A stretch of DNA of 64,000 nucleotides, from contig JAOPUZ010000041.1 in the NCBI GenBank assembly GCA_025966315.1, positions 1 through 64,000 of the forward strand, written 5' to 3'. The DNA comes from Frankiales bacterium (GTDB taxonomy: Bacteria; Actinomycetota; Actinomycetes; Mycobacteriales; Jatrophihabitantaceae). Positions 1-64,000 of this stretch are shown here, one piece after another. A program made the translations under genes and the position numbers. Numbering within the stretch: the first letter of the stretch is position 1; every line of letters begins with the position of its first letter. The notes below the pieces were generated by a model that was given only the letters and a program-made list of their open reading frames with translations, was not told the origin of the DNA and ran no database searches.

Positions 1-75
1 GCGGATCTCAGCCCAATCCTCCACACCCAACACTCGCTTCCTCCCGGCTCGACTGAGCACAGGGTTTCGGGGAAG

Positions 76-121
76 CTGGTCAATTTCCGTTTGCCGCGCG
101 GTGGTCAGTCTTCACTTGCCG
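76..121. repeat. Two imperfect direct repeats, possibly the end of an IS21-type element
   Basis: Two copies of a roughly 20-base unit beginning TGGTCA and ending TTGCCG lie 25 bases apart (76-96 and 101-121), matching at about 15 of 20 positions. Tandem units of this kind with TGGTCA...TTGCCG are what I remember from ends of actinobacterial IS21-family elements. No istA/istB gene is inside the window, so any element would lie to the left. The assignment is from memory of the repeat style only. Confidence 0.3.
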
Positions 122-221
122 CCGACAGACGTGACGCACGATAGCTTTTAAATAAGCCTGAGCTCGGCCGATTACGCTGGCTTGCTGTGTTGATTCGGCC
201 TCGTTACTCAGGATCAGCGGT

Positions 222-518
222 TCATCTCTCCGGCCTCGATCGGCTGGGCGTGGGGCAGCCGAAGTAACTTTCGTTCGCCTGACGGCCGAGCCATTGGCTG
301 CCGAACAGGCCTCGCGGGAACCATTCGAAGATGAGCACGAGGAGCCGGGTGGCCGGAACCGAACGAACTACGTTGTCCCCCTCGACCTCACGCCGGCGGG
401 CAGCCAGCACTACGAGCAGATGTAGACATGGAGGGAAGACAAGCAGCGGTTCGAGCTGTGCTGCATTCTTTTCTTCAGCTACGGCCTGTCCCCTCGGAGG
501 AGTCATTTCGATTGACAT
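222..518 (-). CDS. Small hypothetical protein, 98 aa
   Basis: This is a possible gene of unknown function. Its ATG overlaps the TGA of the upstream 254-aa gene by one base (TGATG), an arrangement typical of translational coupling, and that is the main reason for listing it. The product has a hydrophobic middle (RLLVLIFEWFPRGLFG) and an arginine-rich tail, with no motif I recognise. GC at third codon positions is moderate in the second half and weaker in the first. It could be a shadow frame. Confidence 0.3.
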   Translation of the reverse strand: MSIEMTPPRGQAVAEEKNAAQLEPLLVFPPCLHLLVVLAARRREVEGDNVVRSVPATRLLVLIFEWFPRGLFGSQWLGRQANESYFGCPTPSRSRPER

Positions 519-1282
519 CAGGCTCCAGGTGCCGCGGGCTCCTGCTCCTCAGCCGTTTCCCTGAACCGTTGACCGTCACGAGTAAACGTAATGGCCTCGT
601 CATGCAGAGCCTTTAGGACTTCAATGTTCTGCCGCATGACGCCAGGGTTATGGTCGAAACTTGGCTTCCACCTGGCCGTCCGAGCGAGGACCTGGTCGTC
701 GGCCAGGCTGGCGAGCCACGCCGCGATCTGATGTTCGTTCGGGGAGCCTGCTATCCCGCCGATGAGATCGACCAGCTGGATTCGGAGCGTCGCTGCAACC
801 AGGCGCTCTTTGTGATGATCCGAAGCCGAAGTCATTGACCCGGCAGATATCGCGTCGCGTTCGTCGAGATGGGCGACCGCGATCTCGTAGCGTGTCGGGA
901 GTGGGTGCTCGGGCGGCTCTGTGCCCGTGATGAGGCGCGGCACCGCCTGGGTGCGGACCCATTGCGAGATCTCATCGAGCTCTGTCATCAGCACTGGCCA
1001 GCGGTCCGTGCCCGGCCTGCTGATCCCCATCGTCGGGAACAGGTTGATGGGAGTCCTGGTGCCCAACGGGGTTACTGCGATGACGTCGCCGACGCGTACC
1101 GGCTCTTCGGGCCGAGGAGCCAGGTCGTCCATCGAACGGGGCATCTGATCATTGCTGTACATGGCGGCCAGGCGGACGGCCATAATCGCGGGCATCCTGT
1201 GCTTCGCGTGGTTCCTGTAGAGCACCAACCGTCTCGATCTGCGCGACTCAAGCGGTGGTTTGAGCGCGCGCAAATGAAGCAC
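518..1282 (-). CDS. Hypothetical protein, up to 254 aa
   Basis: I do not recognise this protein. The translation has no signal peptide or membrane segment and reads like a soluble mixed alpha/beta protein. A stretch around residues 50-75 (EPVRVGDVIAVTPLGTRTP) looks like a small beta-rich domain, and the C-terminal half is mostly helical. The first ~30 residues are rich in arginine, so a later ATG at residue 30 or 34 is a possible start. It lies on the same strand as the TIR fusion gene 323 bases upstream and is coupled to a possible 98-aa gene downstream, so it may belong to the same defence-type locus. That link rests on position only. Confidence 0.5.
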   Translation of the reverse strand: MLHLRALKPPLESRRSRRLVLYRNHAKHRMPAIMAVRLAAMYSNDQMPRSMDDLAPRPEEPVRVGDVIAVTPLGTRTPINLFPTMGISRPGTDRWPVLMTELDEISQWVRTQAVPRLITGTEPPEHPLPTRYEIAVAHLDERDAISAGSMTSASDHHKERLVAATLRIQLVDLIGGIAGSPNEHQIAAWLASLADDQVLARTARWKPSFDHNPGVMRQNIEVLKALHDEAITFTRDGQRFRETAEEQEPAAPGA

Positions 1283-1605
1283 CGACGGACAAATGTGAGC
1301 GGCGCCTCATTTGTCGGGTCATGGAAAGAATGCGCTCGATCGTTCCGCGCCTCGATAGTCAAAGAACCGATGCGACGACCAGACGTCAAACACACAGAGG
1401 CTTCTGAGGTCCACCGACTTACTAAGTGCGACTGGTATCCTGGACGGGATCGACTCTGCGCGAAGTGCAACTCGCCGGGGTCAGTAGTAGGTACACCCAC
1501 ACACACTAGGGACTGCGGCGACGCTCGTCGACCAACCGCCCGGTGGCGCTGCTGCAAAGCAGCGACCCGTCGACACGATCAGGATCGAGCTCGTCCGCAC
1601 AGTAA
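1283..1605. other. Intergenic, nothing recognised
   Basis: These 323 bases separate the hypothetical gene from the TIR fusion gene. Open frames here are continuations of shadow frames. I see no clear hairpin terminator or repeat. Confidence 0.5.
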
Positions 1606-2580
1606 CTACTTCAGTCGTTTCCTGATCCAGTCCATCACCTTCGGGTAAGCGAGGAACTGGTCGGCGAGCACCAGCTGCCGTTCTTGGATGCGCACGCCGA
1701 TGGCACGAACGTCGAGTCCCGGCTCTACGACGCAGAGAGTGTCCTTGATTCGGCGACTCTCCGCTGTGCTGCGCGTGTACTCACCCACGCACTCAGGGCT
1801 ATGCAGGAAAGTTTCGCTCATCACGTAAAGGTGAAGTGGCGCGGCCTTCATCGCCTGATCGACGGTCCGAGGCCAGCTCCCACTGGCAGTAGGAATCTGC
1901 CGGTAGTCCCAGATTTTCAGACCGGTGTCCAACCGCAGCCGATCCGAAAGGGCCGAGCCGAATTGCAGGTCTTGAACCGACATGCCGAGGAAGATGGTCG
2001 GTGATCCATCTTGTTTGGCTTTGCGTTCCCAAGCTGGCTCCGAGATGCCAACGAGGGTTCGAGTGCTACGGACGACCCCTGAGCGCCCTTGGATCTCCCT
2101 CATGACGACGTCGTCGAAATGACCACGGTCATCAGCCACGACGTCGAGGACGACCCTGTTTCGAGTTCGGCACAGATAGAGGGTCCGAACCGCAGGCACA
2201 CTCGCGAGCACAGCCGCGGCATAGTCGGCGGATTGCCTCGATACGCTCACGTCGCACACAACATAGGCGCGGTATGAGTTCTTCAGAAGGTGTGCTCTCG
2301 TACGTGCCCTCGGTCCATCGGAAACCTCATCGACTGCCCAAGTACGCACCTTGCGAATCGGTGCGTGCCACCCGTGTATCTGCTTCAGAACGCCTTTGAG
2401 GGCGTTTGGCTCACCACGTACGACGGCGACGACGTCAACCTCCGAGTACACCGCTGCTGCGCTGACAACTTGGGGGACCTCGCGGAGTAGATCAACGACG
2501 TACCCTGATCGCGGCGGAGGCACCGTAATGCGGAGCAGCCACGTACAGTCGCCAGTACCCACGTCATTACGCTTCACCAC
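1606..2580 (-). CDS. Tandem Lrp/AsnC ligand-binding domains fused to a TIR domain, 324 aa
   Basis: The first ~180 residues hold two copies of the alpha/beta ligand-binding fold of Lrp/AsnC regulators (about 13-86 and 103-180). Each has the strand-helix pattern with a 'REVPQVVSA...EVDVVAVV' or 'ASVPAVRTL...NRVVLDVV' core, but there is no DNA-binding helix-turn-helix. Residues ~193-324 read as a bacterial TIR domain: first strand PTIFLGMS, BB-loop region around 226-236, and FLHSPECVGEY with a glutamate (E267) where TIR NADases place the catalytic residue. TIR domains of this type often degrade NAD+ in anti-phage defence; the N-terminal pair could sense a small molecule such as an amino acid. 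The start is GTG, preceded by GAGG at about 8 bases. The sensor-effector reading is inference. Confidence 0.72.
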   Translation of the reverse strand: MVKRNDVGTGDCTWLLRITVPPPRSGYVVDLLREVPQVVSAAAVYSEVDVVAVVRGEPNALKGVLKQIHGWHAPIRKVRTWAVDEVSDGPRARTRAHLLKNSYRAYVVCDVSVSRQSADYAAAVLASVPAVRTLYLCRTRNRVVLDVVADDRGHFDDVVMREIQGRSGVVRSTRTLVGISEPAWERKAKQDGSPTIFLGMSVQDLQFGSALSDRLRLDTGLKIWDYRQIPTASGSWPRTVDQAMKAAPLHLYVMSETFLHSPECVGEYTRSTAESRRIKDTLCVVEPGLDVRAIGVRIQERQLVLADQFLAYPKVMDWIRKRLK

Positions 2581-3208
2581 AGTTGACCTCGCATTGATGT
2601 CAGGCGCTGGCCGGTGCCGCCGATAGCTTTACTAGTACAGCAAGGTTCGCGATAGACGCCAGGGCGGTCACGCGCGCGACCTGCCAAAAGCAAGCGCATA
2701 TTGGGACCACAACCCTATCCGCAGAGCCCGACCGAAGTTACGGCTTCAAGGTGGTGGACACATAAGTCGGGCCTCCCTTCTCGACGAGCGGCTGGGCATC
2801 ACGAGCTATTCGACGATTGGGCCAGGGCAGAGCGACACGACGCGGTGGAGCATTCGGCCGAATTCCGACGTCCTCCCGCCCGACGTCCTTGATATTGCAC
2901 CGTCGCGCCCGTCAGCAGCGAAACCGTCGGTCGGCGCGCGCCCCGCCACGAGATCGACCAGTACAGACGGACTGTTCTGGCGCGGGCATGACCCGTGAAA
3001 TAGTCCAGCCAGCCGGAACCAGGCGTTGACCGTCCAACAGTCAGAGCGAGCCGTCCAGTCATGACTTCGGGCTGGTCGCTGGCCGGGGTGGGCCGCGAAT
3101 TCGGCCGGGAACACACCGTGACTCAAGCCGTTCTAGTGCAGGCCGGCATCCCACGGCGGCATATCCATCGACGGTAGCGTCAGCGGGCGAGACCGGCTGC
3201 AAAGTGGG
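2581..3208. other. About 630 bases with no confident gene
   Basis: Several short open frames overlap on both strands with no clear winner. One plus-strand frame from 3061 to 3177 encodes a short basic peptide (WSLAGVGREFGREHTVTQA...) that faintly recalls a helix-turn-helix of a recombinase, and another (about 2760-2999) has high third-position GC. Both may be remains of decayed genes. I cannot assign either. Confidence 0.4.
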
Positions 3209-4924
3209 TCAGCGGGCGGCCTCTTCGACTGCTTTGTCCACCCCGTACGCCCCCACCCTCATCAGCCCATCGACGACGTCAAGCAAAGCCGATCGCTCCT
3301 GCGGCCGCCGTGCCTGAGCCAACCCGCGAATGGCGAGATCGGCTACGTAGTGTGCGTTCCCCGCTGCGCCCGTTCGCATGTCCCCGGCGGCCTCGCCGGA
3401 TACCTCGATATACCGCTGAGCTGCCCGCAGTACCAAGGAGTCGACTCGGTCGGGGGCGTTCTGGAGCGTGATGAACAGCTGCGGCGTGGCTGCCTCGTAT
3501 GCAGCCGACTCAATCAACGCCGCCAGCATCGTCGAGTACGGCAGCAGCGGTTCGTTCCGAAGCTGCGCGGCGACCTCGGCTGCAGCCTTCCGGACGTCGA
3601 CGGCAGGATCATCGAAAAGCTCAGTGAGCGTCGCCGTGGCGAGCTGAACATTGCGAGTTCGCGTCACGCTGCTCGCGCCCTGTTGCGCGACACCTTTTCG
3701 GCTCGCCTCGTCAGTATCCCTCATGACCGCAGCCAAGGGTCCGGTCAACTCCCATTCCACTGCTGCGTGTCCCGCAACCTGGCCACCGCACGTTCGCACT
3801 GTCGCGTTTTCCGACACGAGCATGCGCTCAATGACCGGCAGTATCAACGCAGGCTCACCACCATTACCGATGTACATCATCAGTTGCCGCACGTACGGCA
3901 CGGTCAAAACGCTGTCGTCGGTGTCTATGAGCGTCGGGAATACAGCCACTGCGTCCGCGCGTGCAGAGCGGAGCGCGGCTCCGATCGTGTGCGCCGCCTG
4001 GCCGCGCACCGAGACGACGGGATCAGCAGCGAGAATCGGCAACGCGGGAATCACGGCAGTCGTCTTCGATCCGTCGGTATCGAAGACGAGGATGTCACCT
4101 AACGTCTCAGCGAGCGCCCCCCGTGCGCTGTTAAGGCCGTCGTTCCGCAACCGTTCACCGGGCGAGCGCTCGTCCGAGCTGAAGATGCCGCGATCATCGA
4201 TGGGATCGAGGGCACTGACCGCTCGATCCCGAATAAGTTCGACCACGTCGAGCGGCACTTCTCGCAGGTGGTCGCTCAGGGCAAAGCCCAGCCATCGATC
4301 ATTGTCCGCCTGACGAAGACTGGCGATGTGCCGAACGCAGTCGAACACCACATCGACCTGGTCGGCCGGCACCGGCGCCCCCTGCATTCCCCACAAGATG
4401 GCATTCGTGTAGGCCGTGTTGGTCTGATCGGTCAGTCGCAGGGCGAGCTTTGCGAAGCGAATCGGATCGGCAGTCGTCTGCTCCTTCAGCACGCTTGACA
4501 GCTCCCGGGCACCACCTTGCCGAGTCGACCAGTCACGCGCATCAGCTGAGTGACGCGCAATGGCTTGCAGCCAGTTGTCATCCGCCATCCGGCTCGCGGC
4601 GTCGCTCGAGATTGGTGAGTGCGGAGACACATCGAGTATTCCGCCGGACTCGATTGGCTGTTCGACTCCGAACGCCCGGCGATACTCGCCGAGGCGACGA
4701 CGACCAAGATCTGTCAGGCGCGACTCGTCGAGTGCCGAGAGCAGTGGGAAGGCGTAGCCGCCGTGTGGCCGTCGATCCCAGTCATAGCGAAGATCGCGAA
4801 CCGCGTCCTCCAACGTCTGATGCTTCGTGTCGTCGAGATGCGGAGCGATCCCTTGGATGACCAGTCGCGGCATCCAGGTGTAATCCCCTCCTGCCTGGCA
4901 AAACAGGCGAGCGGGATCACTGAT
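3209..4924 (-). pseudogene. C-terminal helical-repeat (HEAT-like) fragment of a large protein, 5' end lost at an IS
   Basis: The first in-frame ATG (4873) gives 554 residues, but the frame stays open past it to the edge of the insertion sequence at 4925, so the ATG is probably internal. The first 75 residues (IQGIAPHLDD...LEDAVRDLRYDWDRR...LLSALDESRLTDLGRRRLGEYRRAF) resemble a segment that precedes the helical repeats in very large STAND/NACHT-type NTPases. The rest is a series of paired helices with alanine/leucine spacing typical of HEAT repeats (e.g. AADPVVSVRGQAAHTIGAAL, FDDPAVDVRKAAAEVAAQL). No nucleotide-binding motif remains. I infer the N-terminal part was removed by IS insertion and adjacent deletion, because no matching sequence lies beyond the IS. 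Parent family is uncertain. Confidence 0.6.
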
Positions 4925-4942
4925 TAAGCCTCGATCCGTGGA
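4925..4942 (+). repeat. IS1380 left inverted repeat
   Basis: Sequence TAAGCCTCGATCCGTGGA, identical to the reverse complement of 6577-6594. Confidence 0.85.
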
Positions 4943-5079
4943 ACCGCTGATCGAATGATCTTGACCAGCTGTAGTTGATCATCGGGCGGGTGCTGGCGCG
5001 AAGTGGCGCGACGGATCTGCTGGTCTGCCCAGCTGTTCCACGATGTTCCTGGTTGGGCCTGTCGGCGATCGGCGGGTTG

Positions 5080-6471
5080 TCAGGCGGTGGTTGGTGGTCC
5101 GGTTGCGGCGTTCCAGAGGGTGGACCATTGCTCGGCCCAGGGCCAGTGGGCGGGTAGGTGCAGCACGCGGCGCCGGGCCGGGCGGGCCAGGCGGGCCGGG
5201 ACGGCGACGAGGTGGCGGCGCAAGGTCGCGCCGCGGGCCACGGCGTGCGCGCCGCCGATCACGGTGCCGGCGGCGCGGAGCAGGTTGTGGCAGATGGCGG
5301 CGCAGATCGCCCACGCGCTGTTGGCGGCGAATCGGCCTGAGGGCATCCCGGACAGTGGTCCGTCGATCAGGTCGGAGTGCACGGTCTCGATGACCGCGTG
5401 GCGTCGGTGGGTGATGTCGGCCTGCGCTGTTGGCTCCAGGCTGTTGGTGAAGAACGGATGATGACGCCAGACCGGGAACAACTCATCGGTCCGGGCGCGG
5501 TCGCGGACCCGGCGCACGATCAGCCGGGCGGTCACCGGGTGCGTGGTCGAGGCGAACGCGGTGAACTGCACTTCGGCGACTTCGGCGTCGGAGATCAGCT
5601 GCCCGGTGTCGGGGTCTAGGACCGCGCCGGGATAGCGCACCGGCGTCCACGCATCCTCGCCGATCGCGGCGATGGCGCGCGCCACGGAGGGGTTCTTGGT
5701 GAGCACGAGCGAGAACCGGGCTCCGGCCCGCAGGCAGGCCCCGATCACGGCGCGGCTGCCGTAGGCGCAGTCGCCACGGAGCAGGACCTCGCTGCTGGCG
5801 CCGGCCGCCCGGGCGGTGCCGATGGCGTCGGTGACCATCGTCGCCGCACCTTTACCCGAACCCGCGCGTCCGGCCCGCAGCCGGATCCCGGCCACCACCG
5901 GCGCACCGGTCTCGGTGCTGATCGTGGTGATCAGCGGGGACAGGCCCTTGCGCAGGATCTGTTTGCCCGCGATCTTCGTGTGCCCGTAGGAGGCGCCCTG
6001 CTTGTGATGGCCATAGATCGGGCGCAGCAGGGAATCGATGTCCACGAACGCCCGCGTCCCAATGCCCGGTAACAAGTCGCTGTGCTGCACGAGGTTGACC
6101 AGATGCGCCCGGGCCACCGAGGCCAACTGCAGCGTGTGACCATGGGTGAACTCGCGCAGCAACTGACCCAGCGTCGCCGCGGCGTAGACCCCGCCGAAGA
6201 TCTGCTTCATCCCGCCCGCGCGGACCACGTCCAGGTCATCGATGCAATCCGCCCCAACGGCCATCCCCGCCACGATCGAGGTCAGCTTCCCCGCCGGGTT
6301 CACCCCCGCCGACACAACCCTCGTCGACCGGAACCGGACCCGCGTCCCGATCAACCCGGACAACCCCGCCTGCTCCGCCAGCGCCATCACCGGAATCAGG
6401 CCCGAGTACGACACCAAGTTGTCATCATCGAAGATCGGCGTGGCCCGCGCCCACGCATCAGGTAGCTTCAC
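5080..6471 (-). CDS. IS1380-family DDE transposase, 463 aa
   Basis: This transposase would excise and insert the surrounding element. The family pattern is clear. There is a first catalytic aspartate in FVDIDSLLRPIYGHHKQG, a second in LLRGDCAYGS and a glutamate in HAVIETVHSDL. The N-terminal helical part (SGLIPVMALAEQAGL) and the later GRFAANSAWAICAAICHNLL segment are also characteristic. Length is normal for the family and the frame is uninterrupted, so the element may be active. The gene is the only one between the inverted repeats. Confidence 0.9.
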   Translation of the reverse strand: MKLPDAWARATPIFDDDNLVSYSGLIPVMALAEQAGLSGLIGTRVRFRSTRVVSAGVNPAGKLTSIVAGMAVGADCIDDLDVVRAGGMKQIFGGVYAAATLGQLLREFTHGHTLQLASVARAHLVNLVQHSDLLPGIGTRAFVDIDSLLRPIYGHHKQGASYGHTKIAGKQILRKGLSPLITTISTETGAPVVAGIRLRAGRAGSGKGAATMVTDAIGTARAAGASSEVLLRGDCAYGSRAVIGACLRAGARFSLVLTKNPSVARAIAAIGEDAWTPVRYPGAVLDPDTGQLISDAEVAEVQFTAFASTTHPVTARLIVRRVRDRARTDELFPVWRHHPFFTNSLEPTAQADITHRRHAVIETVHSDLIDGPLSGMPSGRFAANSAWAICAAICHNLLRAAGTVIGGAHAVARGATLRRHLVAVPARLARPARRRVLHLPAHWPWAEQWSTLWNAATGPPTTA

Positions 6472-6576
6472 TATCAGTGCCTTCTGGTACGGAACGGATC
6501 AAGAGCTCGACACTCCCGATTCTTCCGAGCCAGAAGGCACTTTCACGTGATCACCACGCCGTCAGGCGGCTATCGG

Positions 6577-6594
6577 TCCACGGATCGAGGCTTA
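6577..6594 (-). repeat. IS1380 right inverted repeat
   Basis: Reverse complement of the left repeat. Its outermost three bases (tta on the plus strand) supply the TAA stop codon of the neighbouring nucleotidyltransferase gene. Confidence 0.85.
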
Positions 6595-7242
6595 GTCCCG
6601 ACCGGGTTCGAGTTCGGCCCTCCAGTCCGCGAAGAACGCCCTGACCTCAGCAACGTTCACCCCGCCGAGTTCGAGATCGTCATCGCTGTAACGCGAGAGC
6701 AAATCGATCATCTCGACGAAGACTCCGACCTCGAAGCCCGCGTCGACCTCCCGCGCCAACTCAAGCAGCTCCGACTTGCTGAACCGCCGACTAAGGGCGA
6801 AGACGTCCACGAAGTCACGGGCAGCGGCACGGTCAAACAGCGCGATCGCCTTGCGTCCGGCCAGCTCCGCCGGGGCGAACGTCGGACCAGCGATGCTGGC
6901 CATCGCGGGACGACCCGGAGCGGAGTCCAAAGCCAGGTCCACCAGCAGGTCCTTAGGTCCGTGGATGAGCAGGCGGCAGAACGTGCCGCCGTCCTGCACT
7001 GTGTCGACATCCCAACCGTGCCGAGCAGCCGCGGCAAAGAGCTGATCCCGCGCCCGACCAACATCACCAGCACCGGGCCTAGTGAAGAAGTCCAGGTCCT
7101 GGGTCGGACGCGCCGTCAGACCCTGTGCCAGCAATGCCCCTCCCCCGGCCAGCAGGAACCCATCACTAGCCGGCAGGCCGAAGAACAATTGCGCGACCTG
7201 CACCTGAAACGCAGTCAAACGACCGCCGTCCGCGCCAGTCAC
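6592..7242 (-). CDS. AbiEii/AbiGii-type (DUF1814) nucleotidyltransferase, putative toxin, 216 aa
   Basis: The protein has the nucleotidyltransferase core of AbiEii/MenT-like toxins: LLAGGGALLAQGL (about residues 31-42) followed by RPTQDLDFF (45-53) with the metal-binding aspartates. It also has the family-typical segment GRKAIALFDRAAARDFVDVFAL. Toxins of this kind attach nucleotides to tRNA or other targets. The GTG start shares bases with the TAG stop of the upstream HTH gene (TAGTG), and this is a better start than longer in-frame options. The stop lies inside the end of the IS1380 element, so the last residues may not be the original C-terminus. Toxin function is inferred from family and pairing. 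Confidence 0.75.
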   Translation of the reverse strand: MTGADGGRLTAFQVQVAQLFFGLPASDGFLLAGGGALLAQGLTARPTQDLDFFTRPGAGDVGRARDQLFAAAARHGWDVDTVQDGGTFCRLLIHGPKDLLVDLALDSAPGRPAMASIAGPTFAPAELAGRKAIALFDRAAARDFVDVFALSRRFSKSELLELAREVDAGFEVGVFVEMIDLLSRYSDDDLELGGVNVAEVRAFFADWRAELEPGRD

Positions 7243-7775
7243 TACGCCACGACCGGCACATCCAAGACACCACGAACCTGATCGATAAGCGGCGACCACG
7301 CCGAGCGCACCGCCCTGGGCAACACCAGCTCATCCCACAGATCAACCAGCAGCGCGCCATCGACATACGCAAGCACGTCCGCGTCGCCGCCCTCCCGCAA
7401 CACCAGCTCATACACCCGAGCCCGATCGCCACGATCAGACAGCCGAAACAGCCTCCCCGGCTGCGACCAGTTCACCGTCAACGGCAACTCCACCGAAGCC
7501 AACGCCAGCTCCACAACCAGACGTGGCAGGCGACTGGGCACACGCACCACACGACCCCGAGCGACCGTCACATCTGCGAACTCGATCCGCGGCCGAACCT
7601 CCAGTTCGTAACCAGCGGCAGCAACGAGCCGATCGACCGTGTCCAGCGACGGCGACTTCCGCCCATGCTCATACGCCGACACGGCCGTACGCGAGGTACC
7701 AGCCCGACCCGCAAGCTGATCCTGACTCAGACCTGCGCCTCGGCGCATCCACGCCAACAACTCGGCGCCGCGCAT
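7242..7775 (-). CDS. XRE-type helix-turn-helix regulator, putative antitoxin, 177 aa
   Basis: Residues ~5-60 form a Cro/C1-type HTH (WMRRGAGLSQDQLAGRAG, then SRTAVSAYEHGRKSPS), followed by a ~115-residue domain I do not recognise that probably contacts the toxin. The ATG at 7775 is preceded by GGAGG at six bases, so upstream in-frame starts are rejected. It overlaps the nucleotidyltransferase gene and is likely its antitoxin and co-repressor, acting on the palindrome just upstream. Confidence 0.75.
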   Translation of the reverse strand: MRGAELLAWMRRGAGLSQDQLAGRAGTSRTAVSAYEHGRKSPSLDTVDRLVAAAGYELEVRPRIEFADVTVARGRVVRVPSRLPRLVVELALASVELPLTVNWSQPGRLFRLSDRGDRARVYELVLREGGDADVLAYVDGALLVDLWDELVLPRAVRSAWSPLIDQVRGVLDVPVVA

Positions 7776-7798
7776 GATGTACCTCCGTTCACTGACCT

Positions 7799-7814
7799 GT
7801 ATCCGATCAGATAC
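7799..7814. promoter_or_regulatory. Palindromic operator candidate for the HTH/nucleotidyltransferase pair
   Basis: GTATCCGATCAGATAC has 5-base arms GTATC/GATAC around a GATC centre. It lies 24 bases upstream of the HTH start codon, just before the ribosome-binding site, where an autoregulatory repressor would bind. Confidence 0.55.
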
Positions 7815-7849
7815 TAGCAGGACGTGACTCAATTCCGGGACATCTATGC

Positions 7850-7890
7850 GGGCGATACTGGGATCGAACCAGTAACCCTTATCGTGTCAA
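7850..7890 (-). other. Old attachment-site remnant: partial tRNA-Val(GAC) 3' part
   Basis: These 41 bases match the acceptor-to-anticodon portion of the intact tRNA-Val at 40,183-40,223 in 37 positions. The match stops just after the anticodon, so this is not a tRNA gene. It continues into a TGCTTTCC... arm shared with the second remnant at 38.5 kb. It is best read as the far junction left by an integrative element that used the tRNA gene as target. Confidence 0.75.
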
Positions 7891-8199
7891 TGCTTTCCAG
7901 ACCCGGTTGGTTGCTACCACTGAGCTTGAACCCGTTGGTTTCTGGGATGTCCGTAGTTGGGTGTCGTGGCTGGCGATCCGGTCTCACGAACGGCGCGCCT
8001 CGTACATACTCGACGTCGCCGGGCTGCTCACCGACCAGTAGCAGCCGCGCGTGAGGTGACCCGCGGTCGATACACCGTCTGGGTGGTCCATCCTACAGCT
8101 CGCAGCCCTGGCAGTCCCGAGCCGCCTCACCCAATTCAGCCAGGTGAGTGGTGGGTCGGATGAAGCGGGCCGCGCCCGCGGCGTCGCCAGACCGGACGG
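7891..8199. other. Island edge, no gene recognised
   Basis: After the attachment remnant come three loosely related GTTGG-containing repeats (about 7905, 7934 and 7956), similar in spacing to ACGTTGG repeats next to the second remnant. They may be integrase arm-type sites. No credible gene or terminator was seen before the glycosyltransferase at 8200. Confidence 0.4.
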
Positions 8200-9177
8200 T
8201 CATTGCTGCGTACTTTCCGATGTGATCCGGTGCGCCCGGTGCGCCTCGCGGAAGGACGGGCGGTGGTGGTCGAGGCAGCTTAGCTGCCGGTCGAGTTCAG
8301 CGTCGACCGGACGACGTTGGCTCAGCGCCCAGGGCAGACCTCGTAACGCGAGGGTGACACCTACCAGCCAGTCGCGGTTCTTCGGGCGCTCGGCGAGCAG
8401 CCGAAGGCTGGTGGTCGCGGCTGTCGCTGGGCGCCGGTAGATCCATCGGGTCCATAAGGCGTTGCGTAGGCCGAAGGCGCGGAGCTTGGTGACGTTGGCC
8501 TGGCTGGGTCGGTGCTGGGCGACGATGTCACTTCGATAGCGCATTTTCCAGCCGGCGGCGGCCAGTTTGATGGCTAGCCCCTCCTCTTCGCCGCCCATGA
8601 AGAACTCTGGGTCGTAGCCGCCGACGGCGAGGTAGGCCTCGGCTCGGGTGATGCACGCCCCGGCCATGAAGCCGAGCAGTACTGCGCCTGGTATGCCGTC
8701 TTGTTCCAGCAGTGGGCTGTCAGCCATCTCGGCTGAGACTGGGTCGAGTCGCTGTTGGTCGCCAACCATGATGCGTGCGTTGATCAGCCCGAGCGCAGGG
8801 TGCGAATCGAGAGCGTCGGCCGCGCGGACGAGGCCGTCGCGTTCATACCAGCCGTCGTCGTCGCAGAAGGCGACGTAGGGTGTGGTCGAATGTTGGGCGC
8901 CGACGTTGCGTGCCGCAGCGCCGATGTTGCGCTTGAGTGCGATCACTTCGATCCCGTGGTAGGCGCGCAGGAGGTCAGCGGTCTGATCGCAGGAGCCGTT
9001 GTCGACAGCGATGATCGCGACGCCCAACGCGAGCAGCTCGGCCAGGATCGGGGACAACCGGTGGGCGCAGTTGTAGGTCAGGAGCACGATCGTGAGCCGC
9101 TCGCCCAACTCGGTCTCGGCCGCACCGTCGCGCGGGTCCTTGCCGCGCGCTGCGGCTTCTCGGGTGTCAGGCGCCAT
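8200..9177 (-). CDS. Family 2 glycosyltransferase, 325 aa
   Basis: This GT-A fold enzyme would transfer a sugar from a nucleotide donor to a growing glycan. The N-terminal domain shows LTIVLLTYNCAHRL, the aspartates of AVDNGSCDQT, and the metal-binding CDDDGWYE. The acceptor-side motif GGEEEGLAIKLAAAGWK is typical of rhamnosyl-type GT2 enzymes. There is no membrane segment apart from weak hydrophobic patches. It is the last gene of the nine-gene minus-strand glycan operon, and its ATG overlaps the end of the upstream GT9 gene by 11 bases. Confidence 0.85.
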   Translation of the reverse strand: MAPDTREAAARGKDPRDGAAETELGERLTIVLLTYNCAHRLSPILAELLALGVAIIAVDNGSCDQTADLLRAYHGIEVIALKRNIGAAARNVGAQHSTTPYVAFCDDDGWYERDGLVRAADALDSHPALGLINARIMVGDQQRLDPVSAEMADSPLLEQDGIPGAVLLGFMAGACITRAEAYLAVGGYDPEFFMGGEEEGLAIKLAAAGWKMRYRSDIVAQHRPSQANVTKLRAFGLRNALWTRWIYRRPATAATTSLRLLAERPKNRDWLVGVTLALRGLPWALSQRRPVDAELDRQLSCLDHHRPSFREAHRAHRITSESTQQ

Positions 9178-10093
9178 GAGTCACCGTTGCTGCGGTGTGT
9201 GCTCGTACCGCGGCGGCCAGCACTTCGTCCTCGGTGATTCTGGACAGAGCTGGGTCGAGCTCTTCGCCGTGCGGGTTGCCGGTTCCGTCGCCGTGCCAGA
9301 GCACTTGATGTCGTGGGTCGGCGGGGGGACCCCAGACGGCCGGTGAGACCGGGCCGAAGAGGATGACCGATGGCGTCGCATAGTTCGTCGCGACGTGGGC
9401 CGCTCCGGTGTCGCCGCTGATCAGTAGCCGAGCGTGGGCGATCAGGGCAACAAGCTCGCCCAGCGTGGTGGGGCCAACTGTCGCGACGTGAGCTTGCTGG
9501 GCGATGTGCCGGACGAGGTGCTGCTCGTCGGGACCTCCGGTGATCACGACTTCGTGTCCGAGCTTCCGCAATGCGGCGGCGACGCGGACGAACCGGGCCG
9601 CTGGCCATCGTCGCGAGGCGGACTTGGCCCCGCAGTGGATGACGGTCCGCCCCACCGGCACGGTCGCATCGGGCGGCGTCGGGAGCCGACCGGCCACGCT
9701 CGGCGTGGGAAGCGCGGGCGCGCGCAGCCCCTCGCGGATCAGCCGACACCAGCGCTCGACTTCGTGCTCTCCCGCGTCCCAGGCCAGACCGCGATGCCCG
9801 TAGCCGATCAGTCGTGCCGGCCGCGTAGCCTCGAGCAGCGCCCGGCTGCCCGGGCCGTTTCCGTGCAGGTCGATAGCCAGCTCAGGCATCTGCGGCGGGT
9901 CGATCAGCGGCGTCAGCTCATGTCCGTGCACAGTCGCGTCGACAGAGCCCGATAGCAGCGCGAACTGGCGAAGTGCCTCGGGGACCGCTAGTAGAATGCG
10001 CTCGGCTGGCAGCGCCTGGCGCAGCATCGCCAGAGCGGGCAGACCGGTGAAGAAGTCGCCTAACCCGAGGGCGCGTAGCACGAGAACGGTCAC
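9167..10093 (-). CDS. GT9 heptosyltransferase-like glycosyltransferase, 308 aa
   Basis: The protein matches the ADP-heptose:LPS heptosyltransferase family: LRALGLGDFFTGLPALAML at the N-terminus, IHCGAKSASRRWPAARF in the donor domain, and ISGDTGAAHVATNYATPS near the nucleotide site. It presumably transfers heptose from ADP-heptose, which is made by the adjacent GmhA/HldE/GmhB. The GTG start overlaps the hldE stop (GTGA). It is one of two GT9 enzymes in the operon, which suggests at least two heptose residues. The acceptor is unknown, since actinobacteria of this kind lack LPS. Confidence 0.85.
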   Translation of the reverse strand: MTVLVLRALGLGDFFTGLPALAMLRQALPAERILLAVPEALRQFALLSGSVDATVHGHELTPLIDPPQMPELAIDLHGNGPGSRALLEATRPARLIGYGHRGLAWDAGEHEVERWCRLIREGLRAPALPTPSVAGRLPTPPDATVPVGRTVIHCGAKSASRRWPAARFVRVAAALRKLGHEVVITGGPDEQHLVRHIAQQAHVATVGPTTLGELVALIAHARLLISGDTGAAHVATNYATPSVILFGPVSPAVWGPPADPRHQVLWHGDGTGNPHGEELDPALSRITEDEVLAAAVRAHTAATVTHGA

Positions 10094-11445
10094 CGGCGCG
10101 CGAGGTCGACCAACGTTGAAGTCGATTTCCCATCGAGGTAGCCGACCGTGAGAACCTCCCCGCCCCAGCTGCGGATCAGTTCAGCTTCCGGTAGCTCACC
10201 GGCCGTGTAATCACCGCCCTTGACCCAGATGTCTGGGCGCAGCGCGGCCAGCGCACGTTCGGGAGTGTCTTCCTCGAAGATGATCACCTGGTCGACATCG
10301 CGCAGCGCGGCGAGTACCCGCGCGCGGTCGGCGTGATGCTGCAACGGGCGCCCGGCGCCCTTGATCCGGCGGACCGACTCGTCGGAGTTGATCAGGACGA
10401 CCAGGCAGTCGCCGGCCGATCGGGCGGCGGCCAGCGTCTGAATGTGTCCTGCGTGCAGCAGGTCAAAGCAGCCACCGGTGGCCACGACCGTGCCACCGGC
10501 AGCTCGCACGCGCTCGATCGCGTCACCGGTCGGGGGCGCGCAGTCCGCGGCTGGCGTGAGCGATCCGACGCCGCCGGCGGCGATGAAAGCGGCCGCCGTG
10601 CGCACGCCATGCGCGGCGGCCTGACTGGGCAGCTCGCCATGGGCTAGGGCGGTGGCCGCGGCACCGGCGAAGCAGTCACCGGCGCCGCACGGGTCGCCGG
10701 TGGTGGCGCGCTCGACCGGGAGGTACTGGCTGGTGCCAGTGCCGTAGGTGAGAAGCGCGCCCCGAGCGCCGAGGGTCACGCAGACGCTGTGGGCGTTCCA
10801 ACGCGCCCGCAGGGTTTGCCCGGCCCGTCGGGCGGCGGCCAACGGAGTTCGGTCACTCGCCAGCGACGCGACACCGCTGAACGCGGCGGCCTCGGTGAGG
10901 TTAGGGGTGGCCAGCGCGACTCCGGCCACCGGCGTGGCGCCCCGCGGGTGCGGGTCCCAGACGATCGGCCCGGCGACGTGACCAAGCAGTTCGCGCAGCC
11001 GCTCGTCGCGAGCGGTGGCGCCGCCGTAATCGCTGACCAGGACGGCGTCCGCGGCAGCTAGTCGATCGCCGACCTCAGCGCCGACGTGGGCGATCTCCAC
11101 GCCGCCACCGGAGTCGAGCCGGGTCACGGTGTGTCCGTTGGCGCTTAGCCGGGTCTTGACCGGAGTGCGGCCGGTGGCCGGCATCGCGATGAGCTCGACG
11201 ATTCCGGCCAGCCGGGACCGTACCTCGTGTCCGGTGTCGTCGTCCGGCAGCGGCGCAATCAGGGTGATATCGGTGTCCCGATCGCGGGCCGCGAGTAAGG
11301 CGGCCAACGCCGCTCCGCCCGGGCGAAGCTCACGTCTAAGCTCGTCCAACACCGGCACCGGGGCGTCCGGAGTGAGCCTGTCGGCCCGGGTTAGGACGTC
11401 CACGTCGAGCAGGACGTCGCCGATCACGATCAGGTGCCGGCTCAC
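10090..11445 (-). CDS. hldE: Bifunctional heptose-7-phosphate kinase / heptose-1-phosphate adenylyltransferase, 451 aa
   Basis: HldE phosphorylates D,D-heptose 7-phosphate at C1 and, after GmhB removes the 7-phosphate, attaches AMP to give ADP-heptose. The N-terminal ~310 residues are a ribokinase-family domain (IGDVLLDVDVL, and GDPCGAGDCFAGAAA with the catalytic aspartate). The C-terminal ~130 residues are a cytidylyltransferase-like domain with the HxGH motif (TGGCFDLLHAGHIQTL) and NSDESVRRIKG. The GTG start at 11445 overlaps the gmhA stop. A longer in-frame extension upstream would run through gmhA and is rejected. Confidence 0.9.
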   Translation of the reverse strand: MSRHLIVIGDVLLDVDVLTRADRLTPDAPVPVLDELRRELRPGGAALAALLAARDRDTDITLIAPLPDDDTGHEVRSRLAGIVELIAMPATGRTPVKTRLSANGHTVTRLDSGGGVEIAHVGAEVGDRLAAADAVLVSDYGGATARDERLRELLGHVAGPIVWDPHPRGATPVAGVALATPNLTEAAAFSGVASLASDRTPLAAARRAGQTLRARWNAHSVCVTLGARGALLTYGTGTSQYLPVERATTGDPCGAGDCFAGAAATALAHGELPSQAAAHGVRTAAAFIAAGGVGSLTPAADCAPPTGDAIERVRAAGGTVVATGGCFDLLHAGHIQTLAAARSAGDCLVVLINSDESVRRIKGAGRPLQHHADRARVLAALRDVDQVIIFEEDTPERALAALRPDIWVKGGDYTAGELPEAELIRSWGGEVLTVGYLDGKSTSTLVDLARR

Positions 11446-12044
11446 AACGCCACCGCGGCGGGGTTGGCGCCGAGCAGCCGCTCGTCCATGGCCTCGCAGA
11501 CGAGGTGCAACGCGACCAGGTGCAACTCCTGGACGGCGGCCGTCGTCGGCGCGTCGATGCACAACGCTTGGTCGGCGAGGTCGGCCAGCGGGTTGGGTGC
11601 GGGCCCGGTCATCGCCCACACGGCGGCTCCCATCTCGCGGGCGCGTTGCGCCGCCCGGATCAAGTTGGCGCTGCGGCCCGAGGTCGACAAGAGCATGAGG
11701 ATCGTCTCGCCGCTGATGTGGGCTTGCACTTGACGGGCGAAGATCTCCTCGGCGCCGTAGTCGTTGGCGATGGCCGTGACCGCCGAGGTGTCGGAATGCA
11801 GGGAAATGGCCGAGAACGGCTGACGGTCGCGGCAGTAACGGCCGACGATCTCGGCGCTGAGATGCTGTGCCTGCGCGGCGCTGCCGCCGTTGCCGGCCAA
11901 CAGCAGCCGAGCTCCGGCCGGCAAGCGTTCAGCCAGGGTCACGCCCCAGGCTTGCGCCTGGTCCCACTGCTCCTCGCAACGTCCCAAAGCGCGCGCGAGA
12001 AGGCCGATGTGAGCGTGCGCCGTGTGGTTGGTCGTCGCGGTCAC
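11442..12044 (-). CDS. gmhA: Phosphoheptose isomerase (SIS domain), 200 aa
   Basis: GmhA converts sedoheptulose 7-phosphate to D-glycero-D-manno-heptose 7-phosphate, the first step of ADP-heptose synthesis. The single SIS domain has LLAGNGGSAAQAQHLSAEI and the phosphate-binding LSTSGRSANLIRAA. Length is that of the family. The GTG at 12044 overlaps the stop of the upstream GT4 gene (GTGA), and hldE follows with the same overlap, so the three are translationally coupled. Confidence 0.9.
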   Translation of the reverse strand: MTATTNHTAHAHIGLLARALGRCEEQWDQAQAWGVTLAERLPAGARLLLAGNGGSAAQAQHLSAEIVGRYCRDRQPFSAISLHSDTSAVTAIANDYGAEEIFARQVQAHISGETILMLLSTSGRSANLIRAAQRAREMGAAVWAMTGPAPNPLADLADQALCIDAPTTAAVQELHLVALHLVCEAMDERLLGANPAAVAL

Positions 12045-13273
12045 AGCAGCCCCCCGGACTGCTCGGCGGCCACCAGCTCGGCCTCGGGCCGGCGGCTCAT
12101 GACGGCGCGTAGGTAACTGCGTTCTGTCGAGCGGGCGACCTGATCCCAGGTGTACTTCAGCGCCCGCGCCCGCCCGGCCCGGCCGTAGGCGCGGCGGCGC
12201 GGCTCGTCGCCGAGCAGCGCCGTGACCGTTGCCGCCACCGCCCGGGGGCGACGAGGGGGCAGCAGGGCGCCGGTGACCCCGTCGACGACGGTGTCGAGCA
12301 GACCCCCGACGGCCGCGCCCACGACCGGTATCCCGCACGCCATCGCCTCCAGCGGGACGATTCCGAATGGCTCGTACCAGGGCAGGCACAGCATCAGTTC
12401 GGCGGAACGGATCAGCGAGGTGAGCTCGGTGTGCGGCACTTGTCCGATCAGATGGACCCGGTCGGCCACGCCCAGCTCGTCGGCCAGCGCCGCCAGCCGA
12501 CGCGCCTCAGCGTCGTGTCGGATGTCGTCGGCGTTCGGGCCTCCGGCGATAACCAGTTCGGCGTCCTCAATCCATTGCAACGCGGTGATGGCGTCGTCGA
12601 CGCCTTTGCGCGGCACGAGGCGTCCGACCACCAGCAGTCGGGGCCGCGCGGTGCGCGGTGCCCGCGGGCCGTCGGGGACGAACCAGTCGCAGTCCACGCC
12701 CGAGGGAACGATGTCGACTCGCGCTGAGTCCGCGCCCATCCGCACGAGTTCGCGCTTCTCGTCGGTGCACGAGGCGATCACCCGGTCGGCGCGTTCGGCG
12801 ACGTCGCGCTCTAGGGCTATCCGCTGTTCGGGGCTGGTGTCGGCCGCGCCTTGCAGGCGCCGTTTGACTGAGCCGAGCGCGTGGAAGGTCTGTACGAGCG
12901 AGATGTCCAGCGATGCCGCGACTTGGGTGCAGGCCAGGCCGCTCATCCAGAAGTGACCGTGCAGCACGCCCGGTTGCGAATGCTCAAGAGCGGCCTGCAG
13001 CTGCTGCGTAAACTGCGGCATGTGCGGCAGCAGCTCGTCCTTGGCGATGTGCTCGGCCGGTCCCGCGTCGAGATGGTGCACCATGACACCGTCACGCAGC
13101 GGCGCCGAGGGTGGCAGGTCGGGGTGGTCGCGGCGGGTGTAAACGTCGACCCGGTGCCCGCGCAGCGCCAAGGCGGACGCCAACGCGGCCACGTGCACAT
13201 TTTGGCCGCCGGCGTCTACTTCGCCGACGACCGCGAGCGGACTGGCATGCTCAGAGACCATGGCAATCTTCAT
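12041..13273 (-). CDS. Family 4 glycosyltransferase, 410 aa
   Basis: This retaining GT-B enzyme has the MshA/sucrose-synthase-like N-terminus AGGQNVHVAALASAL, donor-domain lysine motif GRLVPRKGVDDAI and the E-x7-E signature PFGIVPLEAMACGIPVV. The substrate is not predictable from sequence. It probably uses a UDP or GDP sugar. The preceding gene ends 36 bases upstream, the only gap inside the operon, so an internal promoter is possible but none is obvious. Confidence 0.85.
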   Translation of the reverse strand: MKIAMVSEHASPLAVVGEVDAGGQNVHVAALASALALRGHRVDVYTRRDHPDLPPSAPLRDGVMVHHLDAGPAEHIAKDELLPHMPQFTQQLQAALEHSQPGVLHGHFWMSGLACTQVAASLDISLVQTFHALGSVKRRLQGAADTSPEQRIALERDVAERADRVIASCTDEKRELVRMGADSARVDIVPSGVDCDWFVPDGPRAPRTARPRLLVVGRLVPRKGVDDAITALQWIEDAELVIAGGPNADDIRHDAEARRLAALADELGVADRVHLIGQVPHTELTSLIRSAELMLCLPWYEPFGIVPLEAMACGIPVVGAAVGGLLDTVVDGVTGALLPPRRPRAVAATVTALLGDEPRRRAYGRAGRARALKYTWDQVARSTERSYLRAVMSRRPEAELVAAEQSGGLL

Positions 13274-13309
13274 TGCTTGCGCCCTTTCATTTCATCCGTC
13301 TCGTGCTAC

Positions 13310-14275
13310 TCATCGGCCTGCGGTGGTCTTCACTGCGACTGTCCGCGCGAGCAGCTGATCCCAGTCGTGCAGGAAACGCTGCACGCCGTAGCGCGCCAGG
13401 GCGTACTCGCGAGCCGACTTGCCGGCCAGCCGAGCCGGCTCGGGATCAGCGGCAAACCTCCGCACCGCGGCGCGCAGCTTCTCCAGATCAGTGGAGATCA
13501 CACCGGCAGCGGGTGGAACGGCTTCGACCGCCTCGGTGCTGGCCACGGCGACCACCGGCAGGCCGAGCATCATCGCCTCGATCAGCGACAGGCCCAGCGA
13601 GGTCCAGCGCACCGGGTGCAGGTAGAGCCGGCGGCGGGCCAGCTCGCCGTGCATGCGAGCTTGGGGCACGTCGCCCATCAGGCGCACGCCGCGTGCCGGA
13701 ACCGATCCCCCCATCCCGAAGAGATCGATCGGCACCTCGCTCGCAAACCGGGCAAGGAGGTCAGCACCCACCATCCGCCCGCGCCGTCCCGCCTCGTTAA
13801 TCACGACCGCGGCCCGGGGCAACTCGCCGGTGTACAGCTCCCCCGGATCGATGACGCCGTGCTCGATCACCGTCGTCCGCGCCTGGCCGTTGTCCCAGAA
13901 CAGCTCATTGAAGTGGGTCACGTGCACCAACGGAAGGTCCGAACGATCAGCGATCGGATGCCTGGTGCCCACCGGGTGCGGCTCGGGCGCATTGTGCTCC
14001 AGGTAGATCGCCGGCAGCTCGGGACCCGGCCGGCGGCCCGTCCACTCGGCGGCGAGCGCAAGCTCCTGCGGCCGTTGCACGATCACCACGTCGATCGGCT
14101 CATGCCGCAGCTGCTCTGGGGTCCGTTCGACCACTGTGCCCGGCCAATCCCAGGTGCGGGCGCGTCCGCGTCCGTCCGGCCCGCGGTCGGCAAGCACCGG
14201 CAGCACATAGTCATGGCCGCCCTGCACGAATGCGGTGGTCCAGCTGCCGTGGACATGCCAGAGCAGGATCCTCAT
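13310..14275 (-). CDS. GT4-like glycosyltransferase, 321 aa
   Basis: The N-terminal domain starts MRILLWHVHGSWTTAFVQGG, and the C-terminal domain has VIEHGVIDPGELYTG and the signature PVRWTSLGLSLIEAMMLGLPVV, indicating a GT-B fold of the GT4 type, a little shorter than usual. The ATG at 14275 overlaps the stop of the upstream GT9 gene (ATGA). A longer frame extending to 15154 is a shadow of that gene. Sugar donor unknown; it acts in the heptose-glycan operon. Confidence 0.8.
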   Translation of the reverse strand: MRILLWHVHGSWTTAFVQGGHDYVLPVLADRGPDGRGRARTWDWPGTVVERTPEQLRHEPIDVVIVQRPQELALAAEWTGRRPGPELPAIYLEHNAPEPHPVGTRHPIADRSDLPLVHVTHFNELFWDNGQARTTVIEHGVIDPGELYTGELPRAAVVINEAGRRGRMVGADLLARFASEVPIDLFGMGGSVPARGVRLMGDVPQARMHGELARRRLYLHPVRWTSLGLSLIEAMMLGLPVVAVASTEAVEAVPPAAGVISTDLEKLRAAVRRFAADPEPARLAGKSAREYALARYGVQRFLHDWDQLLARTVAVKTTAGR

Positions 14276-15315
14276 CGAGCCGCCCCGCCGACCATGGCCC
14301 GCCGCGGCGCGCCGACCAGCTCGCGCGCGGCCCGCACCACCTCGGCCGGTTCGACGTGGGCCAGACACGGGTGTCCCGGCACCGGGCAACTGGTGGCGCG
14401 ACTGGCTCGACACGCCGCGTTTTGATCGCCCAGTACCCGGGTCGCGACCCCGTAGGGCGCCCAGCGCGTGGCCGGCACGACCGGCGCGAACAGCGAGACG
14501 ACCGGGGTCCCTACTGCCGCGGCCAGGTGCGCGGGTCCGGTGTTGCCGACCAGCATGACGCTGGCCTGTGCCGCGACCGCGGCCAACTCGGGCAGCGTGA
14601 AGCGTCCGCCGCAGTCCAGCCCCGCGCCGCCGGCCACCTCGGCAGTCAGCTCCGCCTCCGACTTGGGTCCGGTGACCAGCACCGTCGCGCCGGAGGCGGC
14701 CAGCTCGGCCACCACCTCCCGCCATTTGGCGGGTGGGTAGGCCCGGGCCGACGCGCTCACACCGGGGTGCACGACGAAGGGGCGCTGCGCTCCGACCTCG
14801 GCCCCTAGTTCGACGCTGGGTAGCGGCGCGCGCAACCGTAACCGGCCGTCGTCTCCGGCCGCGAGGTCGAAACCGGCCGCCCGGGCTACGGCCAGCATCC
14901 GCTCCGGTTCGGGGCCGTCCGGGGGCGGCGCGACTCGGACGTCGAGCAGCCGACCCGGATAGTCCTCGCTGATGGCGGTGATCCGAGCGACCCCGGCCAG
15001 CCGCAGCATCAACGCGGTCGGCAGGGCGGACTGATGGAAAGACGTGAGAATGACCGCTTGGTCGAAGCGGCGTGCAGCGACGCTGGCCCGGACCGCCTCG
15101 ATAGCTTCGGCCTCGACTGCCCCGGGGCGGCCGCTGATCCACGGGCAGTCCCATACCAGCACTTCCTCAACGCCCGGCAGCAACTCGGCCGCCGCAACGC
15201 CGAGCGGGCCGACCAGCATCGAGACCGGGGTGCTCGCCGCGACGGCGCGGACCGCAGGTCCGCTGATGAGGACGTCGCCCATGCTGTCGAGCCGGACGAC
15301 CAACGCGCCGCTCAC
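14272..15315 (-). CDS. GT9 heptosyltransferase-like glycosyltransferase, 347 aa
   Basis: This is the second GT9 enzyme of the cluster. Motifs are VVRLDSMGDVLISGPAVRA at the N-terminus, VHPGVSASARAYPPAKWRE in the donor-binding region and VGNTGPAHLAAAVGTPVVSL for nucleotide binding. A cysteine-rich C-terminal stretch (NAACRASRATSCPVPGHPC) is seen in some actinobacterial GT9 proteins. The GTG at 15315 overlaps the stop of the GT2-GmhB fusion (GTGA). It probably transfers heptose. Confidence 0.85.
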   Translation of the reverse strand: MSGALVVRLDSMGDVLISGPAVRAVAASTPVSMLVGPLGVAAAELLPGVEEVLVWDCPWISGRPGAVEAEAIEAVRASVAARRFDQAVILTSFHQSALPTALMLRLAGVARITAISEDYPGRLLDVRVAPPPDGPEPERMLAVARAAGFDLAAGDDGRLRLRAPLPSVELGAEVGAQRPFVVHPGVSASARAYPPAKWREVVAELAASGATVLVTGPKSEAELTAEVAGGAGLDCGGRFTLPELAAVAAQASVMLVGNTGPAHLAAAVGTPVVSLFAPVVPATRWAPYGVATRVLGDQNAACRASRATSCPVPGHPCLAHVEPAEVVRAARELVGAPRRAMVGGAAR

Positions 15316-16817
15316 CGCGTCACCCGGGCCAGGATGACATCGGCAGCGGCGCCAAGGTCCGGGCACACGAGCTCGGCTGCTTCGACCTCCTCGGGTCGGG
15401 TCGCCGGCGTCGGGACCAGCACCGCCAGTTGGGCGCCGGCGGCGGTGGCCGCCTCGATGTCAGCGCCGATGTCGCCGATGACCGCGCACTGGTGAACGGC
15501 CAGGCCCAGCGCGTCGGCGGCGGCCTGCATCAAACCGGGCGCGGGCTTGCGGCAGTGGCAGCCGTCGGCGTCCCCGTGTGGGCAGACCTGCCAAGTCGCG
15601 AACGGGCCGAGCAGCTGCTCGACCCGCGCGTTCACGGCGGCGACCTGCTCGGTGCGCAGCACGCCCCGGGCGATCCCCGACTGGTTGGACACGACCGCGA
15701 GACCCAAACCGGCTTCGCGTAGTCGGCGCAGGGCCTTCTCGGCTTCGGGCAGCGCCTCCACGAGGGCTGGGTCTCCGTTGTAGGGCACGTCACGCACTAA
15801 AGTGCCGTCGCGGTCGAGCAGGACGGCCCTTAACGGCAATGGCCACGGCTCGGCACCGCGATGCTGCCAGCTGCCTCGCAGCCAGTGCCACGCCGCGGCG
15901 GGCGGAATGGCCACGGTGGTCGCCAGCATCGCGCCGATTTCCCTCGGCGTCCGGGGGCCGGGCGCGATGCGAATCCATGCGAATCGGCCGGTCAAGGCCA
16001 GCCAGAGGGCGGCGGCCCCGGCCGGTATCGAGCGACGACGGCCGGTCACAATCGAGGCGACCGTCAAGGCAGCCGCCGCTGTAGTAAGCAGATGCGTCGG
16101 GCGGCGGCCGGGTTCGGCGTCGGCCCGCTGATACCAGCCTGGCCCATGCAGGCGGCGCATCAGGGCGTCGTCGGCGTTGCCTCGCTGTTGCCGCAGGCTC
16201 GCATTCCAGGGTGCCGGGCGCACCGGATGGCGAGTGGTCCGCTGGCCGCGATCGATTTGGTAACCACGCTCGACGATGCGTAGGGCGATGTCGGCGTCCT
16301 CCCGGAACGCGCGGGCGAACCGCTCGTCGAACCCTCCGACCTCTTCCAGTACCCGGCGGCGGTAGGCCATGTCCGCGGTTATCCATTGAGCGGTGGCCAG
16401 ACCAGCGGTACCTCGCTCCCAGTCGGTGGCGCGGCGGCCCGACGGCAGCGGAACCGTCAGTTGCGCTTGCGACCCAGCGACACCGGGTAGGGCCGAGTGC
16501 ACGTCGGCGGACAGCTCGTCCAGCCAATCCGGGTTGACGAGTACGTCGTCATCGAGGAAAGCGACCCACTCAACGTCCGTCGTCGTCGCGCGCCAGCCGG
16601 TGTTGCGCGCGGCAGCGGGACCGCGACCGCCGCTGCGCCGAACCTGCGTCCGTTGCGCCGTCCAGCCGTCCGCTCGGGGCAGCGGCGCGGCTCGCTCGCG
16701 GCGGTCATCGACGATCACGATGCTCTGCGGGCGGGGACCACTGCAGCCGTCCAACGATTTCAGGAGTGCGCCGAGCGAGGCGCGACCTATCGTTGGGATG
16801 ACGATCGAGAAGATCAT
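15312..16817 (-). CDS. Fusion: family 2 glycosyltransferase + GmhB-type heptose bisphosphate phosphatase, 501 aa
   Basis: Residues ~1-240 are a GT2 domain (FSIVIPTIGRASLGALL, FLDDDVLVNPDW, and EEVGGFDERFARAFREDADI). A hydrophobic stretch (~245-320) with membrane-like segments follows. Residues ~330-501 are a HAD phosphatase of the GmhB type: LLDRDGTLVRDVPYNGDP, VVSNQSGIARG, and the zinc ligands of CPHGDADGCHCRKP. GmhB removes the 7-phosphate of heptose 1,7-bisphosphate between the two HldE reactions, so the fusion supplies the missing pathway step. The ATG at 16817 overlaps the carbamoyltransferase stop. An alternative is that the HAD domain is a histidinol-phosphatase-like enzyme, but context favours GmhB. 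Confidence 0.85.
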   Translation of the reverse strand: MIFSIVIPTIGRASLGALLKSLDGCSGPRPQSIVIVDDRRERAAPLPRADGWTAQRTQVRRSGGRGPAAARNTGWRATTTDVEWVAFLDDDVLVNPDWLDELSADVHSALPGVAGSQAQLTVPLPSGRRATDWERGTAGLATAQWITADMAYRRRVLEEVGGFDERFARAFREDADIALRIVERGYQIDRGQRTTRHPVRPAPWNASLRQQRGNADDALMRRLHGPGWYQRADAEPGRRPTHLLTTAAAALTVASIVTGRRRSIPAGAAALWLALTGRFAWIRIAPGPRTPREIGAMLATTVAIPPAAAWHWLRGSWQHRGAEPWPLPLRAVLLDRDGTLVRDVPYNGDPALVEALPEAEKALRRLREAGLGLAVVSNQSGIARGVLRTEQVAAVNARVEQLLGPFATWQVCPHGDADGCHCRKPAPGLMQAAADALGLAVHQCAVIGDIGADIEAATAAGAQLAVLVPTPATRPEEVEAAELVCPDLGAAADVILARVTR

Positions 16818-18478
16818 CGACTTACCCCGAGGACGGCCCGCCGTAGCACGAATGGCCCGATCGCCAGCAGGTCGACCGGTGTCGAGCCGAAGCATTCCAA
16901 CGCGTCCTTGATGTCGTCGACCATCGGCCGGCCCGCCGTGTTCAGACTGGTGTTCACCACTACCGGCAGACCGGTGCGCCGCTCGAAGCCCTGAAGCATC
17001 CGGGCCAGCAGCGGCTCTTCACGCTGGTCGACGGTCTGGATTCGGGCCGTGCCGTCGACGTGGACGACGGCCGGGATCCGCTCTCGCCACCGCGGATCGA
17101 CGTCATGGACGAACAACATGTACGGCGATGGAATCGGGCCGCGGCTGAACAACTGGGCGGCGCGCTCCAGCAACACCATCGGTGCCACCGGTCGAAACTG
17201 CTCACGGCCCTTGACGTCGTTGAGTCGAGTCAGGTTCTCTGACCGGCCGGGGTGGGCTAGCAGCGAGCGATGTCCTAGGGCGCGCGGACCGAACTCGCTT
17301 CGCCCCTGGAACCAGGCGACGATGCCATCGCTGGCCAGTTCTTCAGCGACCGCTTCGGCCACGTCATCGGGCCGCTCGTAGGGCACTCTGGCGGTCCGCA
17401 ACGCTAATTCGATCTCCTCGTCGCTGAAGCCGCGACCGAGAGCGGCCGACGTGACCGGAGCGATCCGGTCCCCAGCCTGCGCCGCCAAGTAAAGCGCGCC
17501 CCCCAGGGCAGTTCCCGCGTCACCCGCGGCCGGTTGCACCCAGAGCTCTTCGAATGCCGACTCAGCGAAGACGCGGGTGTTGGCCACGCAGTTCAGGGCC
17601 ACGCCGCCGGCCAGGGCCAGCCGGCTCGCACCGGTCACATCGTGCAGCCAGCGGGCCAGGTCGAGCACCGTTTCCTCGAGTGCAAGCTGCACGCTCGCGG
17701 CCAGGTCAGCGTGCTCCTCGCCCCACTCCTGGTGTGGCTGGCGCCGCTTGACCAGCACGTTCCAGTCGACGCCGGCGGTGCGGAATCCGCCGTCCTCGGT
17801 GGCGTGCACGAACTGTCGCAGATAGTCGATGTGGCGTGGCGTTCCGTAGGAGGCGAGCGCCATGACCTTGTACTCGTCGCTGCTACGCAGGAATCCCAGG
17901 TGCTCGGTGGCGTCCTCATACAACAAGCCCAGCGAGTGCGGAAGCCGCTGCGATCGCAGTTGTTGTACGGCGCCGTCGGCGGCGAACCGGGCTGCCAGTT
18001 GGCTGTGTTGCTCGCCTCGGCCGTCGAAGACCAACGCGGCGCAATCCCCGTCGAACGGCGCGGCCAAGGCGGCCGAGGCGGCGTGTGCGACGTGATGCGG
18101 GACGAACCGGAGCTTGGCGGCGTCCAAGCCAGGTAGGGCGTCGCTGAGGAAGCTTCCAGCCTGCTGGGCGTAACTCTCGCGGAGGTGATCCCATGGGTCG
18201 TTGAGCCCGAGCTCGCCGGGTGAGAGATGCAAAGCGGGGTCGAAGGAGTACGTCACTGCGTCAAGGTCAGCCGGTTCGACGCCCGCCTGCTGCAGGCACC
18301 ACCGCGCCGCCGCATCGGGTAGCTCCCAGGCAGAGAAGGGCACCGGCCGCTTGCCGTGCTTACGCCGGCTGAACCGCTCCTCCTCGGCTGCGGCCACCGT
18401 GACGCCGTCGACGATCACGGCAGCCGCCGGATCGTGATAGATCGCGTTGATACCGAGTACGAGCATCGGTGAACTCAC
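16814..18478 (-). CDS. O-carbamoyltransferase, NodU/CmcH family, 554 aa
   Basis: These enzymes make carbamoyl-adenylate from carbamoyl phosphate and ATP and move the carbamoyl group to a hydroxyl, often on a sugar. The N-terminal Kae1-like domain has NAIYHDPAAAVIVDG, PHHVAHAASAALAAPF and ALAGGVALNCVANTRV. The C-terminal domain has FQGRSEFGPRALGHRSLLAH. Length fits the family. The start may be GTG at 18478 (GGAG almost adjacent) or ATG at 18466. It is the first gene of the glycan operon and suggests carbamoylated sugars in the product. Confidence 0.88.
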   Translation of the reverse strand: MSSPMLVLGINAIYHDPAAAVIVDGVTVAAAEEERFSRRKHGKRPVPFSAWELPDAAARWCLQQAGVEPADLDAVTYSFDPALHLSPGELGLNDPWDHLRESYAQQAGSFLSDALPGLDAAKLRFVPHHVAHAASAALAAPFDGDCAALVFDGRGEQHSQLAARFAADGAVQQLRSQRLPHSLGLLYEDATEHLGFLRSSDEYKVMALASYGTPRHIDYLRQFVHATEDGGFRTAGVDWNVLVKRRQPHQEWGEEHADLAASVQLALEETVLDLARWLHDVTGASRLALAGGVALNCVANTRVFAESAFEELWVQPAAGDAGTALGGALYLAAQAGDRIAPVTSAALGRGFSDEEIELALRTARVPYERPDDVAEAVAEELASDGIVAWFQGRSEFGPRALGHRSLLAHPGRSENLTRLNDVKGREQFRPVAPMVLLERAAQLFSRGPIPSPYMLFVHDVDPRWRERIPAVVHVDGTARIQTVDQREEPLLARMLQGFERRTGLPVVVNTSLNTAGRPMVDDIKDALECFGSTPVDLLAIGPFVLRRAVLGVSR

Positions 18479-18667
18479 TCTCCGCAGACCAAATACTTCC
18501 GCTGCGGGCTGAGCGGTGCGCGAGCACTGCTGTCAGCGTACAAGTCAGCGTCAACCATCCGGCAGGCTCCCGCCGATTCCCTGTCATGTTGAGCACGCCA
18601 CGAGCAGCCATCCCCGCCCAGCACAGCGCGCGGACGGCCGCGAGCACCGCAGGACTCGATTCAGGCG

Positions 18668-18763
18668 CAGCTACTCGACCGTCCTCAATTCCACCTCACC
18701 CGCTGCGACGTCCCCGACTACATCCACGTCCCGGGCGAAGTGGATCTGGTGCTGCCCTTCGCC
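18668..18763 (+). pseudogene. Fragment of a UDP-glucuronate decarboxylase-like SDR gene
   Basis: The plus-strand frame reads LLDRPQFHLTRCDVPDYIH and then VPGEVDLVLPFA, which closely follows the segment after the Rossmann motif in UDP-glucuronate decarboxylase (UXS) and related sugar-nucleotide dehydratases (CDVxDYxxVPGxVDLVLHFA). The similarity ends abruptly on both sides. Only about 32 codons survive, so this is a gene relic, beside a sugar cluster where such an enzyme would fit. Confidence 0.6.
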
Positions 18764-19467
18764 GCCCGAAACCAACGTGGCGGCGGCAGGACCTCCCTGC
18801 GGAACAGCGACCAGGTCTTCGAACTCGCGGTCGATCGAGTACTCGGTCCGATCGCCGCTGCAGCCGCTGCCGCGACGGCGGAAGACGACTGTCTCGAAAT
18901 GAGACGAGAGCCGTCGGTTTGACCTGGAACCAATGGCTCTTCGACCCGGGTATCCAGCGCACCGAGCGCAAACCCAGACGACACCCGGCCGGCGGCCCGC
19001 TTGCCGAGACGCGTCGGAGGTCGCCGCATGACCAAGCCTGTCACGCGCTGCCGTGCGGATTAGTAGCTGGCGCTGCTCTCGCATTGCCGCCAGCAGGAAA
19101 TATCAGCTCCCGCTGACCTGATCTCAAACCTCCTGCTACCGGCGATGACGACGACGACGAAGGACGCGAAGGTTGTGCTGCGGACCGTTTCATAGCCGCT
19201 CGCGAAGGGAAACACGATGACCAACGACCTGTTCGCGAGTGATGTGTTGCGCAGCGTCACGAGACGCAGGTGTGGTTCCTCGCGGCGCACCTCTTCGACG
19301 TGGTGGTCGTGTTGGTGATCCCGGCGTGCAGTGACGGTCCTTCGCTCGGCCGAGGTTTGCGGTCACCCGCGGACATCCCATGTGCCTGAGGCACGACGCT
19401 GGCGCGGTCGTCGTGCCGGTGGGGTCGCAGAGCCGAACCAATCGAGCTGCTAACGAGGAGAGTTTGC
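18764..19467. other. Decayed intergenic DNA
   Basis: I find no intact gene here. An open plus-strand frame continues from the SDR relic for about 50 codons without recognisable similarity. A short ATG frame near 19,217 (MTNDLFASDVLRSVT...) runs 33 codons with a possible GAAGGG site, and may be another gene start that lost its body. Confidence 0.4.
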
Positions 19468-19599
19468 ATGGCATCCACCCAGGTCGACGCGCGCGTCGAC
19501 AGCGCCGCGCGGTCCGGGCATGCCCACCACGCTCGGGCGGAGCACCGTTGGTGGTCGCTGGCCGTGATCGGGCTGGTGCTACCTGGGTGCTACCGCTAG
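19468..19599 (+). pseudogene. N-terminal remnant of an MFS (DHA2-like) transporter
   Basis: A well-placed GAGGAG precedes this ATG. The 43-residue frame ends with AEHRWWSLAVIGLVLPGCYR. A histidine-rich leader followed by HRWWxLAVIxL is how actinobacterial EmrB/QacA-type drug transporters begin, just before their first membrane helix. The frame then meets a stop and no further helices follow, so only the start of the gene remains. Confidence 0.45.
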
Positions 19600-20134
19600 T
19601 CGGTAATCCTCCACGGCGCATGTCCTCTGCAAGCTCGCGTCGGGCGGGCTGGGGAACCTCGGCCTGGTCGGCTGGCGACTTGTGGATAGCGGTGCAGGAA
19701 CTGGGAGTTGGCCCTTCGGGGCATATACATCGTCGCCAGCAGAGTGGCAGCGAGGCCCCGGGCATCACTGCCGGCCGTCGCCGGACCATCGGAAGGGTCA
19801 ATCCCGCGCGGGCGGCTTAACGCATAACGACGCACCACCCAGCCGACGACGCTCCCAGACGTTGCGCGCTGCGGTGTTGTGCCGAGGTCGGCACAACACC
19901 GATTGCGCCGACCTCGTAGTTGTGCCGACCTGGGCTTGGTTCGCCTGCCATATAAGGGTTCCGCCGGAAACAGGTCGTCACAATCCGAGCTCATCGTCGA
20001 GCCGTGAGCGGGGCGCGCCAGAGATCGGCCGGCGACTCTCCGGCACCGGGCTCGTGAAGATCCGCCTTCCTGGACGCAGGACGCCCATAAAAGATAGGGG
20101 GTTCGCGTGCGGGCCGCCGTGCGCTCGAGTGGGG
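19600..20134. other. Decayed intergenic DNA around a strong palindrome
   Basis: No gene is recognised. The stretch contains the 26-base palindrome at 19,874-19,899 and a related half-site at 19,919-19,931, described separately. Confidence 0.4.
19874..19899. repeat. Perfect 12-bp inverted repeat with a third half-site downstream
   Basis: GTGTTGTGCCGA and its exact reverse complement are separated by GG. The half-site AGGTCGGCACAAC within it recurs in inverted orientation at 19,919-19,931. A two-base spacer is too short for a good RNA hairpin loop, so a dimeric repressor operator is more likely than a terminator. No intact target gene remains beside it. Confidence 0.5.
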
Positions 20135-20355
20135 CCCGGGGTTCGGTCACATAAGCGTGAGCCGCGGTCGCGGCGTCCTTCGCCTGCTGTTGCCGTTGCA
20201 GGGACACGGCGAGTTTCTGCTCAACGACCTGCGCACTGCTCTCGAGCTCTCTGATGTGGCTCTGGATCATCACGATGCGCGCGCTAACCACCCCCACCTG
20301 TGAGGCCAGTGCCGCCTTGGCGGCGTTCGCGCTCGCGGGTTGAGAGTCGGCTGGG
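20135..20355 (-). pseudogene. Fragment of a secreted coiled-coil (NlpC/P60 N-terminal-like) protein
   Basis: The minus-strand frame reads a signal-peptide-end-like QPASANAAK and then a heptad-rich coiled coil (ARIVMIQSHIRELESSAQVV, then EQKLAVSLQRQQQAKDAATA). N-terminal coiled coils of this kind are found in actinobacterial peptidoglycan hydrolases with NlpC/P60 domains. There is no recognisable catalytic domain downstream and no clear start, so it is probably a broken gene. Confidence 0.4.
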
Positions 20356-20565
20356 ATTCGGGGGTGCGGACGGATTTTCTGTCGGGTGCCGGTTCTGATC
20401 AGTGCCGCGTAGCGGCAGCGGTCAACACCGCAATGCGACGGACTGCGTTGCTATTCGGCGTGTGCGCCTGAATTCGCCGCCCCCGCTGCAACCTCGACAG
20501 GCACTCGGGCCTCTCGGCTAAGAAGCCGCCCTTCCAACTCCCCCTTGTCGCACGCCTTGGCGAGG

Positions 20566-20603
20566 GCGCGCCCAGGACGGGACAGACCGTCCGGGGCGCG
20601 CCG
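20566..20603 (-). terminator. Hairpin terminator after the CWB2-like gene
   Basis: GGCGCGCCC-a-GGACGG pairs with CCGTCC-g-GGGCGCGCC across a short loop, giving a 15-bp stem with one mismatch 15 bases beyond the stop codon. No U tract, as is common in high-GC actinobacteria. Confidence 0.65.
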
Positions 20604-20617
20604 GGTGAACGGTGGAG

Positions 20618-22132
20618 TTACTGGCCGGAGTCGCTGTAGCGACCGCCGTTGTTGTTGCTCCAGACGCGACGGTTGGACATCTCGGAGATGTAGTCGACAT
20701 GGGCCTGCAGCGGCCAACTGAGCTTTTGGTAGTTCCCGACGACGTAGGTCATGTTGTACGGCCCCTCGCCCGGGGAGTTCAGGAATGTCGGAGCCACCGC
20801 CATGTAGTAGGCCTGCAGCTCTGCCGGCAGGGTGTTGGGGTTGTCCGTCACCAGCAGCGGAGCGTGGAAGCCCAGGTGTGACAGAGGCGCCGAGGCGACC
20901 GCACCTTGCCAGTCGTTGACGTTCACCAACGTGAAGCCATGGCCCGGTCCGAGCTCGCCCCAACCGACATTGCCCGCCGGGTCAAACATCTTCGCGAACG
21001 CGATGGAGATGTTGACCGGCGTTGTGGTTGCCGGCGTGTTGAACGCCACCGGATCATCGGCGCTGATCCGTTGCACGGCGCCGAGCTGGTCGAGTTGCTT
21101 GACGACCGCGTTCGACACCTGGTTCGGACCACCCCAGACGTAGATCAGCGCGCGGCCGTTGCGCCGTTTGAGCGCGTCGAGCGTCGGTTGCGGGATGCTG
21201 TTGCGGTGGACCCACAACAGCCCGGAGGGCATGTGGGAGGACCAGTGCGTGGCGGGCAGGTAGAACTGCCAGTCATTGCCATCGGCGGAGCCGATGAAGA
21301 CATCCTGCATGCCGTTGCCGCTCGAACTCGCGCTCACGCCCATCTGCGGCACACCGGTGGCCGGGTTCTGGAGGCTGCCATAGAGCTTGTCGACGTTGTT
21401 GGCGAGCTCGAAGACGTTACTGCCGGTGACGGCCACGAACGTCATGCCGATTGCGCTGAGTTGCGCCTTGACCGCGGAGTTCGCGGCGGCGCCGACCAGG
21501 AATGCGTCGATGTTGTTGGCGCGGACGATGCCGGTGTCCCCGAGCCGCTTGATCTCGTCGAGGGTGATTTTGGGGATGCCGTTCTTGGTGACGTACAGGA
21601 TCGGGGCGTCATCTGGGAAGTGGAGCAGCGGAACCGCCGAGATGCCGGTGAGCGGGTCGTCGGGTGTAATGAGCGTCAGGCCCCACGGCCGGTCAGGAAC
21701 GTTGTTGGTCTCGTTGGGAGCGTTCTCGGGCAGCGCGGCCGGGAAGACATGCTGCGTCACCGACACGGCCTCCATGAAGGGGTCGGAGCCCCAGATACGG
21801 GTGGTCGTTTTGGTGGTGATGGTCGGCACCAGGCTCGGCGCCCCCGGAGGGGATGGGACATTAAAGTCGCGGCCACACACAACTCCGAACGGCCACAAGT
21901 TCGGGTCAGCCGCCGGGCATCCGGCAGCGGGGGCCTGCGGCGAGGTAGCCGAGTTGCCCGTCGTCGGCGGGGTGGGCGACGTGGCCGAGGTTGCCGCTTG
22001 GGCTTCGTGGGCGCTTCCCTGGGGGTTTCCCATCCCCAGGGTGAATGACGCTGCACAGAGAATCACGAGACTGGCCGCCCGCACCGATCTCGGGTGCCGG
22101 AACGGTCTTGGGCTCAGTCGGATCAGACGCAT
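20618..22132 (-). CDS. Secreted cell-wall-binding repeat 2 (CWB2)-like protein, 504 aa
   Basis: A Sec signal peptide (basic start, hydrophobic stretch ending near AQAATSA) is followed by a Ser/Thr/Pro/Ala linker and about 400 residues with repeated CWB2-like segments: RIWGSDPFMEAVSVTQHVFP, ISAVPLLHFPDDAPILYVTK, VASAPLSHLGFHAPLLVT and NMTYVVGNYQKLSWPLQAHV. CWB2 domains hold proteins on the cell wall, so this is probably a surface or secreted protein, with unknown partner. The ATG at 22132 is chosen over a GTG three codons upstream because AAGGAG lies eight bases ahead. It is monocistronic with its own terminator. Confidence 0.65.
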   Translation of the reverse strand: MRLIRLSPRPFRHPRSVRAASLVILCAASFTLGMGNPQGSAHEAQAATSATSPTPPTTGNSATSPQAPAAGCPAADPNLWPFGVVCGRDFNVPSPPGAPSLVPTITTKTTTRIWGSDPFMEAVSVTQHVFPAALPENAPNETNNVPDRPWGLTLITPDDPLTGISAVPLLHFPDDAPILYVTKNGIPKITLDEIKRLGDTGIVRANNIDAFLVGAAANSAVKAQLSAIGMTFVAVTGSNVFELANNVDKLYGSLQNPATGVPQMGVSASSSGNGMQDVFIGSADGNDWQFYLPATHWSSHMPSGLLWVHRNSIPQPTLDALKRRNGRALIYVWGGPNQVSNAVVKQLDQLGAVQRISADDPVAFNTPATTTPVNISIAFAKMFDPAGNVGWGELGPGHGFTLVNVNDWQGAVASAPLSHLGFHAPLLVTDNPNTLPAELQAYYMAVAPTFLNSPGEGPYNMTYVVGNYQKLSWPLQAHVDYISEMSNRRVWSNNNGGRYSDSGQ

Positions 22133-22414
22133 CCGGATCACTCCTTAAGTTGTCCGCTATTAATTGTCGAAAGGGCGTGACCTTTCACCCGTGCCACGTG
22201 TGCGCCACCCCCGCTCTTCCGCTTTTCGCGCTGTAGCCATGTGTAAAGCGCCGGTACCAATGCGTCCGTCCGCGAACCGGGCGCGTGCCTGATTCGGAAA
22301 CCACCTCCTCGGTCGGTTTTTGACGTCGCTCAGTCCTATCCCTCTGCGGTCAGGCGTCCCTCAACTTGGGGCCGCTCGCAGGCGGATGCGGGACAGGTTC
22401 GAGTGAGTTTTGGA

Positions 22415-23248
22415 TCAGACGCCGGCCGGGTCGAGGCGCAGCCGATCGAAGAGCGCATCAGTGAGCGGCTCCGGGCGCGCTTCGAACTCTGCGGCGAGAA
22501 TCTGCTGGCAAACCCGGTACTGACGCAGCGCCTGGGCTCGCTCACCGATGCGGACATGGCAGCGCATCACTACGCGGTGAGCGTCTTCACGGCAAGGATC
22601 GTGTGAGAGCAACCGGAGCGCATAGTCCAATGCCGAGCGGTAATCGCGCTCCCGAAAATATTGATCCGCTAGGCGGCTCAGCAACGATAGGTACAGAGCT
22701 CGGACTCGCTCGCGTTGCACGATAGCCCGCATGTCGTCGGCCGCACAGATCTCGCCGTGGTACAGCGCGACAGCGCGCAGCCATGAGCGCACCGCTGCAT
22801 CGCTGTTGCCGGCACGCAACTGCCGCTCGGCCATGCCCGCGTGGGCTTCAAAATGGGATACGTCAACGCCGACTCCGGCACTCACGTTCAACTCGTAGCC
22901 ACCAGCGCTGTAAATCACCGGTGACGCGCCCGCCAGCACATCGCCGAGCATCTGCCGGAGGGCGTGGATCAGGCTATTCAGGGAATGCGCCGAGCGCGCG
23001 GCCTCAATTCCCGGCCACAACGCCTCCAACAGGGATTCACGGGACGCGCGGTACCGGTCCCGCAGCGCGAGACTCGAAAGAAGGATCGCGGTCTTGCCGC
23101 CGCTGGGCATCGGCAGGTATGCGCCCGCCTTCATCACGCGGAAGCTGCCGAGCAGACAAATCAGCACCGGCTCCGTCAAATCGAGATCAGTTTCGGTGGC
23201 AGTCACGGCAGCCTCAATTCCGGCACGACGCGTCCCAGACAATCCCAC
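22415..23248 (-). CDS. SARP-family (BTAD) transcriptional regulator, 277 aa
   Basis: An N-terminal OmpR-like winged helix (LICLLGSFRVMKAGAYLPMP, then LLEALWPGIEAARSAHSLNS with Trans_reg_C spacing) precedes a bacterial transcriptional activation domain of TPR-like helices (DVSHFEAHAGMAERQLRAG ... DYRSALDYALRLLSHDPCRE). Proteins of this size are stand-alone activators, often of specialised metabolism or cell-surface genes. It lies upstream of the CWB2-like gene on the same strand with 282 bases between them and could regulate it, but that is inference. Confidence 0.8.
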   Translation of the reverse strand: MGLSGTRRAGIEAAVTATETDLDLTEPVLICLLGSFRVMKAGAYLPMPSGGKTAILLSSLALRDRYRASRESLLEALWPGIEAARSAHSLNSLIHALRQMLGDVLAGASPVIYSAGGYELNVSAGVGVDVSHFEAHAGMAERQLRAGNSDAAVRSWLRAVALYHGEICAADDMRAIVQRERVRALYLSLLSRLADQYFRERDYRSALDYALRLLSHDPCREDAHRVVMRCHVRIGERAQALRQYRVCQQILAAEFEARPEPLTDALFDRLRLDPAGV

Positions 23249-23568
23249 CAGGTACTCCGCGTGAGGCTGCTGCTCGGTCGAACAGTCCCATGCGTCTTAC
23301 CGACATCGAGTCATACCTGACAGCACCAACGATGCTAAACCTGCGACGACGACCACGGAAGGTCACACGTCGGTCACATCCAGCTCATCGACGAAGCACA
23401 CCTCTAAGCAAAGACGACGCTGGAGCGGGAGTTAGTCACGTCCACGGGAGTGGTATTGAGCCGACCTCCGCATGATCTTGGCTTGGACTCTATGCGGTGA
23501 TGGCGGACGCGGCAGCTCCTGTTCTGGCTCGGTGGCCCGTGGCTGCAGGTCTCGCGGTTGAGCCGTTC
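23249..23568. other. Intergenic, upstream region of the SARP gene
   Basis: Presumably holds the SARP promoter. I see no clear -35/-10 pair, hairpin or gene. Confidence 0.4.
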
Positions 23569-23802
23569 CTACTTCGGTGTCGCACTCATGAGGTTGGCCG
23601 CGTAATGCGTCCTGCACCGCTGCGAGGAGGCTGCCGGGCAGGGTCGCCCCGATCGCCTCGACCAGGCGCCAACCAGCCCGCGCTGCCGTCGGCCGCTTAC
23701 ACCGGCAGGCCGGGAATCTCTCGGTAGCTCTCGGCATTGACGGCGGTCGCGACCAGCGCGTGCATGTTGACGGTGCGCGCCGCCCTAAGGTCGGGGCGCA
23801 TA
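23569..23802 (-). pseudogene. Remnant of an IS256-family transposase
   Basis: Minus-strand translation gives ALVATAVNAESYREIPGLPV, then a stop and AADGSAGWLA. After a frameshift it gives LVEAIGATLPG and, in another frame, ASSQRCRTHYAANLMSATPK. These follow, in order, the conserved core of IS256 (mutator-type) transposases (TAVNxDGxREILGL...GLVxAIGATLPGAxWQRCRTHY). At least one stop and two frame changes show it is dead, and neither end of the IS is visible. Confidence 0.75.
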
Positions 23803-24040
23803 TCCGGCGGCGGTGACGCACCGCGCGTCCCGAGATTCTGGCGACCGCGTGAGCAGCCCGCATGGGGACACCGGTTCGGGGATTTGTGCTGTGCCAGAAA
23901 CCGTCGCAGTTAGCAGACAGGCCGGCGTTTCGTTGTTCATGCCGCTCGGTGATATTCGTTTGATCAGTCTCTTGCTTCAAGGCTGAGAAAGAGCCGCCCC
24001 ACGGTGACGTGACGGCGAGGCGAGGCCGATACTCGAGATC

Positions 24041-25003
24041 ATGATCAACGTCAGGCGGGTGCGTATTGCAGCCGCCGTAGTCATCGTCGCGACCACATCC
24101 CTGATCGCGGCCTGTGGCGCCAGCTCAACGGTGACCACTCCCGCCGCCAGTCCGACACCGCCCACGACGACGAGCACCGCGGTCCCGACCATCTCCGCGG
24201 CGATCTCTACACCAACGCCGCGCGCCGCCGTCACGGGCGCCGACGGAGTGCCCCGCTATGACCACATCGTCATCGTGGTCGAGGAGAACAAACCCTACGG
24301 CGATCTAGTCGGAACGACCTCTACCCCGTTCCTCAGCGCCTTGGCCACAGGCGGCGCCGTTCTCGGCCAGTCCTACGCCATCAGCCATCCCAGTGAACCG
24401 AACTATCTCGCCCTGTTTTCCGGCTCCACCCAAGGGCTGAGCAGCGATTCGTGCCCGCACCAGTTCAGCGGACCCAACCTCGGCGCCTCGCTGATCGCGG
24501 CCGGCGACACGTTCATCGGTTACTCCGAATCACTGCCCTCCCCCGGCTACACCGGCTGCAGTGCTGGCACATATGCCCGCAAACACGCCCCGTGGGTCAA
24601 CTTCGCGTTGCCAGCATCCACGAGTCAGCCGATGACCGCGTTCCCCACCGACTTCACCCAACTTCCGGATCTGTCCTTCGTCATCCCCAACCTGCAAGAC
24701 GACATGCACGACGGCAGCATCGAGCAAGGCGACCAATGGTTATCCGGGCACCTCGGCGCCTACAGCACCTGGGCCGCCACCCACAACAGCCTCTTGGTGG
24801 TGACCACCGACGAGGACGACACCAACCACGCCAACCACATCACCACCATCCTGGCTGGCGCCCACGTCAGAGCTGGGCAGTACCCAACCCGGACCGATCA
24901 CTACGGCGTGCTCCACACCCTGCTCGACAGCTTCAGACTGGCGCCCTTCGCCGGCGCCACAAGCACCCCCGCCATCAACGGAATCTGGACTTCCCAGCCC
25001 TGA
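24041..25003 (+). CDS. Phosphoesterase-family lipoprotein (acid phosphatase-like), 320 aa
   Basis: The N-terminus has a lipoprotein signal (ATTSLIAACGA with the lipobox cysteine near residue 27) and a Thr/Pro-rich linker. The catalytic domain (about 75-320) belongs to the phosphoesterase superfamily of phospholipase C and acid phosphatases: YDHIVIVVEENKPYGDLVG, SHPSEPNYLALFSGSTQGL and VVTTDEDDTNHANHI supply the metal-binding Asp, Glu, Asn and His residues. It would be anchored outside the membrane and hydrolyse phosphate esters. It is an isolated plus-strand gene with no operon partner. Confidence 0.8.
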   Translation: MINVRRVRIAAAVVIVATTSLIAACGASSTVTTPAASPTPPTTTSTAVPTISAAISTPTPRAAVTGADGVPRYDHIVIVVEENKPYGDLVGTTSTPFLSALATGGAVLGQSYAISHPSEPNYLALFSGSTQGLSSDSCPHQFSGPNLGASLIAAGDTFIGYSESLPSPGYTGCSAGTYARKHAPWVNFALPASTSQPMTAFPTDFTQLPDLSFVIPNLQDDMHDGSIEQGDQWLSGHLGAYSTWAATHNSLLVVTTDEDDTNHANHITTILAGAHVRAGQYPTRTDHYGVLHTLLDSFRLAPFAGATSTPAINGIWTSQP

Positions 25004-25015
25004 GGCCGAGTTCGG

Positions 25016-25509
25016 TCACGTTTGTTCGGTCCCACCGGCTAACCCGTTCGGCACTGCCTTCACTGTGTCGTCGCTGCGCGGTGTGAGGAATCGATAGATC
25101 GGCGGGAATTCCCAACAACTCTTTGGCCTAGCACTGGCGCCGCGCTCCACGCCCTGCCCGAGATCGACCAGCGGGAACAGCACTTCCAGCATCGCGACCT
25201 CCGTACGTCCAGCCCAGCCGAGCGACGACCGGTCCGGCCGCGCGCGACACGAATTCAATGGCCGCTGTCGAGCGCCCGGCTCGAGCAGGCACAGCGCTCT
25301 GAGCCCGAGGAGGGACGTGCGTCGACAGTCGCAACAGATTCGCAGCGGACAACGCCCGCGACGCAGCTGGGCACGACCACGGTCACCGGCTGGGTTTGCC
25401 CGTTTCGTATGGCGTGTTGCGTTGGTCGTTTGGTGCCGAAGAAGAACCAGGCCAACCCGGCCGACACCACGAGGGCGCCGACGAGAACCGTCAGGTCAGT
25501 GAGCGTCAT
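25016..25509 (-). pseudogene. Frameshifted cupredoxin-domain membrane protein
   Basis: The ATG at 25509 opens MTLTDLTVLVGALVVSAGLA and then WFFFGTKRPTQHAIRNGQTQ, the usual start of small copper-resistance cupredoxin proteins with one membrane helix. The original frame stops early, and later in another frame EVLFP...VERGASA...EFPPIYRF recalls the rest of the domain, including the region that normally precedes the copper-binding FxCGM motif, which I cannot find. The gene is therefore broken. It sits directly after the csoR relic, the usual arrangement in copper operons. Confidence 0.5.
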
Positions 25510-25520
25510 AACCTTTGATC

Positions 25521-25780
25521 TCATGGGCTGCGGACGTAGCGGCGGATCGCGGTGATGAGTTCGGTGACCTTCTCATCGGTGTCACCGGACTCGATCGCCT
25601 GGCGGACGCAGGCGTTGACGTGATCGCAGGGGACCAGCACCGCAATCGCGTCGATGGCGTTCGTGACGCCGATAGCTGGTCAAGCACGTCGATGCGGTAC
25701 CGGCCGTTGTCCACCATGGCGGTCACCCGTCTGCTTCTCTGCGGTGCGCGGCCGTGCCGCCGGCGGACGCGCAGAATCTC
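25521..25780 (-). pseudogene. Frameshifted CsoR-type metal-sensing repressor
   Basis: Two frames together give a CsoR/RcnR-family protein: MVDNGRYRIDVLDQLSA in one, then VTNAIDAIAVLVPCDHVNAC and VRQAIESGDTDEKVTELITA in the next, ending IRRYVRSP. The sensing positions are altered: the first cysteine of the family's Y-C-I-D motif is arginine here (YRID), while PCDHVNAC keeps the His and Cys. A single-base change near 25,665 breaks the frame, and the N-terminal helix is also poorly preserved. It would have been cotranscribed with the small membrane and SHOCT proteins upstream. Confidence 0.65.
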
Positions 25781-25781
25781 C

Positions 25782-25907
25782 TCAGGGCACCACGGCGTCG
25801 CCGCCGGCAGGGCGCGTGCCGCCACCCGCGCGGCCCATACCCCGCATCATGAACATCATCATCAACGGGCAGACCAGAAAGAGCAGCCACGGCCAGTACG
25901 CGGTCAT
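25782..25907 (-). CDS. Small methionine-rich membrane protein, 41 aa
   Basis: The peptide MTAYWPWLLFLVCPLMMMFM plus a Gly/Arg tail forms one membrane helix with a Cys and many Met residues, a type often found next to csoR and copper genes. The ATG overlaps the stop of the SHOCT gene (ATGA) and has AGGAG upstream. Its TGA is followed at once by the csoR relic. A copper-related role is inferred from context. Confidence 0.6.
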   Translation of the reverse strand: MTAYWPWLLFLVCPLMMMFMMRGMGRAGGGTRPAGGDAVVP

Positions 25908-26179
25908 CGCGAGGTCTCCTTCGCGGGCGACGTGCGCAGCAGTGCCCGGGAACGGGTGAACTCAGCCTTGTCGATCTCGCCGCGGGCGAACCGCTCGGCG
26001 AGTAGACGCTGCGCGCCTTCCGTCATCTCGCCCGGCTTGAGGGTGGTCGGCATAGCGCGGGTGCTGCGCACCAGCCACACCCCGAGCGCGACCACCGCGC
26101 CCCAGAAGATCACCATCATCAGACTCATCGCCAGCCACTCGCCGGCGCCCCAGCCTCCGTTGTTCCAACCCATCATCAT
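25904..26179 (-). CDS. SHOCT-domain membrane protein, 91 aa
   Basis: A Gly/Trp-rich start and one membrane helix (LAMSLMMVIFWGAVVALGVW) precede a C-terminal SHOCT motif (LLAERFARGEIDKAEFTRSR). The role of SHOCT proteins is largely unknown; they are often oligomeric membrane accessories in metal or stress operons. GGAGGTGA lies ahead of the ATG. It begins the three-gene unit ending in the csoR relic. Confidence 0.75.
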   Translation of the reverse strand: MMMGWNNGGWGAGEWLAMSLMMVIFWGAVVALGVWLVRSTRAMPTTLKPGEMTEGAQRLLAERFARGEIDKAEFTRSRALLRTSPAKETSR

Positions 26180-26243
26180 CGGGACTCACCTCCGCACGTC
26201 CGTGACCCGGGACAATCCCAAGGTCACACCAGCCAGGGTGCGC

Positions 26244-26263
26244 TGCCCTACCCCGGCAGGGCA
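26244..26263. promoter_or_regulatory. Palindrome, candidate CsoR-type operator
   Basis: TGCCCTACCCCGGCAGGGCA has 6-base arms TGCCCT/AGGGCA around a C/G-rich centre, resembling the GC-rich palindromes bound by CsoR proteins. It lies 65 bases upstream of the SHOCT-csoR unit. With csoR broken, it may no longer be regulated. Confidence 0.4.
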
Positions 26264-26405
26264 GAGCACAACGTCCTAGGACCGGAGTGTCCTGCGACCC
26301 GCAGGTGTGGTTGTCCCCTCGGCCGTTCGAGCGCAGCACGTGGCTGGCGCGCAGCGCTTCCACAGGGACTGAGACGAACGCTTTGATACCAAGTCGTGGT
26401 CGGCA

Positions 26406-26438
26406 TTGCCGGGCCGACGCGATGTGTCGGCCCGGCAA
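26406..26438 (-). terminator. Hairpin terminator after the DUF305 gene
   Basis: A perfect 13-bp stem (TTGCCGGGCCGAC / GTCGGCCCGGCAA) with a 7-base loop begins 10 bases past the DUF305 stop codon. Confidence 0.75.
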
Positions 26439-26447
26439 CGCCCGGGA

Positions 26448-27104
26448 TCAGCTACTGGGCAGTGTGCCGAGCAGCGTGGTGAGCTGGGTGATCTGGGCTG
26501 TCTGGCTGGTGATGATCGACTGGGCGAGTTTCTTGGCGTCGGGGTTCTGTCCAATCGATTCTTCGGTTGTGGCCATGCTGACCGCGCCCTGATGGTGGCG
26601 AATCATCATCGACACCCACATCCGGTCGAACGCGGCACCGGTGGCGTTGCCGAGGCTGGTCATGTCCGCATCGCTCATCATCCCGGTACCGGTGTGGTCC
26701 ATGCCGCCCATCCCGCTGGTCGACGAGCTTGGGATGGGTTGCTGCCAGCCGGCGAGCCACCCATACATCTGGACGATCTCGGGGTCTTGCGCCGCTTTGA
26801 TGGCTTGGGCGAGGGTCTTGACGTCGGCGTTCGTCGCCTGGGTCAGGGCCATGTCTGCCATCTGCACGGCTTGGCGGTGGTGCGCGATCATCTGGGTGGC
26901 AAAGGTGATGTCGGCCTGGTTGTGTGCGACGACCGCGGGTGTGCTCGTGTTCAGGGAGGCACTGCTGCCCGAAACGGTCGTCATCGGCATGCCGCTGGGC
27001 GACATGGAGGGGTGGCCCGCTTGGGAGGTCGAATTGCTGCTGCAGGCGGCCAGCACGCCGAGGGCTGCCGTCGCTGCGGTGACGGTGATCAGGTGTCGTT
27101 TCAT
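26448..27104 (-). CDS. DUF305 lipoprotein, 218 aa
   Basis: The ATG at 27104 gives a lipoprotein signal with lipobox VLAACSS, then a Ser/Thr/Met linker and two ferritin-like DUF305 halves with paired histidines (MIAHHRQAVQMADMAL and MIRHHQGAVSMATTEES). DUF305 proteins are common beside copper and metal genes, and the Met/His content suggests metal binding, though the biochemical role is not settled. It is transcribed alone, ending in a strong hairpin. An ATG five codons upstream is also possible. Confidence 0.8.
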   Translation of the reverse strand: MKRHLITVTAATAALGVLAACSSNSTSQAGHPSMSPSGMPMTTVSGSSASLNTSTPAVVAHNQADITFATQMIAHHRQAVQMADMALTQATNADVKTLAQAIKAAQDPEIVQMYGWLAGWQQPIPSSSTSGMGGMDHTGTGMMSDADMTSLGNATGAAFDRMWVSMMIRHHQGAVSMATTEESIGQNPDAKKLAQSIITSQTAQITQLTTLLGTLPSS

Positions 27105-27191
27105 CAGAGTTGTCCTCAAATAGGGTGTGCGAAATGGGACGTGCGTAGTCGGGCCGCAGCACGCCTTGGCGCGGACTGCGGGAGGGCCGAT

Positions 27192-27653
27192 TCACGTCCG
27201 GCTGATGCACAACCTGGTCAGGGCGATATCGGGCGGGGCGCGCGAGTCACAGCGAGCCAACCGATCCCGCTCGGGTGCGGCGTGATCGGGCGGTAGCGCC
27301 GCGATGGCGCTGAGCACGGCGACTGGCGCGGGTTGGTGCTCAGCGCGCACGACGGCAACACAGTTCGTGTGGTCCATCCCGCACCCCGCCGGTACCTCGG
27401 TAGTCCGCACGAGCGACGCCGGCACCATCGACGCCGACCCCTCGCCTGGGTCCGGATCTGCCGGAAGGGCATGAGCCATGTCCTTCGACGCCGTGCTGGG
27501 GCTGGACATAAGACCGTCGTGGCTCATTCCAGCGGCGCCGGTGCTGGCCAGCCCGTGCATCGCAAACAGGCCGCCGATCACCGCGACCGCCAGCACACCC
27601 CGCGCAATCCAGGCGCGCCCGGCGCATCGACAGGCACGATCGCGGGCGATCAC
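27192..27653 (-). CDS. Small exported or membrane protein, DUF6153-like, 153 aa
   Basis: One N-terminal hydrophobic helix (GVLAVAVIGGLFAMHGLAS) is followed by a His/Met-rich stretch (GMSHDGLMSSPSTASKDMAH) and a segment with CGMDHTNCVAVV. This layout matches small actinobacterial proteins annotated as DUF6153 near metal genes; I assign it from memory of the motif and am not certain. It is divergent from the YHS permease gene, and the two probably share the regulatory region with the ACCCGTA palindrome. Confidence 0.5.
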   Translation of the reverse strand: MIARDRACRCAGRAWIARGVLAVAVIGGLFAMHGLASTGAAGMSHDGLMSSPSTASKDMAHALPADPDPGEGSASMVPASLVRTTEVPAGCGMDHTNCVAVVRAEHQPAPVAVLSAIAALPPDHAAPERDRLARCDSRAPPDIALTRLCISRT

Positions 27654-27725
27654 ACCACCGACTATATCCGCACAACCGTACGGACTTGCAACCAGCGGAT
27701 GTGCGGTGTAGACCTGACACCGGTT

Positions 27726-27745
27726 ACCCGTAGATCCGTACGGGT
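27726..27745. promoter_or_regulatory. Palindromic operator candidate upstream of the YHS permease-arsR unit
   Basis: ACCCGTA and TACGGGT form 7-base inverted arms with a 6-base spacer, ending 18 bases before the permease ATG. A related CCGTACGG lies at 27,676-27,683. The site is well placed for the ArsR-family repressor encoded downstream. Confidence 0.5.
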
Positions 27746-27763
27746 GTCGAAGACGGAGTGGTG

Positions 27764-29335
27764 ATGAGTTTCTTCGGTGGCGTCTGGCACGGGCTGGACG
27801 AGGCGTTCTTCATGTTCTGGGAGACGCTGTGGGCGCTGGTCCTGGGCTTCGGCCTATCGGGGGCAGTGCAGGCGTTCGTCTCGCGGGGCGAGATGCGCAA
27901 GGCGCTCGGTGATCACCGCCCGGCGACGCTCGGGAAGGCGTCGTTCTTCGGGGTGATCAGCTCATCCTGCTCCTACGCCTCGTCGGCACTGGCCAAGTCC
28001 CTGTTCGCCCGAGGTGCTGACTTCACCGCGGCGATGGTGTTCATGATCGCCTCGACCAACCTGGTGGTGGAGCTGGGGATCGTGTTGTGGCTGCTGATCG
28101 GGTGGCAGTTCGCGCTGGCCGAGTTCGTCGGCGGGGCGATCATGATCGTCCTGCTCGGGCTAGTTGTGCCGCGCGTCATCCCGCAGAGCTGGATCACCGA
28201 GGCCCGTGACCGGCTCAACGCCGACACCGTTCAGGCCTCGGCGGGCGGGGCTGGTCCGCATGCTCACCACGCGATGGCCGGGATGGGCATGGAGCTTGAG
28301 GACTCCGGGCCGGACGAGCATCAATCACTGCGGCAGCGGATCCGCAGCCGGGCCGGCTGGGGCGACGCGTCCGGCTACACGATCAGCGACCTCACGATGG
28401 TGCGCAAAGAACTGGTCATCGGTTTCGTCACCGCCGGTTTCCTGGCCGCGCTCGTACCGACCGGATTCTGGCGGTCGCTGTTCCTGACCGGGCACGGATT
28501 CTGGTCCTCGCTGGAGAACGTGGTCCTCGGTCCGCTCCTGGCCATCATCAGCTTCGTCTGCTCGGTCGGCAACGTCCCCCTCGCCGCCGCGCTGTGGCAG
28601 GGCGGGATCAGCTTCGGCGGCGTCGTGTCGTTCGTGTTCGCCGACCTGATCACACTGCCGCTGCTGTCGATCTACCGCAAATACTTCGGCACCGCGATCA
28701 CCCTTCGATTGCTCGCGACGTTCTGGGCCACGATGAGCATCGCCGGGCTGGCCGTGGAATACCTGTTCCGCGCGATCCGCATCTCGGATCCGGTCCGGCC
28801 GCGGATCGCCGTGCGCACCGGCTTCGAGTGGAACTACACCACGGTCCTCAACATCCTCGCCCTGCTCGCGTTCGCCGTCATCTACTGGTTGTACCGCCAC
28901 CGCGACACCAGCGGCCACCGTTACGCGAAGGACCCGGTGTGCGGGATGCAGGTCGAGATCGAACACGCCCCCGCCACCGCGAGAGAAGGCGGTGCCCAGT
29001 ATTGGTTCTGCTCCGATCACTGCCAGCACCGTTTCACCGCCGATCCCTCCCGCTACCTCACGACCGCGACCGGGTCGGCCGGTGAGCCCGCCGGCTCACT
29101 GGATCGGATCGGCGGCCAGCCCGCCGTTGACCCCGTCTGCGGGATGACTGTGAACGTCGCCAGCGCCGAACACGCCGCCGAACACCAGGGAACCCGGTAC
29201 TACTTCTGCGGAGCAGGTTGCCGGGCCGCGTTCCTGACCGACCCAGAGTCCTACCTCACCCAAGCTCCGGCAGTCGCGCCGGTGGGCGGTGTGCTTAAGC
29301 CCAACGCCCCGGGCGACCCTGGAGCGCGCCAGTGA
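27764..29335 (+). CDS. Permease with two C-terminal YHS domains, 523 aa
   Basis: The first ~375 residues are a DUF318/ArsP-YraQ-type permease with about eight membrane helices in two halves, carrying the conserved CSYASSALAKSLF and MIASTNLVVELG in the first and FVCSVGNVPLAAALW in the second. Two YHS domains follow: DPVCGMQVEIEHAP...YWFCSDHC (about 385-430) and DPVCGMTVNVASAEH...YYFCGAGC (about 460-505), each with paired cysteines for metal binding. The protein probably exports a metal, metalloid or organo-metal, with the YHS domains delivering or sensing it. ATG at 27764 is preferred (GGAG five bases ahead). It overlaps arsR. Confidence 0.75.
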   Translation: MSFFGGVWHGLDEAFFMFWETLWALVLGFGLSGAVQAFVSRGEMRKALGDHRPATLGKASFFGVISSSCSYASSALAKSLFARGADFTAAMVFMIASTNLVVELGIVLWLLIGWQFALAEFVGGAIMIVLLGLVVPRVIPQSWITEARDRLNADTVQASAGGAGPHAHHAMAGMGMELEDSGPDEHQSLRQRIRSRAGWGDASGYTISDLTMVRKELVIGFVTAGFLAALVPTGFWRSLFLTGHGFWSSLENVVLGPLLAIISFVCSVGNVPLAAALWQGGISFGGVVSFVFADLITLPLLSIYRKYFGTAITLRLLATFWATMSIAGLAVEYLFRAIRISDPVRPRIAVRTGFEWNYTTVLNILALLAFAVIYWLYRHRDTSGHRYAKDPVCGMQVEIEHAPATAREGGAQYWFCSDHCQHRFTADPSRYLTTATGSAGEPAGSLDRIGGQPAVDPVCGMTVNVASAEHAAEHQGTRYYFCGAGCRAAFLTDPESYLTQAPAVAPVGGVLKPNAPGDPGARQ

Positions 29336-29709
29336 CCGTCACCGATCACGATCACCCGATCGATCCCGCGCGGGTGGCCCACGCTCGCAGCCGGCTCCCG
29401 TCCGCCGATGACGCCGCCCGGCTGACCGGACTGCTGAGCCTGATGGCCGACCCGGTCCGGCTGCGCCTGATCTATGCCCTCGACATTGTCGAAGAGCTCT
29501 GTGTCGGAGACCTCGCCCTCGCCCTGAATGTCAGCGAAGATTCCGTCTCCTACGCCCTGCGCCTACTCCGCACGGCCGGCTTGGTCCGCACCCGCAAAGA
29601 GGGCCGGGTCGTGTTCAACCGGCTCGCCGACGACTTCCCCGCCCCACTGCGCGATCACTGCCTGCGCCAACTGGTCGCCTTGACCCGTGCCGAGGACGTC
29701 GAGGACTGA
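29332..29709 (+). CDS. ArsR/SmtB-family metal-responsive repressor, 125 aa
   Basis: A winged helix with DPVRLRLIYALDIVEELCVG, the recognition helix SEDSVSYALRLLRTAGLV and the wing RKEGRVVFNRL is typical of ArsR/SmtB proteins. The cysteine in ELCVGDLA occupies the alpha-3 position used by CmtR/CadC-type sensors. Histidines at the N-terminus (DHDHP) and in DHCLRQL may complete a metal site. The GTG start overlaps the permease stop (GTGA). It likely represses its own operon and possibly the divergent gene. Confidence 0.85.
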   Translation: MTVTDHDHPIDPARVAHARSRLPSADDAARLTGLLSLMADPVRLRLIYALDIVEELCVGDLALALNVSEDSVSYALRLLRTAGLVRTRKEGRVVFNRLADDFPAPLRDHCLRQLVALTRAEDVED

Positions 29710-30178
29710 CCTCGTCCGGCTCGGCACCATTAGGACGTTGGCCGCTTGGACGACGCCGTCGATCACGGTCAACTCGCGCAACTTGGGGACGACTGCTTCG
29801 GTGTAGGCCTGATGAACCGCGCGTTCGGACCTACTGGGGGTGCTGACGGATCAACCGGCGGTCACGGGTGAGCAAGAAGGCACACCGCAGACGCGCGTGA
29901 CCTCGTTTCCGGCGCCCGCGACGTCGCGGCGGACAAGCGTGAAACGAACTCGACAGAGCCGACATGCTGAACGTGCAAGGCGACTACGGGGCGCACTGGC
30001 CGGAGCGGCGAAACGCTGGTTCCGATCGAGCCCATGCTAAGGACGACCGCAAGGCATCCCATGCCGACCGGATCGCGCTGACCGGCGAGGATCAGAACGC
30101 AGTGGACGAGACTTGAACTGAACGACTTCGGTTGCTCGCTTCGGCCGTACTACTTGGGACTGGCGGGAATGGGGCAAC
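29710..30178. other. About 470 bases without a convincing gene
   Basis: A 51-codon plus-strand frame at 29,964-30,119 (ending ALTGEDQNAVDET) and a few overlapping frames are present, but none has a ribosome-binding site or known similarity. It may contain the decayed remains of a gene. No strong terminator was found for the arsR or SPFH ends. Confidence 0.35.
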
Positions 30179-31045
30179 TCAGACGACCCCGGATTCGGGT
30201 TTGGTTGCCTTTCCATTCACGGCGGCAACTGGGACTGGCCCGGGCCTCGTCGTTACCGCTGGCATCGCTCCGGCGGCTGCGGTCTCACGCGCCAGGAAGG
30301 ACCCGAGTTCACCGATGGTGGACATCAACGGGGCCGGGAACACCACCGTGGTGTTCTTGTCGACGCCGATTTCGACCAGGCTCTGCAGGTTGCGCAGTTG
30401 CAGGGCGAGCGGGTGGGCCATCATGATGTCGGAGGCATCGCCTAGCGCGGCGGCAGCGAGCGATTCGCCTTCGGCGTTGATGATCTTCGCTCGCTTCTCC
30501 CGCTCGGCCTCAGCCTGACGGGCCATCGCCCGTGTCATGCTGTCGGGCAGTTGAATGTCTTTCAGCTCGACCAACGTGACTTCCACGCCCCAGTCGACGG
30601 TCGTCACGTCGAGGATGGCGCGGATGTCGAGGTTGATCTTGTCGGTCTCGGACAGGGTTTGGTCCAAGGTGTGCTGGCCGACGACTTTACGCAGGGTGGT
30701 CTGGGCGATCTGGTCGATCGCGGCGCGGACGTTTTCGATTGCGACCACGGACTTCACCGCGTCGACGACCTTGTAGTAGGCCACGGCCGAGACGTCGACG
30801 CTGACGTTGTCTCGAGTGATGATGCCTTGGGATTGGATGGGCATCGTGACGATCCGCAGCGAGATGCGGTGCAGCACATCCACGAAGGGGATGATCAGCC
30901 GGAATCCTGGTGCCCGTTCCCCGACCACACGGCCGAGCCGGAACAGCACCCCATCCTCGTATTGTTTGACGATCCGAGCCGACGTCGCCAAGCCCAGCAG
31001 GGCAAGTACAACGACGATGACCAAGACGGTGATTAGAACGTTCAT
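30179..31045 (-). CDS. SPFH/stomatin-like (slipin) membrane protein, 288 aa
   Basis: One N-terminal membrane helix (LITVLVIVVVLALLGLA) precedes an SPFH domain (IVKQYEDGVLFRLGRVVGER, IQSQGIITRDNVSVDV) and a helical segment rich in charged residues (MARQAEAEREKRAKIINAEG). Slipins oligomerise in the membrane and organise or control membrane enzymes, often proteases. The ATG overlaps the stop of the ABC permease gene, making it the last gene of a flavodoxin-ABC-SPFH operon, an unusual partner set. No NfeD protease partner is nearby. Confidence 0.85.
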   Translation of the reverse strand: MNVLITVLVIVVVLALLGLATSARIVKQYEDGVLFRLGRVVGERAPGFRLIIPFVDVLHRISLRIVTMPIQSQGIITRDNVSVDVSAVAYYKVVDAVKSVVAIENVRAAIDQIAQTTLRKVVGQHTLDQTLSETDKINLDIRAILDVTTVDWGVEVTLVELKDIQLPDSMTRAMARQAEAEREKRAKIINAEGESLAAAALGDASDIMMAHPLALQLRNLQSLVEIGVDKNTTVVFPAPLMSTIGELGSFLARETAAAGAMPAVTTRPGPVPVAAVNGKATKPESGVV

Positions 31046-31986
31046 GTCGTACCTCGGTTTCTTGGTAGGACGTGCGATTCGAGAGGGCGACCTGGTTGCT
31101 TCCCGGCTGCTCCTACTGCCGCTGCGCTTCGCACGTCATCGATTGCTGTTTCGGGCCCATCCAGGGGTTGCGCCGCGGGTTTGGCTCCAGCCCGGGTGCG
31201 CGTGACCGTGGGGGTCCATCGGAAGAAGCGGAGCGCGAGGATCAGGCCGCCGATCCCCCACACGGCGATGACTAGCAGGTCGAGCCACTCGATCCGCGTC
31301 CCGTGGGTGTTGGGATTGAGTGGGGTTAGCAAAGCGTTGTTGAGGTGTTTGATGGGGAAAGTGTCGCCAAGGATCCGTAATACCAGCGGTGGGTGTTCGA
31401 CGAGGAAGAAGTTCCCAGATAGGAAATACAAGGTGAGCGTGATTCCGGTGCCCAGCGGCACGGCGGCGCCGGCCTTTCTGACCGCGAGCGTGAAGGCGAA
31501 GGCAAGGCATGAGAACGCCGCGCAGGAGACGAGCAACGCGAGAACGATGGCTGGCAAACCGGCCAGCGGAACCGGAATTCCGTAAGCGCCGCCGCCAAGA
31601 GCGACCAGCGCGATCGACACAGCGAACCCGAGCACGACGGCTGTCCCGACATGACCGGCGATGAACGCCCAGGTGGGGAGGGGTGTCCCGCGGAATCGTT
31701 TGAGGATCCCGCTCTCGCGTTCTTGGACGAGATCGACGGCAAGGTTGAAGAAGGTGGTCGACACCACGCCTATGGCGATGAAGCCCGCAAGCATCGGCGT
31801 GTGTGCCTTGAGCGGGCCGGGCTGGCCGTTGTACACGAAGGTGAGGGCCTGGTTGCCGAACAGGGAGACGAAGATGACGACGTACAGCAGCGGCAACCCT
31901 ATCGCGAAAAACATTGCTTGCGGGTCACGCCTGAATGACCGCCGCTGATACCGGAACTCATTCCAGACCAGCCTTAGGTCACTCAT
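31042..31986 (-). CDS. ABC-2-type transporter permease, 314 aa
   Basis: About six membrane helices follow the ABC-2 layout: an amphipathic start (MSDLRLVWNEFRYQRRSFRR), helix 1 (FFAIGLPLLYVVIFVSLFG), the conserved ERESGILKRFRGTPLP loop and LYFLSGNFF before the last helices. A 50-residue soluble tail ends the protein. It would pair with the ATPase encoded just upstream to export a lipid, drug or peptide. Its ATG overlaps the original stop of that ATPase gene (ATGA), but the ATPase gene is now frameshifted. Confidence 0.85.
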   Translation of the reverse strand: MSDLRLVWNEFRYQRRSFRRDPQAMFFAIGLPLLYVVIFVSLFGNQALTFVYNGQPGPLKAHTPMLAGFIAIGVVSTTFFNLAVDLVQERESGILKRFRGTPLPTWAFIAGHVGTAVVLGFAVSIALVALGGGAYGIPVPLAGLPAIVLALLVSCAAFSCLAFAFTLAVRKAGAAVPLGTGITLTLYFLSGNFFLVEHPPLVLRILGDTFPIKHLNNALLTPLNPNTHGTRIEWLDLLVIAVWGIGGLILALRFFRWTPTVTRTRAGAKPAAQPLDGPETAIDDVRSAAAVGAAGKQPGRPLESHVLPRNRGTT

Positions 31987-32941
31987 CGCACTCCTCCCGT
32001 GAGCTCCAGGTAGACGTCCTCAAGACTGGGACGTGCGACCGTCAGGTCGCCAAGTTGGACTCGGAGCTCCCGGGCCCAGTCCAGAAGCGCACCGAGGTCG
32101 GCTTGGTCGGCCCCGGTCAGCTCCATATGGTCACGGTCAGCTCGAAAGCGCCGCCCGCGAATCTCTGGTAGCTGCTCCAGTTCGATCCCGACGGGCAGTC
32201 GGAACCGGACGGTCGCGGGGGCGTGGTCGCGCCCGCCGAGAGAATCGGGTGTTGCGTCGGCGACGACGCGGCCGCCACGACGACGATGACTCGGTCGGCC
32301 AACGCCTGGGCCTCTTCCATGTAGTGCGTGGTGAGGAGAATCGTCTTGCCGAGTTCGCGCAGGCGCGTGATCACCGACCAGGCCTGGTGGCGGGCGCTGG
32401 GATCAAAGCCGGTGGTCGGTTCGTCGAGGAACAGCACATCCGGGTCACCGACCAAGGCCATGGCCACGTCAAGGCGGCGCTGCTGCCCACCGGACAGTGT
32501 GCCTGCGCGCGCTCCGCTGCGGTCGCTGAGACCGACGAGGTCAAGCGTTTCGGCGACCGGTCGGGGCCGTGGGTAGTATCCGGCAAATCGCTGAACCAGC
32601 TCGGACACGGTGAGCTCTGCGGGCATTTCGCAGCTCTGCAGGACGATTCCGATCTGCGTCCGCCAGGCTCGGGTGGGCCGGCCAGGATCGACGCCGAGAA
32701 CAGTTACTCGGCCGCCGCTTCGGCCCCGGTAACCTTCGAGAATCTCCACCAGGGTGGTCTTGCCGGCACCGTTCGGCCCGACGATCGCGCACACGTCGCT
32801 CCGGCGAACTTCCAAGTCGATGCCGTGCAGCACCTCGACGGCGCCGTAGGCCATCGTCAAACCCTCGACCGAGATCACCGACTCCGTCGCGACGGGCTCT
32901 CGACTTGGTCGGGCCGCCACCGCGGTTCCGGACGGCCTCAT
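31983..32941 (-). pseudogene. ABC transporter ATPase, frameshifted near its 3' end
   Basis: The nucleotide-binding domain is intact: Walker A GPNGAGKTTLVE, signature LSGGQQRRLDVAMAL, Walker B VLFLDEPTTGFDP and switch TTHYMEEAQALAD. Within the GTC/GTG-rich stretch at 32,271-32,290 the frame shifts. The annotated frame then continues as unrelated sequence to 32,117, whereas the other frame reads GGRVVADATPDSLGGRDHAP and on to PSLEDVYLELTGGVR, the normal C-terminus, ending at 31,983 with ATGA overlap into the permease. So a one-base indel or a sequencing error has occurred. The ATP-binding part is complete and might still function. The start at 32941 overlaps the flavodoxin stop. Confidence 0.75.
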
Positions 32942-33486
32942 GCGCCTGACCGAGCACAGGCATGCGCGCCCGTGACCGCCAATGACTCGCCCCACGCGCG
33001 GGCCCGTTCCCGCTCGCCTGCGACCAGCGCGGGTTGCTTCGAGGTCACCAGGAAACTCTCGGGCTCAGCGATCAGATGGCACCCGTTGCGTTGCAGGACA
33101 CGGGCAATCTTCGGTGCGGCGCGGCCGGTCACCAACGGGGACAGTTGAACCCGTGTGTCGAACGCCGCGGCATGTGGGGGTGCATCGGTCAGCGTGCTGA
33201 ACCATTCGCGCAGCCCGGGCCCTGCGGCTCCGGGCTCCAAGCTGATTCCGCTGTAGGGCTGCGCCGCCTGGTCGACAGCGCCTTCGCGCGTCTTCGGCCG
33301 ACTCATGCCCCGAACGTGGGTAGGGCCGCCGACGACGAGGAGATCAATCCCGCGGAGTTGGTCCGTCGCGACCCGGTCGACCGGTACGGTCGCTACCTCG
33401 AAATTCAGGCCGAGCCCGTCAGCGATTGCCTCGGCGACCTGGCGTGTGTCGCCAAACATCGATTCGTACACCACGACTGCTCTCAT
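32938..33486 (-). CDS. Flavodoxin-like protein, 182 aa
   Basis: The N-terminus VVVYESMFGDTRQVAEAIAD is the phosphate-binding loop of flavodoxins and VVGGPTHVRGMSRPK is the second FMN loop. The fold spans about 170 residues. Such proteins carry electrons or sense redox via FMN. The gene is first in the operon with the ABC transporter and SPFH gene, all coupled by 4-base overlaps. The electron partner is unknown. Confidence 0.85.
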   Translation of the reverse strand: MRAVVVYESMFGDTRQVAEAIADGLGLNFEVATVPVDRVATDQLRGIDLLVVGGPTHVRGMSRPKTREGAVDQAAQPYSGISLEPGAAGPGLREWFSTLTDAPPHAAAFDTRVQLSPLVTGRAAPKIARVLQRNGCHLIAEPESFLVTSKQPALVAGERERARAWGESLAVTGAHACARSGA

Positions 33487-33586
33487 CGTCCACTCCTTTC
33501 GTTGCCTGCTTCAGGGAACCGCGTCCGCCCATTGCCCGGCAGAGTCGGAAGTCCCGACACAGATCCACGCTTCAACGCAGCCGCGC

Positions 33587-34306
33587 TCATCGAACCGGCG
33601 CGAACGTGGGTGGTGTCGTCAGCGTCGGTGCCGGCGTGTGGATCGAACCCGGGTCAGTGCCGCCGTTATCGAGGCGGAACGGCGGATACTCGTCGCGCAT
33701 CAGCAAGGCGTAGGCAAGTACCCGGTAGCACCACCGGTTCAGGCCCATCACGAAAGTGAAGAGGTCACGGGGATAACGTCCCCGCACCAGCAGGATGACG
33801 CCGGCGATCACCGCGAGCAACGAAATCAGTCCGCCCCCGCCGGCGCTTCGCCACCCGTTATTCCCCCCGAAGGCCCAGCCGCCCGCGAACACGGCGACCA
33901 CCAGGTAATGGGGTATTGCCAGCAGCCACCACTTGACCAGCACCAGCACGCGGGACAGGTGCTCCGGATAGTCGACGGTGAAAGTCGCCGGATAGTCCGC
34001 ATTCTCTTTAAGCGTGAACGGGGGGTAGTGATCAGTCCCGAACGCGCTGAAAGCGTAGAACGAAACCCGCCACGTCCATCGCATGACGCCCAGGTTGAAA
34101 TCGAAGATCCGGCGCGGGTAGCGACCCGTGAACAGAATGGCGACGCCGGCGATCACCGTGAGCACCACGGCAACGATCCACAGAATCAGCAGCACGACTA
34201 GATGTGGGAAGACCAGCAGCCATTTGATCAGCCACTTCCACCGACTCAGTCCCGGATCGAGGTGTCCGTCCAGGCGGGCGGGAAAGGTGCGGTCGGCGAT
34301 ATCCAT
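33587..34306 (-). CDS. DUF4389 membrane protein, 239 aa
   Basis: Two copies of a DUF4389-type unit are visible, each with KW(L/W)L..PH, membrane helices and a GRYPR(R/D)(I/L)F(D/T)F motif followed by a conserved MR/LNRW segment. About four to five membrane helices in total. The C-terminal ~25 residues are a Pro/Thr-rich tail. Function unknown. It lies upstream of the flavodoxin operon with a 100-base gap and could be cotranscribed with it. Confidence 0.8.
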   Translation of the reverse strand: MDIADRTFPARLDGHLDPGLSRWKWLIKWLLVFPHLVVLLILWIVAVVLTVIAGVAILFTGRYPRRIFDFNLGVMRWTWRVSFYAFSAFGTDHYPPFTLKENADYPATFTVDYPEHLSRVLVLVKWWLLAIPHYLVVAVFAGGWAFGGNNGWRSAGGGGLISLLAVIAGVILLVRGRYPRDLFTFVMGLNRWCYRVLAYALLMRDEYPPFRLDNGGTDPGSIHTPAPTLTTPPTFAPVR

Positions 34307-34384
34307 GAGATGAGTACACCCCTGGGCGAGGAATTCGGGCAGAGCCGAACTACACCGGTGTAGAGGACTTTGGTCCTGACTCGC

Positions 34385-35230
34385 CTACTCGTGCGTGTCG
34401 TCGATGGGGGCGAACAGCGCTGCGCGGTGCAGGATTTGGCGCAGTTCGGCCGCGAAGCGGGTGGCGGGTGCGCCATCGACAACGTTGTGGTCGATGCTGA
34501 CGGTGAGGTCGAGCAGTTCGATCGTCTCGGTGCGCCCGTCGACGTTGACAAGGCTGGGGCTGATCCCGCCGACGACCACGGACAAGGACGCCAGGCTGGG
34601 CGGGGCAATGGCGAAGCCGCCGCCGTTGGCGAACATGCCGAGCGCGGTGACCTGCACCGTGCCGATCGCCTCGTGCACGCGACGCGAGCGGCTCATCACG
34701 GCATACATCGCCCGGTACAGGCCGGGCACCCGTCCCAGCGTGGGTGCGAGCATGTCGAGTAGGCGCCCGTTGCTGGTGCTGGCGGGGTCGGCCTTGACGG
34801 CTCGGATCTCGGCGCTGATCTCAGCGACGCTGCGGATGTCGGCGTCGTGAATGACGTGGACGAGGCCGAACGGTCCCTGACTGGTCGCCACCTCGATCAG
34901 CACTTGGATGTCGACGTGTTGGTGCTCGACCAGGCGTCCGCGCCAGTCGCGGTAGGCGTGCACTTCCGGGTGCTTTGCTGCGGCCCGGCCAACGCCGGCG
35001 ACGACGTAGGCGGTCACAGACAGCGGCGGGTCAGCGTCGGCGAGCAGCCGCCTAGCGGGGGTGATATCGACCTGGAAGAGCCCGATCATCGGCACGATCC
35101 GTCGACCAGCACGGACGGCTGCGGTCACCAGGCGGCGACTGGGCGGAAACGGCCGGGAGGTCGTGCCGCGGTTACGACCGGGCGCAATGTTGTGCGCGCC
35201 GGCTGCTGCACTGCCCTGTCGGTTGGTCAT
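34385..35230 (-). CDS. Stand-alone E2-type acyltransferase catalytic domain, 281 aa
   Basis: Residues ~35-275 align with the catalytic domain of 2-oxo acid dehydrogenase E2 acyltransferases, ending with SIDHNVVDGAPATRFAAELR, which retains the His and Asp of the DHxxxDG active site. No lipoyl or subunit-binding domain precedes it, so it cannot be a normal E2. Such short forms may acylate other acceptors, like chloramphenicol acetyltransferase, a fold relative. ATG at 35230 is preferred to one 12 codons upstream. Substrate unknown. Confidence 0.7.
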   Translation of the reverse strand: MTNRQGSAAAGAHNIAPGRNRGTTSRPFPPSRRLVTAAVRAGRRIVPMIGLFQVDITPARRLLADADPPLSVTAYVVAGVGRAAAKHPEVHAYRDWRGRLVEHQHVDIQVLIEVATSQGPFGLVHVIHDADIRSVAEISAEIRAVKADPASTSNGRLLDMLAPTLGRVPGLYRAMYAVMSRSRRVHEAIGTVQVTALGMFANGGGFAIAPPSLASLSVVVGGISPSLVNVDGRTETIELLDLTVSIDHNVVDGAPATRFAAELRQILHRAALFAPIDDTHE

Positions 35231-35352
35231 CTCACTCCGGGGCCATCGTCGAGGGGTGACTGCCACGCAGCCCGGGCTGGTAAGTGATCGCGCGGCAGCC
35301 AGCCAGCATGCTCAGTACGAATCCGTCTGCGTTGCTGTCGCCACGGCTCTCG

Positions 35353-36036
35353 TCATACGTGGTCATCGCTTCGGGGGCGCCGCTCGGCACGTTGTCGGAT
35401 GCCGTGCATCATGCGGTGGCTCATCACGAGGCTGATCAGCTCGACCGGTTCCACAAGGGCCGCGACCCAGCGGTGAGCGTAGGTGTATCGCTCGCGAATC
35501 AGTAGGCGGGTCGTTGCTTCCGGCCCCGGGCGAAGCACGAACGCCCAGGTGAAGTCATACGGGGAGGGACGCATCGTCGTGGTGGGGATTCCTCCGCGCA
35601 GAACAAGGGCGGTGCCCGGGTCAACGTGCGCGACGGTCAACCCGACACCTGGTGCGAGATTGATCTGCTCGCCGAGCGCGATGTTCTGCCATTCCTCGAC
35701 GATCCGATCCGCGCTGTGGATGTCGCATCCGACGAGGTTTTCGAGGAAGTCGTAGCTGTAGAACCCGCCGCGTCCTTGTCCGAGCTGGGCGATCCACGGC
35801 CAGATCGCTTCCGGCGTCGCCGTGATCGTGATGGCCCTGGTCGCGCAGAGGTTTGCCTGGGCCAGCAGATCGTCCCCCGGCAGGACCATGTCAAGCTCTG
35901 CTTCGGAGGCTCCCCACCGCAACGAGGCCCGGCGGAGCAACATCACGGACACAGCACCCGCCGACAGCGCGCACAACGACCGGCGATGCCGAATCAGGGG
36001 CGACGCCAACCGCGGACCGGCGTTCCTGGATATCAC
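35353..36036 (-). CDS. SRPBCC-fold protein, 227 aa
   Basis: After an N-terminal hydrophobic patch (SLCALSAGAVSVMLLRR) comes a START/SRPBCC-like domain: ATRAITITATPEAIWPWIAQ, then GFYSYDFLENLVGCDIH, and a C-terminal helix (VEPVELISLVMSHRMMHGIR). The family binds small hydrophobic molecules. Its start abuts the stop of the truncated permease upstream. Confidence 0.7.
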   Translation of the reverse strand: MISRNAGPRLASPLIRHRRSLCALSAGAVSVMLLRRASLRWGASEAELDMVLPGDDLLAQANLCATRAITITATPEAIWPWIAQLGQGRGGFYSYDFLENLVGCDIHSADRIVEEWQNIALGEQINLAPGVGLTVAHVDPGTALVLRGGIPTTTMRPSPYDFTWAFVLRPGPEATTRLLIRERYTYAHRWVAALVEPVELISLVMSHRMMHGIRQRAERRPRSDDHV

Positions 36037-36414
36037 TCAGGCGTCCCGTCGGGCGAGGACGTAGGACGCCGCGCCCAGGATGAGCGCGGCATAGCCGCAG
36101 AGCACCATCAGGCCACCGCCAGGTGAGAGCAGGTTCGGGAAGCGCACGACCGCTGACATGGCCACGCCTGCGGAGCTGGGGAGGTATTTGGTGACGTTGT
36201 CATTCCACGGCGAGGGCCGCAACGTGACCAGCCCTGCGACGATGAGCAGGACCGCGAACAGGACTGCGACGGCGACGGCGGTGTGGCGCCGCAGCGCGCC
36301 GACCCCGACCGCGATGGCCCCGATGAGAACTAAGTGCGCGGCCCCCCCGAGCACGGCCCGCAGCACTCCGGGGTCGGTCAGGAAGACGCCTTTCAAGTTC
36401 ACGGCCTCAATCAC
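36037..36414 (-). pseudogene. C-terminal fragment of an ABC-2 permease
   Basis: The 125 residues match the second half of single-subunit ABC-2 permeases (LTDPGVLRAVLGGAAHLVL, then RRHTAVAVAVLFAVLLIV and a final helix ending in YVLARRDA). The N-terminal ~130 residues with the first three helices are missing and no ATPase gene is adjacent. The frame stays open a short way upstream without the expected helices, so the gene was cut by a deletion. Confidence 0.6.
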
Positions 36415-36501
36415 GCCGGGCTCGCGTCGGCCTAGTGGAGATAGTCGGGTGACGCTCAGGCCGGCCGACCGGGGGAATACTGGTCGGCCTGGTCATGGCG
36501 T

Positions 36502-37125
36502 TCACGGGCTGAGCCGCAGGTCCGTGCGCGGTCCGAGCAGCCCGTGCGATCGAAGAACGGCGAGGTCGTGGAACCCGGCGGCGGCGGTGCCCAGCAGTAG
36601 GACCCCGGCTCCGAGTCCGGTGGTGGCGGCCAGGGTCGAGCCGGACATCGCCGCCACGAGAATGAACGGGACAACCATGAGGGCCCAGCCGACTGGGCGG
36701 AGCCGGGGGATATCGACGACGTGGTCGAGCCAGAGCAGCAATGGCCCGATGGTGATGGCGATCGAAGGAAGGACCCAGTCGCTGTGTCCGGCGGCGATGA
36801 CGATCACGGGAAACGCGAAGGACGCGACGAGTTCGACGATGGTCGCGATGGTCACGGATCGTTCGATCCGTTTGGCTTCGGGGCTGGTGGGTCGCCCGCC
36901 GATGCCCTTGGTGGCCTGGATGGCGTAGGCCAGTACCGCGATGGAAACGAGCAGGCCAGCGGCGGCGAGGCTGGTTCCGGTCGCGCCGTTGTGGCTCAGC
37001 CCACCGCGGATCAGCCAGAACGCCGCGAACGCCAACTGGATGAAGCCGCCGACCTTACGCACGCGCTGTGACCAGGCGACGGTGGGGCTCAGTTCGGCGG
37101 GCGTGGGCGCTCGGGTGGCGGTCAT
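36502..37125 (-). CDS. Hypothetical membrane protein, 207 aa
   Basis: About six predicted membrane helices fill the protein (e.g. FIQLAFAAFWLIRGGLS, AAAGLLVSIAVLAYAIQA, WALMVVPFILVAAMSGS). I do not recognise the family. Its ATG overlaps the epimerase stop (ATGA), so the two are coupled. No catalytic motif seen. Confidence 0.7.
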   Translation of the reverse strand: MTATRAPTPAELSPTVAWSQRVRKVGGFIQLAFAAFWLIRGGLSHNGATGTSLAAAGLLVSIAVLAYAIQATKGIGGRPTSPEAKRIERSVTIATIVELVASFAFPVIVIAAGHSDWVLPSIAITIGPLLLWLDHVVDIPRLRPVGWALMVVPFILVAAMSGSTLAATTGLGAGVLLLGTAAAGFHDLAVLRSHGLLGPRTDLRLSP

Positions 37126-38048
37126 GGGGTGCTCCGGTGGGTTCGGTACCAGGCGATGGTGTCGCTGATCGCGGTGGCGAGCGGGGTGGTCGCGGTGGTG
37201 AAGGTGGCTTGGTACTTGGAGGTGTCCAGCACGAACGGTCGCTCGAACTCATAAGACATTTCGGCGAGCCCGCGCATCATCGGGCTGACCACCCCGAGCA
37301 CCGACACCATGAGCTTCGGGACGTTGCGCACACCGACCGGGTGCTCGACCTCGCGCGCGATCGACTCGAGCAGGGCGCGGGTCGTCACGGTCTCCGGTCC
37401 GGGCAGGTGCCATATCTGCCCGATGGCCCGCTGGTCGGTGCCCAAGGTGACCAGTCCGGTAGCGATGTCGGGCACGTAGCTGTATGTGTGCAGTAGGTCG
37501 GGATCGCCGATGAAGTCAGCGCGCTTGCCACCAACTGCGTTGCCGAAGACCCGGGAGCCCAGCGTTGATTCGGTGACGCCGGGTCCGAAGAAGTCCGACG
37601 CCCGTCCGATCGCGATCTGAACCCGTCCGGCTTTGTCCGCGGCGAGCAGCTCGCCGGTCATCGCCTTACCGGCGGTCGGCCCGTAGCCGTAGACATTCTC
37701 CAACGTCACCAGCAGCGCGCCGGCGCGCTCAGCCGTGGCCAGCACCGTGCGCTGCAAGGGCGGGAACAGCTGCGGCCACTGCGTGTACGGGGCGTTGAGG
37801 CACTGGTAGAGGACACCAGCGCCCTTCGCTGCATCGATCGCCGCCTCCGCGTCGGTCAGGTCAGCCGACCGCCAATCCACCCCCGAAACCAGGTCCGCGG
37901 GCCGATGCCGAGAGACAGACCGAACAGCCAGCCCTAATCCAGCCAGCCGAGACGTCACCGCCCGGCCAACCTGCCCCGCACCGAACACGACGTGCAACGA
38001 CCGATCGACCGTTCCGTCAGCCGCCTCAGACATCGACATCGGGGTCAT
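37122..38048 (-). CDS. NAD-dependent epimerase/dehydratase-like SDR protein, 308 aa
   Basis: A Rossmann motif VVFGAGQVGRAVTSRLAGLG opens the protein, with later segments NVYGYGPTAGKAMTGE and IGRASDFFGPGVTEST typical of atypical extended SDRs related to YeeZ/NAD-epimerases. The Tyr-x3-Lys pair is not in its standard form, so it may bind NAD(P) without normal catalysis. It is first of a two-gene unit with the membrane protein that follows. Confidence 0.75.
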   Translation of the reverse strand: MTPMSMSEAADGTVDRSLHVVFGAGQVGRAVTSRLAGLGLAVRSVSRHRPADLVSGVDWRSADLTDAEAAIDAAKGAGVLYQCLNAPYTQWPQLFPPLQRTVLATAERAGALLVTLENVYGYGPTAGKAMTGELLAADKAGRVQIAIGRASDFFGPGVTESTLGSRVFGNAVGGKRADFIGDPDLLHTYSYVPDIATGLVTLGTDQRAIGQIWHLPGPETVTTRALLESIAREVEHPVGVRNVPKLMVSVLGVVSPMMRGLAEMSYEFERPFVLDTSKYQATFTTATTPLATAISDTIAWYRTHRSTP

Positions 38049-38470
38049 GAATCGAGCGTGGATGCTCGCAGTGTTGCCAACCAGAGGCTTACGTCCCCTA
38101 AACGACCTTGAGCACGTGGCCGAGGTGCCGCGTCACTCGACCGACAGAAAGGTTGGATCGAGAGCGATTTGGCCCTGATGAGCCTGCTGGCGTCTGAGAC
38201 CCCAAGCGACACCTACTCAACCCCGGTAGTAACGGGCGACGCCTTCCACATCGGCCGGCGCGACCGGGCGCTTGCAGCGCCGCATGCGGCCGCGCCGGTG
38301 TTGCACGTTTGTTGCACGGCGGCCGATTCGATCAAGATGGACGACCGAATCGAGGTGCTTCGATCGCTCAGAGCGCCTGAAATCAGGGGTTTCAGCGCTT
38401 CGGTTCGAGATCACCAACGGCGATGAGCACTACACCTTAAGTTCAGTGCTCACGGAGGGCACAAATAAGC
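38049..38470. other. Island edge, no confident gene
   Basis: The upstream part presumably carries the epimerase promoter. A 66-codon minus-strand frame at 38,217-38,417 has biased composition and no recognised motif, and is left unannotated. The closely spaced TGCACGTTTGTTGCAC is a short imperfect palindrome of unknown meaning. Confidence 0.35.
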
Positions 38471-38502
38471 CCCGGAACCACTGGAAGCCAGTGATTCCGG
38501 GC
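38471..38502. terminator. Strong hairpin next to the attachment remnant
   Basis: CCCGGAA-c-CACTGG pairs with CCAGTG-a-TTCCGGG across a 3-4-base loop. It lies immediately beyond the 3' end of the partial tRNA-Val copy, just as a terminator follows the intact tRNA-Val, so it may be the terminator inherited with a former tRNA end. Confidence 0.55.
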
Positions 38503-38508
38503 GCTCTG

Positions 38509-38552
38509 GGTGGGCGATACTGGGATTGAACCAGTGACCCCTACCGTGTCAA
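38509..38552 (-). other. Attachment-site copy: 3' part of tRNA-Val(GAC), identical to the intact gene
   Basis: 44 bases are identical to 40,180-40,223 of the intact tRNA-Val, covering the encoded CC end, acceptor stem, T-arm, variable loop and anticodon. The identity ends just past the anticodon. This is a junction left by site-specific integration into the tRNA gene, more recent than the diverged copy at 7.85 kb. Confidence 0.85.
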
Positions 38553-38565
38553 TGCTTTCCCCGGA

Positions 38566-38623
38566 ACGTTGGTTGCTCCTACGGACGTTGGATATCCCAG
38601 ATTTCCTGGACCTCCGACGTTGG
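38566..38623 (+). repeat. Three ACGTTGG direct repeats beside the attachment site
   Basis: ACGTTGG occurs at 38,566-38,572, 38,585-38,591 and 38,617-38,623, the first two in a G-G-A-A/C context. Related GTTGG repeats occupy the same relative place at the 7.85 kb junction. Clusters like this next to a tRNA crossover site resemble arm-type binding sites of tyrosine integrases. Confidence 0.45.
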
Positions 38624-39160
38624 TCGTCGCGACTGACGATGGTTGCCTTCGGTTGCGGTGTGGCCCCCATGTGGCCCGAGCCGACCTGTGAGCAATGCTC
38701 CCGATCGGACCGACGACGCCAGCAGCCAAGCGCTCGCTGCCGTCACGAAAACTCATCGCCCTTCGACCGGTGCTGAAAGAACTCAGGTTGGTCGAAGCGA
38801 CCGTCGCACGCAGATCTCGGTTCTCGTTGGCGGCGGCCGTCCGACCCGCGAGGAGTGTCCTCACTATGGCGGCGCGCAACCTCGCCGAGTCCGACATGTG
38901 CGCCGCCACGGCAGACGCCCGTCGCGGGTGCACCCACCCTTGCCCCGCACTGGACTCGGCGCACGCCCTCGGCGACGACCACGTACCCGGCGGCGCCGGA
39001 TCGCGCCGCGAAATATCCGTCTCGATAAAGCGCAGGCCGCAGTTGCGTTGAACAGGCCCGCGGCGCGCCCGCCGACGGGTACGCCTGCGGGACGCAGGCT
39101 TGGGTAATCCGTCGCCCGATGTTGAGAATCCATGGCCACGGCAGCGGTTACGGTGATCCA
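38624..39160. other. About 540 bases without a recognised gene
   Basis: Several overlapping frames on both strands show no family motif. A minus-strand frame (38,541-39,161) has a plausible helical middle (SDSARLRAAIVRTLLAGRT) but reads into the attachment site and is not accepted. It may hold gene remnants. Confidence 0.35.
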
Positions 39161-40003
39161 ATGACCACCGCGAATGTCAATGACATCGTCATCGGCATCG
39201 AGTCCTTCGGTGACGACGGCGCACCACTCATCCTGCTCGCGGGCGGGACGACAATGCTCTCGTGGCCCGACTCGCTCTGCGTGCGCCTCGCTGCAGGCGG
39301 GCGCCGCGTGGTGCGCTACGACCTGCGTGACAGCGGCGATTCAACGACGGCGGACCCGGACGCACCCAGCTACACCCTGCGCGACCTCGCTGCGGACGCG
39401 GCGGCCCTCGTCGACGCGCTCGGCGGCGGACCCGCGCACCTCGCAGGGATCGGCGTCGGCGGGATGGTCGCCCAGGTGGCCGGGCTCGACCATGCGCGCG
39501 CGTTCTCAGCACTCACCCTGGTCGGCACCCGCGCGGTCGCGCCCGGCCCACCCGACGACGACCTCCCCGACCATGACCAAGCAACGATGAGCCGACTGTT
39601 CGCACGTCCGATGCCTGACTGGAGCGATCGTGAGGCGGTGGCGGAGTTCGCCGCCACCGGAGCGGAGATCCGTGGCGACGACCCCGTCGCCGCACGCGCA
39701 ATCGCCGCACGCATCTGGGACCGCACGCCCAGCACCGCACCTCCGATCCAGATGGCCAACCAGCTGGGCCTCGTGTTCGGCAAGCTCGACTGCGCACCCC
39801 GCTGGCGCGAACGCCTGTCTGAGATCGAGGTCCCCACGCTCGTCGTCCACGGCCGTAGCGACCCGTTCTTCCCCGTCGGCAACGGCGAGGCGATCGCGCG
39901 CGAGATCCCCGAGGCGCGGCTGCTCGTCCTCGAGCAGGCTGCCACCGCGATCCCCGAATCGGCGGCCGAGGAGGTCACCGCGGCAATGCTCGCGCTCGAG
40001 TAA
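39161..40003 (+). CDS. Alpha/beta hydrolase-fold protein lacking nucleophile and catalytic histidine, 280 aa
   Basis: The fold is that of RdmC/aclacinomycin-esterase-like hydrolases: LLAGGTTMLSWPDSLCVRLA, VVRYDLRDSGDSTT, and VPTLVVHGRSDPFFPVGNGE with the acid residue. The nucleophile elbow reads LAGIGVGGMVAQ where the family has GxSxG, so serine is replaced by glycine. The C-terminal GHxLP histidine is also absent (EQAATAIPES). The protein should not work as a standard hydrolase and may be a binding protein or drifting paralogue. ATG at 39161 fits the family N-terminus. It is the only gene in the small island unit. Confidence 0.8.
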   Translation: MTTANVNDIVIGIESFGDDGAPLILLAGGTTMLSWPDSLCVRLAAGGRRVVRYDLRDSGDSTTADPDAPSYTLRDLAADAAALVDALGGGPAHLAGIGVGGMVAQVAGLDHARAFSALTLVGTRAVAPGPPDDDLPDHDQATMSRLFARPMPDWSDREAVAEFAATGAEIRGDDPVAARAIAARIWDRTPSTAPPIQMANQLGLVFGKLDCAPRWRERLSEIEVPTLVVHGRSDPFFPVGNGEAIAREIPEARLLVLEQAATAIPESAAEEVTAAMLALE

Positions 40004-40151
40004 AGGAGGGCACGTCCGCGCGAGTGTGGCCCACTGGAGCAGTTAGCGTCTGGGACTCTGTCCTTCGGATCGAGCGTGCACCGCTACTCCACCCTTTCTG
40101 AGACAGAGCAGCACTGTCAGCGACACGCGCCAGACATCCCCGGAAATGACT

Positions 40152-40176
40152 GAACCCCCCAGAATCTGGGGGGTTC
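40152..40176 (-). terminator. Hairpin terminator of tRNA-Val
   Basis: GAACCCCCC/GGGGGGTTC arms flank AGAATCT, three bases beyond the tRNA 3' CCA. Confidence 0.7.
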
Positions 40177-40178
40177 AA

Positions 40179-40253
<75 letters not shown>

Positions 40254-40303
40254 TTACTCAGCCCGGCAGAACCCAACCCTGGGCCACTGCAGAACCACTT
40301 ACG

Positions 40304-40374
40304 AGGTGGAGACGGGATTTGAACCCGTGTACACGGCTTTGCAGGCCGTTGCCTCGCCTCTCGGCCACTCCACC
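40304..40374 (-). tRNA. tRNA-Cys (GCA)
   Basis: Acceptor stem GGTGGAG/CTCCACC, anticodon loop CTGCAAA (anticodon GCA), discriminator U as expected for Cys; CCA is not encoded. It lies 50 bases upstream of tRNA-Val and is probably cotranscribed with it. Confidence 0.95.
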
Positions 40375-40417
40375 AGGGATCCGCGTCGATCCTGAGGAAC
40401 GCCAGTAGCGTCCACCG

Positions 40418-40490
40418 AGCGGACGACGGGATTCGAACCCGCGACCCTCACCTTGGCAAGGTGATGCGCTACCAGCTGCGCTACGTCCGC
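40418..40490 (-). tRNA. tRNA-Gly (GCC)
   Basis: Acceptor stem GCGGACG/CGTCCGC, anticodon loop TTGCCAA (anticodon GCC), T-loop TTCGAAT, discriminator U; CCA not encoded. First of three linked tRNA genes Gly-Cys-Val. Confidence 0.95.
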
Positions 40491-40592
40491 ATGGTGCTCC
40501 ACTTGGATCTGATCAAGATCAGCTCCCGCCTGTTCGGCACCGAGAGTGAACTTTAGCCGATGGCATCTGCCGGTAACAAACGGCATCGCCCA

Positions 40593-41180
40593 CTACCGCG
40601 CACCCATCTCGCTCCACACGGCATCCACCGCATCCTGGAGCTGTTCGAGGGATCCAGAATTGTCGATGACCCAGGTCGCCACGGCTCGCCGCTGCTCGTC
40701 CGTCGCCTGGCGAGCCATCCGGGCTCGAGCGTCCGCAGCGTCCAACCCGCGGCCGACCAACCGCTGTTCGCGTACCTCAGGCGTGGCCTCGACCACGATC
40801 ACCCCGTCGAATCGGCCGCCAAGGCCACCCTCGACGAGCAGTGCGACGTCATAGATCGCCACCTTCTCCGCTGGAATACGGGCGAACTCTTCGGCCGACC
40901 GCGCCGCGATCAACGGATGAGTGATCGCGTTCAGGTCCGCCAACGCGGTTGGGTCGCCGAATACGCGGCTGGCGAGTTCCGCCCGGTTCAATGCGCCATC
41001 AGCATCGATCAGATCCGCACCGAACCGATCGGCTACCGCTGCGAGCCCCGGGCTGCCCACGGCGAGCACCTCGCGCGCCAGCGCGTCCGCGTCGACGATC
41101 ACCGCACCCAGTTCGGCCAGCCGCCGAGCCACCGTGCTCTTACCGCTGCCGATCCCGCCGGTCAGTGCGTACAGGGTCAT
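40593..41180 (-). CDS. coaE: Dephospho-CoA kinase, 195 aa
   Basis: CoaE phosphorylates the 3'-hydroxyl of dephospho-CoA, the last step of coenzyme A synthesis. The P-loop ALTGGIGSGKSTVARRL, DADALAREVL and the lid region EQRLVGRGLDAADARARM are clear. At 195 aa it lacks the C-terminal DUF/GrpB extension of the mycobacterial enzyme. It follows the lipoprotein gene and is near rpsA, as in other actinobacteria. Confidence 0.93.
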   Translation of the reverse strand: MTLYALTGGIGSGKSTVARRLAELGAVIVDADALAREVLAVGSPGLAAVADRFGADLIDADGALNRAELASRVFGDPTALADLNAITHPLIAARSAEEFARIPAEKVAIYDVALLVEGGLGGRFDGVIVVEATPEVREQRLVGRGLDAADARARMARQATDEQRRAVATWVIDNSGSLEQLQDAVDAVWSEMGAR

Positions 41181-41197
41181 CGAGGTGTGTTCCTCGT

Positions 41198-41983
41198 TCA
41201 GCTGGCCGCTGGTGACGGACTAAGCGAATCGGTGGGGCCGGGGGTGGGTGTGACCGCAACCGGGCCGCCTTGACTGAACTGGGTAGTGCCGTCAAGCGCC
41301 ATCGAGGCGACATTGCGCAATGCCGTCGCGGTCTTGGCCGCACCGACCACACGCGTGCTCAACGTGACCGCCACCGTCCTGGGCCCGGCGTTGACCACCA
41401 GCGTCGGCGACCCGAAGCCGACCAGCAAGGTACCCGGGAACTGTCCGATGGCGACGGGGCGCGACGTCGCCCCTTGGGAGGCGTAGTCGTCGACCGTTGC
41501 CTGGACTCGGCTGCTGGCTTGGGCGGCGGTCTTGTAAAGACTGACGCCAACCTCGAGCAGTGGCCCGGGAGCCGGTTTGCCCTTTACGCGCTTGGCAATT
41601 CCGTACCGGCAGTTGAGGTAGATAAGCCGGCCGATATTGGGCTCAGCGACGCCGACGACGTAGGCCGTGGTGCCGACGACGGGCTTGCCGACTGCCCCGT
41701 TGACCCGGCTGACCGGAAGCAGATCGTCACAAGTGCCCCCCAATGAAACCGGCGTCGTTGCCGTCGGGGTGGGCGTTGGAGTCGGCGTGACCACGATGCT
41801 CGCGGAGCCGGGCGGCGTTGCCAATCCGGTGGCGGGCACGGTGGCCGATCCGGTCGCGGGGGTATTGCTGCCACCATCCGACGGGCTTGCCTTCGTACAG
41901 GCGGACAGGCCAACGACGGCGACCACGGCCGTCGCCAACGGCAGGACGATTGTTCGGACGAGGAGGGTGGGCTGCGCAGGCAC
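41198..41983 (-). CDS. Putative lipoprotein, 261 aa
   Basis: A signal peptide with lipobox GLSACTK is followed by a Thr/Pro/Ser-rich linker (to about residue 80) and a ~150-residue domain with two cysteines (GGTCDDLLPV and YLNCRYGI) that probably form a disulphide. The layout resembles sortilin-like or DUF3558-type extracytoplasmic lipoproteins, but I cannot assign it firmly. It sits between rpsA and coaE, 17 bases upstream of coaE. Confidence 0.65.
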   Translation of the reverse strand: MPAQPTLLVRTIVLPLATAVVAVVGLSACTKASPSDGGSNTPATGSATVPATGLATPPGSASIVVTPTPTPTPTATTPVSLGGTCDDLLPVSRVNGAVGKPVVGTTAYVVGVAEPNIGRLIYLNCRYGIAKRVKGKPAPGPLLEVGVSLYKTAAQASSRVQATVDDYASQGATSRPVAIGQFPGTLLVGFGSPTLVVNAGPRTVAVTLSTRVVGAAKTATALRNVASMALDGTTQFSQGGPVAVTPTPGPTDSLSPSPAAS

Positions 41984-42009
41984 CGCCTTACGGTAGCCGC
42001 TGGATATGA

Positions 42010-42041
42010 CGAAGCCCGGGAGGCGAACCTCCCGGGCTTCG
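42010..42041 (-). terminator. Hairpin terminator downstream of rpsA
   Basis: A perfect 14-bp stem (CGAAGCCCGGGAGG / CCTCCCGGGCTTCG) with loop CGAA, 32 bases past the rpsA stop. A tetraloop-closed, GC-rich hairpin without U tract. Confidence 0.85.
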
Positions 42042-42072
42042 AATCCTCAGCTAGTGAGGCAGATATGCGCGC

Positions 42073-43539
42073 TTAGCGACCGGCGAGCTTCTCGCGCAAC
42101 GCGGCCAGCGCCTCGTCCGACGCAAGCGTCCCGGCGTTGTCGACCGGAGCCTCGGATGAGTACGACGACGCCTCGCCCGTTTCGGTTGCGGCTTCGGCGT
42201 CCGCCTTCTGGGCTTCTTCGAGTTGCTTCTTATGCGCCTCGAAGCGCTCACGGGCCGACGCGTAGCGCTTCTCCCACGCTTCGCGCTGCTCGTCGAAGCC
42301 GGGCAGCCACTCCTGGGTCTCGGGATCGAAGCCCTCGGGGTAGATGTACTCGCCCTTGTCGTCGTACTGGGCTTCCATGCCGTACTGCGACGGGTCGAAG
42401 CTCTCTTCCTGCAGCGAACCCTCGTTGGCCTGCTTCAGCGACAGCGAGATCCGGCGGCGTTCCAGGTCGATGTCGATGACCTTGACCAGGAGTTCGTCAC
42501 CGACGTTCACGACCTGCTCGGGGATCTCGACGTGGCGCTCGGCGAGCTCGGAGATGTGCACCAGTCCCTCGATGCCATCCTGGACCCGGACGAAAGCACC
42601 GAACGGAACCAGCTTCGTAACCTTGCCCGGCACGACCTGACCGATCGCGTGGGTGCGTGCGAACTGACGCCACGGGTCTTCCTGGGTGGCCTTGAGCGAC
42701 AGCGACACGCGCTCGCGGTCCAGATCGATGTCGAGCACCTCGACCGTGACCTCTTGACCGACCTCGACAACTTCGGACGGGTGATCGATGTGCTTCCACG
42801 ACAACTCGGAAACGTGCACCAGACCGTCGACGCCGCCCAGATCGACGAAGGCACCGAAGTTCACGATGCTCGACACGACGCCGGTGCGAACCTGGCCCTT
42901 GGCCAGCTTGTTGAGGAAATCGCTGCGGACCTCGGACTGGGTCTGCTCGAGCCACGCGCGTCGGGACAGGACGACGTTGTTGCGGTTCTTGTCCAGCTCG
43001 ATGATCTTCGCTTCAAGCGTCTTGCCGACGTAGGGCTGCAGGTCGCGGACCCGTCGCATCTCGACGAGGGACGCCGGGAGGAAGCCACGCAGGCCAATGT
43101 CGATGATCAGGCCGCCCTTGACGACCTCGATGACGGTGCCTTCGACAACCTCGTCGCGTTCCTTCTTCTCTTCGATCGTGCCCCATGCGCGCTCGTACTG
43201 AGCTCGCTTCTTGGACAGGATCAGCCGGCCTTCTTTGTCCTCCTTCTGCAGGACCAGGGCCTCGATCTCATCACCCACGGAAACGACCTCGGACGGGTCG
43301 ACGTCGTGCTTGATGGAGAGTTCGCGAGACGGGATAACACCTTCGGTCTTGTAACCGATGTCGAGCAGAACCTCGTCACGGTCCACCTTGACGATGGTGC
43401 CTTCGACAATGTCGCCGTCGTTGAAGTACTTGATGGTCTTGTCGATCGCGGCAAGGAAGTCTTCGGCGGTGCCGATGTCGTTCACTGCTACCTGCGGGAT
43501 CGAGGATGTTGCTGTGGTCGGAACAGCGGTGGTCGTCAT
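42073..43539 (-). CDS. rpsA: 30S ribosomal protein S1, 488 aa
   Basis: S1 brings mRNA to the 30S subunit. Four S1 RNA-binding domains follow one another (about 58-128, 145-212, 229-299 and 316-386), with repeats such as VEGTIVKVDRDEVLLDIGYK and VRTGVVSSIVNFGAFVDLGG. The C-terminal ~100 residues are acidic and Ala/Glu-rich, as in actinobacterial S1. The ribosome-binding site is weak (AGGA about 17 bases ahead), which is not unusual for rpsA. Confidence 0.95.
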   Translation of the reverse strand: MTTTAVPTTATSSIPQVAVNDIGTAEDFLAAIDKTIKYFNDGDIVEGTIVKVDRDEVLLDIGYKTEGVIPSRELSIKHDVDPSEVVSVGDEIEALVLQKEDKEGRLILSKKRAQYERAWGTIEEKKERDEVVEGTVIEVVKGGLIIDIGLRGFLPASLVEMRRVRDLQPYVGKTLEAKIIELDKNRNNVVLSRRAWLEQTQSEVRSDFLNKLAKGQVRTGVVSSIVNFGAFVDLGGVDGLVHVSELSWKHIDHPSEVVEVGQEVTVEVLDIDLDRERVSLSLKATQEDPWRQFARTHAIGQVVPGKVTKLVPFGAFVRVQDGIEGLVHISELAERHVEIPEQVVNVGDELLVKVIDIDLERRRISLSLKQANEGSLQEESFDPSQYGMEAQYDDKGEYIYPEGFDPETQEWLPGFDEQREAWEKRYASARERFEAHKKQLEEAQKADAEAATETGEASSYSSEAPVDNAGTLASDEALAALREKLAGR

Positions 43540-43760
43540 TTAGTAGGTAGGTCCTGACAGTTGCTAGTACGGACGGACCGATCCGATCCACCGAAATGAC
43601 GGTACTGAAGCTCAATACCGGGACCCAACGCCGAGGCCGGCGAGGGGCTTTCGATGGGCGGTCTACTCCATGACGAGACCACAGACCTGTCCACTAAAAA
43701 GTCTACTCCTGGGCCTACGTCGGCCGGAAATCGCCGCAACTCGGCAGCTATCTTCGCATC

Positions 43761-44609
43761 GTGGGCACCGAGCGGGAACTGCGCACCGTCGGGGTCGGAC
43801 GGCGGCCAGCTGACGCTGCCACCTCGGCCCGGGCGAACCGGCGTTGGTGGGATGCGGACGCCGACAACTACCACGCCGAGCACGGCCGGTTCCTCGGTGT
43901 ATCGGACTTTGTCTGGTGCCCGGAGGGGCTGACGGAGGACAGCGCGGCGCTGCTCGGACCCGCCGCTGACCTGGCCGGTCGTCGTGTCCTTGAGGTGGGC
44001 TGCGGCTCGGCCATGTGCTCGCGTTGGCTGGCGGACCGGGGTGCGCATCCGGTGGGCTTCGACATCTCGATGGGGATGCTGCGGTACAGGCCGCCGGTGC
44101 AGCCCGGCGCGGAACGGTCAGCGCCGACGCGGCCGGTCACCGAGTTGCCGTTGGTACAGGCCGACGCGCAGATCATGCCGTTCGTGACCGGCAGCTTCGA
44201 CATCGCGTTCAGCGCCTATGGTGCCGTCCCGTTCGTGGCCGACTCGGCGGCGGTGATGGCTGAAGCGGCCCGGGTGCTTTCACCCGGTGGCCGCTGGGTT
44301 TTCGCCGTCACGCATCCGGTGCGGTGGGCCTTTCCCGACTCCCCGGGCGCCGACGGCCTGACCGCCACGATGTCCTACTTCGACCGTCGGCCCTACGTCG
44401 AGTTCGACGAGGCCGACACGCCTACTTACGTCGAGCATCACCGAACCCTGGGCGACCGGGTGCGCGAATTGACCTCGGCGGGATTCCAGCTGCTCGACCT
44501 GATCGAACCTGAATGGCCGGCGGAGCTGACCGAGGAATGGGGTGGCTGGTCACCGTTGCGTGGAAAGCACCTGCCCGGCACGGCCATCTTCGTTTGCGTC
44601 ATAATTTGA
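43761..44609 (+). CDS. Class I SAM-dependent methyltransferase, 282 aa
   Basis: Motif I is RRVLEVGCGSAMCSRWLADRG with the acidic residue of motif II in VGFDIS, followed by LVQADAQIMPFVTGSFDIAF and VLSPGGRWVFAVTHP. The N-terminus RANRRWWDADADNYHAEHG is shared by a conserved actinobacterial group. The substrate is unknown; the gene is commonly found near polA/rpsA in actinobacteria. It is divergent from rpsA and convergent with polA. Confidence 0.85.
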   Translation: MGTERELRTVGVGRRPADAATSARANRRWWDADADNYHAEHGRFLGVSDFVWCPEGLTEDSAALLGPAADLAGRRVLEVGCGSAMCSRWLADRGAHPVGFDISMGMLRYRPPVQPGAERSAPTRPVTELPLVQADAQIMPFVTGSFDIAFSAYGAVPFVADSAAVMAEAARVLSPGGRWVFAVTHPVRWAFPDSPGADGLTATMSYFDRRPYVEFDEADTPTYVEHHRTLGDRVRELTSAGFQLLDLIEPEWPAELTEEWGGWSPLRGKHLPGTAIFVCVII

Positions 44610-44616
44610 CCCGAAT

Positions 44617-44656
44617 GTCCTACCCGGGCGTCGTCATGGCGCCGCGACAGTAGGAC
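44617..44656. repeat. 40-bp palindromic intergenic repeat, copy 1
   Basis: The unit begins GTCCTAC and ends GTAGGAC, with an internal CATGGCGC segment. Its reverse complement matches copy 2 (60,848-60,887) in 34 of 40 positions, including both ends and the GCGTCGTCATGGC core. It lies in the convergent gap between the methyltransferase and polA. Confidence 0.75.
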
Positions 44657-44680
44657 TATCGCGCGGGCGGGCGGGCGGCC

Positions 44681-44727
44681 GGGACGGGGTGGGGCGGGCT
44701 AGGGCGGGACGGGGTGGGGCGGGCTAG
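44681..44727. repeat. G-rich tandem repeat overlapping the polA stop codon
   Basis: Two identical 22-base units (starting GGGACGGGG and ending GGGCTAG) sit 25 bases apart, preceded by GCGGGCGGGCGGGCGG. The plus strand has many runs of three or four G and could form G-quadruplexes. The second unit contains the TAG stop of polA on the minus strand. Confidence 0.8.
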
Positions 44728-47435
44728 TGAGCGGCGGCGTCCCAGTTCAGACCGACGCCGACGCTGACATCCAATTCGACCCGGAGCTTGGCCGCCGCGC
44801 CCATGTGATCGCGGACCAGCTGCTCGACCTGCGCGTGCTCGCCCTCGGCGATTTCGAGCACCAGTTCGTCGTGCACCTGAAGCAGCAGGCGAGACCGCAG
44901 CCCGGAAACCTGCAAGGCCTGATGTACGCCAAGCATCGCCACCTTGATGATGTCGGCGGCCGACCCCTGGATCGGTGCATTCAGGGCCATCCGCTCGGCC
45001 ATCTCGCGCCGCTGCCGGTTGTCTGAATTGAGGTCGGGCAGGTACCGCCGCCGGCCCATGATGGTTTCGGTGTAGCCGGTCTGACGAGCGTCATCGACGA
45101 CCGAGTAGAGATAGTCGCGCACACCGCCGAACCGGGCGAAGTAGGCCTCCATCTGGCCCTTGGCTTCTTCCGGGGTGATCTTGAGCTGCTGCGCCAGACC
45201 GTAGGCCGACAGGCCATACGCCAGGCCGTAACTCATCGCCTTGACCCGTCGGCGCAGGTCGCCGTCGACGTGCGCAACATCCAGGTTGAAGGCTCGCGAG
45301 GCCACGAAGGTGTGCAGGTCCTCGCCCGAGGTAAAGGCCTCGATCAGCCCCGCGTCCTCGGACAGGTGCGCCATGATGCGCATCTCGATCTGGCTGTAGT
45401 CCGCGGTCATCAGCGATTCGAAGCCGGAGCCGGGCCGCCGATCGACCATGAAGGCTTGCCGGATCCGCCGCCCCTCGGCCGTCCGCACCGGAATGTTCTG
45501 CAGGTTCGGATCAACGCTGCTGAGCCGCCCGGTCGCCGCGATCGTCTGGTTGAAGGTCGTGTGCACCCGCCCGACCTCGTCGATCATCGGTAGCAGCGAA
45601 TCGACGACCGACTTCAGCCGTGACACCTCGCGGTGCCGGAGCAGATGCACGATCAGTGGGTGTTCGGTTGTCTCAGCCAGCCAGGCGAGCGCGTCGGCGT
45701 CGGTGGTGTAGCCGGTCTTGGTGCGCTTGGTCTTGGGCAGGCCGAGTTCGTCGAACAGGATCTGTTGAAGTTGCTTCGGCGAGCCCAGATTGAAACCGCG
45801 TCCGACGACCGCGTGCGCGTCGGATTCCGCCTCGCGGACAGCCGCCGCGAGTTCGCTCTGGAGACCCTCAAGATGCTCGACGTCGGCGGCGATGCCGGTC
45901 GCTTCCATCTCGGCCAGGACAAACGTCAAGGGAAGCTCAAGGTCGGTGAGCAGCGCGGTGCCACCGCGCGCCGTCAGCTCGATGTCCAGCGCGTCGGCCA
46001 GATCACGCACGGCCGAGGCCCGTACCGCCTCGATTTCAGCTCGTACGTCATCGGATTCTTCGAGGCCGCCGTCCAGGGTGAGCTGGTCGGACTCTGCCGG
46101 CGACTCATCCCTCAGTTCACGTCGCAGGTGCCGCAGCGACAGGTCGGCGAGATCGAACGCACGTTGGCCAGGCTGAACGAGATACGCCGCGAGCTGGGTG
46201 TCCGAGGTGACCCCCGCCAACCGCCAACCGCGTTCGGCCAGCGCCAGCGCCGGGCCCTTGACGTCGTGCACGGCCTTCGGGACGGCCGGATCGGCCAACC
46301 ATGTCGCCAGCGCTTTCTCGTCCTCGGCGGCAAGTTCATCGGGATCGAACCAGCCCACGACATTGCCCGCACCAGCAACCGTGACCGACGTTATGCGGCC
46401 ACCACCGCGGCCCCACGTGCCGCCGAAAGACACCCCTGACCGGACTCCGGAGGACGCGTGCTCAAGCAGCCAACCTGCCACCGCTCCCCCGGCCGGCCGC
46501 TCGACCTGCACGTCGAAACCTTCGCTGGCCTCGGGTTCCGCCGTGGAGAGCGTCGCAAACAAGCGTTCGCGCAGCACCCTGAACTGCAGGTTGTCGAAAA
46601 GTTGATGGACCTCGTCGCGATCCCAGGACAGTCGGCCGAGCTCGCTGACGCCGATGTCGAGCGGCACGTCACGCACCAGCCGGGTGAGCTGCGAATTCTG
46701 CAGCACCGAACCCAGATTCTCACGCAGTGCGTCGCCTACTTTGCCCTTCACGGTGTCGACCTTGTCGACCAGTTCGGTCAACGAGCCGTACTCGCGGATC
46801 CACTTCGCCGCGGTCTTTTCGCCCACCCCGGGGATGCCCGGCAAGTTGTCGCTGGGATCGCCTCGCAGGGCCGCGAAGTCCGGATACTGGGCCGGCGTCA
46901 GGTCGTATTTCACCCGAACCTCGTCCGGGGTGAACCGGGTCAGCTCGGAGACGCCCTTTTTCGGATAGAGAACGGTGACGTGGTCGTTGACCAGCTGAAG
47001 CGCATCCCGGTCGCCGGTACAGATCAGGACGTCGATGCCGTGCTCCTGGGCCTCGGTGGTCAACGTCGCGATGACGTCATCGGCTTCATAACCCGCGACC
47101 GAGAGGGTCGGAATCCGCAGCGCCGCCAGCACCTCTTGGATCAGCGAGACCTGGCCCTTGAACGGTTCGGGCGTAGCTGATCGGTTCGCCTTGTACTCGG
47201 CGTATTGATCGCTGCGAAAGGTCTGCCGGCTGACGTCGAACGCCACCGCGAGATGGCTCGGTTCCTCATCGCGCAGCAGGTTGATCAGCATCGAGGTGAA
47301 GCCGTAGACGGCGTTCGTGGGTTGCCCGGTACTGGTCGAGAAGTTCTCGACGGGCAGCGCGAAAAAGGCTCGATACGCGAGCGAATGACCGTCCAGAAGC
47401 AGGAGCCTGGGCCGCACATCGGTAGCTGTCGTCAC
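44724..47435 (-). CDS. polA: DNA polymerase I, 903 aa
   Basis: PolA fills gaps in repair and removes RNA primers. The N-terminal 5' nuclease starts LLLLDGHSLAYRAFFALPVE and includes GYEADDVIATL and the helix-hairpin region NLPGIPGVGEKTAAKW. The middle domain is a degenerate 3'-5' exonuclease. The polymerase has motif A (MTADYSQIEMRIMAHLS), the O-helix region (RRVKAMSYGLAYGL) and motif C (LLQVHDELVLE). The GTG at 47435 is chosen because it gives the normal length and N-terminus. The extra upstream residues of the longer frame overlap the thioesterase gene. Confidence 0.95.
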   Translation of the reverse strand: MTTATDVRPRLLLLDGHSLAYRAFFALPVENFSTSTGQPTNAVYGFTSMLINLLRDEEPSHLAVAFDVSRQTFRSDQYAEYKANRSATPEPFKGQVSLIQEVLAALRIPTLSVAGYEADDVIATLTTEAQEHGIDVLICTGDRDALQLVNDHVTVLYPKKGVSELTRFTPDEVRVKYDLTPAQYPDFAALRGDPSDNLPGIPGVGEKTAAKWIREYGSLTELVDKVDTVKGKVGDALRENLGSVLQNSQLTRLVRDVPLDIGVSELGRLSWDRDEVHQLFDNLQFRVLRERLFATLSTAEPEASEGFDVQVERPAGGAVAGWLLEHASSGVRSGVSFGGTWGRGGGRITSVTVAGAGNVVGWFDPDELAAEDEKALATWLADPAVPKAVHDVKGPALALAERGWRLAGVTSDTQLAAYLVQPGQRAFDLADLSLRHLRRELRDESPAESDQLTLDGGLEESDDVRAEIEAVRASAVRDLADALDIELTARGGTALLTDLELPLTFVLAEMEATGIAADVEHLEGLQSELAAAVREAESDAHAVVGRGFNLGSPKQLQQILFDELGLPKTKRTKTGYTTDADALAWLAETTEHPLIVHLLRHREVSRLKSVVDSLLPMIDEVGRVHTTFNQTIAATGRLSSVDPNLQNIPVRTAEGRRIRQAFMVDRRPGSGFESLMTADYSQIEMRIMAHLSEDAGLIEAFTSGEDLHTFVASRAFNLDVAHVDGDLRRRVKAMSYGLAYGLSAYGLAQQLKITPEEAKGQMEAYFARFGGVRDYLYSVVDDARQTGYTETIMGRRRYLPDLNSDNRQRREMAERMALNAPIQGSAADIIKVAMLGVHQALQVSGLRSRLLLQVHDELVLEIAEGEHAQVEQLVRDHMGAAAKLRVELDVSVGVGLNWDAAAH

Positions 47436-47494
47436 GGTGGCGAGTCTAGGCCGACCCACTGACGAGGTTGCTCGGTTCAACCTGGGGTTGAGGG

Positions 47495-47947
47495 TTAACC
47501 CGGCGTGGCCAGTCCGGCTTGATGGGCCGGGCGAACGGCGCAGGTCAGCCGCGCGGTGCAGGTGCGACGACCACTCTCGTCGGTGATCACGATCTCGAAG
47601 CTCGATATCGTCCGACCGACATGCAGCGGCGTGCAGGTCCCGGTGACCAGACCATTGGTGGCCGAGCGGTGATGAGAGCAATTCAGCTCGACGCCAACCG
47701 CGATGTTGTCCAGTCCGGCGTGCAGAGCCGCAGCGACCGAACCGAGCGACTCCGCCAGCACCGCGGAGGCGCCCCCGTGCAACAGTCCATACGGCTGGCG
47801 GTTTCCGGCGACCGGCATGGTTGCGACCAGGTGATTGGGATCGGTGTCGGTAATCTCGATGCCGAGGCGAGGCGCGAGCAACTCGCTGGTACCGCTCCAA
47901 CGTTCGCTCAGCGAATCGAGAACGGACTGTTGCGCCGGCGTGATCAC
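47495..47947 (-). CDS. PaaI-type hotdog thioesterase, 150 aa
   Basis: A single hotdog domain with NRQPYGLLHGGASAVLAESLGS split over the central helix (HGG and the acidic residue of AES are the usual active-site positions). It hydrolyses acyl-CoA thioesters, probably aromatic or short acyl groups. The GTG overlaps the GNAT gene's stop (GTGA). The polA start lies 59 bases downstream. Confidence 0.85.
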   Translation of the reverse strand: MITPAQQSVLDSLSERWSGTSELLAPRLGIEITDTDPNHLVATMPVAGNRQPYGLLHGGASAVLAESLGSVAAALHAGLDNIAVGVELNCSHHRSATNGLVTGTCTPLHVGRTISSFEIVITDESGRRTCTARLTCAVRPAHQAGLATPG

Positions 47948-48537
47948 GCCCCTCGGCCCACCGCGCTGCCGGGGATCATGCCCCGGACACTGCGCCGCCG
48001 ACGGAGCGCGACCCGGTCGATCGAATCCACGATGCCCAGGCTGCGGCGCAGGGCCGAGACCGAGGCGATCCGCCGCACCACCAGCGGCGCGAAACCGAGC
48101 CGGGCCAGGTAGCGGTTCGCGTCCCGAGCGCCGGCCTGCACGCCCACGACCACGTGATCGATGTCGCGGTCTTCGGCATGCCGAACCGCTCCGGTCAACA
48201 TCGCCCGGCCGGCGCCACGGCGACGAAAGTTCGGGGCCACCAGCAAGTGCGAGATGTACAGCGTCGGGGTCGGGGACAACACGCCGACCCGCTCCTCCAG
48301 CAAGACGGCGAAGCCGACCAGGCGGTCATGCTCCTCGTCGATAGCGACCAGCACCAAGCGTTCCGAATCGGTCAGCAATGACGCATAGCGGTCAGCCATG
48401 GTACGAGAGTCGCCGTTGCGAACACCCCGCCCGCGCCGGCCGACGTGATCGGCCACCCCAACGTCTACCGAGAGCGTGATCAGGTCGGAGATATCCGATG
48501 GTGCAGCGGGCCGCACCCGAACGTTGCCTCTCGACAC
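47944..48537 (-). CDS. GNAT-family N-acetyltransferase, 197 aa
   Basis: The GNAT fold shows VRVRPAAPSDISDLI at the N-terminus, TLYISHLLVAPNFRRRGAGR with the acetyl-CoA-binding R-R-x-G-x-G, and VVGVQAGARDANRYLARLGF near the C-terminus. GTG at 48537 is chosen because GGAGG lies four bases upstream; longer frames lack the family start. Substrate unknown. It is coupled to the thioesterase gene. Confidence 0.8.
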   Translation of the reverse strand: MSRGNVRVRPAAPSDISDLITLSVDVGVADHVGRRGRGVRNGDSRTMADRYASLLTDSERLVLVAIDEEHDRLVGFAVLLEERVGVLSPTPTLYISHLLVAPNFRRRGAGRAMLTGAVRHAEDRDIDHVVVGVQAGARDANRYLARLGFAPLVVRRIASVSALRRSLGIVDSIDRVALRRRRSVRGMIPGSAVGRGA

Positions 48538-48745
48538 GCTGCCTCCACAGACATAGGGCCTTCGAACTATTGCGCCATGACACCGGCGATCACTCGTCCG
48601 GCAACCGAACCCGAACGCACAGTAGCGCGCGCACGAGTCGGCCAACAGAGCCTATGGCAACAGATCTGGCGTTCGAAACATGGCGTTACGTCCCGAACAC
48701 AATCAATCTCCCCGAAGACGGACGGCCCGCCCGCGCACCGACAGC

Positions 48746-49461
<716 letters not shown>

Positions 49462-49465
<4 letters not shown>

Positions 49466-50451
49466 GCTTTTTCGCCGCCGTCCCCGAGATCTGCCTGGTC
49501 CACCGTGGTGTCTGCTTGCTCCGCGCGCGCAATCTGCTGCCCGGTCAGTTCATCGAGCGATAAGGCAGTGTCGATGCGGTGCAATTCCGGCTGCGACAGC
49601 ACGTCCTGCTCGGCTTCGTCGGCCGAGGATCCTAGATAGGCCGCGATGACGGCCGGATTCCGCTGGATCTGTTCCGGCGTCCCCTCCGCGATCTTCTCAC
49701 CGAAGTTCAACACCACGATCCGGTCCGCGATCGACATGACGAGCTTCATGTCGTGCTCGATCAACAGCACGCTCACGCCGTCCTCGACGTTGATGCTCTT
49801 TATCAGGGTAGCCAGCTCGCGCTTCTCGACCGGGTTCGTACCGGCCGCGGGTTCGTCGAGCAGAATCACCCCGGGACCGGTCCCCAACGCGCGGGCGATC
49901 TCCAGGCGACGTTGCTCACCGTAGGCCAGCGATCCCGCGATGTCGTTCGCGCGATTCTCCAGACCGACCCGATGCAGCAGTTCGTACGCCCGCCGCGTGC
50001 TTTCGCGTTCCTCGCGTCGCTGGCGCGGCAAGCCGAGCATGGCCGAAACCGGCCCGGATCGCTGCCGGGTTTCGACGCCGACCTTCACGTTTTCGAGCGC
50101 GGTCAGGGCCGGGAAGAGCCTGATGTTCTGAAACGTTCGGGCCACGCCCAGACGATTGACCACGTGCGTCTTCTTGCCGATCACGCTGACCGGTGCGGAC
50201 GCGCGCCGGGCCCGGCAGAGGATGGTGCCCTCCTGCGGCGAGTACACCCCGGTCAGGGAGTTGAACAGCGATGTCTTGCCGGCCCCGTTCGGCCCGATGA
50301 CGGCGAGGATTTCTTCCCGCCGCATCTGCAACGAGACATCGTTAAGGCTCGTGACTCCACCGAAGCGAAGCGTCACGTGCTGCACCTCGAACACCAGGTC
50401 GTCGGCCCCAGGCGATTTAGCTGCGGACATTGATTCCGTCACCGTCGACAT
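49462..50451 (-). CDS. livG: Branched-chain amino-acid ABC transporter ATPase LivG, 329 aa
   Basis: The second ATPase of the system: Walker A VIGPNGAGKTSLFNSLTG, LAYGEQRRLEIARAL in place of a classical signature (usual for LivG) and Walker B VILLDEPAAGTNP, followed by the LivG C-terminal region (NFGEKIAEGTPEQIQRNPAV). A ~55-residue acidic tail after residue 275 is extra to the family norm. It lies six bases downstream of livM. Confidence 0.93.
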
Positions 50452-50457
50452 CGACGC

Positions 50458-52701
50458 TCACATCCCTTCGCTGGCCGGTACGGCCCGAGGTTGGCTGCCC
50501 GCGCCGTCGAATCCACGTAGTTCGATGGCTCGACGGCGAGCCGGCAGCAAGCCACCCGGACGGAAGATCATCATGGCCAGTACTACCGCCCCGATCCACA
50601 TCTGGCGGTCGGCCGCCGGCACCTGATCCTTGAGGAACTCGGGCAACCAGGTCAACAACGCCGCCCCAGCCATCGCCCCCGGCAGCGACCCCATACCACC
50701 GAAGACGACGTAGGCCACCACGAGGATGGAGTTGTTCAGGACAAAGTTGTCCGGGTTGAAGAAGCCCACCTGGCTGGCGAAGAACACCCCGGCCAGACCC
50801 GACGTCGAAGCGCCGATGGCGAAGGCGAGCAGCTTGATCTGGAACGTGTTGATGCCGGTGGCCTGGGCCGCGACCTCGTCCTCGCGGATGGCGGCCCACG
50901 CGCGGCCGATCCGGGAATTCTCCAGCCGCCGGAACGCCAGCAGCACGATCACCACGAAGACCAGCAACAGGTACCAATATTGAAGTTGGTTCAGCCCCCA
51001 GGTGATGTGGATCGGCCCGAGATGGATCACCGGGTGCGGGACCTGGGTGTCCGGACCGCGGCTGCCGTTGGTGACTCCGTCGGCGTTCACGGCCACGATC
51101 CGGATGATCTCACCGAAGCCCAGGGTCACGATGGCCAGGTAATCACCGCGGAGCCGCAGGGTTGGCGCGCCGAGGGCGAGGCCGGCCAGCAGACAGATCG
51201 CCACGGCGAACGGAATGGCCAACAGCGGGCTCATGTGTAGCCAGGACGGCGGCTTGATCGGCAAGGACCCGACCAGATAAGCCGTGGTGTACGAACCGAT
51301 GGCGTAGAAGGCGATGAAACCGAGGTCGAGCAGACCGGCCCAGCCGACGACGACGTTGAGTCCGATGGCCAGCAGCACGTAGATGCCGATCTCGGATACC
51401 AGCACCGACTGCCAGAATCCAGTCGCGGTCGGCGGGTAGAAGAGTGCCACGGCAATTGCCAGCATGATCCCACTGCGCATCGCGCCGGGCGCGCTGAGGA
51501 ACTGGGTGCTCGCGGCGCGGCCCGAGGCAACCACGTCGGAATCGGCCGCCCGGGCCAGTGCTTCCCGCACGCTGCCGTGCGCCGTTGCGGCGATGAAACC
51601 GCCGGCCCCGATCAAGAAGAACGCGCCGCACGCCATCCAGCCGCCGGCGCCCAGATTTTGCCACGGTCCGGTGGCCGAATCGACGTGCAGTTGGCCAGCC
51701 AACTTTGAGAAGTCATAAATCGTGATCAACGTCAGCACGACGCTGATCGCGCCCCCGGCCGCCGCCACCCAGCCGAGCACCCGATTGCGCAAATACGCCG
51801 CGGCGGCACCGACGAGCGTAGTGACGGCGAAGAGCGTCCAGCCCAGCCAGATCAGGTATTGCACGGCGAGCGGCGCCAGGCCGGTGCCGCGGAAACGTTC
51901 GTGCGTATCGCTCATAGTCGCGTTGAAGTTCTGCGGCGAGAACCAAGTAGCCGAGGCGAAGGCGAGTAAGCCGACAACCAGACCTAGGACCACCAGGGGC
52001 AGGCCAGGCCGCCAACCGAGCACCCGGTTCACCGCCACGCGGCCTTCGGCCATTTCGGCGCTCGACAGGGCCGTCACTACGGCGGCCGTGATGATCACCA
52101 GGTAACCGATGATCTCGACGTAGACGCCCAGCGAGTGATCAAGAAGATGGGCGTAGGTGACCACGCTGTGATGGGCCACGTAGGCGATGACGGCGGCGAC
52201 CAAGGACAACCCTGCTGCCACCCAGGCTAGGACCTTGATGCCACGAACGATCGCGAGTGCGGCCAGGACGAAGATCACGGCCAGCATCACCCAGCAGAGC
52301 CAGCCGAAAAAGGCCTTGGTCAACGGGGCTATGCCCGGCGTATTCGACACGGCCGTCGCGACGGTGCCGAACTTCGAGTCGCCGATGCCATCGCCCCAGT
52401 GCATGAGGGTCTGCGCGGCCAGAACGGTCACGCCACCAGACACGAGCGGGCCGACCCCCGGCCGGGTCAAGTAAGGAACGACCTTGGGCCAGAAACTGAT
52501 AACCAGAAAGAGCACTACCCCGAGAGCCAAGAAGACCAAGACCCGCGGTTTGAAGATCGACTGCGTGATACCGAACCAGAAGTTGCCGAAACTGCCTTCC
52601 TGGGGCCCCCACATGAGCGCCACGACTAGTGACGCCAGCAGGCAAGATACCAGCCGTTTCAGCGATTCAGTCCGGGGGTTCGTCCGCTTGGGGGCGCTCA
52701 T
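50458..52701 (-). CDS. livM: Branched-chain amino-acid ABC transporter permease LivM with long N-terminal membrane extension, 747 aa
   Basis: The C-terminal ~320 residues are a standard LivM permease (VSEIGIYVLLAIGLNVVVGW, GLLDLGFIAFYAIGSYTTAY, TLRLRGDYLAIVTLGFGEI). The N-terminal ~420 residues add about eight or nine further membrane helices that normal LivM proteins (~350 aa) lack. They show no second LivM signature, so this is an extension, not a duplication. Longer LivM forms occur in actinobacteria, but the role of the extra part is unknown. The gene overlaps livH (ATGA). Confidence 0.88.
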   Translation of the reverse strand: MSAPKRTNPRTESLKRLVSCLLASLVVALMWGPQEGSFGNFWFGITQSIFKPRVLVFLALGVVLFLVISFWPKVVPYLTRPGVGPLVSGGVTVLAAQTLMHWGDGIGDSKFGTVATAVSNTPGIAPLTKAFFGWLCWVMLAVIFVLAALAIVRGIKVLAWVAAGLSLVAAVIAYVAHHSVVTYAHLLDHSLGVYVEIIGYLVIITAAVVTALSSAEMAEGRVAVNRVLGWRPGLPLVVLGLVVGLLAFASATWFSPQNFNATMSDTHERFRGTGLAPLAVQYLIWLGWTLFAVTTLVGAAAAYLRNRVLGWVAAAGGAISVVLTLITIYDFSKLAGQLHVDSATGPWQNLGAGGWMACGAFFLIGAGGFIAATAHGSVREALARAADSDVVASGRAASTQFLSAPGAMRSGIMLAIAVALFYPPTATGFWQSVLVSEIGIYVLLAIGLNVVVGWAGLLDLGFIAFYAIGSYTTAYLVGSLPIKPPSWLHMSPLLAIPFAVAICLLAGLALGAPTLRLRGDYLAIVTLGFGEIIRIVAVNADGVTNGSRGPDTQVPHPVIHLGPIHITWGLNQLQYWYLLLVFVVIVLLAFRRLENSRIGRAWAAIREDEVAAQATGINTFQIKLLAFAIGASTSGLAGVFFASQVGFFNPDNFVLNNSILVVAYVVFGGMGSLPGAMAGAALLTWLPEFLKDQVPAADRQMWIGAVVLAMMIFRPGGLLPARRRAIELRGFDGAGSQPRAVPASEGM

Positions 52702-53627
52702 GCAGCACGCCCCAAACGCTCGCCGAGGATGCCGGTCGGTCGGAACATCAGCACCAGTACGAGCACCACGAACGCCACGACATCGGTCCAGCTCGTATCG
52801 ATGTGCACCACTGGCACCATGTTCTCGACGATCCCGAGGACCAACCCGCCGATCATCGCGCCACGGATGTTTCCGATCCCACCGAGCACCGCGGCCGCAA
52901 AGGCCTTGACGCCAGGCAGGAATCCCATCGTGTTGCCCAACGAGAAGTTGAGGCCGAACAGGAAGCCAGCCGCGCCGCCGAGCAAACCGCCGATGATGAA
53001 CGTTCGCGAGATGGTCTTGTCGATGTCGATTCCCATCAACGCGGCCGTCGGTGCGTCCTCGGACACGGCTCGAATACTGCGACCAAGTTTTGTCGACGAA
53101 ACGAGGCGATCAAGGAACAACATCATGACGACGGCCGAACCGACAATCACGATCTGCAACGTTCGTACCGGCGCACCGAAAAGGTGGAAGATGATGTGGT
53201 TCTGGTCCCAGAACGCCGGGAAACTGTTCGAGGTCAGGCGGCCGAAGAGCTTTCCGGCCAGCTGCGAGAGGAAGAATGACGCACCGATCGCGCTGATCAG
53301 GAATGCAAGCTTAGGCGCGCCTCGCTTTCGCAGCGGACGGTAGGCAACGCGTTCCAGGGTCCAGGCAATGGCCGCGGCGGTGATCGCGCCGGACAGGATG
53401 CCGGCGATCAAGACGAACGGCACGGCCCAAGCGGGGGTGCCTTTACCGTCCCCGACGAGCAAGTGCACGATCGCGTAACTGCCGAAGGCGCCGGACATGA
53501 ACACCTCGCTGTGCGCGAAGTTGATCAGCTGGAGCACGCCGTAGACCAAGGTATAGCCGAGCGCGATCAGCGCGTACATCGATCCCCGCGTAATGCCAAG
53601 AACGAGATAGCTCATGAAGTCGGTCAT
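52698..53627 (-). CDS. livH: Branched-chain amino-acid ABC transporter permease LivH, 309 aa
   Basis: Eight or so membrane helices with the LivH hallmarks YALIALGYTLVYGVLQLINF, RAVSEDAPTAALMGIDID, and AFAAAVLGGIGNIRGAMIGG. ATG at 53627 gives the usual N-terminus (TDFMSYLVLGITRGSMYALI); the longer frame starting at 53759 crosses the livK terminator and is rejected. Confidence 0.92.
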   Translation of the reverse strand: MTDFMSYLVLGITRGSMYALIALGYTLVYGVLQLINFAHSEVFMSGAFGSYAIVHLLVGDGKGTPAWAVPFVLIAGILSGAITAAAIAWTLERVAYRPLRKRGAPKLAFLISAIGASFFLSQLAGKLFGRLTSNSFPAFWDQNHIIFHLFGAPVRTLQIVIVGSAVVMMLFLDRLVSSTKLGRSIRAVSEDAPTAALMGIDIDKTISRTFIIGGLLGGAAGFLFGLNFSLGNTMGFLPGVKAFAAAVLGGIGNIRGAMIGGLVLGIVENMVPVVHIDTSWTDVVAFVVLVLVLMFRPTGILGERLGRAA

Positions 53628-53731
53628 GCTGTATGCCTTTCGGCCATTTCGATACCTGTCCCCGGTTGTTTGGCCGTCGCATTCACGACGGCACTGATCT
53701 AGCGTCGTACGCCATTCAAAACCCATTGGAA

Positions 53732-53777
53732 AGGGGCGCTGAGCATCCGGTGTTGTCACCGGACGCTCAGCGCCCCT
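53732..53777 (-). terminator. Hairpin between livK and livH
   Basis: AGGGGCGCTGAGC-a-TCCGGTG pairs with CACCGGA-c-GCTCAGCGCCCCT over a TTGT loop: about 20 bp with one mismatch. It lies 49 bases past the livK stop and would partly terminate transcription, letting the binding protein be made in excess of the membrane parts. Confidence 0.8.
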
Positions 53778-53825
53778 CCCCCTTAGAGGTGCATTGCCGA
53801 TCGCGCTTGGAGTTCGATTAGCGCC

Positions 53826-55019
53826 CTAGCTCTGTTGGAGAATGTTCCCCAACTGCACGATCTTGCCGTCCTTCTGCTCGTACAGGTTCACCGTGGCCTG
53901 CGCGACCTCACCGTTGGAGGCGAACTTCACTTCGGTCGTGATGCCCTTGTAGTCGAGCTTGCTGATCGCGTCCTCGACGGACTGGCGAGTCGGGTTGCCG
54001 GCTGCGACAGCGGTCTTGTACGCGTCGATCAGCGCGTTGGCGGCGTCATAGGCCTCAGGCGAATAGGTCGACGGTGGGGTGTTGTACTTCGCCGTGTAGG
54101 CATCGTTGAACGCCTTCGCCTCGGGTGCCGTGGTGGCGTCCTGGCAACCGCAGGAGAAGTACCAGCCGTTGCCTGCCGCTCCTGAACCGCTGGTGAACAC
54201 GGTCGACTTGCCACCGTTACCGGTCACACGCAGACCCTTGAATCCGGACGCGGTGAGCGCCTTGGCGAAGAGTGCCGCCTGGGCGTCGTAACCACCGTAG
54301 AACATGGCCGTGGCACCCGAGGAAGTCACGGTCTGGGCGATCGCGCCGTAGTCCTGCGTGGTGGCCGCGACACCCTGGCGCGTGACGCTGACGCCCTTAC
54401 CCTGCAGCGTCTTGGCCACAACATCGGCCACGCCCTTGCCGTAGACGCTGGTGTCGTCGACGACGAAGACCTTCTTGTTCTTCTTCGCCAGCCATTCAGC
54501 CGCCTGCGTGCCCTCGACGCCATCGGTCGGAACGATGCGGTGGAAGGTGGTGAAACCGGAGCTCGTCAGTGTCGCGTTCGTGGCCGACGGGCTGATGAGA
54601 CCCATGTTGGCTGCGGCGTAGGTCTTGCCGGTAGCGGACGTCGGGCCGGAGAAGATGGGCCCGACGACGCCGAGCACTGCGGTGTCCTGGATCAGTAGCG
54701 CCGCCGCGGCAGGCGCTTTGTCAGCGGTACCACCGTCGTCGGACTTCAGAACCTCGAGCTTGAAGCCCAGGTCGCCCTTTTGGTTCGCTTCATCGACGGC
54801 CAGGTTGACCGAGTTGATTTCGTTGATTCCCAGCTGCTGGTTGTCACCCGACAAAGCACCCTGGAAACCGATTTTGTAGGTCTTGTTGCTCGTGTTGCTC
54901 GAACTTCCGCCGCCGCCGAGGCCGGTACCAGAAGGGCTACTCGAATTGGAGCAGGCAGTGAGCGCAAGTGCGCCCGCAATGCCGATAGCGGCGATTTTCG
55001 CCAGGGACCGAGTCCGCAC
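53826..55019 (-). CDS. livK: Branched-chain amino-acid ABC transporter substrate-binding lipoprotein LivK, 397 aa
   Basis: The signal peptide ends in the lipobox ALTACSN and is followed by a Gly/Ser linker, then a periplasmic-binding type I fold: YKIGFQGALSGDNQQLGINE, VVGPIFSGPTSATGKTYAAA, FYGGYDAQAALFAKAL. It captures leucine, isoleucine, valine or related solutes outside the membrane. GTG at 55019 has GGGAGG eight bases upstream. It is first in the operon and is followed by a strong hairpin. Confidence 0.92.
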   Translation of the reverse strand: MRTRSLAKIAAIGIAGALALTACSNSSSPSGTGLGGGGSSSNTSNKTYKIGFQGALSGDNQQLGINEINSVNLAVDEANQKGDLGFKLEVLKSDDGGTADKAPAAAALLIQDTAVLGVVGPIFSGPTSATGKTYAAANMGLISPSATNATLTSSGFTTFHRIVPTDGVEGTQAAEWLAKKNKKVFVVDDTSVYGKGVADVVAKTLQGKGVSVTRQGVAATTQDYGAIAQTVTSSGATAMFYGGYDAQAALFAKALTASGFKGLRVTGNGGKSTVFTSGSGAAGNGWYFSCGCQDATTAPEAKAFNDAYTAKYNTPPSTYSPEAYDAANALIDAYKTAVAAGNPTRQSVEDAISKLDYKGITTEVKFASNGEVAQATVNLYEQKDGKIVQLGNILQQS

Positions 55020-55286
55020 TGACGTTTCCTCCCTTTCCTCGGCTCGGTCCAGCGGTTCTGGTCCGTCGCCTTGTGGTGCTGATGGTGAAACCGTTAGCAA
55101 TCCATGCGGCATAGACCCCCGCGTGACCCGCCTCCGTGGTCTGGCACGCTAGCGCGCCAATCGCTCAGATGGGAACCTCAACTCCTGCAAAGGGCCGGTC
55201 GTAACCAAATCGCGGCCAAGCAGTCGTCGGCTGTAACACAGCCGTTTCGAGGCGGCCATTTGACGGCCCCGAGGTGCCTGCTCGCG
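55020..55286. promoter_or_regulatory. Upstream region of the liv operon
   Basis: The 267 bases between livK and the response-regulator gene presumably contain the liv promoter. I cannot point to a convincing -35/-10 pair or operator. Confidence 0.4.
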
Positions 55287-55886
55287 TCAGCGATGCCCGG
55301 TCTCGGTGAGGACGAGTTCGGCCACCGCGCGCATGGTGGTTCGCTTGTCCATCGCGGCGCGCTGGATCCAGCGGAACGCATCGGGCTCGGACAGGCGATG
55401 CTCAGCCATCAGCACACCCTTGGCGCGCTCGATGAGCTTCCTCGCCTCGAGACGGTCCTGCAGTCCCTCAACCTCGGCTTCTAGCGCCTTGATCTCGGCG
55501 AACCGGCTGGTGGCCATCTCGATTGCCGGCAGCAGGTCGCGCTTGTGGAACGGCTTGATCAGGTACGCCATCGCCCCGGCATCACGGGCCCGCTCGATGA
55601 GGTCACGCTGGCTGAACGCGGTCAGAATAACAACCGGGGCAATCCGGGCACCGGCGATGTGTCCGGCAGCGGTGATGCCGTCCATCTTGGGCATTTTCAC
55701 GTCGCAAATCACCACGTCGGGCAACAACTCGGTGGCCAGGGCAACCGCCTTCTCACCGTCGGGCGCCTCGCCGACGACCTCGAAGCCCTCTTCGATCAAC
55801 ATCTCGCGCAGATCGAGCCGGATGAGTGCCTCGTCCTCGGCGATGAGGACACGGCGACGAGCAGCTGGTGCAGCCTGATCGACCAC
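55287..55886 (-). CDS. pdtaR: ANTAR-domain response regulator (PdtaR-like), 199 aa
   Basis: A receiver domain (VLIAEDEALIRLDLREML, phospho-acceptor Asp 62 in VVICDVKMPKMDGI, lysine in YLIKPFHK) is joined by a coiled linker to a C-terminal ANTAR RNA-binding domain (KLIERAKGVLMAEHRLSEPD). ANTAR regulators act by binding two-hexaloop RNA and preventing termination. Size and order match mycobacterial PdtaR (Rv1626), controlled by the kinase PdtaS, which is not in this window. Confidence 0.92.
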   Translation of the reverse strand: MVDQAAPAARRRVLIAEDEALIRLDLREMLIEEGFEVVGEAPDGEKAVALATELLPDVVICDVKMPKMDGITAAGHIAGARIAPVVILTAFSQRDLIERARDAGAMAYLIKPFHKRDLLPAIEMATSRFAEIKALEAEVEGLQDRLEARKLIERAKGVLMAEHRLSEPDAFRWIQRAAMDKRTTMRAVAELVLTETGHR

Positions 55887-55995
55887 TAGACCTACAACCT
55901 CCGAGAGTGGGCCGGCGAACTTGGCGTCCCTCGAACCGGGGATACCGGTGCGCGACGGAGTGAGCCTATCGGGCTAACATTGCTCTGCATGTCAA

Positions 55996-56078
55996 GCCCC
56001 TGTGTCGGAACTAGGCAGACGAGATGGTCTCAAACACCATTGCCGAAAGGCGTGTGGGTTCGAATCCCACCGGGGGTA
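55996..56078 (+). tRNA. tRNA-Leu (CAA)
   Basis: 83-nt class II tRNA with acceptor stem GCCCCTG/CGGGGGT (G-U at the end), anticodon loop CTCAAAC (anticodon CAA), long variable arm TGCCGAAAGGCG and T-loop TTCGAAT. CCA not fully encoded. Confidence 0.93.
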
Positions 56079-56473
56079 CCGATTTCAGCGCTCCACGTGA
56101 GGTAGCCGCAGCGCTCTGAACAAAGTGTCATACCGGCCCGGTACGAAGAGGCCATGAACGACAGGTCAACGCGCGAAGGCGCCACCCACATGTTCCGCAG
56201 AGGTGTCGCAACGGCGCCGAATACCGCTACCCGCGTTACTTTTTCAGCAACGAATCGCCCGACGTCATCAGCATATTCACCGGTGCCCTGGATCTCGTGG
56301 CCTGAACTGGCGAATGGGTCGTCCGAATCTGATGTCGGTGGCTCGCGCGGCGGACGTGCGTCTGATGGACACCCACATCGGACCGAAGTCGTGACTCAAG
56401 CTAGGGCCGCCGACGCCGACGTTCCGCGCTCACACGCGAGAATCGCCAACGGTCATCGACCCAATCGACATAG
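56079..56473. other. Intergenic between tRNA-Leu and tesB, nothing recognised
   Basis: Open frames here are short and unsupported. No repeat of the tRNA-Leu 3' end is present, so there is no sign of integration at this tRNA. Confidence 0.45.
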
Positions 56474-57406
56474 TCACGCGTTCGGCAATCGGATCATGCC
56501 TTCCTGGGCCACGCTGACCACCAGCCGACCGTCCCGGCTGAAGATCTGCCCGGTGGCCATGCCCCGGCCACCGGACGCCGAGGGCGATTCCATGCTGTAC
56601 AGGAACCACTCGTCGGCGCGGAACTGACGGTGGAACCACATCGCGTGGTCGAGCGAGGCCATCGAGATCGGATCGAGCCGGAACGCCAAGCCATGCCGGA
56701 TCAACAGCGAGTCCAGCAGGTTCAGATCGGAGGCGAAGGTCGCGGCGCAGACATGCACCAGCGGGTCATCGGGCAACGTGCCGTTGATCCGCAGCCAGAT
56801 CCGGTGCGGCTGAGATTCGCGAGGCCCCAGCCCGCGCTGCACCCACGGCGGGTCGTCGACGTAGCGCACGTCCAGGGCCTGCGGGATCCGGTTCAGGTGT
56901 CCGGCCAGTTCCTCGAAGCCGATGTATCGCTCGGCCAGCGTGGGCAAGGATTCCGGCCCCGGGACGTCCGGCATGGCGGGCTGATGATCGATCCCCGACT
57001 GGACCAACTGGAACGAGGCGGAGAGCGTGAAGATCGCCTGGCCGTGCTGGATAGCCGTCACCCGGCGGACCGAGAAGGAATGCCCATCCCGGATCCGGTC
57101 CACCGTGTAGACGATCGGTACCGCCGGATCGCCCATCCGGATAAAGTAGGAATGCAACGAATGCACGGCCCGATCGGGACCAACGGTCCGGCCGGCCGCT
57201 ACCAGTGCTTGGCCCGCAACCTGGCCGCCGAACACCCGCTGCATGGACACCTTCGGGCTCACACCGCGGAAGATGTTCTGCTCGATCGGCTCCAGATCGA
57301 GCAGATCCACCAGCAGGTCGACGACCTGCTGGGCGCTCGGGATCGGTCCGCCGCTGTCGGTGTCGCCGGCCGCCGGTTCGATCTCAGCGGTCACGTTGCA
57401 AAACAT
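56474..57406 (-). CDS. tesB: Acyl-CoA thioesterase II, 310 aa
   Basis: TesB hydrolyses medium- and long-chain acyl-CoA. Two fused hotdog domains are visible: the first with FGGQVAGQALVAAGRTVG and HSLHSYFIRMGDP, the second with FASDLNLLDSLL, SLDHAMWFHRQFRADEW and VSVAQEGMIR, which hold the Asp, Ser/Thr and Gln of the active site. Its start overlaps the pyk 3' end by about 20 bases; a GTG four codons in (57394) is an alternative start. Order with pyk matches mycobacteria. Confidence 0.92.
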   Translation of the reverse strand: MFCNVTAEIEPAAGDTDSGGPIPSAQQVVDLLVDLLDLEPIEQNIFRGVSPKVSMQRVFGGQVAGQALVAAGRTVGPDRAVHSLHSYFIRMGDPAVPIVYTVDRIRDGHSFSVRRVTAIQHGQAIFTLSASFQLVQSGIDHQPAMPDVPGPESLPTLAERYIGFEELAGHLNRIPQALDVRYVDDPPWVQRGLGPRESQPHRIWLRINGTLPDDPLVHVCAATFASDLNLLDSLLIRHGLAFRLDPISMASLDHAMWFHRQFRADEWFLYSMESPSASGGRGMATGQIFSRDGRLVVSVAQEGMIRLPNA

Positions 57407-58814
57407 CCCCGATGTGATGGATCCGAATCGTGTTCGTCGCGCCAGGTGTCGAGGGCGGCGTACCGGCCACGATCACCACCAAATCGTCCGGGCGGCAGAC
57501 CCGTTGAGTCACCAGAGCTGAATCCACCTGACGCACCATCTCATCTGTCGTCTGAACCGTCCAGACCAGATGGGCCTGCACACCCCAGGACAGCGCCAGC
57601 TGCCGTTGCACGTTTTCATCCGGCGTGAACGCCAACACGATTTGATGTGCGTGTAGCCGGGCCAGCCGGCGCGCGGTATCACCGCTCTGGGTGAACGCGA
57701 CCAGGGCACTGGCCCCGAGCGAGTCACCGATGTCCTTGGCCGCTTTGGCGATAACCCCGCCGGGGGTACGCGGATCATGCAGCAATGCCGCGACGTCAAC
57801 CGTCGACCCCTCGACCGAGGTGATGATCCGGGCCATCGTGGCCACGGTCTGGACGGGGTAGGTACCTACGCTGGTCTCACCGGACAGCATCACGGCATCG
57901 GCACCGTCGAGCACGGCGTTGGCCACGTCGGACGCCTCGGCCCGGGTCGGCCTGGAGTGCGTGATCATCGACTCGAGCATCTGGGTCGCGACGATGACCG
58001 GTTTGGCGTTGTCCCGGCAGATGGCGATGGCGCGCTTCTGAACCATCGGTACGTGTTCGAGCGGCAATTCCACGCCGAGATCACCCCGGGCCACCATCAC
58101 CCCGTCGAAGGCGAGCACGATTTCGACCAGCCGCTCGACCGCTTCGGGCTTCTCGATCTTGGCGATCACCGGGCGCCGCAGGCCAACCCGGTCCATCACT
58201 TCGTGTACGAGCTTGATGTCATCCGGCGAGCGGACAAACGACAGAGCCACGAAATCGACGCCAAGCCGCAGCGCGAACTCGAGATCGTTGATGTCCTTCT
58301 CACTCATCGCGGGCACGCTGACCGCGACCCCGGGCAGCGACAGGCCTTTGTTGTTGCTGACCCGGCCGCCCTCGCTGACGTCGCACACCACATCGGTGCC
58401 GTCCTCGACGCCGACGACGACCAGCGCCACGTTGCCGTCGTCGACCAGCAGCCGGTCCCCGGGCCGGACGTCCTCGGCCAGCTGCTTGTACGTCGTGGAG
58501 ACGCGGTCGTGGTCGCCCTCGATGTCCTCGACCGTGATCCGGATCCGCTCACCGGACAACCAGTCGACCGGCCCGTCAGCGAAACGGCCGATCCGGATCT
58601 TCGGACCCTGCAGGTCGGCCAGCGTCGCGATGTTGCGGCCGGCGGCGTCCGCGGCGTCACGTACGGCCCGGAACCTTGCCCCGTGCTCGGCGTGTTCGCC
58701 GTGACTGAAGTTCAGCCGGGCCACATCCATACCAGCTTCGACCAGGGCCCGCATCCGTTCCGGCGGGTCGGTAGCAGGGCCAAGGGTGCAAACGATCTTT
58801 GCGCGACGCGTCAC
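57384..58814 (-). CDS. pyk: Pyruvate kinase, 476 aa
   Basis: Pyk converts phosphoenolpyruvate and ADP to pyruvate and ATP. The barrel starts RRAKIVCTLGPATDPPERM and has VIAKIEKPEAVERLVE with the catalytic lysine and GVMVARGDLGVELP for metal binding. Then come ADAVMLSGETSVGTYPV and a complete C-terminal domain ending near the GTPPSTPGATNTIRIHHIG turn. Length is normal. Confidence 0.95.
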   Translation of the reverse strand: MTRRAKIVCTLGPATDPPERMRALVEAGMDVARLNFSHGEHAEHGARFRAVRDAADAAGRNIATLADLQGPKIRIGRFADGPVDWLSGERIRITVEDIEGDHDRVSTTYKQLAEDVRPGDRLLVDDGNVALVVVGVEDGTDVVCDVSEGGRVSNNKGLSLPGVAVSVPAMSEKDINDLEFALRLGVDFVALSFVRSPDDIKLVHEVMDRVGLRRPVIAKIEKPEAVERLVEIVLAFDGVMVARGDLGVELPLEHVPMVQKRAIAICRDNAKPVIVATQMLESMITHSRPTRAEASDVANAVLDGADAVMLSGETSVGTYPVQTVATMARIITSVEGSTVDVAALLHDPRTPGGVIAKAAKDIGDSLGASALVAFTQSGDTARRLARLHAHQIVLAFTPDENVQRQLALSWGVQAHLVWTVQTTDEMVRQVDSALVTQRVCRPDDLVVIVAGTPPSTPGATNTIRIHHIGDVLQRDR

Positions 58815-58924
58815 ATCGAATAACCCTAAACGCTTTCTGAAAGATCACAGAACGGACGGCCCCGCCGTATCCGAACCGTGCCTGCGCCGATGCCCTTCCA
58901 CAGCGCGTGCGAGTCAGCGGGCGG

Positions 58925-60799
58925 TCAGCCGAGCTCGCTGTCCACGTAACACCAGCGCCACGCCTCCCCCGGCTCGACGCTGCGCATCACCGGATGGCCG
59001 GTGTCGGCGTAGTGCTTGTCAGCATGCTTGCCCGCTGAGGAATCGCAGCAGGCGACGTGGCCGCAGGTCAGGCACATTCGCAGGTGCACCCAGCTCAGAT
59101 GCTCGGCAACGCATTCCGAACAGGACCCCGGCGTGTCCGGGCGCTGGGTGATCGGGGCGTCGATGAGATGCTGGCAGCGAGCGTTGCCGAAGTTGGCCTC
59201 GAGCTGCTCCTGCTGGATTGCTTCCTCGGCGTCGTTGAGCCGATCGATCATCGACTCCTCCAGGTCCAGCGTGGCCAGCACGGTCTGTAGCACCTCGTGG
59301 TCGAAACGGCCTTCGTCCCGGGCCCGCAGGATTTCGGCCCGCTCGGCCTGCAGGATCCGCAGCCGGTGACGCCGGTAGGTGTCACTCGGCGTGGACAGAT
59401 CCGCCTCGGCCGGCCCGAGCCGTTCCCAGGCCGCGTTGGCCCGCTCGACCGAGCGCATGTGCAACTTGTTCACCGTCATCGCGTCGAGCTGCTCCTCAGC
59501 CTTCAGCTCGTCCAGTTCGCGCAGGCCCGCGTCGGTGGCCAACTGCAGGACGTTCGCCTGCTGCAAAGCGTCTTCGGCCCGGCTCGGTCCGCGCAGGTGC
59601 AACAGGCGAACCAGCATCGGCAAGGTGGTGCCCTGCACGAGCAAGGTGCCGGCGGTGACCACGAAGGCGGCCAGGATGAGCACCGGCCGAAGCGGCGTGT
59701 CGGCCGGTAGGACGAACGCGGCGGCCAACGTCACCGCACCCCGCATGCCGGCCCAGCTCAAGGTGGCCGGCACGGTCCAGGGCGGCGGTGGATCGGCGGC
59801 GCGAATGCTCGGGATCAGCCTGGGCAGGTACGTGGCCGGGAACACCCACACCACGCGCAGCACCACGACGGCGGCGAAGATGGCCGTGCACGCACCGATC
59901 AGCTGGACGTGGCCGAGGTCGGTGCGCCAGGCGTCCTGCACGATGATCCGGACCTGGAGGCCGATCAGCACGAACACCGAGTTCTCCAGGACGAAATCGA
60001 CCGTCCGCCAGTTCGTCCGTTCGGCCACCCGGGACGCGGCGCTCTGCAGTACCGGCGCCCGGTGGCCGAGAATCAGCCCGGTCACCACCACCGCCAGTAC
60101 GCCGGAGGCATGCATGGCTTCCGCGGGCAGGTACGCCGCGAACGGGGCCAGGAACGACAGGGTGGTGTCGGCCACCGGATCGGTGAACCGGCTCCGCAGC
60201 ACACCGAGCACCGCCGCCACCGCGATCCCGACCAGGACGCCGCCCGCCGCCGCCCACACGAAGTCGCCGGCTACCCGCCACACGCTTACGCCGCCAGCCG
60301 CCGCTGCGATCGCGCTCCGCAGGGTGACCAGCGCGGTGGCGTCGTTGAGCAGCGATTCACCTTCCAGGATCGAGACGATCCGGCGCGGCATCCCGACCCG
60401 GCGGGCCACCGCGCTGGCGGCCACCGCATCGGGGGGCGCCACCACGGCACCGAGGGCGATCGCCGCGGCGAACGGAACCGGCAACACCAGCCAGACCACG
60501 ATGCCGGTGCCGAACGCCGTAAAGAGCACCAGACCAACGGAAAGCAGCCCGATTGGCCGGCGATTGGCCTTGAAGTCCACCAGGGACGTCCGGATCGCCG
60601 TGGTGTACAGCAGCGGCGGCAGCAAGCCGACCAGCACCAACTCGCTGGACAGCTTCACGTCGGGGATGAACGGAATGTAGGACCCGGCGATGCCAACCAC
60701 GGTGAGCAGCAACGGTTCGGACAGCCCCAGCCGGCGAGCCAGAATGGCAAACGCGCAGGCCACTGCGACGAGGACTACGAGGCCTGATGCGAAATGCAT
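58925..60799 (-). CDS. CPA1-type Na+/H+ antiporter with C-terminal UBP-type zinc finger, 624 aa
   Basis: Residues ~1-400 contain about twelve membrane helices with the CPA1 signatures VVAPPDAVAASAVARRVG and LEGESLLNDATALV (the Asp of ND is the ion site). A cytosolic helical region follows (~410-530), then a UBP-type zinc finger (~538-615) with Cys/His ligands in CQHL, CSECV, CLTCGHVACCDS and HADKHYADTGHPV. The antiporter exchanges Na+ (or K+) for protons; the finger, which in eukaryotes binds ubiquitin C-termini, has no known ligand here. It lies between gltB and pyk. Confidence 0.88.
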   Translation of the reverse strand: MHFASGLVVLVAVACAFAILARRLGLSEPLLLTVVGIAGSYIPFIPDVKLSSELVLVGLLPPLLYTTAIRTSLVDFKANRRPIGLLSVGLVLFTAFGTGIVVWLVLPVPFAAAIALGAVVAPPDAVAASAVARRVGMPRRIVSILEGESLLNDATALVTLRSAIAAAAGGVSVWRVAGDFVWAAAGGVLVGIAVAAVLGVLRSRFTDPVADTTLSFLAPFAAYLPAEAMHASGVLAVVVTGLILGHRAPVLQSAASRVAERTNWRTVDFVLENSVFVLIGLQVRIIVQDAWRTDLGHVQLIGACTAIFAAVVVLRVVWVFPATYLPRLIPSIRAADPPPPWTVPATLSWAGMRGAVTLAAAFVLPADTPLRPVLILAAFVVTAGTLLVQGTTLPMLVRLLHLRGPSRAEDALQQANVLQLATDAGLRELDELKAEEQLDAMTVNKLHMRSVERANAAWERLGPAEADLSTPSDTYRRHRLRILQAERAEILRARDEGRFDHEVLQTVLATLDLEESMIDRLNDAEEAIQQEQLEANFGNARCQHLIDAPITQRPDTPGSCSECVAEHLSWVHLRMCLTCGHVACCDSSAGKHADKHYADTGHPVMRSVEPGEAWRWCYVDSELG

Positions 60800-60847
60800 G
60801 CCGTCATAGTGCCAGCGCGCTGTTACACCTCGCCGCAGCCCCGAAAT

Positions 60848-60887
60848 GTCCTACCGTCACGTGGCCATGACGACGCGAGGGTAGGAC
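60848..60887. repeat. 40-bp palindromic intergenic repeat, copy 2
   Basis: Same length and ends (GTCCTAC...GTAGGAC) as copy 1 at 44,617-44,656, and 85% identical to it when inverted. It lies between the antiporter start and the gltB stop. Confidence 0.75.
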
Positions 60888-60902
60888 TTTCCGGAGGGGA
60901 TG

Positions 60903-64000
<3,098 letters not shown>

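Follow-up and report, generated by a model that had tools for sequence, protein, structure and literature searches.

A rearranged cwg-type operon in a Frankiales genome, probably for a carbamoylated D,D-heptose envelope glycan

What would a bacterium from a lineage without LPS make with heptose-activating enzymes, glycosyltransferases, and an O-carbamoyltransferase encoded side by side? The question is raised by nine minus-strand open reading frames (18466 to 8200) in the 64,000-nucleotide stretch of a Frankiales bacterium analyzed here (contig JAOPUZ010000041.1; the window), which an earlier note, made from the sequence alone, had left as an unexplained cluster. Its description of the array holds: Pfam (run on the longest ORFs) and NCBIfam (run on the trimmed genes) recover the same domains and, from 18466 onwards, the genes encode a carbamoyltransferase, a GT2-GmhB fusion, a GT9, a GT4-like enzyme, a GT4, GmhA, HldE, a second GT9, and a GT2. 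With gene starts chosen by overlap and upstream sequence (18466, for which 18478 is a possible alternative, 16817, 15315, 14275, 13273, 12044, 11445, 10093, and 9177), seven of the eight junctions overlap, six by 4 bases and one by 11 (9167/9177), the sole exception being a 36-base gap (13274-13309). Genes of transposase and toxin-antitoxin type lie downstream. The cluster is, however, not without a known counterpart: judged by its enzyme families, conserved residues, and gene order, it is a rearranged member of the cluster type already named cwg in Streptomyces, where the homologous operon is regulated by sigmaE, and not a new kind of system.

According to excerpts of PMC6767563, PMC5839063, and PMC5882110, the cwg ("cell wall glycan") operon of Streptomyces coelicolor, sco6179-6190, was named by Hong et al. 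in 2002. Excerpts of PMC6767563 present it as a target of sigmaE (cell envelope stress), they and those of PMC5882110 call it vancomycin-induced, and in the excerpts of PMC6767563 and PMC5839063 its product is only predicted. The published sigmaE promoter of sco6179-6190 (PMC6767563, in part) has four matches, one exact and three with one mismatch, in 392 genomes of one genus; by their kinship labels, the promoter-bearing genomes belong to the same class as the window genome and to another order. Behind the promoter, three of the four (loci L143, L145, and L146) carry 12 genes in order, among which each of the nine window genes has its match and to which a cwgA-like gene and one more GT2 belong. 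These are not three independent intact cases, since L143 is closely related to L145 (97% identity over 5.4 kb) and the HldE of L145 is in two pieces. Protein identity to these operons is 46-70% for the first eight window genes and 38-40% for the last GT2. The published names, as far as the excerpts give them, agree with the positions in the 12-gene order: SCO6183/cwgE, the fifth gene, is a putative heptosyl transferase (PMC5882110), SCO6186, the eighth, a phosphoheptose isomerase, and SCO6187, the ninth, a bifunctional synthase/transferase (PMC5839063). The fourth, SCO6182, is called a putative dehydratase there (PMC5839063, in part) and has a GmhB-like HAD protein as its counterpart here; the label may be a HisB-type naming slip. 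Upstream of the window operon, a strict regular expression found no sigmaE site, although in 12 loci from named Streptomyces records the same pattern also came up empty ahead of the cwgA-like gene (taken with mechanical start codons), and it matched 14 of 2400 random stretches. A looser pattern gave eight sites, scattered over 7 of 11 loci, and the published promoter was not found in the Streptomyces violaceoruber locus L083, even allowing three mismatches.

The enzymes for an activated heptose are spread over three of the genes. GmhA (11442..12044; counterpart of cwgH, SCO6186; PF13580, 6e-20), a sedoheptulose 7-phosphate isomerase by family, matches TIGR00441 (8.6e-43, 146.1 bits, cut-off 209.45) and PDB 1tk9 (E 1.8e-36) and would convert sedoheptulose 7-phosphate into D-glycero-D-manno-heptose 7-phosphate. 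HldE (10090..11445; counterpart of cwgI, SCO6187), a predicted bifunctional heptose 7-phosphate kinase and heptose 1-phosphate nucleotidyltransferase 48-60% identical to 14 aligned homologues, matches TIGR02199 (182.3 bits, cut-off 181.5) and TIGR02198 (2.1e-29, 102.6 bits, cut-off 345); its kinase domain would generate the 1,7-bisphosphate. The 7-phosphate would then be taken off by the GmhB-type HAD phosphatase domain that sits behind the GT2 domain of the fusion protein (15312..16817; counterpart of cwgC plus cwgD; PF00535 8.3e-12, PF00702 1.4e-13), a domain that matches NF006506 (9.7e-33, 113.2 bits, cut-off 178) and the GmhB structures 4pnh and 2gmw. In the predicted structure of the fusion (pLDDT 88.6), the helices between its two domains may be peripheral. 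The nucleotidyltransferase domain of HldE would finally yield NDP-D,D-heptose, most likely ADP-heptose. Among the four heptose-route models, that of HldE domain II is exceeded and the other three are matched below their cut-offs; several cluster proteins fall below curated NCBIfam equivalog cut-offs, which we counted against the explanation preferred here. The tested active-site residues, whose roles we take to be those of the E. coli enzymes, are all conserved: GmhA H61 and E65 in 98/98 and Q172 and H180 in 99/99 of the loci compared, HldE HxGH in 102/102 and the aspartate of GAGD in 101/101, and, in the GmhB domain, aspartates 335/337 and the Cys/His metal set in 66/66. Such counts rest on one piece for each gene in a locus, the best with ≥45% identity, and "all" thus refers to the nearer homologues. 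In line with the earlier note, which listed no HldD in the cluster, no HldD was recognized: nothing exceeds the curated cut-off genome-wide (best 124.3 of 274.6 bits), in an assembly 95.8% complete, in 77 contigs, where a gene could have been overlooked.

The enzyme set for NDP-D,D-heptose thus stands, whereas ADP as the nucleotide is unsettled. The published STTR5 motif of the HldE family has an arginine in 78 of 102 loci, a histidine in the other 24, and a lysine in the window. This arginine has been linked to CTP/UTP use (PMC11573728; PMC11461863, in part), although an excerpt of the latter holds that it is not strictly required for broad NTP use, so that the lysine does not exclude such use here. 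It is therefore conceivable, if rather unlikely, that the donor is not ADP-D,D-heptose, either through use of CDP- or UDP-heptose or through modification of the heptose by a cwgA-like dehydratase/epimerase encoded elsewhere. Among the 85 examined relatives, 46 (a lower bound) have a cwgA-like gene no more than 10 kb away, and the gene is for that reason not counted as universal in the cwg type; five such proteins are nearest to the dTDP-glucose 4,6-dehydratase model, at 122-148 bits far below its cut-off of 365.1. The window genome also has a 50% identical paralogue on another contig (C74), although within a separate polysaccharide locus. In the window itself, cwgA is reduced to a relic of 34 residues on the plus strand (18665..18766), divergent to the operon and upstream of it as in the relative L108, to whose NAD-dependent epimerase/dehydratase-like protein it is 67.6% identical (residues 57-90, E 4e-11; DNA 75.7% identical over 103 bases, L108:3544-3646). 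No other piece was found between 18400 and 24500 at E < 0.01 with seven cwgA-like queries. That no epimerase is present therefore describes what is left in the window and not many of its relatives. The relic could also mean that the cluster is decaying and yields little or nothing in this organism, as might the transposase and toxin-antitoxin-type genes downstream and the case of genome G571, where most of the operon that would follow the promoter is gone and HldE has no match at E 1e-20. We regard this as improbable, given that all nine reading frames are open, that the tested catalytic residues are present, and that the promoter-proximal carbamoyltransferase is full length.

The NDP-heptose is probably consumed by the glycosyltransferases of the cluster. 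Two GT9 enzymes, GT9a (14272..15315; cwgE counterpart; PF01075 2.9e-21) and GT9b (9167..10093; cwgJ counterpart; PF01075 3.6e-25), had been called heptosyltransferase-like. Both are GT9 members, with conserved D14 (95/95 loci), N258, T259, and H263 (96/96), and G260 (91/96) in GT9a, and D13 (55/55) and D-T-G-x-x-H (56/56) in GT9b. The asparagine present in GT9a in 96/96 loci, however, aligns with an aspartate of solved heptosyltransferase I, and its donor may therefore be other than heptose; by this change, GT9b would be the predicted heptose user of the two. Against the WaaC and WaaF equivalogs, searched with these two proteins only, GT9a reaches 63.6 of 185.3 (TIGR02193) and 41.6 of 134.6 bits and GT9b 62 of 185.3 and 57.9 of 134.6, the best NCBIfam match of GT9b being RfaQ (75.1 bits, cut-off 467). 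An LPS-like core was rejected on these values, far below the LPS cut-offs, and on the lack of an HldD over its cut-off. GT4a (12041..13273; cwgG counterpart; PF00534 2.2e-37) is MshA-like (TIGR03449, 252.4 bits, cut-off 462.5). GT4b (13310..14275; cwgF counterpart) is a divergent GT4-like transferase, weak by sequence (best Pfam match PF13692, 1.5e-8), whose AlphaFold2 model (pLDDT 83.7) matches solved GT4/GT-B enzymes in Foldseek (best PDB 7qsg, E 3.5e-10, TMq 0.69), consistent with a GT-B fold. The operon ends with a GT2 (8200..9177; PF00535 2.1e-19), counterpart of cwgK or cwgL, with 38-40% identity to the two genes that close the 12-gene order in L143, L145, and L146. Simple hydropathy revealed no convincing membrane anchor, with a few 19-residue stretches of mean 1.5 to 2.0, the highest values being 2.03 (GT4b) and 2.02 (the last GT2).

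A comparison with similar actinobacterial clusters, which the earlier note had proposed as a check, places this gene set in a broad context. The core order GT9-GT4b-GT4a-GmhA-HldE, on one strand within 6.5 kb, is kept in 74 of the 85 loci examined (17 of 102 were set aside for short upstream flanks), so that the grouping is more than chance. Records named Streptomyces, Geodermatophilus, Lentzea, and Arthrobacter, among others, carry this block. The 102 loci, 79 of them from named records, were found by HldE or promoter and form an uneven sample with near-copies at about 97% identity (L083/L099, L143/L145); L026, equal to L107 in length and matches, was taken to be the same contig and excluded. 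Because the flanks on the other side vary, the carbamoyltransferase, the cwgA-like gene, and the second GT9 are each at least as frequent among the 85 examined loci as counted. Conservation was counted by tblastn, and ORF clustering used long mechanical ORFs that can mis-split genes. In the even sample of 393 genomes of the class, a close HldE, taken as a proxy for the block, occurs in 81 genomes and 36 of 123 genera, the window genome included: the cwg type is widespread but patchy. In trees, the core proteins group with other genera and PolA with the window's own genus (p-AU 1.6e-5), which suggests horizontal exchange of the operon, an old duplication with differential loss being a possible alternative. 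The core tree was built from a query-anchored alignment of four proteins and 21 rows (partial for HldE of G001, GT4a of G015, and GT9b of G036, and without GmhA for G043), and PolA was the sole species marker, with G015 and G016 filling less than half of its columns. G041 (cluster, no PolA match), the second copy of G049, and further matching relatives were left out of both trees; the genus grouping was fixed before the tree but tested after protein identities were known.

The first gene (16814..18466; cwgB counterpart; PF02543 3e-52, PF16861 2.2e-64) encodes a predicted O-carbamoyltransferase of the NodU/CmcH/TobZ type, which shares 69-70% identity with the gene in second position behind the cwg promoter in L143, L145, and L146 and has the HHxxH histidines, present in 38/38 loci. 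Its best PDB match is the novobiocin carbamoyltransferase 9s2t (E 3.9e-87), and TobZ and GdmN are also matched, a likeness to antibiotic tailoring enzymes that, together with the use of NDP-heptose for septacidin in Streptomyces fimbriatus (PMC11461863, in part), would fit a secreted small molecule, namely a carbamoylated heptose antibiotic resembling septacidin or hygromycin B. The likeness may nevertheless be an effect of PDB sampling. The breadth of HldE distribution described above, the six glycosyltransferase domains, the lack of any PKS, NRPS, resistance, or efflux family among the nine proteins, and the sigmaE control of the homologous operon (PMC6767563, in part) make such a product very improbable. 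An antibiotic cluster was accordingly rejected on its wide conservation and the lack of scaffold genes.

Very probably, then, the cluster serves to produce a seven-carbon sugar, to attach it, and to add carbamate to it. From the features above we infer the reactions, the order of transfer, the heptose-using transferase, the site of carbamoylation, the lipid carrier, export, anchoring, and the final product. We think it likely that this cwg-type operon directs the cytosolic synthesis of an envelope glycan that contains D,D-heptose and bears carbamoyl groups, with export left to machinery whose genes lie elsewhere: on the inner face of the membrane, the GT4, GT2, and GT9 enzymes would assemble a short glycan that includes heptose, the carbamoyltransferase would decorate it, and the unit would then be exported and fixed to the envelope. 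The nine genes indeed include no flippase, polymerase, or ligase. The window genome has one LCP protein, of a candidate anchoring type, and a locus with Wzx-like, Wzy_C, and GT2 proteins and the cwgA paralogue, of a candidate export type, with no connection to the operon seen. Against an envelope glycan, the streptomycete wall polymers in PMC11481543 are teichulosonic acid and polydiglycosylphosphate, the word "heptose" being absent from its main text, and an excerpt of PMC2543016 confines L-glycero-D-manno-heptose, the L,D form only, to Gram-negative bacteria. No paper reporting the cwg product was found among the literature matches listed. The operon has served as an envelope-stress marker since 2002, and its conserved residues and gene order now make it possible to predict, in concrete terms, a glycan that contains D,D-heptose and carries carbamate esters; the fused, cwgA-less form in the window indicates which cwg parts can be lost or joined. 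More tentatively, many LPS-less Actinomycetota might carry such a glycan, raised under wall-antibiotic stress in Streptomyces, with the operon moving between lineages and swapping tailoring genes in an O-antigen-like manner. NDP-heptose is a known trigger of mammalian ALPK1, and these bacteria would, if so, be among its makers.

We take septacidin-type heptose natural product pathways as one system for comparison. The likeness lies in the use of NDP-heptose in actinobacteria (for septacidin, PMC11461863, in part), and the difference in the window's lack of small-molecule scaffold genes, its envelope-stress-regulated homologue, and its wide conservation, the grounds on which the two are set apart. 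With the ADP-heptose route of the LPS inner core (GmhA, HldE, GmhB, HldD, WaaC/F), the operon shares, by family, the GmhA/HldE/GmhB chemistry and GT9 transferases, but the window genome has no HldD over the cut-off, its GT9s score far below the WaaC, WaaF, and RfaQ cut-offs, and GT4, GT2, and carbamoyltransferase genes are added. Closest is the cwg operon of S. coelicolor, compared through the promoter-bearing operons: the cwgB to cwgK families follow in the same order, and the core block GT9-GT4b-GT4a-GmhA-HldE is present on one strand, whereas cwgC and cwgD are fused, cwgA is a divergent relic, and there is one terminal GT2 instead of two. Without the complete 12-gene set from cwgA to cwgL, the window operon is, by gene content and order, a member of the wider cwg type rather than a complete cwg operon.

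The operon consists of nine minus-strand open reading frames running from 18466 to 8200, whose products, assigned with Pfam and NCBIfam models, are from 5' to 3' a carbamoyltransferase, a fusion of GT2 and GmhB-type HAD phosphatase domains, a first GT9 (GT9a), a divergent GT4-like enzyme (GT4b), an MshA-like GT4 (GT4a), GmhA, HldE with its two domains, a second GT9 (GT9b), and a GT2. Seven of the eight junctions overlap (six by 4 bases and one by 11 bases) and the remaining one is a gap of 36 bases. For GT4b, the predicted structure (pLDDT 83.7) has the GT-B mannosyltransferase 7qsg as its best solved match (E 3.5e-10). Among solved structures, GmhA resembles phosphoheptose isomerases (1tk9, E 1.8e-36), and the HAD domain of the fusion matches GmhB (4pnh and 2gmw). 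HldE is matched by both NCBIfam HldE domain models; its solved counterparts are 4e84, a heptose 7-phosphate kinase (E 1.8e-11), and 5x9q, a cytidylyltransferase-like protein (E 5.7e-34). HldE passes the curated domain II model (182.3 bits vs a cut-off of 181.5); the GmhA, GmhB, HldE domain I, and heptosyltransferase models of NCBIfam also match, all below their cut-offs. Among homologues sharing at least 45% identity, residues that we take to be catalytic are unchanged: GmhA H61 and E65 in 98/98 loci and Q172 and H180 in 99/99, the HldE HxGH motif in 102/102, and the GmhB-domain aspartates and Cys/His metal set in 66/66. The earlier note's description of a nine-gene cluster with all but one junction overlapping is thus upheld, and its reading at the enzyme level is correct as judged from families and conserved residues.

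Across the whole genome, no HldD, the epimerase of the LPS heptose route, exceeds the cut-off (best 124.3 of 274.6 bits). Concerning the donor nucleotide, excerpts of two studies link the (F/L)XXGRSTT motif to the use of several NTPs (PMC11573728; PMC11461863). The R position of this motif in HldE is occupied by R in 78 of 102 loci and by H in 24, and the window HldE (10090-11445) carries K at residue 440 where its homologues have R or H, a position tied to nucleotide choice in the same excerpts. GT9b keeps DTGxxH in 56/56 loci; in GT9a, N replaces the D of this motif in 96/96 loci, whereas the aligned solved heptosyltransferase I has D.

HldE relatives occur in 28 of 61 related genomes (E 1e-20) and, at E 1e-60 or better, in 81 of 393 genomes drawn evenly from the class, covering 36 of 123 genera (own genome counted in both cases). 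At least 80 named loci also carry them, from Streptomyces, Geodermatophilus, Blastococcus, Lentzea, Arthrobacter, and others. The comparison with similar actinobacterial clusters proposed earlier identified a counterpart, the Streptomyces coelicolor cwg (cell wall glycan) operon, and recovered, in 74 of the 85 loci examined, the core order GT9, GT4b, GT4a, GmhA, HldE, with all five genes on the same strand inside 6.5 kb; the other 11 have one or two of the four genes upstream of HldE not found in place. A second GT9 lies within 4 kb downstream in 55 of the 85, and a cwgA-like NAD-dependent epimerase/dehydratase and a carbamoyltransferase lie within 10 kb in 46 and 40, respectively. In five Arthrobacter/Planctomonas-type loci (L033, L035, L072, L088, and L105), the cwg-like block is directly followed by genes for a second HldE (33-37% identical), an aldehyde dehydrogenase, and a further GT9-type protein (Pfam names from L033), perhaps a second heptose pathway beside the first. 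Cwg-like blocks of actinobacterial type also appear in records titled Chloroflexi MAG (L054) and Bacillus sp. AZ43 (UNVERIFIED_ORG; L048), which are probably misbinned or mislabelled.

The species marker PolA places the window's genome with its own genus (support 100/100). In the joint tree of GT4a, GmhA, HldE, and GT9b, it clusters with four members belonging to other genera within the family (support 100/100); a core-gene tree that forces its genus to stay together is rejected (p-AU 1.6e-5). This history is more simply read as exchange between lineages, with duplication accompanied by loss as the less simple alternative. In 2-kb bins, G+C content is 0.683-0.733 across the cluster and 0.610-0.683 in the rest of the window, so no cluster bin falls below the maximum reached outside it. 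Downstream of the operon, 1606-7299 is a mobile or defence patch, in which a protein at 1606-2580 shows AsnC-ligand-binding and weak TIR matches. Its members next to the operon are a DDE transposase gene (5080-6471) and, at 6592-7299, a toxin gene of AbiEii type.

In the partial texts available, the cwg operon sco6179-6190 is described as a sigmaE target (PMC6767563) that includes a phosphoheptose isomerase (SCO6186), a bifunctional synthase/transferase (SCO6187) (PMC5839063), and the putative heptosyl transferase SCO6183/cwgE (PMC5882110). We tested the link by searching 392 genomes of a single genus, which we infer to be Streptomyces, for the published sigmaE promoter, and found one exact and three one-mismatch matches. 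Behind it, three of the four genomes show tblastn matches to 12 genes in the order epimerase, carbamoyltransferase, GT2, HAD, GT9, GT4b, GT4a, GmhA, HldE, GT9, GT2, GT2, although two of these operons belong to close relatives and one has its HldE in two pieces. Judged by sequence, these genes fit cwgA to cwgL in number and order, and named Streptomyces loci found without the promoter (e.g., L083) share this order. The heptose cluster of the earlier note is real and its enzymes were rightly named, but it is a well-preserved member of an already-known operon type. The fourth promoter-bearing genome (G571, a single contig) retains GT4a and a single GT2 behind a promoter copy that differs at one base. 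It shows no match to HldE and has lost most other cwg genes, including the heptose genes, with ~6 kb of other sequence replacing the downstream part, so the operon can be lost.

Our best reading is that NDP-D,D-heptose would be made in the cytosol, the step to which the conserved enzymes point, and that a short heptose-containing glycan may then be assembled, carbamoylated, exported, and attached to the envelope, with a putative acceptor, linkage, and anchor. The window's genome encodes one LCP protein and, on another contig (C74), a separate polysaccharide locus (4978-13606 of the segment 50001-66000) with Wzx-like, Wzy_C, GT2, GT61, and methyltransferase genes and a cwgA paralogue 50% identical to the protein of locus L108. 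Flippase, polymerase/ligase, and LCP types are therefore present in the genome, with nothing tying them to the operon. Heptose is not among the streptomycete wall polymers described in the excerpt of PMC11481543, and the open-access literature matches listed contain no identification of the cwg product, an old open question on which the window cluster yields a stated, testable prediction.

Compared with the three promoter-bearing operons, in which the GT2 and HAD halves match at separate places and are read as two genes, the window has cwgC and cwgD as one gene, as do 15 other loci aligned. It also has a single terminal GT2 instead of two, and its cwgA is reduced to a relic on the plus strand (18665-18766), upstream of the operon and divergent from it like the full-length gene of L108.
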